NCBI GenBank assembly: GCA_025774545.1
Contig: JALGVU010000006.1
Span: 1-32,444, forward strand
Direction of reading: 5' to 3'
Length of the DNA: 32,444 bases
DNA from: a bacterium
GTDB lineage: Bacteria > Joyebacterota > Joyebacteria > Joyebacterales > Joyebacteraceae
Made by a program: the position numbers and the translations under genes. This document shows positions 1 to 32,444 of this stretch, one piece after another. Within the stretch, counting starts at the first letter, position 1, and each line of letters begins with the position of its first letter. A model generated the notes under the pieces. That model worked only from the letters and a program-made list of their open reading frames with translations, ran no database searches and was not told the DNA's origin.

Positions 1-1
1 G

Positions 2-2647
2 CTCGTGGTGGCGTTGCTCGTGGTCACGCTGGCGGTTGCCGCGGCCGTGGCCGGCCAGAACCCCGGCATCAACATCTTCATCGAGTTCGACAACGGCGAG
101 AACCGGATCGATCCCATTCCGAACACTCAGTTCTCGGCCTACGTCTGCTTCGAGAACTTCGGCCCCGGTGGTGGGCTGCTCGCCGCGGAGTTTCTGTTCG
201 GTCGCACGTTCACCGGATTCAAGCTCGGCCAACAGAACCTGTTGGGCGGGATCGACTTCGGCGACCCGGAGGTCGGCGACGGTTGGGCGATCGCGGCTGC
301 GTCCTGCATCTTCCCGGATCCTGACGGCGTCGTCGTTGCCGCTCGGGTCGACTATCTCTACGTAGGCTCCCCGGGCGTCATCGAGCTTCTGCCTCACGCC
401 GGGATAGGGCCGATGGCCTACGACTGCAACAACGAGATGGACGCGTGGTGCGTGCGTCTCGACCCGGCGGGGCACGGCGGCGTGGAGATGGATCCGCCGC
501 CGGGCGACTGCCCCTCCGACGATCCCCGTCCGCACCGGATGGACGTTCCATCCGAATTCACGACGATCCAAGCGGCGATCGACGCCGCGGCCCCCAGCGA
601 CACGGTCTACGTGGCGGCCGGCACCTACGCGACGTCGACCAACGGCGAGGTGTTCCCGATCGTGCTCGCGGATGGCGTCCTCGTGATGAGCGAGTCGGGC
701 CCCGAATCGACGATCGTCGACGCCGAGGAGCAGAACACGGTGTTCTACGCGGAGGGTCCGGGCGCTCCGGCCTTGCTGCAGGGCTTCACGATCACCGGAG
801 GCGTCTCGCCGGACGCCGGCGGTGGTATGTTCTGTGACTACGCCGACGGGTTCACGATCGACAGCTGCATCTTCTCTGAGAACCGAGCCCCCTGGGGAGG
901 AGGAGGAGTGTTCGCCTATCACACTCCTACCCACTTCACTGAGTGCGCGTTCGTCGACAACGACTGCATCGACGGCTCGGGCGGTGGAGTCATGGTGATT
1001 GCCGACATCCTTGCCGAGTGGCCCGTCTTCGAAGACTGCACGTTCACCGGGAACAGTGCAGTGGTCGATGGAGGCGCGGCGGAGCTCCAGGGGGACTTCT
1101 CGGGTTCGTTCCACCGGTGCACGTTCTCCGGAAACAGCGCCGGCGAGAGGGGGGGAGCACTGAACAGTTCCCTCTACGTGGAGGATTGCGTGTTCGTGGG
1201 CAACTCGGCCGGGAACGGCGGGGCGTTGGAGGGACCCGACGATGTCCGTCGCTCGGTGTTCTGGGGAAACTCCGCCGGTTGGAGGGGCGGCGCGATCAGA
1301 GACGGCCTCTCGATCAGCCTCTCCACGTTCGTGGGCAACTCCCCCAGCGCCATCGAGACCGAGACTCGGAGCGTTGTCATCGATAGCTCGATAGCGGCGT
1401 TCAACACGGGTAGGCAAGCGATCGTGTGCTGGGGTGGCATCGCGACGCTCACCGGCTGCGACGTGTACGGGAACACCGGTGGAGACTGGGTGATCTGCAT
1501 CGAGGACCAGCTGGGTGTCTCCGGAAACATCTCCCTCGATCCCCTGTTCTGCGACGCGGAGAACGGGGACTTCACGCTCTGCGAAAGCTCCCCGTGTGCC
1601 GCCGACAACAACCCGGACGGCACCCGGATCGGTGCGCTCGGTGTCGGTTGCTCCGACTGCGGGATCCCGTCGATCCGGAGCGTTCTCGACGTCCCGGACG
1701 ACCAGGGCAGGTACGCACGCGTCCGCTGGGAGAGGTCTCGCTTCGACAGCCCGGGAGGTCCGGAACCGATCACCGGGTACGAGCTCCACCGTCGGCAGGA
1801 TGCCCGCGGCCGCGGCTTCGGGGAACCGGCAATCGCCACACCGGAGGCGCTGCCGGCCGGGTCTCCGCGGATGAACGGATGGGACTACGTCGCGACCATT
1901 CCGGCGCACGGCGATTCGTTCTACCAGTACGTCTCGCCGACGCTCTGCGATTCGACGGCGGAGTCCGGCATATGCTGGTCGGTCTTCCTCGTGCGGACGG
2001 CCACGGAAGATCCGTACGTCTTCTTCGACACGGCGCCGGACAGCGGGTACTCGATCGACAACCTCGCTCCGGAGGCTCCCGGAGGCCTCATGGCGGACGG
2101 CGACCCCGGCGCCATCGCGCTCGTCTGGGATCCGAACGAGGAGGAGGACCTCGACTACTACGCGGTCTACCGCGACACCGCCGAGGGCTTCGCGACGAGT
2201 GTGCTGATCGGTTACACGGTGAGCGAGGCGTACGAGGATGAAGGCCCGCCCGCGGCGTCCGAGGTCTGGTACAGGGTGACCGCGTTCGACTTCAGCGGGA
2301 ACGAGAGCGAGCCGTCGCTGCCGGCGGGGGTGCCGCTCACGGGTGTCGAGACGCTGCCCCTTCCAACGTCCCTCGTTCTCCACGGGAACTTCCCAAATCC
2401 CTTCACGCCGGGGACCGAGATCGGGTACGGGCTGCCGCAGGCGACCACGGTGACGCTCACGATCTACGATGTCAGTGGCAGGCTCGTCCGGCGGCTCATC
2501 GAGGACGAGCCGAGGGAGGCGGGGCACCACGCGGTTCGGTGGGACGGCCGCGACGACGAGGGGAGGCCGCTCCCGTCGGGCGTCTACGTCTACGCGGTCG
2601 AGGCGGGCGGCGAGACCGTCCGGAAGCGCATGGCTCGCATCAGGTAG
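2..2647 (+). CDS. Secreted parallel beta-helix / FN3 protein with FlgD-like C-terminal sorting domain (5' partial)
   Basis: The frame is open to the left edge and starts inside a hydrophobic, Ala/Val-rich stretch typical of a signal peptide whose basic N-region is missing, so the true start probably lies upstream. Counting from the GTG at 5, residues about 180-545 carry the 'TTIQAAIDAA' entry motif followed by many short GNSA/GGGA-type turns, as in right-handed parallel beta-helix proteins. An FN3-like module follows at about 690-785 (APxxP, then YYAVYRD). The last 85 residues hold the FlgD/T9SS-like sorting fold: 'NFPNPFTPGTEIGYGLP', then 'IYDVSGRLVRRL' and 'LPSGVYVYAVEAGG'. Several Cys suggest disulfides in the extracellular part. 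The protein is probably surface-displayed or secreted; the beta-helix may bind polysaccharide, but no catalytic residues were recognised. A terminator hairpin lies just downstream. Confidence 0.85.
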   Translation, partial: LVVALLVVTLAVAAAVAGQNPGINIFIEFDNGENRIDPIPNTQFSAYVCFENFGPGGGLLAAEFLFGRTFTGFKLGQQNLLGGIDFGDPEVGDGWAIAAASCIFPDPDGVVVAARVDYLYVGSPGVIELLPHAGIGPMAYDCNNEMDAWCVRLDPAGHGGVEMDPPPGDCPSDDPRPHRMDVPSEFTTIQAAIDAAAPSDTVYVAAGTYATSTNGEVFPIVLADGVLVMSESGPESTIVDAEEQNTVFYAEGPGAPALLQGFTITGGVSPDAGGGMFCDYADGFTIDSCIFSENRAPWGGGGVFAYHTPTHFTECAFVDNDCIDGSGGGVMVIADILAEWPVFEDCTFTGNSAVVDGGAAELQGDFSGSFHRCTFSGNSAGERGGALNSSLYVEDCVFVGNSAGNGGALEGPDDVRRSVFWGNSAGWRGGAIRDGLSISLSTFVGNSPSAIETETRSVVIDSSIAAFNTGRQAIVCWGGIATLTGCDVYGNTGGDWVICIEDQLGVSGNISLDPLFCDAENGDFTLCESSPCAADNNPDGTRIGALGVGCSDCGIPSIRSVLDVPDDQGRYARVRWERSRFDSPGGPEPITGYELHRRQDARGRGFGEPAIATPEALPAGSPRMNGWDYVATIPAHGDSFYQYVSPTLCDSTAESGICWSVFLVRTATEDPYVFFDTAPDSGYSIDNLAPEAPGGLMADGDPGAIALVWDPNEEEDLDYYAVYRDTAEGFATSVLIGYTVSEAYEDEGPPAASEVWYRVTAFDFSGNESEPSLPAGVPLTGVETLPLPTSLVLHGNFPNPFTPGTEIGYGLPQATTVTLTIYDVSGRLVRRLIEDEPREAGHHAVRWDGRDDEGRPLPSGVYVYAVEAGGETVRKRMARIR

Positions 2648-2677
2648 CGGACGTCGTCGCACTGCAGAGCTCTGAAG

Positions 2678-2710
2678 CGAAGCCCCCGGCCGGTGCGGCC
2701 GGGGGCTTCG
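2678..2710. terminator. Bidirectional intrinsic terminator between convergent genes
   Basis: Perfect 14-bp inverted repeat (CGAAGCCCCCGGCC at 2678-2691 and its complement at 2697-2710) around a 5-nt loop GGTGC. It lies 30 nt after the stop of the plus-strand beta-helix gene and 57 nt beyond the stop of the minus-strand gene ending at 2767, so it can serve both. The T content after the stem is modest (TTCGTTCG). Confidence 0.8.
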
Positions 2711-2766
2711 TTCGTCAGCGCATCGGATGGTCCCGCGCGGCCGTGTCCCGCTCGCGCCCCGCCCCG

Positions 2767-4071
2767 CTACTCCACGAGACCTGCCCTGACCCCGTCCAGC
2801 CGCTCCCGCACCAACGCGTCGAGCGCCTCGGTGCCCGACGGCGGTCCCGCCTCGAGCGCCGGCGCGCGCGCGGGCTCGTAGACGAGCGGGAACGCTTCCA
2901 GGTGCCCGGCGGGGAGGAGGCCCGTGACCACCCGGCCGTCCATCCAGCTCGGCACCGGGAGACCGAGCAGGGCCAGGATCGTCGGCGCGAGGTCGAGCGT
3001 CGACAGTTCGAGCGGCGTCGGCGATCGCTGGAACCCGGGTCCCCGCGCGATGAGCACGCCCGGAGGTCCCTCGCGGTGCGAGCCCGAGAACCTCGGCACG
3101 TCGAAGTACGGATGGGTGCCGTAGACGGAGCAGACGATGATCACGGTCCTCTGGTCGACGATGCGTAGGAGCCTCCCGAGCGCCTCGTCGAGGAACGTGT
3201 GGTAGTTCGGGAGGACGTCCTCGTAGACGGCGAACGACTCCGGGAGGTTCGGGAGCTGGTCCCGCATCGTCGCCGCCGTGAAGCGGTGGCCGATGGCGTC
3301 GAGGCCGCCGAAGCAGATGAGCGCGAGATCGGGCTCCTCCTCCGCGAGCAGACCGGCCGCGACGTCGAGCACGATCGAATCGGCGAGGTAGGACCACCGC
3401 GCGGCCGCGACGTGGTCCCGCCAGTCCGGGGCGATCGGCCCTTCGGACGCGAGGATCCGCTCGGCGAATCCGGCGGCGTACGTTTCTCCGTTTCCCGCCG
3501 CGGCCGCCCAGACGCGCGGCGCGAGATCCTCGGGGAAGACCTGCCGCGGCGCTCCCTCGAGGAGCGCGGGCGCGAGCGCGGTGTGGTGCTCGGAGGCGAA
3601 CGGGGCGTACGGCGCGACGACCGTCCCGGCCGACGTCGCGGCCGGCCACGTCCCGGGCCAGCCCACCGTGAGCGCCCTGCCGCCGGCCTCGGTCACGAGC
3701 CGAGCGATCTCGGGCTCGACGGCGACCAGCCGCCCATCCTCCCGGGTCTGGACAAGGTCGATCTCGCCGTCCGAGAGTGGCCGCCCGCGGACGAGCCGCG
3801 TCCAGCCGACCTCGGGCACGACCGGGCGGTCCGCCGCGATCTGCCCGGTCAGCGACCGGCCCGCGAGCCGGCCGAGCGTCGGCATGCGTCCCTCCTCGAT
3901 GTACTTCCCGACGAGGAACCAGTCGAGTCCGTCGACCGCCACGATGACGACGGAGATGTCGGTCGAAGGCCCCGCGGGCGCCAACGGGGTCGGATTCCAC
4001 AGTACCGCAAGCACCAGGAGCGCGACGGCGACGGCGAGCCCGGCCAGGAGCGCGATGCGACGGACATTCAT
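2767..4071 (-). CDS. Membrane-anchored alkaline phosphatase superfamily (type I phosphodiesterase-like) protein with altered metal site
   Basis: 434 aa from ATG at 4071. A purine-rich GGGGGGAG lies about 10 nt upstream of this ATG, and the longer frame would run into uvrA. Residues about 6-25 form a TM anchor. The superfamily core starts with 'VVIVAVDGLDW' (Asp47), followed by MPTLGRLA and 'PEVGWTRLVRG' with Thr91 as the likely nucleophile position. 'FGGLDAIGH' supplies Asp258 and His262, 'SGSHREG' supplies His332, and 'LDLAPTILALLGLP' is the usual C-terminal motif. The odd point is that the expected SDHG metal motif reads S-V-Y-G (315-318), losing one Asp and one His ligand. The relatives of this family are phosphodiesterases, sulfatases and phosphoglycerol transferases. 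This copy may be inactive or have a changed metal requirement. The catalytic domain should face the periplasm. Family assignment is firm; the substrate is unknown. Confidence 0.85.
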   Translation of the reverse strand: MNVRRIALLAGLAVAVALLVLAVLWNPTPLAPAGPSTDISVVIVAVDGLDWFLVGKYIEEGRMPTLGRLAGRSLTGQIAADRPVVPEVGWTRLVRGRPLSDGEIDLVQTREDGRLVAVEPEIARLVTEAGGRALTVGWPGTWPAATSAGTVVAPYAPFASEHHTALAPALLEGAPRQVFPEDLAPRVWAAAAGNGETYAAGFAERILASEGPIAPDWRDHVAAARWSYLADSIVLDVAAGLLAEEEPDLALICFGGLDAIGHRFTAATMRDQLPNLPESFAVYEDVLPNYHTFLDEALGRLLRIVDQRTVIIVCSVYGTHPYFDVPRFSGSHREGPPGVLIARGPGFQRSPTPLELSTLDLAPTILALLGLPVPSWMDGRVVTGLLPAGHLEAFPLVYEPARAPALEAGPPSGTEALDALVRERLDGVRAGLVE

Positions 4072-4099
4072 GGTTTGATATCTCCCCCCGCTTCGTTTC

Positions 4100-4128
4100 T
4101 TGTTGGAGTCTCCGAATCGTTGTAGACT
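4100..4128 (+). promoter_or_regulatory. Candidate uvrA promoter, possibly giving a leaderless mRNA
   Basis: TTGTTG (4100-4105), 17-nt spacer, TAGACT (4123-4128). The ATG at 4136 lies only 8 nt after the -10 box, about where transcription should begin, and no Shine-Dalgarno sequence precedes it. The -35 matches the consensus at only 3 of 6 positions; the -10 shares the TAnnnT form with the other promoters in this window. Confidence 0.45.
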
Positions 4129-4135
4129 CAATAAC

Positions 4136-7016
<2,881 letters not shown>

Positions 7017-7033
<17 letters not shown>

Positions 7034-7090
7034 TCGGTCCCGGCGCGCGGTACCACGTCACGGCCGACCGATCGTGATCGGTCTCGGCGC
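7017..7090. repeat. 30-nt direct repeat containing an 18-bp near-perfect palindrome, two copies 44 bp apart
   Basis: 7017-7046 and 7061-7090 agree at 29 of 30 positions. Each contains GACCGATC-GT-GATCGGTC (7022-7039 and 7066-7083), an 8-bp inverted repeat around 2 nt. The first copy covers the last codons and stop of uvrA; the second lies just before the methyltransferase ribosome binding site. The form suits a dimeric regulator's operator pair, or a short local duplication. No T-run follows, so a terminator is unlikely. Confidence 0.7.
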
Positions 7091-7103
7091 AGCGAGGACG
7101 AGC

Positions 7104-7847
7104 ATGGATCCGACCGAGCGCGGAAGAGGCAGGCTTCGCCGGGAGGAGTTCGCGAGCTGGGCCGAGTACTACGCGGCCTACCAGCGGGCGCTCGCGGTCC
7201 GCTACCTGATCCCGTTCCTCGAGAAGAGCGGAGTCGCCGTCGGCGGGGCGTCGGTGCTCGACGTCGGGTGCGGCGACGGCGGAACCACGGCGGCCTTCGC
7301 TGAACGGGCGGACCAAGCCCTCGGCGTCGACGTCGGCGACTTCCCGTGGCGCGACGGCCCGAACCTCAGGTTCATCCGTGGCGACATCCTCGACCGCGCG
7401 ACCGCCTCGTTCCTCGAACGCGATTTCGACCTCGTGATCCTCCGGGACGTCATCGAGCACATCGTGCCGAAGGACGACCTCGCCGGCCACGTCAAGGCCG
7501 TCATGCGTCCCGGCGGCCACGCGCTCGTGACCTTCCCGCCCTACTACTCGCCGTTCGGCGCGCATCAGCAGACCGAGCTCAAGGGGTCCCGGCTTTCGCG
7601 CGTTCCCTTCGTGCACGCGCACCCGCGGCTCTCGGACCTCCGCCTGTCACGCATGACGATCGAGGGTTTCGAGGAGCTGGCGGCGCGCCACGACCTCCTG
7701 ATCGTCGCGCGGAGGCTCTACGTCCTCCGCCCGTCGTTCCGGCTCAGGTACGGGCTGCCGGTCGTGAGGTTCCCGGCCTGGCGGCTTCGCGGTCTCCGCG
7801 AGGTGTGCTGCACCGGGGCGTACTACGTCGTCCGGAAGGTCGGGTGA
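7104..7847 (+). CDS. Class I SAM-dependent methyltransferase
   Basis: 247 aa. Start ATG 7104 has GAGGA at 7094-7098, 5 nt upstream; the longer GTG start at 7074 would translate through the repeat and has no ribosome site. Motif I 'VLDVGCGDG' (51-59) binds SAM; it is followed by an acidic strand end (GVDVGDF) and the post-I motif 'DLVILRDVIEHI' typical of UbiE/Coq5-like and glycan-modifying methyltransferases. 'MRPGGHALVTFPPYYSPFG' matches the usual LkPGG strand. It looks soluble. The C-terminal third, rich in Arg and aromatics, probably defines substrate binding; its 'FPPYYSPFGAHQQ' resembles methyltransferases found in O-antigen and lipid loci. Substrate unknown. Because of the intervening repeat, cotranscription with uvrA is uncertain. 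Confidence 0.85.
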   Translation: MDPTERGRGRLRREEFASWAEYYAAYQRALAVRYLIPFLEKSGVAVGGASVLDVGCGDGGTTAAFAERADQALGVDVGDFPWRDGPNLRFIRGDILDRATASFLERDFDLVILRDVIEHIVPKDDLAGHVKAVMRPGGHALVTFPPYYSPFGAHQQTELKGSRLSRVPFVHAHPRLSDLRLSRMTIEGFEELAARHDLLIVARRLYVLRPSFRLRYGLPVVRFPAWRLRGLREVCCTGAYYVVRKVG

Positions 7848-7955
7848 AGAGGCGCGACGCGGCCGGGCGCTTCGCTCGCGCTCGCCGGCCGTCCCCGCGC
7901 GTTCGATCGCGCCGCGGTGGGACGGCGCCCCGGGCTGGACCTGACCAGAAACGGC

Positions 7956-7985
7956 TTGACCGGCGGCCCCGGCGCTCGCTAAGAT
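7956..7985 (+). promoter_or_regulatory. Promoter of the glycine cleavage operon
   Basis: TTGACC (7956-7961), 18-nt spacer, TAAGAT (7980-7985), in the 231-bp gap before gcvT. This is the best promoter match in that gap. Transcription would start near 7992, leaving a leader of about 87 nt. Confidence 0.6.
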
Positions 7986-8008
7986 CGCAGGATATTTGGG
8001 GCACTCCC

Positions 8009-8030
8009 ACGTGCCGTCGTCGTGGCACGT
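8009..8030 (+). promoter_or_regulatory. Stem-loop in the gcvT 5' leader
   Basis: ACGTGCC (8009-8015) and GGCACGT (8024-8030) form a perfect 7-bp stem around GTCGTCGT. It lies between the predicted start of transcription and the ribosome site AAGGAGG (8063-8069). It is not an obvious terminator, as no T-run follows, and I do not see the tandem architecture of a glycine riboswitch. Confidence 0.45.
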
Positions 8031-8078
8031 CTCGGATCGGCGCGCGGGTCGCCCGGGGTCACAAGGAGGACGGAGTTC

Positions 8079-9188
8079 GTGTCTGGCACCGCTGAGCCCC
8101 GGAAGACGGCGCTTCTCGACAAGCACGTCGCGGCGGGCGCGAGGATCGTCGACTTCTTTGGTTGGTTGATGCCGATGTACTACCGGGGCATCGTCGCCGA
8201 GCACGATCGCGTCCGGGAGACCGCCGGCGTCTTCGACGTGTCGCACATGGGACAGCTCGTCCTCTCCGGACCCGACGCGCTCGAGGCCGTGGAACGGGTG
8301 ACGACCAACCGGGCCGCCTCCCTCACCGAGGGGCGCGTGCAGTACTCGATCATGTGCTACGAGGACGGCGGCATCGTCGACGACGTCCTCGTCTATCGGT
8401 TGCCAGAGCGGTTCATGCTCGTCGTGAACGCCTCCAACTGCGACAAGGACTTCGAGTGGATCCGCTCGAACATCTCGGGCAACGTGACGCTCGAGGACCA
8501 CTCGTTCGACACGCAGTTGGTCGCGATCCAGGGACCCGACGCGCAGGCTGTCTTGAGTGAGATCGTCGACGTCGAGCTCGCGTCGATCGGCTACTACCGC
8601 TCCGCGCCGGTCGAGATCCTCGGGCGCGAGACCCTGATCTCGCGAACGGGCTACACCGGCGAGGACGGCTTCGAGATCTACTGCGCGCACGAACAGGCGG
8701 GGGACGTCTGGGACGCGCTTCTCTCGGCAGGCGCCCGGTGGCAGGTCGAGCCGATCGGCCTGGGGGCGCGCGACACGCTTCGTCTCGAGATGGGCTATCA
8801 TCTCTACGGACAGGACATCGACGAGACGCGGACGCCGGTCGAGGCCGGCCTCTCGTGGGTCGTGAAGACGGGGAAGGGCGACTTCATCGGCCGCGACGCG
8901 ATCCTCGCGAGGATGGAGGACGACGCCCGGGAGCGGCTCGTCGGCTTCGAGCTTACGGCCCGCGGCATCCCGAGGCCGGGCCAGCGGATCTTGGCTTCCG
9001 GCCGGGACGTGGGCGTCGTAACGAGCGGGACACACTCCCCGAGCCTCAAACGGGGCATCGGTCTCGGCTACGTGGGGAACGCGGCAGGCGCGTCGCTCGA
9101 GATCGAGATCAGGGGGAAGACGGTCCCCGCCAAGGTCGTCGGAACGCCGTTCTACGACGGCGGGAGCGCCCGACGAAAGAAGACGTAG
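8079..9188 (+). CDS. gcvT: Glycine cleavage system T protein (aminomethyltransferase)
   Basis: 369 aa from GTG 8079, chosen because AAGGAGG ends 9 nt upstream and the product then starts at the usual GcvT position, a few residues before 'LLDKHVAAGARIVDFFGW'. GcvT takes the aminomethyl group from lipoyl-GcvH, passes the one-carbon unit to tetrahydrofolate and releases ammonia. Family marks: 'FFGWLMPMYY' (FxGWxMPxxY), 'GVFDVSHMGQ' at about 50-59, 'SRTGYTGEDGFEIYC', 'GLGARDTLRLEMGY' and 'YGQDIDETRTPVEAGL'. The C-terminal barrel ends with 'VGTPFYD'. First gene of gcvT-gcvH-gcvPA-gcvPB. The next gene begins after an 86-nt gap, the largest inside the operon before gcvPB. Confidence 0.96.
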   Translation: MSGTAEPRKTALLDKHVAAGARIVDFFGWLMPMYYRGIVAEHDRVRETAGVFDVSHMGQLVLSGPDALEAVERVTTNRAASLTEGRVQYSIMCYEDGGIVDDVLVYRLPERFMLVVNASNCDKDFEWIRSNISGNVTLEDHSFDTQLVAIQGPDAQAVLSEIVDVELASIGYYRSAPVEILGRETLISRTGYTGEDGFEIYCAHEQAGDVWDALLSAGARWQVEPIGLGARDTLRLEMGYHLYGQDIDETRTPVEAGLSWVVKTGKGDFIGRDAILARMEDDARERLVGFELTARGIPRPGQRILASGRDVGVVTSGTHSPSLKRGIGLGYVGNAAGASLEIEIRGKTVPAKVVGTPFYDGGSARRKKT

Positions 9189-9274
9189 CGGGCTTGAAGG
9201 GCGCCCCGGCGCCCGACGCCCGAGAGCGACGGACGGAAGATCCACGACACGAGGACAGGAGAGCGAGGTTCGAG

Positions 9275-9652
9275 ATGAGCGAGCAGGATCTCAGGTTCAC
9301 CGAGACGCACGAGTGGCTCAGGGTCGAGGGGCGCGAGGTCACGGTCGGCCTCACGGACTACGCGCAGGGCGAGCTCGGAGACATCGTCTTCGTCGAGCTT
9401 CCGGAGGTCGGCAGGACCATCTCGCCGGGCGACGTCCTGACGACCGTCGAGTCGGTCAAGAGCGTGAGCGAGATCTACGCCCCCGTGAGCGGTGAGATCA
9501 CTGCCGCCAACGACGCTCTCGACTCGGATCCCGGCCTGGTCAACACCGACGCGCAGGGAGAGGGCTGGATCTTCAGGATCAAGCTGGCCGACGGCGAGGA
9601 CCTCTCGCGCTTCATGTCGGCCGACGACTACGCGACGCACACGAAGGGGTAG
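9275..9652 (+). CDS. gcvH: Glycine cleavage system H protein (lipoyl carrier)
   Basis: 125 aa, the normal GcvH size. The protein carries the aminomethyl group on a lipoyl-lysine arm between GcvP, GcvT and dihydrolipoyl dehydrogenase. 'FTETHEWLRVEG' at the start and 'VGLTDYAQGELGDIVFVELP' are hallmark segments. The lipoylation site lies in 'TTVESVKSVSEIYAPVSG', with Lys62 as the modified residue. ATG 9275 was chosen by GcvH length and by the GAGCGAGG purine tract about 7-10 nt upstream. GcvPA starts 2 nt after its stop, so the two are coupled. The enzyme that could attach the lipoyl group is encoded in this window at 24020. Confidence 0.97.
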   Translation: MSEQDLRFTETHEWLRVEGREVTVGLTDYAQGELGDIVFVELPEVGRTISPGDVLTTVESVKSVSEIYAPVSGEITAANDALDSDPGLVNTDAQGEGWIFRIKLADGEDLSRFMSADDYATHTKG

Positions 9653-9654
9653 CC

Positions 9655-11010
9655 GTGCCGTACGTCCCGAACACCGACCGCGATCGAGAGGAGATGCTCG
9701 AGACGATCGGGGCCGCGTCCGTCGAGGAGCTTCTCGCCGACGTTCCGGTCGAGCTCCGCGTGGAGGGCGATCTCGACGTTCCTGGCCCTCTGACCGAGCC
9801 CGAGCTTCTCAGTCACATGCGGAGGCTCGCGTCCTTGAACCGGTCGGCGGGGGACGTCGTGTCGTTCATGGGCGGCGGTGTCTACGACCACGTCGTGCCG
9901 GCGGCCGTCCGGAAGATCACCTCGATGGCTCAGTTCTACACGGCGTACACGCCCTATCAGGCGGAGGCGAGCCAAGGGACGCTCCAGGCCATCTACGAGT
10001 TCCAGACGCTGATCGCGCGGCTCACTGGGCTCGCGGTCGCGAACGCGTCGGTGTACGACGGATCCACGGCGGCCGCGGAGGCGTGCATCATGGCGCTCGC
10101 CGCCACGAGACGGTCGAAGGTGCTCCTCGCGGGCTCTGCGAACCCGGCGACGAGAACCGTCTCGAGGACCTACCTCGCGGGGGCCGGCGTCGAGCTCGTC
10201 GAGCTTCCGATCAAGGGCGGCGTCACCGATCTCGACGCGCTCGAGCGGAACCTGCCCGACGCGGCCGCGGTCGTGATCGAGCACCCGAACTTCTTCGGAC
10301 TCCTCGAGCCCACGTCGGCGATCGGCGAGCTCGTGGCCGACTCGGGCGCGCTCCTCGTCGCTTCGGTCGACCCGATCTCCCTCGCGATCCTCGCTCCGCC
10401 GTCGGCCTACGGCGCGGCGATCGCGGTCGGGGAGGGTCAGTCGCTCGGAGCGCCCGTGGCGTTCGGGGGACCGCTCCTCGGCTTCATGGCGACGAGCCGG
10501 AAGCACGTCCGGAGGCTCCCGGGCCGGATCATCGGTCGGACGACCGACGAGAACGGCCGGCGCGGCTACGTGATGACGCTCCAGACCCGCGAGCAGCACA
10601 TCAGACGAGAGAGGGCGACGTCGAACATCTGCACGAACCAGGGGCTCGTGGCGCTCGGCGCCGCGGTCCATCTGTCGCTTCTGGGCAAGGAGGGGCTCCG
10701 CGAGCTCGCCGTTCAGATCGCGTCGAGATCGCACTACGCGGCCGACGCTCTCGCTCGCGTGCAGGGTGTCGGACTCAGGTTCGACGGTCCCTTCTTTCGC
10801 GAGTTCGTGATCGAGCTTCCGTTCGAGGCGGCACGGATGAAGCACGAACTCTCGCGGGTAGGCATCTGGCCCGGAATCGACTGCGGGTGCTACTACGGCG
10901 ACATGAAGAACTGCCTCGTGGTCTCGGTCACCGAGAAGAACTCCCGCGAGGACATCGACTCGCTCGCGTCGGGCATCGAGGCGGTCATCGCGTCCGGAGG
11001 AAGGGCATGA
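9655..11010 (+). CDS. gcvPA: Glycine dehydrogenase (decarboxylating) subunit 1
   Basis: 451 aa, GTG start 2 nt after the gcvH stop. This is the N-terminal half of the split P protein. It pairs with GcvPB to form the PLP-dependent decarboxylase that transfers the glycine methylene carbon to lipoyl-GcvH. Family features: 'YVPNTDRDREEMLETIG' at the N-terminus, 'SFMGGGVYDHVVPAAV', 'FYTAYTPYQAEASQGTLQ', 'YDGSTAAAEA', 'GRTTDENGRRGYVMTLQTRE' and 'TSNICTNQGL'. As expected for this subunit, it lacks the PLP lysine. It overlaps gcvPB by 4 nt (ATGA), consistent with equal production of the two subunits. Confidence 0.96.
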   Translation: MPYVPNTDRDREEMLETIGAASVEELLADVPVELRVEGDLDVPGPLTEPELLSHMRRLASLNRSAGDVVSFMGGGVYDHVVPAAVRKITSMAQFYTAYTPYQAEASQGTLQAIYEFQTLIARLTGLAVANASVYDGSTAAAEACIMALAATRRSKVLLAGSANPATRTVSRTYLAGAGVELVELPIKGGVTDLDALERNLPDAAAVVIEHPNFFGLLEPTSAIGELVADSGALLVASVDPISLAILAPPSAYGAAIAVGEGQSLGAPVAFGGPLLGFMATSRKHVRRLPGRIIGRTTDENGRRGYVMTLQTREQHIRRERATSNICTNQGLVALGAAVHLSLLGKEGLRELAVQIASRSHYAADALARVQGVGLRFDGPFFREFVIELPFEAARMKHELSRVGIWPGIDCGCYYGDMKNCLVVSVTEKNSREDIDSLASGIEAVIASGGRA

Positions 11011-12503
11011 GCACGGCGACCACGAAGCTCGAGAGGCCGCACGAGCCCACGCTCTTCGAGCAGGGCTCACCGGGCCGCCGCGGGTTCCGGCTGCCGCCTC
11101 TCGACGTGCCGACGATCGACCTCGCCCGAGCGATCGGTCCCGAGCATCTGCGGAACGAGCCACCCGATCTCCCGGAGCTCGCCGAGTCCGAGGTCGTCCG
11201 ACACTTCAGCCGCCTGGCCGAGCTCAACCACCACGTCGACCGGGCCATCTACCCGCTCGGCTCGTGCACGATGAAGTACAACCCCGCCGTGAACGAGGAG
11301 GCGGCGTCGCTCCCGGGCTTCACCGATCTCCATCCGGAGGCCGACGCGCGCCACGCGCAGGGCTCGATCGCGCTCCTGTATCACCTCGGGCGCCACCTCG
11401 CCGAGATCTCCGGCATGGACGCCGTCAGCCTCCAGCCGCCGGCGGGCGCGTCCGGCGAACTCGCGGGCATGCTCGTCGTGCGCGCGTACCACGCCGACCG
11501 CGGCAGGCAGCGACGCAAGGTGATCGTGCCGGACTCCGCGCACGGGACCAACCCCGCGAGCGTTCGGCTCGCCGGGTACGAGGCCGTCGAGATCGTCTCG
11601 AACGCTCAAGGGAGGGTCGACGTCGACGAGCTTCGCCGCGTCGTCGACGGAGACACGGCTGCGATCATGATTACGAACCCGAACACGCTCGGCGTGTTCG
11701 AGACGAGGATCCGCGAGATCGTGGACATCGTTCACGAGGCGGGAGGCCTCGTCTACCTCGACGGGGCGAACCTGAATGCCTCGCTCGGGATCGTGCGCCC
11801 CGGCGACGCCGGCTGCGACCTCATGCACATGAATCTCCACAAGACGTTCTCGACGCCGCACGGCGGCGGCGGTCCCGGCTCGGGGCCGCTCGGCGTGAAG
11901 GAGCACCTCGCCGACTACCTGCCGTTCCCCGTCGCGGCGCGCGACGAATCGAAGGCCGTCGGCTTCGAGTACTACTTCGATTACGAGAGGCCGAGATCGA
12001 TCGGCAGGGTCCACACGGCCTACGGGAACTTCCTCGTCGCGGTGAAGGCCTACGCATACATCCTGACGCTCGGGCCCGAGGGACTCCGGAGGGTCGCGGA
12101 GAACGCGATCCTGAACGCGAACTACCTCCAGGCGCTCCTGGAGCCTTTCTACGATCTCCCGTACGCGGGGCGCTGCCAGCACGAGTTCGTGCTCGCAGCA
12201 ACGAGGCAGAAGGCAGGTACCGGGGTCCGCGCCCTCGACATTGCGAAGCGGCTCCTCGACCACGGGCTTCACGCTCCGACGATCTACTTCCCGCTCATCG
12301 TCAAGGAGGCTCTCATGATCGAGCCGACCGAGACGGAGAGCAGGGCGTCGCTCGATCGGTTCGCCGCGGTCATGAAGGAGATCGCCAGGGAGGCGATCGA
12401 GGAACCCGCGGTCGTGACGGGCGCGCCGACGGCGACTCCCGTAGGTAGACTCGACGAGTCCCGGGCGGCGAAGGAACTCGACGTTGTGTGGGAGAACGGC
12501 TAA
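11007..12503 (+). CDS. gcvPB: Glycine dehydrogenase (decarboxylating) subunit 2
   Basis: 498 aa from ATG 11007, which overlaps the gcvPA stop (ATGA). It is the PLP-binding half of the split P protein. 'LGSCTMKYNPAVNEE' and 'SLQPPAGASGELAGML' are typical, and 'DSAHGTNPAS' lies near the cofactor. The PLP Schiff-base lysine is Lys279 in 'NLHKTFSTPHGGGGPG'. The C-terminal 'APTIYFPLIVKEALMIEPTE' and 'TPVGRLDESRAAKELDV' match the family end. GcvL (dihydrolipoyl dehydrogenase) is not adjacent and must come from elsewhere. The following gene begins 3 nt after this stop, so the operon seems to continue into genes unrelated to glycine metabolism. Confidence 0.96.
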   Translation: MSTATTKLERPHEPTLFEQGSPGRRGFRLPPLDVPTIDLARAIGPEHLRNEPPDLPELAESEVVRHFSRLAELNHHVDRAIYPLGSCTMKYNPAVNEEAASLPGFTDLHPEADARHAQGSIALLYHLGRHLAEISGMDAVSLQPPAGASGELAGMLVVRAYHADRGRQRRKVIVPDSAHGTNPASVRLAGYEAVEIVSNAQGRVDVDELRRVVDGDTAAIMITNPNTLGVFETRIREIVDIVHEAGGLVYLDGANLNASLGIVRPGDAGCDLMHMNLHKTFSTPHGGGGPGSGPLGVKEHLADYLPFPVAARDESKAVGFEYYFDYERPRSIGRVHTAYGNFLVAVKAYAYILTLGPEGLRRVAENAILNANYLQALLEPFYDLPYAGRCQHEFVLAATRQKAGTGVRALDIAKRLLDHGLHAPTIYFPLIVKEALMIEPTETESRASLDRFAAVMKEIAREAIEEPAVVTGAPTATPVGRLDESRAAKELDVVWENG

Positions 12504-12506
12504 CGC

Positions 12507-12977
12507 GTGACGAGCCTGACGTGGACGGCATGGCCGATGCTCCGGAGCCCGGCGAGGGCCGCCCTCGCGATCGTGTTCATGCTGTTGGTCGGCTGGACCC
12601 TCCAGAGCCTCTTCCACACCGGCCTCTTCACGATCGCCGCCGTCCTCCTCGTCTGGGGCCAGGTCGCGAGCTTCTTCATCCCGACGACCTACACCCTGAC
12701 CGAGAACGGCGTCAAGGTTAAGGGGCTCGTGAACAGGAGGGAGAAGGACTGGAGCGACTTCAGAACCTACCTCGTCGATCGGAACGGCGTCCTCCTGTCG
12801 CCGTTCGTCGAGCGCACGCGGCTCGAGCGGTTTCGAGGGCTGTCGCTTCAGTTTCACGGGAATCGCGACGAGGTGGTCGCGTACGTCGAGAGGATTCTGG
12901 GAGGGCGCGAGGGTGACGAGCTCGATGTGGGCGATGAGGGACAAGAAGAAGGCGGAGGAGCGCCGGGAGGACCATGA
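12507..12977 (+). CDS. Small membrane protein with PH-like domain
   Basis: 156 aa, GTG start 3 nt after the gcvPB stop. Two hydrophobic segments (about 17-32 and 38-57) form a hairpin, followed by a beta-rich soluble part 'TYTLTENGVKVKGLVNRR' then 'KDWSDFRTYLVDRNGVLL'. This order resembles bacterial PH-like (bPH/YcxB-type) membrane proteins, in which the domain faces the cytoplasm. The last 25 residues are Gly/Glu-rich and low in complexity, lying where the next gene overlaps by 65 nt. Function unknown. Tight packing suggests co-expression with gcvPB and the ATPase genes downstream. Confidence 0.7.
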   Translation: MTSLTWTAWPMLRSPARAALAIVFMLLVGWTLQSLFHTGLFTIAAVLLVWGQVASFFIPTTYTLTENGVKVKGLVNRREKDWSDFRTYLVDRNGVLLSPFVERTRLERFRGLSLQFHGNRDEVVAYVERILGGREGDELDVGDEGQEEGGGAPGGP

Positions 12978-13395
12978 GAAGCTCATGGACGAGTTTGCGC
13001 GGAAGGTCGTCGAGCGGAGGATGACGGCGCCCGCGCTCCTCTTCCTCGAGTCGGTCAAGCCGCTCTCGTTCCTGGGGAACCAGGCCCTGGTCTTCTTCCA
13101 GCCGATCGTGCAGTCGATCTACACCTTCAAGAGCTACGACGAGATCACCGAGATCCTGGAGGACCGCGAGAACCTCGAGTACCTGCTTCGCAAGATCGAG
13201 GCTCTCGAGGCGGAGCGCCAGAAGGAAGAGAGAGAAGAGAAGATGCGGCGACGCGAAGCCAAGCGCGCCGCGAAGGCACGGAAGGCGAGTTCGGCCGAGG
13301 AAGGCGGGGAGACCGCCGCCGACGAGCCCGCCGAGGGCGCAGGGGGGGAGTCCGGTGAAGGCGCCCGGAGCGATCCCAAGGAAGGTACCGAATGA
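12913..13395 (+). CDS. Small charged protein of unknown function, upstream of GlmL-type ATPase
   Basis: 160 aa if GTG 12913 is used (GGGAGG about 8 nt upstream); an in-frame ATG at 12985 would remove the 65-nt overlap with the previous gene and leave 136 aa. The middle (about 37-75) is hydrophobic and amphipathic: 'TAPALLFLESVKPLSFLGNQ' then 'ALVFFQPIVQSIYTF', which may lie on or in the membrane. It is followed by a Glu/Lys/Arg-rich coiled-coil stretch (about 78-125) and an acidic low-complexity tail. The stop overlaps the next start (ATGA). I do not recognise a named family. Its position between a membrane protein and an ASKHA ATPase suggests an adaptor role. Confidence 0.7.
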   Translation: MTSSMWAMRDKKKAEERREDHEKLMDEFARKVVERRMTAPALLFLESVKPLSFLGNQALVFFQPIVQSIYTFKSYDEITEILEDRENLEYLLRKIEALEAERQKEEREEKMRRREAKRAAKARKASSAEEGGETAADEPAEGAGGESGEGARSDPKEGTE

Positions 13396-15194
13396 GCGAG
13401 AATGGGAAGATCAGGGCCATCGTGGCGACCGACTGCGGGAGCACGACGACGAAGGCGATCCTGATCAAGCTTGTCGATGGAGAGTACCGACTGATCGTGC
13501 GCGGCGAGGCCCCCACGACCGTCGAGGCTCCGTTCGAGGACGTGACGAGGGGCGTGCTGAACGCCATCAGGGAGGTGGAGGAGCTTTCGGGGCACGAGGT
13601 TCTCGACGGGGAGAAGATCATCCATCCGAACGACGGCGATCGAGGTGTCGATCTCTACCTCTCGACGTCGAGCGCGGGCGGCGGCCTTCAGATGATGGTC
13701 GCCGGGGTCGTGCAGAGCATGACCGCGGAGAGCGCGCAGCGCGCGGCCTTGGGCGCCGGGTCGATCGTGATGGACGTCCTGGCCTCGAACGACGGGAGGC
13801 TCCCGCATCAGAAGATCGAGCGGATCCGCCACCTCCGGCCCGACATGATCCTCCTGTCGGGCGGCATCGACGGCGGGACGATCACGCACGTCGTCGAGCT
13901 CGGGCAGATCATTGCGGCCGCCGATCCGAAGCCGCGTCTGGGGACAGGGTACCGGCTGCCCGTGATCTACGCGGGGAACGTCGACGCGCGCGGCGAGGTC
14001 GAGAACATGCTCGGCGACAAGACGGCGCTCTCTCTGGTCGACAACCTGCGACCGATCCTCGAGCGCGAGAACTTGGGTCCCGCCAGGGACAAGATCCACG
14101 ACCTCTTCATGGAACACGTGATGGCGCAGGCGCCCGGGTACAACAAGCTCATGGGCTGGACCGACGCGCCGATCATGCCGACGCCCGGAGCGGTCGGGTC
14201 GATCATCGAGACGATCGCGAACCGCCAGGGAATCGAGGTCGTGGGCGTCGACATCGGCGGCGCCACGACCGACGTCTTCTCGGTCTTCCGGAAGACCTTC
14301 AACCGGACCGTCTCGGCGAACCTCGGCATGAGCTACTCGGTCTCGAACGTTCTGGCCGAGGCCGGGATCGAGAACGTCATGCGCTGGGTCCCGTTCGATC
14401 TTCCGGAGCTGGGGGTGAGGAACCGCATCAAGAACAAGATGATCCGCCCGACTACGGTGCCGCAATCGCTGAGCGATCTGAAGCTCGAGCAGGCGATCGC
14501 GCGCGAGGCGTTGAGGCTCGCTTTCGAGCAGCACAAGTCGTTCGCCGTCGGCCTCAAGGGGGTGCAGCAGGAGCGCACGATCTCGGACGCCTTCAGCCAG
14601 TCGGCGTCGGGGGAGACGCTCGTCAACATGATGGACCTGAACCTGCTCGTCGGGTCGGGCGGCGCGCTCTCGCACGCTCCGCGCCGTCAGCAGGCGGCCA
14701 TGATGCTCATCGACGGCTTCCTCCCCGAGGGCGTCACGAGGCTCGCCGTCGATTCCATCTTCATGATGCCGCAGCTCGGCGTCCTCGCCGAGGTCCACGA
14801 GAAGGCGGCGACCGAGGTCTTCGAGAAGGACTGCCTGATCCACCTGGGCACGCTCGTCGCGCCCGTCGGCACGGGGCCCGAGGGGAAGCCGTGCGTCAGG
14901 ATCGAGGTGAGGCTCCCCGACGGCACGGCCGTCGACGAGGAGATCCCCTTCGGCAACATGCGGGTCTACCCGCTCGGGGTCGGCGAGACCGCGGAGCTCA
15001 AGGCGACGCCCGCGAGGGGCTTCGACGTCGGGGCCGGCCCGGGCAAGGTGGTCGAGCGGAAGGTCGCGGGCGGCGTGGTCGGCCTCATGATCGACGCCCG
15101 CGGGCGGCCCTTCACCCTTCCGACCGACGAGAAGGCGCGGGTCGCGAAGCTCGAGAAGTGGGCGGCGGCGTTCGACGCCTACCCCGCGGGGTGA
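13392..15194 (+). CDS. GlmL/MutL-type ASKHA ATPase
   Basis: 600 aa. The N-terminus 'TDCGSTTTKAILI' (phosphate-1 loop, 13-25) and 'VGVDIGGATTDVFSVF' (phosphate-2 loop, about 284-299) show an ASKHA (actin/Hsp70/hexokinase) ATPase. 'YLSTSSAGGGLQMMVAG', 'LLSGGIDGGTITHVVELGQI' and 'VIYAGNVDARGEV' match proteins annotated as glutamate mutase accessory protein GlmL/MutL, a family thought to reactivate B12 mutases. No glutamate or methylmalonyl-CoA mutase subunit is nearby; instead the gene lies between small membrane-associated proteins and a duplicated membrane-protein cassette. It may therefore serve those, not a mutase. ATG overlaps the previous stop by 4 nt. Family assignment is strong; the role is open. 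Confidence 0.85.
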   Translation: MSENGKIRAIVATDCGSTTTKAILIKLVDGEYRLIVRGEAPTTVEAPFEDVTRGVLNAIREVEELSGHEVLDGEKIIHPNDGDRGVDLYLSTSSAGGGLQMMVAGVVQSMTAESAQRAALGAGSIVMDVLASNDGRLPHQKIERIRHLRPDMILLSGGIDGGTITHVVELGQIIAAADPKPRLGTGYRLPVIYAGNVDARGEVENMLGDKTALSLVDNLRPILERENLGPARDKIHDLFMEHVMAQAPGYNKLMGWTDAPIMPTPGAVGSIIETIANRQGIEVVGVDIGGATTDVFSVFRKTFNRTVSANLGMSYSVSNVLAEAGIENVMRWVPFDLPELGVRNRIKNKMIRPTTVPQSLSDLKLEQAIAREALRLAFEQHKSFAVGLKGVQQERTISDAFSQSASGETLVNMMDLNLLVGSGGALSHAPRRQQAAMMLIDGFLPEGVTRLAVDSIFMMPQLGVLAEVHEKAATEVFEKDCLIHLGTLVAPVGTGPEGKPCVRIEVRLPDGTAVDEEIPFGNMRVYPLGVGETAELKATPARGFDVGAGPGKVVERKVAGGVVGLMIDARGRPFTLPTDEKARVAKLEKWAAAFDAYPAG

Positions 15195-15218
15195 GGGACC
15201 TCAGGCGTCGCGCCCGTC

Positions 15219-15241
15219 CCGCGCGCGAGCGCTGCGCGCGG
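15219..15241 (+). other. GC-rich hairpin between the ATPase and barrel-sandwich genes
   Basis: CCGCGCGC / GCGCGCGG form a perfect 8-bp stem with a 7-nt loop (15227-15233). No T-run follows, so it is more likely an RNA-stability or pausing element than a full terminator. It is the only notable structure in the 85-nt gap. Confidence 0.35.
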
Positions 15242-15279
15242 CCGGGGATTTCGAGAACACGAATCCGAGGAGACGAGAA

Positions 15280-16407
15280 ATGGCACACGCATACACACCG
15301 GGGCTCAGGGTCGCCGAGCTGACCGTCCTCCGAAAGGAGCGACGGCTGCCGATCAAGGGCGAGGTCCTCGTTCAGAAGGGCGACCACGTGAGCTCCGACA
15401 CGATCGTCGCCAGGACGCACCTTCCGGGGAACGTCCGGCTCGAGAACGTGGCGAGCAGGCTTGGCATTCCGCCCGAGGACCTGCCGTCCGTCATGGTCAA
15501 GAAGGAGGGCGATCCGATCGCGAAGGGCGAGGCGATCGCTCAGACCAAGGGTTTCTTCGGCCTCTTCAAGTCGTCCGTCCCGTCGCCCTGCGAGGGCACG
15601 GTCGAGAGCATCTCGACGGTGACCGGACAGGTCATTCTGCGGGAGCCCCCGACACCGATCCAGATCGACGCGTATGTCGACGGCGTGGTGGTGGAGGTCC
15701 TCGAGGGCGAGGGGGTCGCGGTCGAGATGGTCGGGACGTTCATCCAGGGCATCTTCGGCGTCGGGGGCGAGAGGACCGGTGACATCGTCGTGGCCGTCGC
15801 CTCGCCCGACGAGCCGCTCGTCGCCGAGCGGATCGACGCGTCGATGAAGGGGAAGATCGTCGTCGGCGGATCCCACGTGACGTGGGACGGGCTCCAGAAG
15901 GCCATGGAGGTGGAGGCGGCCGGCGTGGTCGTCGGCGGGTTCGACGATCCCGATCTCAGGAGGCTCCTTGGGAAGGACCTCGGTGTTGCGATCACCGGCC
16001 ACGAGGATCTCAAGACGACGCTCGTGCTCACCGAGGGCTTCGGAGAGATCGCGATGGCGGGAGGCACGTTCGACCTCCTGAAGAAGCGCGAGGGCAGGAA
16101 GGCGTCGATCAACGGCGCGACGCAGATCAGGGCGGGCGTCATCCGTCCGGAGATCGTGGTCCCGATTCCCGAGGAGCGCGACAGCGTCCGCGAGGAGGGC
16201 TCCGGGCACGTCATGGGCCTCGAGAGCGGGAGCCTCATCCGCGTCATCCGCGAGCCGCACTTCGGCCACCTGGGCACGGTGACCGATCTTCCGAACGAGC
16301 TCCAGATGATGGAGTCGGAATCGATGGTGCGGGTCCTGAAGGTCCGCTTCGAGGACGGCAGCGAGTCGCTGCTCCCGCGGGCGAACGTGGAGATGATAGA
16401 GAAGTAG
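15280..16407 (+). CDS. Barrel-sandwich hybrid / KOW-like protein of unknown function
   Basis: 375 aa, ATG with GAGGAGA about 7 nt upstream. Residues about 20-60 and 75-125 look like two halves of a biotinyl/lipoyl-like barrel-sandwich fold, as in RnfC and NqrA: 'PIKGEVLVQKGDHVSSDTIV', then 'VKKEGDPIAKGEAIAQ', then 'SPCEGTVESISTVTGQVIL'. There is no lipoyl- or biotinyl-lysine motif. The centre (about 180-290) looks alpha/beta with Gly-rich turns: 'GVVVGGFDDPDLRRLLGKD', 'GVAITGHEDLKTTLVLTEG', 'EIAMAGGTFDLLKKREG'. The end, 'FGHLGTVTDLP' followed by 'VRFEDGSESLLPRANVEMI', resembles a KOW/SH3-like small barrel. No signal peptide or TM segment is seen, so it is probably cytoplasmic. It lies between the ATPase and the membrane cassettes, which suggests a partner of one or both. 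No named family recognised with certainty. Confidence 0.75.
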   Translation: MAHAYTPGLRVAELTVLRKERRLPIKGEVLVQKGDHVSSDTIVARTHLPGNVRLENVASRLGIPPEDLPSVMVKKEGDPIAKGEAIAQTKGFFGLFKSSVPSPCEGTVESISTVTGQVILREPPTPIQIDAYVDGVVVEVLEGEGVAVEMVGTFIQGIFGVGGERTGDIVVAVASPDEPLVAERIDASMKGKIVVGGSHVTWDGLQKAMEVEAAGVVVGGFDDPDLRRLLGKDLGVAITGHEDLKTTLVLTEGFGEIAMAGGTFDLLKKREGRKASINGATQIRAGVIRPEIVVPIPEERDSVREEGSGHVMGLESGSLIRVIREPHFGHLGTVTDLPNELQMMESESMVRVLKVRFEDGSESLLPRANVEMIEK

Positions 16408-16576
16408 GCGGTGCGAGTTCGGGGCGACGGTCGTTCCGCGCCCCGGTCGGCGGGACGGACGCCGTGGGGCGATCGGCGCGCCCCGACCGTCGGGACGGAG
16501 GTTCACGCCGGCTCAGGCTGCGCTGGTGCAGCTCCGGGGGGCTCCGGTTGCGGCCGACGCCCTCTGGACATTTGGC

Positions 16577-16605
16577 TTGACAGCCTCAGTACGGTCTGGT
16601 AGCGT
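16577..16605 (+). promoter_or_regulatory. Promoter of the duplicated membrane-cassette operon
   Basis: Perfect -35 TTGACA (16577-16582), 17-nt spacer, -10 TAGCGT (16600-16605). It lies in the 270-bp gap before A1, the longest gap in the central region. Upstream of it (16408-16570) I see only GC-rich sequence with no convincing gene. Confidence 0.6.
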
Positions 16606-16630
16606 TCCTTCAACTACGGAACACGCGGCC

Positions 16631-16648
16631 CGGGGGCCTTGGCCCCCG
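16631..16648 (+). terminator. Attenuator-like hairpin in the leader of the cassette operon
   Basis: CGGGGGCC-TT-GGCCCCCG, a perfect 8-bp GC stem (16631-16648) followed by TCCGTTTCT. It lies after the predicted transcription start and 29 nt before the A1 start codon. The T tract is short, so termination efficiency is doubtful; it could act as an attenuator or a translation-control hairpin. Confidence 0.4.
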
Positions 16649-16677
16649 TCCGTTTCTGGTGTCAAAGGGAGAGCTGG

Positions 16678-17928
16678 ATGGGGCACGACAGAGGGCGCTT
16701 GCGCGGGGCGCGCTTTGTGACGGGGTTCGTTGCCGGTACGCTTGCGGCGGCGGCCCTCGTTGTTTGTGCCGCCACGCTCTCGGCGCAGGAACCCATCGAG
16801 CCCGCGGTTCCGGAGTCGCTCGCGGCGCCTGAGCTCCTCGCGGTCCCCACGGGCGTTCAGGTTGAGGACACCCCCAACGACCGCGGCGCCTCCGTCAACG
16901 TCACGTGGGAGCTCTCCGCGGACGACGAGAGCCTGCGGTTCGAGGGCTACCGCGTCTACCGGTCGGCGCACCCCGAGACGGGATTCGTTTTCGCCGGACG
17001 GGCCGGGAGGGGAGCGACCACATACCGCGACAGCGAGGCGCCGAACAACGAGCCCGTCTACTACCGTGTGGCCGTCGGCGACGCCGAGGGCGGAGAGGCC
17101 TTCTCCGCCACGTCTGACGCCGTGACGGCTTCCCCTCAGTGGTTCAACGACGACCGCGTCAACGTCCTGATCGCCGTCTTCATCTTCGTCGTGGCGATCG
17201 TCTACTTCGTCAACGCCGCGCGCGGCGGCAAGGAGCTCTTCATCCGGCGTCTGGCCGGGCTCGACGAGGTCGACAACGCGGTCGGGCGCGCCACCGAGAT
17301 GGGGAAACCGATCCTCTACATCTCGGGGCTCTCGACGATCTCGGACGTCGCGACGATCGCGGCCATCAACATCCTGGGCGAGGTCGCGAAGAGAACCGCC
17401 GAGTACAACACACGCCTCATCGTCCCGTGCGCCGACCCGATCGTCATGGCCGTCGAGCAGGAGGTCGTGAAGGAGGCGTACGCGAAGGTCGGCCGGCCCG
17501 ATTCCTACAACGAGGACGACGTCTTCTACCTCACGAGAAGCCAGTTCGCCTACGTGGCCGGCGTCAACGGCATCATGGTCCGCCAGCGCCCGGCGACGAT
17601 TCTCTACATGGGCATGTTCTTCGCGGAGTCGCTCGTGCTCGCAGAGACCGGCGCTTCGGTCGGGGCGATTCAGATCGCCGGGACCGACGCCGTGACGCAG
17701 CTACCGTTCTTCATCACGTCCTGCGACTACACGCTGATCGGCGAAGAGCTCTACGCCGCGAGCGCGTATCTCTCGAGGGAGCCGGTGCTCCTGGGTGGGC
17801 TCAAGGGGCAGGACACGCTCAAGTTCATCATTGGGGTCCTGATTGTCATCACCGTCATCGTCGCGACGCTCGCGGCGACGGGCGCGATCTCGAACGACTT
17901 CATGACGCCGCTCTTCATCACGCACTAG
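16678..17928 (+). CDS. A1: FN3 + DUF6754-like membrane protein
   Basis: 416 aa from ATG 16678, with GGGAGAG about 5 nt upstream. Signal-like segment (about 12-37, ending near SAQ), an FN3 module (about 52-150: 'VPTGVQVEDTP', 'FEGYRVYRSAHPE', 'PVYYRVAVGD'), a TM helix (about 161-180), a soluble domain (about 181-380) and a second TM helix (about 383-405). The soluble domain, with 'AVGRATEMGKPILYISGL', 'VVKEAYAKVGRPDSYN', 'SCDYTLIGEELYAASAYLS' and 'LLGGLKG', recalls the uncharacterised family I know as DUF6754. By topology FN3 faces outward and the conserved domain faces the cytoplasm. About 60% identical to A2 over this domain by eye. First gene of an eight-gene run. Function unknown. Confidence 0.85.
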   Translation: MGHDRGRLRGARFVTGFVAGTLAAAALVVCAATLSAQEPIEPAVPESLAAPELLAVPTGVQVEDTPNDRGASVNVTWELSADDESLRFEGYRVYRSAHPETGFVFAGRAGRGATTYRDSEAPNNEPVYYRVAVGDAEGGEAFSATSDAVTASPQWFNDDRVNVLIAVFIFVVAIVYFVNAARGGKELFIRRLAGLDEVDNAVGRATEMGKPILYISGLSTISDVATIAAINILGEVAKRTAEYNTRLIVPCADPIVMAVEQEVVKEAYAKVGRPDSYNEDDVFYLTRSQFAYVAGVNGIMVRQRPATILYMGMFFAESLVLAETGASVGAIQIAGTDAVTQLPFFITSCDYTLIGEELYAASAYLSREPVLLGGLKGQDTLKFIIGVLIVITVIVATLAATGAISNDFMTPLFITH

Positions 17929-17958
17929 CGGCCGCGGGGTTCGGAGGGTTTCAACAGG

Positions 17959-18588
17959 ATGCGTCGTCAATTACCGTTGGCACTCTGTTTCATCTTCGGC
18001 GTCTTCACTGCGATCCAGTACTACGTCCCTCACTTCCGCGTGCAGTGGTTCCAGGAGCGCCTCCTCCAGTGGCTCATGACGCTCCTCGCGTTCGCGTTCC
18101 TCCTCGGGACCGTCAGCCTCATCAAGGTCCACTATCACAAGCTCAGAGACAGGGCGCCCGACCGCGGCTTCAGCCTCGTCGTGTTCGCCGGGCTCTTCAC
18201 GATGATAGGGCTCGGGTTCATCCACCCGGATCACCACGCTCCGGGTTCGCCCTTCAACCAGATGTTCCTGAACGTCCAGGTGCCGATCGAGGCGACGATG
18301 TTCTCGCTCCTGGCGTTCTACGTCGCCTCGGCGGCCTTCAGGGCGTTCCGCGCCCGGACGCTCGAGGCGACCCTGCTCCTGATCGCCGCGGCGATCGTGA
18401 TGCTCGGCAGGGTTCCGATCGGCGATCTCATCAGTCCGAAGATTCCCGAGGCGACGCGCTGGATCCTCGAGGTGCCCAATCTCACGGCGAAGCGGGGTGT
18501 CATGATCGGCGTCGGTCTCGGCATGATGGCGACGGCGCTCAAGATCATGCTCGGGATCGAGCGGGCGTGGATGGGCGGCAGCGACTAG
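17959..18588 (+). CDS. B1: polytopic membrane protein of unknown function
   Basis: 209 aa with about six hydrophobic segments (near 5-22, 35-55, 70-88, 105-125, 132-150, 175-197). Conserved with B2: 'YYVPH' after the first helix, 'FNQMFLNVQVPIEATMFSLL' (B2: FNWMFHYMQVPLQSTMFSLL), 'SAAFRAFR', 'LLLIAAAIVMLGRVPIG' and the C-terminal 'GIERAWMGG'. The loop containing 'HPDHHAPGS' holds several His and could bind metal, but B2 lacks it, so this is weak. No recognised family. Thirty nt separate it from A1, and it is followed by C1 after 46 nt. Probably an integral subunit of a complex with A, C and D. Confidence 0.85.
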   Translation: MRRQLPLALCFIFGVFTAIQYYVPHFRVQWFQERLLQWLMTLLAFAFLLGTVSLIKVHYHKLRDRAPDRGFSLVVFAGLFTMIGLGFIHPDHHAPGSPFNQMFLNVQVPIEATMFSLLAFYVASAAFRAFRARTLEATLLLIAAAIVMLGRVPIGDLISPKIPEATRWILEVPNLTAKRGVMIGVGLGMMATALKIMLGIERAWMGGSD

Positions 18589-18634
18589 CGGCGATTGCAT
18601 CGATGAGCGCGGGCGTCCGCGCTCGGAGGCGGAG

Positions 18635-19483
18635 ATGAGCTGGTACGACTGGCTTCTTGGGATCGACAGGCGGTGGATCTTCCTGACCATCGCTATTGCC
18701 GTCGTGATTCCCTTCTTCGCTCCGCTGGGCCTGCCGGTCGTCGTGACGCCGCCGGTCCAGAACCTCTACGACGCCGTCGAGGCGCTCGAACCCGATGGAA
18801 AACCGCTCCTCCTCTCGATCGATTACACGCCGGCGACGTCGCCGGAGCTCGAGCCGATGTCGTCGGGGGTCCTTCGGCACGCCTTCAGGAAGGACATCCC
18901 CGTCATCGTCATGACGCTCCATCCGGCCGGCTACGGCATGGCCGAGAGCGCGATCCTCGCGGCCGCCGAGGAGTTCGGCAAGGAGTACGGCGAGGACTAC
19001 GTGTTCCTTGGTTTCCAGCCGGGCACGTCGGCCGTGATCCTCGGGCTCGGCGTGAACATCAGGACCGTCTTTCCGGAGGACGCCTACGGCACGCCGCTCT
19101 CGGAGCTGCCGGTGATGGAGGGGATCCGGAACTACGACGACGTCTCTCTTCTCATAACGTTCGCGGGGTGGTCCGCCGCCGAGGCGTGGATCTACTACGC
19201 GCACCAGCCGTCCGGGCAGATCGTCGGGGCAGGCGTGACCGCCGTCATGGCGACCGACTACTACCCGTACCTCGACGCGGGCCAGCTCGTGGGGCTCCTG
19301 GGCGGGATGCGCGGCGCGGCCGAATACGAACGACTGATCGACCGGCCCGACGCGGGAGCGCGCGGCATGGACTCCCAGTCGGTCATTCATCTGATCATCA
19401 TTCTTCTCATCGTGCTCGGGAACGCGGCCTACTTCGCGTCGAGGCGCGCGAGGCGGCTGGCCCAGGCTCGAGGGGAGATCTAG
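18635..19483 (+). CDS. C1: membrane-anchored protein with extracytoplasmic alpha/beta domain
   Basis: 282 aa, ATG with GGAGGCGGAG just upstream. An N-terminal TM (about 14-34) follows 'IDRRW' and a C-terminal TM (about 252-270) precedes 'SRRARRLAQARG', so by the positive-inside rule both ends are cytoplasmic and the 210-residue domain is outside. The domain alternates strands and helices: 'PPVQNLYDAVEAL', 'LLLSIDYTP', 'LRHAFRKDIPVIVMTLHP', 'EEFGKEYGEDYVFLGF'. It ends with the strongest motif 'YPYLDAGQLVGLLGGMRG' then AAEYE, shared with C2. No catalytic residues are assigned. The 'LLGG(L/M)(K/R)G' motif also occurs in A1 and A2. No named family recognised. Confidence 0.85.
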   Translation: MSWYDWLLGIDRRWIFLTIAIAVVIPFFAPLGLPVVVTPPVQNLYDAVEALEPDGKPLLLSIDYTPATSPELEPMSSGVLRHAFRKDIPVIVMTLHPAGYGMAESAILAAAEEFGKEYGEDYVFLGFQPGTSAVILGLGVNIRTVFPEDAYGTPLSELPVMEGIRNYDDVSLLITFAGWSAAEAWIYYAHQPSGQIVGAGVTAVMATDYYPYLDAGQLVGLLGGMRGAAEYERLIDRPDAGARGMDSQSVIHLIIILLIVLGNAAYFASRRARRLAQARGEI

Positions 19484-19544
19484 GCATCGGGGGGCCCCGC
19501 GGAGGCGGGCGGTCCCCGCGAGAGTCTGACTCGGAGGACGAGGT

Positions 19545-20384
19545 TTGACGACGCTTCTCTTGGCAACGGTGGGGGCGATCCTGACGCTCTGCGTCTACAG
19601 CTTCCTCTACAAGGACAACCCGTTCTACAAGTTCGCCGAGCACCTCGTCGTCGGCGTCTCCGCCGGGTACTACCTGGTCATCTACACCTTCAACTTCATC
19701 GTCCCGAACGTGACCGACCCGGTCTTCACGCTCAATCTCGGAGGCGAGGCGATCCGCCTCGGAGGCCTCGACTGGTGGATGGCCCTGGCCCCTGGGCTCC
19801 TGGGGCTTCTCCTCTACACGCGCTTTTTCCCGAAGATCGCGTGGATCGGCCGCTGGCCGCTCGGCATCTACGTCGGGGGCTACGCGGGCCTCGGCATCTC
19901 GCCCGTGATGCAGGCGCGCGTGATCAACCAGCTTCGCGCCGGCGCGACGCCGCTCGCGGGCACGCCGGACCCCTTCGCCAACATGACGAACGTGTGCTTG
20001 GGCCTCGTGATCTTCATCGCCGTGACGTATCTCCTCCTGGTGAAGCGGCAGCTCGGCGCGCGGAACACGGGCGCGAAGGTCGGCATCGTCGCGCTCGCAG
20101 CGTTGGTGGGCTACGGGGGCTACGTCGCTCTCTCCGCCCTCTCGGGTGCCGGCGTCGTGAACCTGACGAACGTCATGCTCGTCGTTGGGCTCCTGGGCAC
20201 GCTCACGTACTTCTTCTTCTCGATGCGGCACACCGGGGTCTTGGGCGTGCTCGCGCGGATCGGCATCGTCTTCCTCATGGTCGGATTCGGCGCGTCGTTC
20301 GGCTACACCGTGATGTCCCGTATCTCGCTCCTGATCGGCAGGGTGGGTTTCCTCATCGACTGGGTCGGGATGTTCTTCTCGTAG
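19545..20384 (+). CDS. D1: polytopic membrane protein of unknown function
   Basis: 279 aa from TTG 19545, chosen because GGAGGACGAGG ends just upstream and no ATG or GTG precedes the first helix. About seven TM segments. The N-terminal signature 'YSFLYKDNPFYKFAEHLVVG' is nearly identical in D2, as are 'RFFPKI', 'YFFFSM' and the end 'LMVGFGASFGYTVMSRISLL'. A loop of about 35 residues (about 117-150, 'QARVINQLRAGATPLAGTPD') makes it longer than D2 (227 aa). A 67-nt block near the start matches D2 at 66 positions. Closes cassette 1; A2 starts 80 nt downstream. Confidence 0.85.
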   Translation: MTTLLLATVGAILTLCVYSFLYKDNPFYKFAEHLVVGVSAGYYLVIYTFNFIVPNVTDPVFTLNLGGEAIRLGGLDWWMALAPGLLGLLLYTRFFPKIAWIGRWPLGIYVGGYAGLGISPVMQARVINQLRAGATPLAGTPDPFANMTNVCLGLVIFIAVTYLLLVKRQLGARNTGAKVGIVALAALVGYGGYVALSALSGAGVVNLTNVMLVVGLLGTLTYFFFSMRHTGVLGVLARIGIVFLMVGFGASFGYTVMSRISLLIGRVGFLIDWVGMFFS

Positions 20385-20464
20385 GCTGGTGAACCTGGTG
20401 GACCGACCGCCGCCCGCGGGGCGGCCGAGGGGAGCGAAGGGCGTCCCCTCTTTTCTCGTCACGG

Positions 20465-21694
20465 ATGCGCGGTACGACGATGAGATCACACTTCACGATC
20501 ATCGCGGCGCTCGCGATCCTCGCGACCCTGGCCCCGGCGCCGGCAGCGGCCCAGGAGGCGGGGGATCTCGAGACGGTCCTGCCCGACACGATCCCGCTCG
20601 ACACGACGCCACCCGCTCCGGTCACCGGCCTCACGGTCCGCGACTACGTCGACAACGACGACGACGGCACCAAGATCGAGCTCGCCTGGACGCCGTCGCC
20701 CGACGACGGCGCCGGCGCGGCCGACGTCCTCGCCTACCACGTCTGGCGCTCGACGACGGCCGGCGTCGTTGGCGACTCCGTGGGCGTCGCGGGCGCCGGG
20801 AGCGCGACCTTCCTCGACGAGACGGCGGTCCCCGGCACCGACTACCACTACGGCGTCACGGCCTTCGACGGCACGTCGCACTCGGCCCCGGCCACGGCAG
20901 GGCCCGTGAGGGGCGTCCGCAACTGGTTCGCCGTCTCGCGCACCGCGGTGCTCGTGCTGGCCGTCGTCTTCTTCGCGCTCGTTCTCGCCTTCACGCAGCT
21001 GGCCGAGCGGGGCGCCGAGCTCTTCGTTCGCCGGATTCCGGGTTTGAACGCGATCGAGGAGGCGGTCGGTCGCGCGACCGAGATGGGAAGGCCGGTCCTC
21101 TACGTCCCCGGGATCGGTGAGATCGACAACATCATGACGATCGCGTCCTTGACGATCCTCTCGCACGTGGCGAAGATCACTGCCCGGTACGAGACTCCGC
21201 TCATCGTCCCGACGGCGCGAGCGGTCGTGATGTCTGCCGCCGAGGAGGTCGTCAAGGAGGCCTACGCCGAGGCGGGGCATCCCGACTCCTACAACCGCGA
21301 CAACATCCGGTACCTCTCGGACGCGCAGTTCGCGTTCGCGGGGGCCGTGAACGGCATCATGCTGAGGGAGAAGCCGGCCGCGAACCTCTACCTGGGCGCC
21401 TTCTGGGCCGAATCGCTTCTCCTCGCGGAGACCGGTTTCGAGGCAGGCGCCATCCAGGTGGCCGGCACGGCCATGGTCTCGCAGCTCCCGTTCTTCGTGA
21501 CCGCCTGCGACTACACGCTCCTGGGCGAGGAACTCTACGCCGCCAGCGCGTATCTCTCCCGCGAGCCGAAACTTCTGGGTGGGCTCAAGGGCTCCGACTG
21601 GATGAAGGTCGTCACCATCGCCCTCGTCGTCCTCGGGATCATCCTGAACGCAGTGGGTGTCGAGTCGTTCGCCGAGTGGTTCCACACGAGCTGA
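20465..21694 (+). CDS. A2: FN3 + DUF6754-like membrane protein, paralog of A1
   Basis: 409 aa from ATG 20465; a second in-frame ATG at 20480 gives a cleaner signal peptide ('MRSHFTIIAALAILATLAP', cleavage near AAAQ) and may be the real start, as neither has a strong ribosome site. FN3 module about 48-150 ('PPAPVTGLTV', 'LAYHVWRSTTAG', 'DYHYGVTAFDG'), TM about 159-178, conserved domain about 180-380, C-terminal TM about 384-402. Conserved with A1: 'AVGRATEMGRPVLYVPGIG', 'EEVVKEAYAEAGHPDSYN', 'ACDYTLLGEELYAASAYLS', LLGGLKG. The FN3 carries an acidic 'DYVDNDDDGTK' loop that could bind calcium; A1 lacks it. The extracytoplasmic part has diverged more than the cytoplasmic domain. Confidence 0.85.
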   Translation: MRGTTMRSHFTIIAALAILATLAPAPAAAQEAGDLETVLPDTIPLDTTPPAPVTGLTVRDYVDNDDDGTKIELAWTPSPDDGAGAADVLAYHVWRSTTAGVVGDSVGVAGAGSATFLDETAVPGTDYHYGVTAFDGTSHSAPATAGPVRGVRNWFAVSRTAVLVLAVVFFALVLAFTQLAERGAELFVRRIPGLNAIEEAVGRATEMGRPVLYVPGIGEIDNIMTIASLTILSHVAKITARYETPLIVPTARAVVMSAAEEVVKEAYAEAGHPDSYNRDNIRYLSDAQFAFAGAVNGIMLREKPAANLYLGAFWAESLLLAETGFEAGAIQVAGTAMVSQLPFFVTACDYTLLGEELYAASAYLSREPKLLGGLKGSDWMKVVTIALVVLGIILNAVGVESFAEWFHTS

Positions 21695-21707
21695 TCGGAA
21701 CGGTTCC

Positions 21708-22382
21708 ATGAGAAGAGAGATTCCGCTCGCGATCACCTTCTTGATCGGCCTCTTCATGATCGTCGATTTCTTCGTGCCCCACACCGCCGTCACGCTGAGG
21801 GCGGACGAGCTGAAGCAGTGGGGCATCATCGTGATTGCGGCCTCGATCCTCCTCGGGATCGGAAACCTCGTTCGCGTCCATTCGAAGAAGATCGCGCGCA
21901 GGAACGAGGGGTGGGGGTACAGCATCATCACGCTCGCGGTCATGGCCGCGATGCTGTGGCTCGGGCTCTGGCCCGGGGCGCATCTGGGTCCGAGCGAGGC
22001 GATCGGGGCCGTCGAGGAGGGGACACCCTTCAACTGGATGTTCCACTACATGCAGGTTCCTCTCCAGAGCACGATGTTCTCGCTCCTCGCGTTCTTCATC
22101 GCCTCCGCCGCCTACCGCGCGTTCCGGCTGCGGTCGGCCGAGGCGAGCCTGCTTCTGATCGCGGCGATCATCGTCATGCTCGGGCGCGTGCCGCTCGGGC
22201 AGTTACTGACGAGGAACCTCCCCGAGAAGGCGACGCTGCCGTGGATCACGGAGACGATCATGGCGTACCCGAACATGGCGGCCTTCCGCGGCATCCTCAT
22301 GGGCGCGGCCCTCGGCGTGATGGCGATGGGGCTCCGCATCATCCTCGGAATCGAGCGGTCCTACCTGGGTGGGGAGAAGTAG
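21708..22382 (+). CDS. B2: polytopic membrane protein, paralog of B1
   Basis: 224 aa from ATG 21708; a longer in-frame start at 21657 would overlap A2 and add non-hydrophobic residues, so it was rejected. About six TM segments in the same places as B1, with matching 'QVPLQSTMFSLLAFFIASAA', 'YRAFRLRSAEASLLLIAA' and 'IVMLGRVPLGQLL', and ending 'LGIERSYLGG'. A slightly longer loop, 'LGPSEAIGAVEEGTPFNW', replaces the His-rich loop of B1. C2 begins 3 nt after the stop, so the two are probably translationally coupled. Confidence 0.85.
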   Translation: MRREIPLAITFLIGLFMIVDFFVPHTAVTLRADELKQWGIIVIAASILLGIGNLVRVHSKKIARRNEGWGYSIITLAVMAAMLWLGLWPGAHLGPSEAIGAVEEGTPFNWMFHYMQVPLQSTMFSLLAFFIASAAYRAFRLRSAEASLLLIAAIIVMLGRVPLGQLLTRNLPEKATLPWITETIMAYPNMAAFRGILMGAALGVMAMGLRIILGIERSYLGGEK

Positions 22383-22385
22383 CCG

Positions 22386-23228
22386 ATGGCGAAGGGCTTC
22401 GACATCCAGCGCATCGATCGCCGGATCATCTTCGTGCTGGTACTCGTGGCCGTCGTGATCCCGCTCATCGTGCCGCTGGGGCTTCCGATCGACGTGTCGC
22501 CGCCGGTCCAGTCGCTCTACGACACCGTCGACGCGCTCCCTCCGGGGACGATCGTCATGCTGGCCGGCGACTACAGCCCGGACACGGTTCCCGAGCTGCA
22601 GCCGATGACGCTCGCGTTCCTGCGCCACGCCTTCAAGAACGACCTCCGCGTCGTCGTGGCGTGCCTCTGGCCGGCGTCGCCGCCGCTCGTCGAGGCGGCC
22701 CTGACGCCGCTCGCCGAGGAGTTCGGCAAGGAGTACGGCGTCGACTTCGTGAACCTCGGCTACATGACGGGCGGCCCCGTCACGATCCTCGGCATGGGCA
22801 ACAGCATCACGAAGACGTTTCCGAGCGACTACTACGGCACGTCCGTGGGCGAGATCCCGCTCATGGACGAGGTCGGCAGTCTCGCCGACGTCGCCCTCGT
22901 GATGGAGGTCTCGGCCGGGACGCCGGGCACGCGGGAGTGGGTCCAGCAGGCCGTGAGCCGGTTCAGCGTCACGCTCGGATCGGGCACGACGGCCGTCGGC
23001 GCCCCGAACTTCTATCCGTACGTGTCGAGCGGTCAGCTGGTCGGGCTCCTGGGGGGCTTGAAGGGCGCGGCCGAGTACGAGACGCTGGTCGGGATGCCGG
23101 CCGACGCGACGAAGGGCATGGACGCGCAGTCGATCGTCCACGCGCTCATCGTCGTCTTCATTCTGATCGGCAACGTCGCCTACTTCCTGAGCAAGCGCCC
23201 CGGGCGGGCGCCCGCTCAGGAAGCCTAG
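22386..23228 (+). CDS. C2: membrane-anchored protein with extracytoplasmic domain, paralog of C1
   Basis: 280 aa, almost the same length as C1. TM about 14-34 after 'RIDRR' and TM about 250-268 before 'SKRPGRAP' give the same predicted topology, with the central domain outside. Shared marks: 'PPVQSLYDTVDALPPG', 'LRHAFKNDLRVVVACLWP', 'EEFGKEYGVDFVNLGYM', 'TFPSDYYGT', 'YPYVSSGQLVGLLGGLKG' then AAEYE. The LLGG motif sits at exactly the same residue number as in C1 (Val219 precedes it in both). Packed between B2 (3 nt) and D2 (12 nt). Confidence 0.85.
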   Translation: MAKGFDIQRIDRRIIFVLVLVAVVIPLIVPLGLPIDVSPPVQSLYDTVDALPPGTIVMLAGDYSPDTVPELQPMTLAFLRHAFKNDLRVVVACLWPASPPLVEAALTPLAEEFGKEYGVDFVNLGYMTGGPVTILGMGNSITKTFPSDYYGTSVGEIPLMDEVGSLADVALVMEVSAGTPGTREWVQQAVSRFSVTLGSGTTAVGAPNFYPYVSSGQLVGLLGGLKGAAEYETLVGMPADATKGMDAQSIVHALIVVFILIGNVAYFLSKRPGRAPAQEA

Positions 23229-23240
23229 TGGGGTATTGAG

Positions 23241-23924
23241 ATGAGCTGGCTCGAGGCCTTCTTCACGGGTGCTGAGGGGACGTCGGCGTCGCTGGTGTGG
23301 GGCTACTGGGTCGCGGCGATCCTGACGCTCTGCATCTACAGCTTCCTCTACAAGGACAACCCGTTCTACAAGTTCGCCGAGAGCCTCTTCGTCGGCATCG
23401 GGGCCGCGTACTGGCTCGCGATGATCTATCACAACACCCTGAAGCCCAAGCTCTTCATTCCCCTGTTCCCGGGCGATTCCGGCGAGCCCTTCCTCTGGTA
23501 CAGGATCTTCCCCGGCATCCTCGCCGTCTTCATGCTGCTCCGTTTCTTCCCGAAGCTCTCGTGGCTCTCGAGGTGGGCCCTCGCGTTCATCGTCGGCATG
23601 TACGCGGCCGTCAACCTCACGGGCTTCGCGCAGGCCGACTTCGTGGAACAGATCCACGCGACGATGAGGACGCCGCTCGCGGGAGGTGGACCGCTGGCCC
23701 TCATCCTCAATCTGATCGCGATCATCGGCGTCATCTCGGTTCTCATCTACTTCTTCTTCTCGAAGGAGCACAAGGGCGCGCTCGGGGCCGGAGCCAAGGT
23801 CGGCATCTGGTTCCTCATGGTGGCCTTCGGAGCGTCCTTCGGGTACACGGTCATGGGCCGCGTGTCCCTTCTGATCGGGAGAATGACCTTCCTCCTGAGA
23901 GACTGGCTGCACGTGATCGACTGA
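23241..23924 (+). CDS. D2: polytopic membrane protein, paralog of D1
   Basis: 227 aa; ATG with a weak upstream purine site. About six to seven TM segments. Shares with D1 the signature 'YSFLYKDNPFYKFAESLFVG', 'RFFPKLSWLSRW', 'YFFFSKEHKGALGAGAKVGI' and 'LMVAFGASFGYTVMGRVSLL'. It has a longer N-terminus (about 25 residues, 'MSWLEAFFTGAEGTSASLVW') but lacks most of the central loop of D1. The stop codon lies inside a 16-bp palindrome. Last gene of the duplicated set. Confidence 0.85.
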   Translation: MSWLEAFFTGAEGTSASLVWGYWVAAILTLCIYSFLYKDNPFYKFAESLFVGIGAAYWLAMIYHNTLKPKLFIPLFPGDSGEPFLWYRIFPGILAVFMLLRFFPKLSWLSRWALAFIVGMYAAVNLTGFAQADFVEQIHATMRTPLAGGGPLALILNLIAIIGVISVLIYFFFSKEHKGALGAGAKVGIWFLMVAFGASFGYTVMGRVSLLIGRMTFLLRDWLHVID

Positions 23925-23935
23925 TCGCGATCAGT
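23920..23935. other. 16-bp perfect palindrome at the end of the membrane operon
   Basis: ACTGATCGCGATCAGT overlaps the D2 stop codon. It has no T-run after it and the hairpin would lack a loop, so it may be a protein-binding site or chance. It shares GATCG words with the palindrome pair at 7022-7083 but is not the same sequence. Confidence 0.4.
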
Positions 23936-24019
23936 GATCGCGACCGACCCGCGCTTCGGAGCCCGCCCCGCCTGCCAGTGAGGTTTTTCCGAGACCGAGA
24001 ACCCCGAGAGAGAGCGGAC

Positions 24020-24817
24020 ATGGATTGGCGTTTCCTGGATACCGGGAAGGCCGACGGTGCGACAAACATGGGCCTCGACGAGGCGCTCCTTCAGGGGGTC
24101 GCCCGGGGAGACGCGCCCCCGACGGTCCGCGTCTACGCCTGGGAGCCGCCCACCGTCTCGATCGGACACTCGCAGCGGGCGGGCGACGAGCTCGACCTCG
24201 CTGCGGTCGCCCGGGCCGGCTTCGGGGTGGTGCGCCGGCCGACCGGCGGGCGGGCGGTCCTGCACGCGGGGGAGCTCACCTACTCCGTCGCGGGCCGCGC
24301 CGGCGAGCCGCCTCTCGGGAACACCATCATGGAATCGTACCGAGCCGTCGCCCTCGCTCTCGTGGCGGGGCTGGGCCCGCTCGGAGTCGAGGCGGACCTC
24401 GCTCAGCTCGCGGCGTCCCCCCGAGGGAGGGGAGGAGGGGCGAGTCCGCCCTGCTTCGTGAGCGCCGGCCGCTTCGAGATCGTCGCGGCGGGAAGAAAGC
24501 TGGTCGGGAGCGCGCAGCGGCGGACGGGAAACGCGGTCCTCCAGCACGGATCCCTCCTGATCGACGGGACCCACGCGCGGCTGGTCGACGTGCTCCGCCT
24601 CGACGACGAGGGTCGCCGTTCGCGCCTGCGCCGATTGCTCGCGGCGAAGACGACGGACCTCGAAACGGTCCTCGAACGCCCGGTCGCGTTCGACGAGGTC
24701 GCGCGCGCGATCCGGTCCGGATTCGAGATCGCGTGGGGCGTCGAGCTCGCTCTGGGCGCGCTCACGAGCGCTGAGATCGAAGCGTCGAATCGCCTCGCAA
24801 CTGAATACACAGTCTAG
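24020..24817 (+). CDS. Lipoyl/octanoyl transferase, LipM/LplA family
   Basis: 265 aa. ATG 24020 was chosen because the family begins at 'WRFLDTGKADGATNMGLDEA'. The BPL/LplA/LipB fold is shown by 'VRVYAWEPPTVSIGHSQ', the lipoate-binding 'RRPTGGRAVLHAGELTYS' (72-89) and 'GRKLVGSAQRR' with Lys160. 'PPCFVSAGRFEIV' places Cys145 where LipM octanoyltransferases have their catalytic cysteine, then 'LQHGSLLID' follows. That favours octanoyl transfer from ACP over ATP-dependent lipoate ligation. Its probable target is GcvH Lys62 encoded at 9275 and other lipoyl proteins. A short Gly/Arg-rich insert (about 133-142) precedes the Cys. It starts 95 nt after D2, so it may be read from the same transcript. 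Confidence 0.87.
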   Translation: MDWRFLDTGKADGATNMGLDEALLQGVARGDAPPTVRVYAWEPPTVSIGHSQRAGDELDLAAVARAGFGVVRRPTGGRAVLHAGELTYSVAGRAGEPPLGNTIMESYRAVALALVAGLGPLGVEADLAQLAASPRGRGGGASPPCFVSAGRFEIVAAGRKLVGSAQRRTGNAVLQHGSLLIDGTHARLVDVLRLDDEGRRSRLRRLLAAKTTDLETVLERPVAFDEVARAIRSGFEIAWGVELALGALTSAEIEASNRLATEYTV

Positions 24818-24839
24818 GGTTAAGCGTGCCAAAAACATA

Positions 24840-24868
24840 TTGACAGGGTGGGGCGGCCAGTGTAGCCT
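24840..24868 (+). promoter_or_regulatory. Promoter of the TonB receptor / PorV operon
   Basis: Perfect -35 TTGACA (24840-24845), 17-nt spacer, -10 TAGCCT (24863-24868), in the 146-bp gap before the receptor. The AT-rich run CCAAAAACATAT just upstream stands out in this GC-rich window and may act as an UP-like element. The leader would be about 90 nt. Confidence 0.6.
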
Positions 24869-24963
24869 GTGGTGGAGGAGACGAGCGACCGGCCCTCGCC
24901 CGATCCCAGGGCGAATCGGCGTCGAGCTGTGTGCCGGACAACCCCCGAGGAGAAGATGAGATC

Positions 24964-27705
24964 ATGAGACTACCGAGACCGAAGTCCCGGGAGATCGGAC
25001 GCGCATGCACTGCCGCGGTGCTCGTGATGGTCACACTCGCGATGGCGGCTCCCGCCTTCGCCCAGGGAACGGGGAAGATCACCGGCAAGGTGACCGACGG
25101 CGAGACCGGCAAGGCGCTGGCCTGGACGAACGTCACGGTGATCGGATCGCCGTACGGCGCCACGACGAACCAGGTGGGCCAGTACGTCATCGATTTCGTG
25201 CCCGTCGGGACCTACGTGGTGCAGGCGACCTTCATCGGCTACAAGTCTCACCGCGAGTCCGACGTCGCCGTCCAGCTGGACCGCTCGACGGTCGTCGACT
25301 TCTCGCTGGCTCCGGACGTGATCCAGGCTGAAGAGGTGGTGGTGGAGGCGGACAGGCCGATCATCGATACGGAGAAGACGGCCACGCGCCGCACCATGGA
25401 CAAGGAAGAGGTCAAGGTCCGCCCGATCAACACCGTCCAGGAGGCGATCGCGACCCAGCCGGGCGTCGTGCTTCACGAGGGTCGGATCCACGTGCGAGGC
25501 GGGCGATCGAGCGAGGTGAAGATGTACGTGGACGGCATCGCCATCACCGACGCCGCGAGCGGCCAGGGGAACCTCGACGTCAGCCTCTCGTCGCTGTCGG
25601 AGTTCGAGCTCCTCTCGGGCGGTTTCGACGCCGAGTACGGCAACGTGCAGTCCGGCGTCATCAACCTCCAGACGCGTGAGGGGGGCCGTGAGTTCTCGGG
25701 CGAGGTGAAGTACCTCACCGACGACTTCGGCGCTCCCGAGAAGACCTTCGACAATTTCGACGACCTCTCCTTCGGCATGGGCGGACCCATGTTCACCGAG
25801 AAGGTCCGCTACTACGTCTCGGGCGAGGTACGTACGACCGACACCTACCTCAAGACGGGTGAGATCAGGCGCCAGCGCGAGATCGGACCGATCACGTTCC
25901 GCGACCGGCAGTCGATGCTGGGATCGGGGCAGGCCAAGCTCTCGTTCCTCGTCACGCCCACGCGGAAGCTCACGGCCGAGTACCTGTTTTCGGCCACGGA
26001 GCGCGACTACTACTCCCACAGCTACTCCAGGTCCGGCTACTGGTCGCGCGAGCACGAGGACTGGTCGCACGTTCGGCTCGATACGACCTACAAGTTCTAC
26101 AACGCCTCCGAACACACGCCGACGCAGTCGACGGAGTTCTCGCAGAAGAAGCTCGTGTGGCGGGACAACGTCAGCCCCACCACTTTCTACACGGTGAGGG
26201 TCGCCAGGTTCGACTCCGAGGAGACCTTCTGGCACGACAAGAACCCGAACAAATACTGGTGGCAGGCCTACGTCGGCGGCGAGCGGACGACCGATTCCGA
26301 TTCGGACGGCGACCTGAACCCCGAGCCCGGCTTCTACCGCGTGTGGGGCGACAACCTCGGCTGGACGCACGACGTCACGAGGGCGACGACCGTCAAGGCT
26401 GACATCACGAACCAGCGCAGCGATACCCATCAGATGAAGACGGGGATTGAGGTCGTCTACAACGAGCTCGACATCAGGGAGCTTTCCCTGGGGAGCCTGA
26501 TCCCGAGCGCGGGCGACACGACCAGGATCCCGGGCGAGCCCGCCTTCACGTTCTTCGACTGGGACCGCGCGCTCTACACCGAGGAGCGCAACCAGCACAA
26601 CATCTTCAAGGGGTTCCCGAGCCACGGCGCGCTGTACTTGCAGGATCGGATGCGGTACGAGGGCATGATCGTGCGCGCCGGTCTCAGGCTCGACTGGTCC
26701 GATCCGGGCCCGGCGTCCGGCATCGGCGAGTACCAGATCTGGCGTGAGCGAGTGAATGCGGTGCTGTCGCCGCGTCTCGGCATCGCGCACCCGATCTCCG
26801 ATCGCGACGCGCTCCACTTCCACTACGGCCGCTTCTATCAGATGCCGCATCTGACCGCGTTCTTCGAGTCGGGTGAGGACATCGAGAGCGCGGCCGCGGG
26901 GAGAGTCATCGGCTTCTCAGGCCTCGAGCCGGAGGTGACGACCTCGTACCAGTTCGGCGCCGAGCACCAGTTCACGCAGAACCTGGCGATGGACGTCACC
27001 GGGTTCTACAAGGACATCTTCGGCCTGCTCGCCACCGAGAAGTACGTGAGGGGCCCGACCGAGGGATCGGTCTACCCGTACGTCAACAAGGACTACGCGT
27101 CCGTGAGGGGCGTGGAGTTCAAGCTGACGAAGCGCTTCTCGAACTTCTTCTCGGGCAACTTCACCTACACGTGGCTTCAGGCGACGGGCGTCTCGTCGGA
27201 CGAGAACCAGGGCGCCCAGGCCGAGGCGGCCGGTCTGCCTCGCCAGCCCCTGAAGGAGATCCCGCTCAACTGGGACGAGCGTCACACGGTGACGAGCTTC
27301 TTCTTCGTCAGCGACCCGGGGAACTGGGAGGTCACGTTCGATTACAACTACGGGAGCGGCACTCCGTACACGCCGCGCATCCTGGGACAGAAGCAGATCG
27401 ACCCGGAGAAGGTCAACTCCGGGAGGCTCCCGTCGCATCAGATCCTGAACCTCAGGGGCACGAAGAAGTACAGGCTCTACGGGCAGGAGTTCAGGCTCTT
27501 CTTCGAGGCCCTGAACGTCTTCGACAAGCGGAACATCACGAGACTCGGGACCTACGGCGCCGAATACTACACCACGACCGGCGGTCTCGGCGGCGCCTAC
27601 ATCGAGACGGATCCGGAAGGCCGCGAGCGTCTCGAGCCACTCAACGACCCCTCGGTCTACTCGGAGGGGCGTGTCATCAGAATCGGAGTCGCCCTCGACT
27701 GGTAG
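24964..27705 (+). CDS. TonB-dependent outer membrane receptor with N-terminal carboxypeptidase-regulatory-like domain
   Basis: 913 aa from ATG 24964, the ATG directly before a basic N-region and hydrophobic signal peptide (cleavage near AFA-Q, 33/34). Residues 38-117 form a CarboxypepD_reg-like beta sandwich ('ITGKVTDGETGKALAWTNV', 'GQYVIDFVPVGTYVV'). 'EEVVVEADRP' (123-132) is a TonB-box-like segment, followed by the plug (about 145-240: 'IHVRGGRSSEVKMYVDGIAI', 'GGFDAEYGNVQSGVINLQT'). The rest is a beta barrel ending in 'VIRIGVALDW', whose last aromatic residue suits BAM recognition. SusC-like architecture suggests import of a large ligand, or a role in the export system with the next genes. 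It has no SusD partner. Substrate unknown. Confidence 0.93.
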   Translation: MRLPRPKSREIGRACTAAVLVMVTLAMAAPAFAQGTGKITGKVTDGETGKALAWTNVTVIGSPYGATTNQVGQYVIDFVPVGTYVVQATFIGYKSHRESDVAVQLDRSTVVDFSLAPDVIQAEEVVVEADRPIIDTEKTATRRTMDKEEVKVRPINTVQEAIATQPGVVLHEGRIHVRGGRSSEVKMYVDGIAITDAASGQGNLDVSLSSLSEFELLSGGFDAEYGNVQSGVINLQTREGGREFSGEVKYLTDDFGAPEKTFDNFDDLSFGMGGPMFTEKVRYYVSGEVRTTDTYLKTGEIRRQREIGPITFRDRQSMLGSGQAKLSFLVTPTRKLTAEYLFSATERDYYSHSYSRSGYWSREHEDWSHVRLDTTYKFYNASEHTPTQSTEFSQKKLVWRDNVSPTTFYTVRVARFDSEETFWHDKNPNKYWWQAYVGGERTTDSDSDGDLNPEPGFYRVWGDNLGWTHDVTRATTVKADITNQRSDTHQMKTGIEVVYNELDIRELSLGSLIPSAGDTTRIPGEPAFTFFDWDRALYTEERNQHNIFKGFPSHGALYLQDRMRYEGMIVRAGLRLDWSDPGPASGIGEYQIWRERVNAVLSPRLGIAHPISDRDALHFHYGRFYQMPHLTAFFESGEDIESAAAGRVIGFSGLEPEVTTSYQFGAEHQFTQNLAMDVTGFYKDIFGLLATEKYVRGPTEGSVYPYVNKDYASVRGVEFKLTKRFSNFFSGNFTYTWLQATGVSSDENQGAQAEAAGLPRQPLKEIPLNWDERHTVTSFFFVSDPGNWEVTFDYNYGSGTPYTPRILGQKQIDPEKVNSGRLPSHQILNLRGTKKYRLYGQEFRLFFEALNVFDKRNITRLGTYGAEYYTTTGGLGGAYIETDPEGRERLEPLNDPSVYSEGRVIRIGVALDW

Positions 27706-27801
27706 CCGGCGAGGAGCCGGCTCGTGGCCGGGGCTCTCGGCTTCCGACGAAGCTCGGACACAGGCATCGTCGCACATCGGGCAGCCGCACGGAGGTAGTT
27801 G

Positions 27802-30048
27802 ATGACTCTTGGGAGTACGGGGAAGCGACACGACGGCGCTCCCGGACGGGCGGAGCGCTTTCTAGCAGGCGTGATCGTCGCCGCGGTCGTCGCGGCGCTC
27901 GTCGCAACCGTGGTCGGGGTCGCGCAGGCGAGGATGGACGCGTCCGACCGCGAGCGCTACGAGAACGCTCAGAACCTGCACAGGAACCGGATCTTCCAGT
28001 TCTTCGGCTGGTATCACAGCGTCGGTCAGCTCCTGCTTCACGTCTCCAACCTCGGGTACTTCGGGGACTGGGACGCGGATCTCGCGGCGCCGTCGGCCGA
28101 GTGGCCGGCCGGCAGCAACCACGAGTACCTCTACGCCGGTGGGTTGTGGGTCGGTGGGATCGTGAGGAACGACGTGACGGGCCTCCCCGACACGCTCGTG
28201 TCTGCGGCCGTCTACCAGCAGGAGTTCCGGCCCAATCCGGACGATCTCCTGGCGACGATCTACGAGGTGTGGGAGGGTGCGGCGAACAGCGGCAGGTTCG
28301 CTGACGACGACGGCGACTGCCTCGATCATCCGTTCGACGAGGAAGATCCGTTCAAGTGGTACGACGAGGATCCTCTCGACGGTATCGACAACGACGACGA
28401 CGGCTTGATCGATGAGGACTACGCCGCGATCTCGCAGCAGATGTACCGCATGGAGTACGAGGACACCTACGAGCAGGACGTCAACGAGAACGCTCAACCC
28501 GGCGACGAGCACTCGAGCCTGGGTCTCATGGTGATCCAGGAGAGCTACCAGTGGACGAGCGATCTCACGGACGACTTCGTCGGCATCGACTTCACGGTCG
28601 TCAACATCGGTGAGGACACCATCCGGATGGCCTACGTCGGCTTCATGGTCGACGCGGACGCCGGTCCTCACTCGGACGAGATCCTGAACTACATCGACGA
28701 TCGGGGCGGGTTCATCGACACGATGGTCGTGAGCGTGAATCCGAACGATCCCCTGGCGATCGACACGCTCCGGATGACGATCGCCTACATGTACGACGAT
28801 CCCTACGGCCAGGACGGCAACGTGGCCAAGGGGTACTTCGGCTGCATGTTCCTCGGTCACCCGACCAGCAACCCCGACACGCTCCATCCGGGTAACCTCC
28901 CCGGCGCGCCGACGAAGGTCAAGGTCCATTCGTTCGAGATCTGGTCGAGCGGCACCGAGGATCCCAACCACGACAGGGACCGGTACCGTTATCTGAGGGG
29001 TGCCGCGGACTACCCGCTGCGCGACGGCGTCGACAACGACTTCGACGGTGACATCGATGAAGAAGACGAGTGGCGCGTGAACATCGATCGCGACGCCGAC
29101 TCTCCCCAGGACTGGCGGTTCATGCTCTCAGCGGGCCCGTTCAGGAAGATCGTTCCGGGTGACACGCTCTCGTTCCAGTACGCGTTCGTGATCGGACAGG
29201 GCAAGGACGGCATGCTCGAGAACGCGGCGACCGCGCAGCAGATCTACAACGGTATCTGGCAGGAGGTCCCGAACTGCGTCGGCGAGCCGGAGAGCGTCCT
29301 GATCCACTGGGTCGCCGATACGCCGCCTCCGCCTCCGAATCAGGAGATCACCGCGGGCGACCGGTTCGTGCGGGTCGAGTGGGACGACTTCCCCGAGGAC
29401 GTGGAGGATCCCCTGACGAGGATCAGGGACTTCTACGGCTATCAGGTCTGGAAGGCCGTCGGCTGGACGCGCGACTCGAGCGAGCCGATGGACCAGGACT
29501 GGCAGCTCATTCTCGACATCGATCGGGGCCAGGGAGGCGCCGAGATCCAGGAGTGGGACACCGGGCTCTCGGGCATCGGCAAGTACTCCTTCGTCGACAC
29601 CCTGGTCAAGAACGGGTTCTCGTACTGGTACTCCGTGACGGCCTACGACAGCACCGCGGAGGGCTTCCACTTCGGCAAGTTCAGCCAGAGCAAGACCCTC
29701 GTGATCCCGACGTCGGCGGTGAACAAGCAGCTCGACGAGATCATCGTCGTCCCGAACCCATACGTGAACCACGAGTACGTGGCTCGGTGGAACCTGGCGC
29801 CCAACGAGGAAGATCCGACGGGCGAGAGGCTCTGCTTCCAGAACCTCCCTCGCGACTCGGTCGTCAGGGTCTACTCGCTGGGTGGTGAGCTCGTCACCAC
29901 GCTCCGCCCGTCGGCGGAGGAGACGGGCGGCGATGCGTGCTGGAACATGATCTCACGGAACGACCAGATCGTCGTGAGCGGCATCTATCTGTATCAGGTC
30001 GACTCGCCGGTCGGAGAGAAGATCGGCAAGTTCGTCGTCATCAAGTAA
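27802..30048 (+). CDS. Large secreted protein with calcium-loop motifs and FlgD-like C-terminal sorting domain
   Basis: 748 aa from ATG 27802, with GGAGG 6 nt upstream; an adjacent TTG at 27799 is less likely. A signal or anchor helix spans about 20-42. Two Asp-rich loops look like calcium-binding thrombospondin-3/EF-hand-like repeats: 'DGIDNDDDGLIDED' (about 193-206) and 'DGVDNDFDGDIDEED' (about 408-422). An FN3-like segment occurs at about 510-630 ('ITAGDRFVRVEWDDFPED', 'FYGYQVWKAVGW', 'YWYSVTAYDS'). The last 100 residues carry the sorting domain: 'VVPNPYVNHEY', 'RVYSLGGELVTTLRP', 'VSGIYLYQVDSPVGEK'. It lies between a TonB receptor and two PorV-like proteins, so it is a plausible exported cargo or surface partner. 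No enzyme motif recognised. Confidence 0.85.
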   Translation: MTLGSTGKRHDGAPGRAERFLAGVIVAAVVAALVATVVGVAQARMDASDRERYENAQNLHRNRIFQFFGWYHSVGQLLLHVSNLGYFGDWDADLAAPSAEWPAGSNHEYLYAGGLWVGGIVRNDVTGLPDTLVSAAVYQQEFRPNPDDLLATIYEVWEGAANSGRFADDDGDCLDHPFDEEDPFKWYDEDPLDGIDNDDDGLIDEDYAAISQQMYRMEYEDTYEQDVNENAQPGDEHSSLGLMVIQESYQWTSDLTDDFVGIDFTVVNIGEDTIRMAYVGFMVDADAGPHSDEILNYIDDRGGFIDTMVVSVNPNDPLAIDTLRMTIAYMYDDPYGQDGNVAKGYFGCMFLGHPTSNPDTLHPGNLPGAPTKVKVHSFEIWSSGTEDPNHDRDRYRYLRGAADYPLRDGVDNDFDGDIDEEDEWRVNIDRDADSPQDWRFMLSAGPFRKIVPGDTLSFQYAFVIGQGKDGMLENAATAQQIYNGIWQEVPNCVGEPESVLIHWVADTPPPPPNQEITAGDRFVRVEWDDFPEDVEDPLTRIRDFYGYQVWKAVGWTRDSSEPMDQDWQLILDIDRGQGGAEIQEWDTGLSGIGKYSFVDTLVKNGFSYWYSVTAYDSTAEGFHFGKFSQSKTLVIPTSAVNKQLDEIIVVPNPYVNHEYVARWNLAPNEEDPTGERLCFQNLPRDSVVRVYSLGGELVTTLRPSAEETGGDACWNMISRNDQIVVSGIYLYQVDSPVGEKIGKFVVIK

Positions 30049-30107
30049 GGCGGACTGCGTCGACGGGCGCCCCCGGACGGAGGCGAGCGGTGGAAGGAGG
30101 ACATTAC

Positions 30108-31079
30108 TTGACCAGAAGGCTCCTACTCACTCTGTTCCTGGCCGGGGCGCTCGTGTCACAGGCCTCGGCGACGGAGATGTTCGAGAAGGTGGGAACGGTC
30201 GGCTTCCAGTTCCTCGAGATCGGTGCGGGGGCGCGGGGCGTGGCGATGGGCGAGGCCATGGTCGGGGCGACGGACGGCATCGAGTCGATCTACTGGAACC
30301 CCGCGGGGCTCAGGACCATCACGCGTCCGACGGTTCTGTTCACCTACGGAACCTGGCCGGCCGATATCTCGCACCAGTTCGCCGCGTACGCGATGAGGCC
30401 CGGGTTCATTCGGGGCATCCTCGCGGTCAGCGTGACGACGCTCCAGATGGAGCCAATGGTGATCCGCACGGCCGACAATCCTGAAGGCATCGGCGTGAAG
30501 TTCGACGCGGGCGACATCGCCATCGGCCTGACCTACGCGAGGATCTTCACGGACAAGTTCTCGGCGGGCGGCACGCTCAAGTGGATGCACTCGGGACTGG
30601 GCGATCTGTCCGTCCTGGGAGAGCCGGGGCTCGAGGACTACTACGTGGAGAGCTTCGTCGGCGACTTCGGGACGCTCTACGACACCGGATTCCGATCACT
30701 CAAGATCGGGCTGTGCATCCAGAACATGGGTCCCGAGGCGACCTTCGTCGATGAGCCGGTACCGATGCCGGCGACGTTCAAGTTCGGAGTCTCGATGAAC
30801 CTGATCGAGACCCCCGGGCAGACCTTCATGGTAGCCGCGGAGTTCCGTCACCCGGCCGACACCGACGAGAAGATCAACGTCGGCGCTGAGTACAGTCTCA
30901 GGGACACCTACTTCCTCCGGGGCGGGTACAAGTCCAACTACGATGAGGAGAGCTTCACGGCCGGCGGCGGGATCAGACTGGGCATCGGATCGCTCGGACG
31001 TGTGGGCATCGACTACAGCTATTCCGACTTCGGGCACTTGGGCGCGATCCACCGGATGGGCGTGACCGTCGAGTTCTAG
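30108..31079 (+). CDS. PorV/PorQ-like outer membrane beta-barrel protein (copy 1)
   Basis: 323 aa from TTG 30108, chosen because AAGGAGG ends 7 nt upstream and the product then starts with a clean signal peptide ('MTRRLLLTLFLAGALVSQAS', cleavage near ASA-T). The mature start 'FLEIGAGARGVAMGEAMVGA' then 'IYWNPAGL' is the hallmark of the PorV/PorQ/UPF0164 family, related to FadL barrels. The barrel ends with 'GIDYSYSDFGHLGAIHRMGV' and a terminal Phe. In type IX secretion PorV shuttles cargo bearing C-terminal signals to the cell surface; whether this lineage uses T9SS is not shown here. Second of two neighbours, with a paralog directly after it. Confidence 0.9.
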   Translation: MTRRLLLTLFLAGALVSQASATEMFEKVGTVGFQFLEIGAGARGVAMGEAMVGATDGIESIYWNPAGLRTITRPTVLFTYGTWPADISHQFAAYAMRPGFIRGILAVSVTTLQMEPMVIRTADNPEGIGVKFDAGDIAIGLTYARIFTDKFSAGGTLKWMHSGLGDLSVLGEPGLEDYYVESFVGDFGTLYDTGFRSLKIGLCIQNMGPEATFVDEPVPMPATFKFGVSMNLIETPGQTFMVAAEFRHPADTDEKINVGAEYSLRDTYFLRGGYKSNYDEESFTAGGGIRLGIGSLGRVGIDYSYSDFGHLGAIHRMGVTVEF

Positions 31080-31159
31080 AAGCCCGCGAATGACGTTCCC
31101 GCGAGTCGGCGGCTCCCTGTCGCCGCGCGCTTTCGGGGGAAGGTGAAAGGAGAAACCAC

Positions 31160-32143
31160 TTGCGCAGGTTCGTGTTGATCGCAGGCGCGCTCTTGTTCAT
31201 CCTCTCGGCTCCCCAGGCGGGACTCGCCGGTGGGACGGGAACTCACCTGGCGGCTTTCCTCGAGGTCGAGGCGGGGGCGAGACAGATTGGGATGGGTGGC
31301 GCGTTCGCAGGACTCGCGGACGACGCCATGTGCGTCTTCTACAATCCCGCGGGGCTCAAGTTCGTCGGGGGCAGCGAGATTCACATGAACACGTCCTCGT
31401 GGCCGAGCGGGCTGTCCTACCAGCACCTGAGCTACGGTTTCCGTCACAGCTATCTTCCCGGTGTCTTCGCGTTCAGCTGGTCGGTGATGCAGATGAGTCC
31501 GTACCTCGAGAAGACCGAGTACTACGATCCAGAGAGCGAGTTCGGCATCGGCACGCTCGAGGCCGTCGACGCGGGCGACATGGCCTTCGGAGGGTCGTAC
31601 TGCTGGGACTTCGGCGACGGGCTCTCGGTCGGAGCGACCCTCAGGTGGTATCACCTCGGTATGGCGGAGGCGTTCTGCGAGGGCCTCTGCGCCGACGCGG
31701 GCGTGCTCTGGGAGACGAGATTCAGAAACCTGAGGCTCGGCGCCGCCGTGCAGAACGTGGGTCCATCCAATCGCTGGGCACGAACCGGGTCGTCCTCGAA
31801 CTTCGGTGAGGAGTACTCGATGCCGACCACGTACCGCGCGGGGGCATCGATGAGACTCTACGACGTCGTGCGGCACCGCGTGGTCGTCACCGGCGAGTAC
31901 AAGTACCCACCCGAGGGAAGGCACAGGATCAACGTCGGCACCGAGTACACGTTCAACCGGGGCAAGCTCTTCCTGTACGGCCGCGCCGGCTATCGCTACA
32001 ACTACGACGAGGAGGGGCCGACGCTCGGGCTCGGGTTGCGGTTCCCGAGCAGTCCGGAGGCGGAGCTCAGGCTCGACTACGCCTACGTCGACATGGGGAA
32101 CCTCGATTCCGTGCAGCGGCTCGCCCTGACGTTCATCTTCTAG
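31160..32143 (+). CDS. PorV/PorQ-like outer membrane beta-barrel protein (copy 2)
   Basis: 327 aa from TTG 31160 with AAAGGAG about 8 nt upstream. Signal peptide 'MRRFVLIAGALLFILSAPQ'. The family start is 'FLEVEAGARQIGMGGAFAGL' then 'VFYNPAGLKF', and the end is 'LRLDYAYVDMGNLDSVQRLA' with a terminal Phe, both parallel to copy 1. It contains three Cys in 'EAFCEGLCADAG' and 'SYCWD', unusual for this barrel family. The two copies are clearly homologous but divergent, an old duplication. Last gene of the receptor operon, followed by a hairpin. Confidence 0.9.
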   Translation: MRRFVLIAGALLFILSAPQAGLAGGTGTHLAAFLEVEAGARQIGMGGAFAGLADDAMCVFYNPAGLKFVGGSEIHMNTSSWPSGLSYQHLSYGFRHSYLPGVFAFSWSVMQMSPYLEKTEYYDPESEFGIGTLEAVDAGDMAFGGSYCWDFGDGLSVGATLRWYHLGMAEAFCEGLCADAGVLWETRFRNLRLGAAVQNVGPSNRWARTGSSSNFGEEYSMPTTYRAGASMRLYDVVRHRVVVTGEYKYPPEGRHRINVGTEYTFNRGKLFLYGRAGYRYNYDEEGPTLGLGLRFPSSPEAELRLDYAYVDMGNLDSVQRLALTFIF

Positions 32144-32191
32144 ACGACCCGGACCGGCGGGAGGCACAAGAGGACAGGAGCCTGCACAGAC

Positions 32192-32218
32192 CGCCCGTGG
32201 CTCGCGAGGCCGCGGGCG
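32192..32218. terminator. Terminator hairpin after the PorV operon
   Basis: CGCCCGTGGC (32192-32201) pairs with GCCGCGGGCG (32209-32218), 10 bp with one G-U, loop TCGCGAG, followed by TCCCTTCGTTC. A second hairpin from CGGCCCG and CGGGCCG further right may serve the convergent minus-strand gene. Confidence 0.55.
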
Positions 32219-32297
32219 TCCCTTCGTTCGGGCCCAGACGTCGGCCCGCCGGCGGTTCGCTCGCCCGAACGGGCCGCGGGGTTCAGCGGCCGCTCAC

Positions 32298-32444
32298 TCA
32301 GAGCCTCTCCTCGCCGAAGAGCACGAGGATCTTGTCCATGACCGGCTGGACGTGATCCGCCTGGAGGTAGTAGAGCGGGAACCCGAAGTAGCAGACGTTC
32401 CCGTGGTTCTCTCCTGACAGGTAGAGGACCCCGCACGTCCGACC
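32298..32444 (-). CDS. C-terminus of a minus-strand protein (5' partial)
   Basis: 48 codons and TGA (32298-32300), open to the window edge. The end reads 'GVLYLSGENHGNVCYFGFPL' then 'YYLQADHVQPVMDKILVLFG' and EERL. It looks like the end of a globular protein: alternating strands, then a helix with conserved-looking Gly-Phe-Pro. This frame is more protein-like than the competing minus-strand frame in the same stretch, which is Arg/Pro-rich. Convergent with the PorV gene. Family cannot be named from this piece; many large secreted FCB proteins end in a similar way. Confidence 0.65.
   Translation of the reverse strand, partial: GRTCGVLYLSGENHGNVCYFGFPLYYLQADHVQPVMDKILVLFGEERL

Follow-up and report, generated by a model that had tools for sequence, protein, structure and literature searches.

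Organization of the locus

The window, the whole stretch of 32,444 nucleotides that we analyzed, comprises contig G000:C478 in full; the draft genome to which it belongs measures 4.1 Mb and is split into 512 contigs. Open reading frames for four membrane-protein families, A to D, occur twice in a row between positions 16678 and 23924, head to tail and in the same order and orientation, just as an initial annotation had described. The eight ABCD genes all lie on the forward strand, are separated by gaps of 3–80 bp and have no other gene interposed (Table 1). A scan for sigma-70 promoters and terminators found no informative sites. The same genome carries a third, diverged cassette (A3–D3) on contig C451. 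The nearest relative in the genome collection, judged by the A gene, is L054 from Candidatus Effluviviaceae Genus IV, one of a few near relatives there.

Table 1. Genes of the two cassettes and of the region upstream; membrane topologies are predictions, and identities are between cassettes 1 and 2 over aligned columns.
Gene	Position	Strand	Description
PH-like	12507..12977	+	small membrane protein; upstream gene in many, not all, loci
X2	12913..13395	+	short; hydrophobic/amphipathic stretch; without Pfam family; near-obligate genomic partner of ABCD
MutL	13392..15194	+	MutL-type ASKHA ATPase, long form, 600 aa; PF13941, E 5e-126
Rbar	15280..16407	+	soluble; barrel-sandwich (RnfC/NqrA/lipoyl-like) part and C-terminal KOW-like part
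A1	16678-17928	+	signal peptide, FN3-like outside domain, TM, cytoplasmic DUF6754, TM
B1	17959-18588	+	six-TM membrane protein; without known family
C1	18635-19483	+	TM-anchored outside alpha/beta domain; without known family
D1	19545-20384	+	six-TM membrane protein; without known family
A2	20465-21694	+	paralog of A1, 45% identity
B2	21708-22382	+	paralog of B1, 47% identity
C2	22386-23228	+	paralog of C1, 47% identity
D2	23241-23924	+	paralog of D1, 45% identity

The four pairs had been called paralogs by eye. Comparison by phmmer gave E-values of ~2e-98 (A), ~5e-54 (B), ~9e-81 (C) and ~5e-50 (D), which, together with the identities, are far beyond chance. What are these proteins? A1 and A2 match DUF6754 (PF20539) with E-values of 5e-121 and 5e-117 (403 and 390 bits against a gathering cut-off of 27), and A3 likewise carries the full domain, far above the cut-off. 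The FN3 domain also proposed for A is FN3-like at most: its matches (E 0.044 in A2, 0.0039 in the relative L049) both fall below the Pfam cut-off. The topologies were derived from hydropathy and charge bias over 130–154 relatives; the N-terminus of B is predicted to lie inside, and the outside domain of C is predicted to be held between two TM helices. Few charged residues occur inside the TM helices of B and D, so that a transport path is not obvious.

DUF6754 is an uncharacterized domain for which we found no function, no solved structure and, under either DUF6754 or PF20539, no paper; it was detected in none of 14 well-known control genomes. About fourteen of its polar residues are near-invariant (R182, R196, E199, Q281, R294, E309, E315, Q324, Q333, C341, D342, E349, D371 and K374 in our numbering). 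Such a pattern would fit a binding or catalytic site, and it exceeds what we would anticipate in a purely structural domain.

Searches for described relatives of the subunits were unproductive. Pfam gave no convincing family for B, C or D, even when 40–45 diverse members of each were scanned, and A–D showed no match to families of Rnf, Nqr, haem, flavin or Fe-S proteins. A search of the PDB by sequence returned no meaningful match for any of A–D or for Rbar and MutL. AlphaFold2 models of C2 (mean pLDDT 93.9) and of the last 300 residues of A2 (mean pLDDT 93.2) retrieved only generic Rossmann-like folds from the PDB with Foldseek (query-normalised TM-score ≤ ~0.36). The literature was equally silent, a paper on the Effluviviacota mentioning neither glutamate mutase nor DUF nor fibronectin. 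Thus, with DUF6754 as the only Pfam family and no convincing match from PDB sequence searches, fold searches with A and C, PADLOC or the literature, the initial impression that no known complex has this subunit set has held up. Homology within the cassette was also considered and rejected: the A and C domains have similar predicted strand/helix orders and an hhalign probability of ~1%, and profile comparison did not support homology of B and D. A role in defence was discarded, as eight proteins tested gave no match to the PADLOC profiles of known or candidate anti-phage systems.

Joint inheritance and age of the cassettes

We followed the four families through 155 genomes, which cover 135 bacterial families besides that of the window. 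A is present in 33 of these 135 families; each of the 33 also has B, C and D, which are almost absent from the remainder (Fisher p ~1e-30). The four families are thus not found apart, as they would be if the proposed joint system were wrong. This sample is centred on the lineage of the window, and the resulting figure of a quarter of families therefore describes the sample; the genomes are also mostly drafts, so that single absences are weak evidence. The cassette had been taken to imply a complex of fixed stoichiometry. That A–D are kept together as a set agrees with such a complex; for a fixed ratio the support is only indirect, and extra copies of A only (in Cloacimonadota) or of C only (in G139) argue against a strict 1:1:1:1.

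A scan of a GTDB-based collection yielded at least 576 loci, of which we kept 80, all from draft genomes of uncultivated bacteria; they include WOR-3/Stahlbacteria, Cloacimonadota, Zixibacteria, Fermentibacteria, Poribacteria, Edwardsbacteria, Latescibacterota, Coatesbacteria, Armatimonadota, Eisenbacteria and Mcinerneyibacteriota. Complete cassettes numbered 122 in all, and more than ten candidate phyla contributed to them. The order A-B-C-D is kept in essentially every locus (about 100 loci, more than ten candidate phyla), and the cassette is indeed often doubled: many loci hold double or triple tandem arrays, and tripling is common.

Are the tandem copies recent? The two cassettes of the window are 45–47% identical, about as distant as cassettes of different phyla are from each other (41–50%). 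We built a separate tree for each of the four genes from the 122 complete cassettes, and recovered the same ten cassette classes as clades in every one of them: three from the window's family, three from Zixibacteria-type arrays, two from Edwardsbacteria-type loci and two from WOR-3, with weak support for class Z1 in the B tree. Between the four genes, distance correlations are 0.74–0.86. Together, these results indicate that ABCD descend jointly as a unit and that the copies in an array represent lineages that separated long ago. We therefore keep the part of the tandem duplication proposal that describes two paralogous head-to-tail cassettes and abandon a fresh duplication, in view of the cross-phylum-level divergence, the age of the classes and the third copy on another contig. 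The suggestion that the second copy is a specialised version is supported, as the classes are old and those tested do not mix subunits.

The genes that flank the cassettes are lineage-specific and for the most part housekeeping genes (gcv, PPDK, dehydrogenases); an aminotransferase and TonB/ExbBD are also among the neighbours. They differ between lineages and point to no substrate. A link to the upstream glycine cleavage genes was considered. Their cluster recurs upstream in L082, L114 and L123; it is absent from most loci, and we regard it as a neighbour effect. A gene for a TonB-dependent receptor lies downstream in the window, and ExbB/ExbD/TonB genes adjoin the cassette at four loci of two lineages (L105, L114, L122 and L123). 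Conserved pilins, secretins or outer-membrane components are absent from the loci.

MutL, Rbar and X2, a probable shared module

The initial annotation stopped at A–D. The system reaches upstream to X2, MutL and Rbar, which probably form a module common to the cassettes. The set of these three genes recurs in distant lineages, in L040 reordered as X2-ABCD-MutL-Rbar. X2 was found in 50 of the 155 genomes; it accompanies A in 31 of the 33 other A-bearing families and occurs in one further family that has D without A. Full-length Rbar is present in 30 of the 33 and in no A-less family, and MutL in 30 of the 33; six A-less families have MutL too, and among these G105 also carries D and X2. ABCD families without full Rbar (3/33) or without MutL (3/33) suggest that the module may be dispensable or replaced there, or missed in drafts. 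In nearly all genomes X2, full-length Rbar and the long MutL occur as single copies, and ABCD copies number 1–6. In the complete genome G154 the genes of the system are scattered, yet all are kept. The PH-like gene lies upstream in 16 loci, and its weak similarity to a bacterial PH family, bPH_6 in the relative L048 (E 0.027), is below the cut-off.

The MutL of the window scores 422 bits against PF13941 (cut-off 27). Its motifs DxGSTTTK, DxGGATTD and GxGG are invariant, and since these are the ASKHA nucleotide motifs, ATP binding is likely. No ABC ATPase match was obtained for A–D, Rbar, MutL, X2 or the PH-like protein. Rbar has weak RnfC_N and Biotin_lipoyl matches, below threshold in the window, and a distant relative matches NQRA_N with an E-value of 8e-8. 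Rbar thus has a part weakly similar to N-terminal barrel-sandwich proteins of the RnfC/NqrA type, from which it differs in having middle and KOW-like regions of its own; no other Rnf/Nqr domain or subunit was detected beside it, and no motif for a lipoylated or biotinylated lysine was seen in Rbar. In other loci MutL and Rbar occur as fusion proteins, which tie the two to each other and form further branches of the MutL tree.

GlmL/MutL has been described as a reactivation chaperone of the coenzyme-B12-dependent glutamate mutase (PMC4682846). Does the MutL of the window serve this enzyme? We rejected this role: glutamate mutase E (PF06368) occurs in only 1 of the 33 other ABCD families and is absent from the genome and the family of the window, and the genome of the single family that has it contains a separate MutL adjoining the mutase gene. 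The window MutL belongs to the same family as GlmL and has intact ASKHA motifs; however, the ABCD-linked MutLs are ~100–150 residues longer, are tied to Rbar, X2 and ABCD, and lie apart in the tree from the short classical MutLs, which form a clade of their own. Judged by sequence, the ABCD-linked MutL is a subfamily distinct from the GlmL of glutamate mutase.

Possible functions of the ABCD units

The pattern of co-inheritance and the copy numbers argue for joint function and for sharing of the module. A, B, C and D very probably have an obligate joint function, and X2, MutL and Rbar probably act as a service module shared by several ABCD units. Going further, we tentatively propose, at a little short of an even chance, that the window encodes two diverged units of an inner-membrane machine and that a single cytoplasmic ATPase/adaptor module, MutL-Rbar-X2, serves them both, probably for transport or some other task across the membrane. 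Each unit would combine A, B, C and D into about sixteen TM helices and expose domains to either side of the membrane, the alpha/beta domain of C and the FN3-like domain of A lying outside and the highly conserved DUF6754 of A in the cytoplasm. Recognition of a ligand or partner would fall to C together with the outer portion of A, the path through the membrane would be made up of B and D, and the cytoplasmic domain of A would couple the unit to the shared module. MutL-Rbar-X2 would bind ATP and drive, load or reset whichever unit docks, and different cassette classes would handle different substrates. The physical complex, the use of ATP, a transport-like role and substrate specialisation are what we infer from these patterns; that the units serve transport in particular is a guess that we hold with some doubt.

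A working analogy may be drawn with ECF transporters, in which one ATP-using module is common to several substrate-specific membrane components (PMC7755397, PMC4820897) and competition among different S-components for a single ECF module has been proposed (PMC7755397). The likeness would be confined to this arrangement: no homology to an ABC ATPase, EcfT or an S-component was found, and the ATPase is here of the ASKHA type.

Alternatively, MutL-Rbar-X2 could be a chaperone for assembly, cofactor loading or reactivation, and ABCD a membrane enzyme (for example in redox or group transfer) with one class per reaction. The described function of GlmL is of this kind, the barrel-sandwich of Rbar is similar to biotin/lipoyl domains and to the N-terminal domains of RnfC/NqrA, DUF6754 has a conserved polar core of catalytic appearance, and a single helper set for several targets would suit maturation. 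However, none of the redox families sought was detected in A–D, and Rbar has no visible attachment lysine for lipoyl or biotin; we consider this main alternative rather unlikely. An envelope scaffold or an apparatus for surface assembly or secretion is improbable. MutL would then be an actin-fold scaffold similar to PilM or FtsA and the FN3-like domains of A would dock envelope partners, as the outside position of these domains and the TonB-related genes near some cassettes could suggest, but the flanks are mostly housekeeping genes that change with the lineage and lack any conserved pilin, secretin or outer-membrane component. Least probable is that ABCD represents a known transporter or complex so diverged that it escapes current profiles, which are weak for variable TM proteins such as B and D, because the PDB sequence search gave nothing meaningful and the A and C models, both above a mean pLDDT of 93, matched only generic folds.

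We return to the reading of exchangeable ABCD units powered or reset by a shared ASKHA module. That these form a new class of machine, diversified for substrates across more than ten uncultivated phyla, is possible, and we advance it with reserve. About seven co-inherited genes, often in several versions per genome and present in a quarter of the other families sampled, amount to a large gap in what is known of bacterial membranes. If the units do share the module as proposed, an actin/Hsp70-fold ATPase would provide a new way to energise membrane units, and the MutL family would gain a role outside glutamate mutase.

Flanks of the system and a third cassette

The table lists the genes flanking the system in the window, together with two further genes of the window. 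A third, diverged ABCD cassette is carried by the same genome on another contig (L026:617-4199, G000:C451), and in relatives cassettes of this third class are preceded by a class-III aminotransferase gene (e.g., locus L050). In two lineages (loci L105, L114, L122, and L123), the cassette is adjoined by ExbB, two ExbD-like, and TonB genes together with a TonB-dependent receptor.

Genes flanking the system, and two further genes, in the window
Feature	Position	Location	Remark
Glycine cleavage genes gcvT, H, PA, PB	8022-12503	upstream of system	identified by eye
Lipoate-protein ligase (PF21948)	24020-24814	downstream of system	
Two similar outer-membrane proteins, neighbouring genes	29937-31079 and 31160-32143		PorV/PorQ-like look, by eye

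Fused, scattered, and incomplete sets

MutL and Rbar-like parts are joined in a single long protein (about 750–1030 aa) in the window's genome (G000:C274:174-2084) and at loci L134, L135, L136, and L137; these fusion genes are all situated apart from ABCD. In the complete genome G154, A with Rbar, B, C, D, MutL, and X2 are dispersed to separate sites (L138-L141, L166) and the full set is kept. Locus L142 (G111:C20) holds a very divergent B-C-D set in which A is not recognisable, with a gene for a 492 aa protein nearby, upstream.

Unequal subunit copy numbers

In Cloacimonadota loci, a lone extra A follows A-B-C-D directly as a fifth gene (L087, L090, L091, L102, L107, and L120). Within a single stretch of another genome (G139:C38:18271-24736), C is present four times, whereas A, B, and D occur once each: here, the outside-domain subunit is expanded alone.
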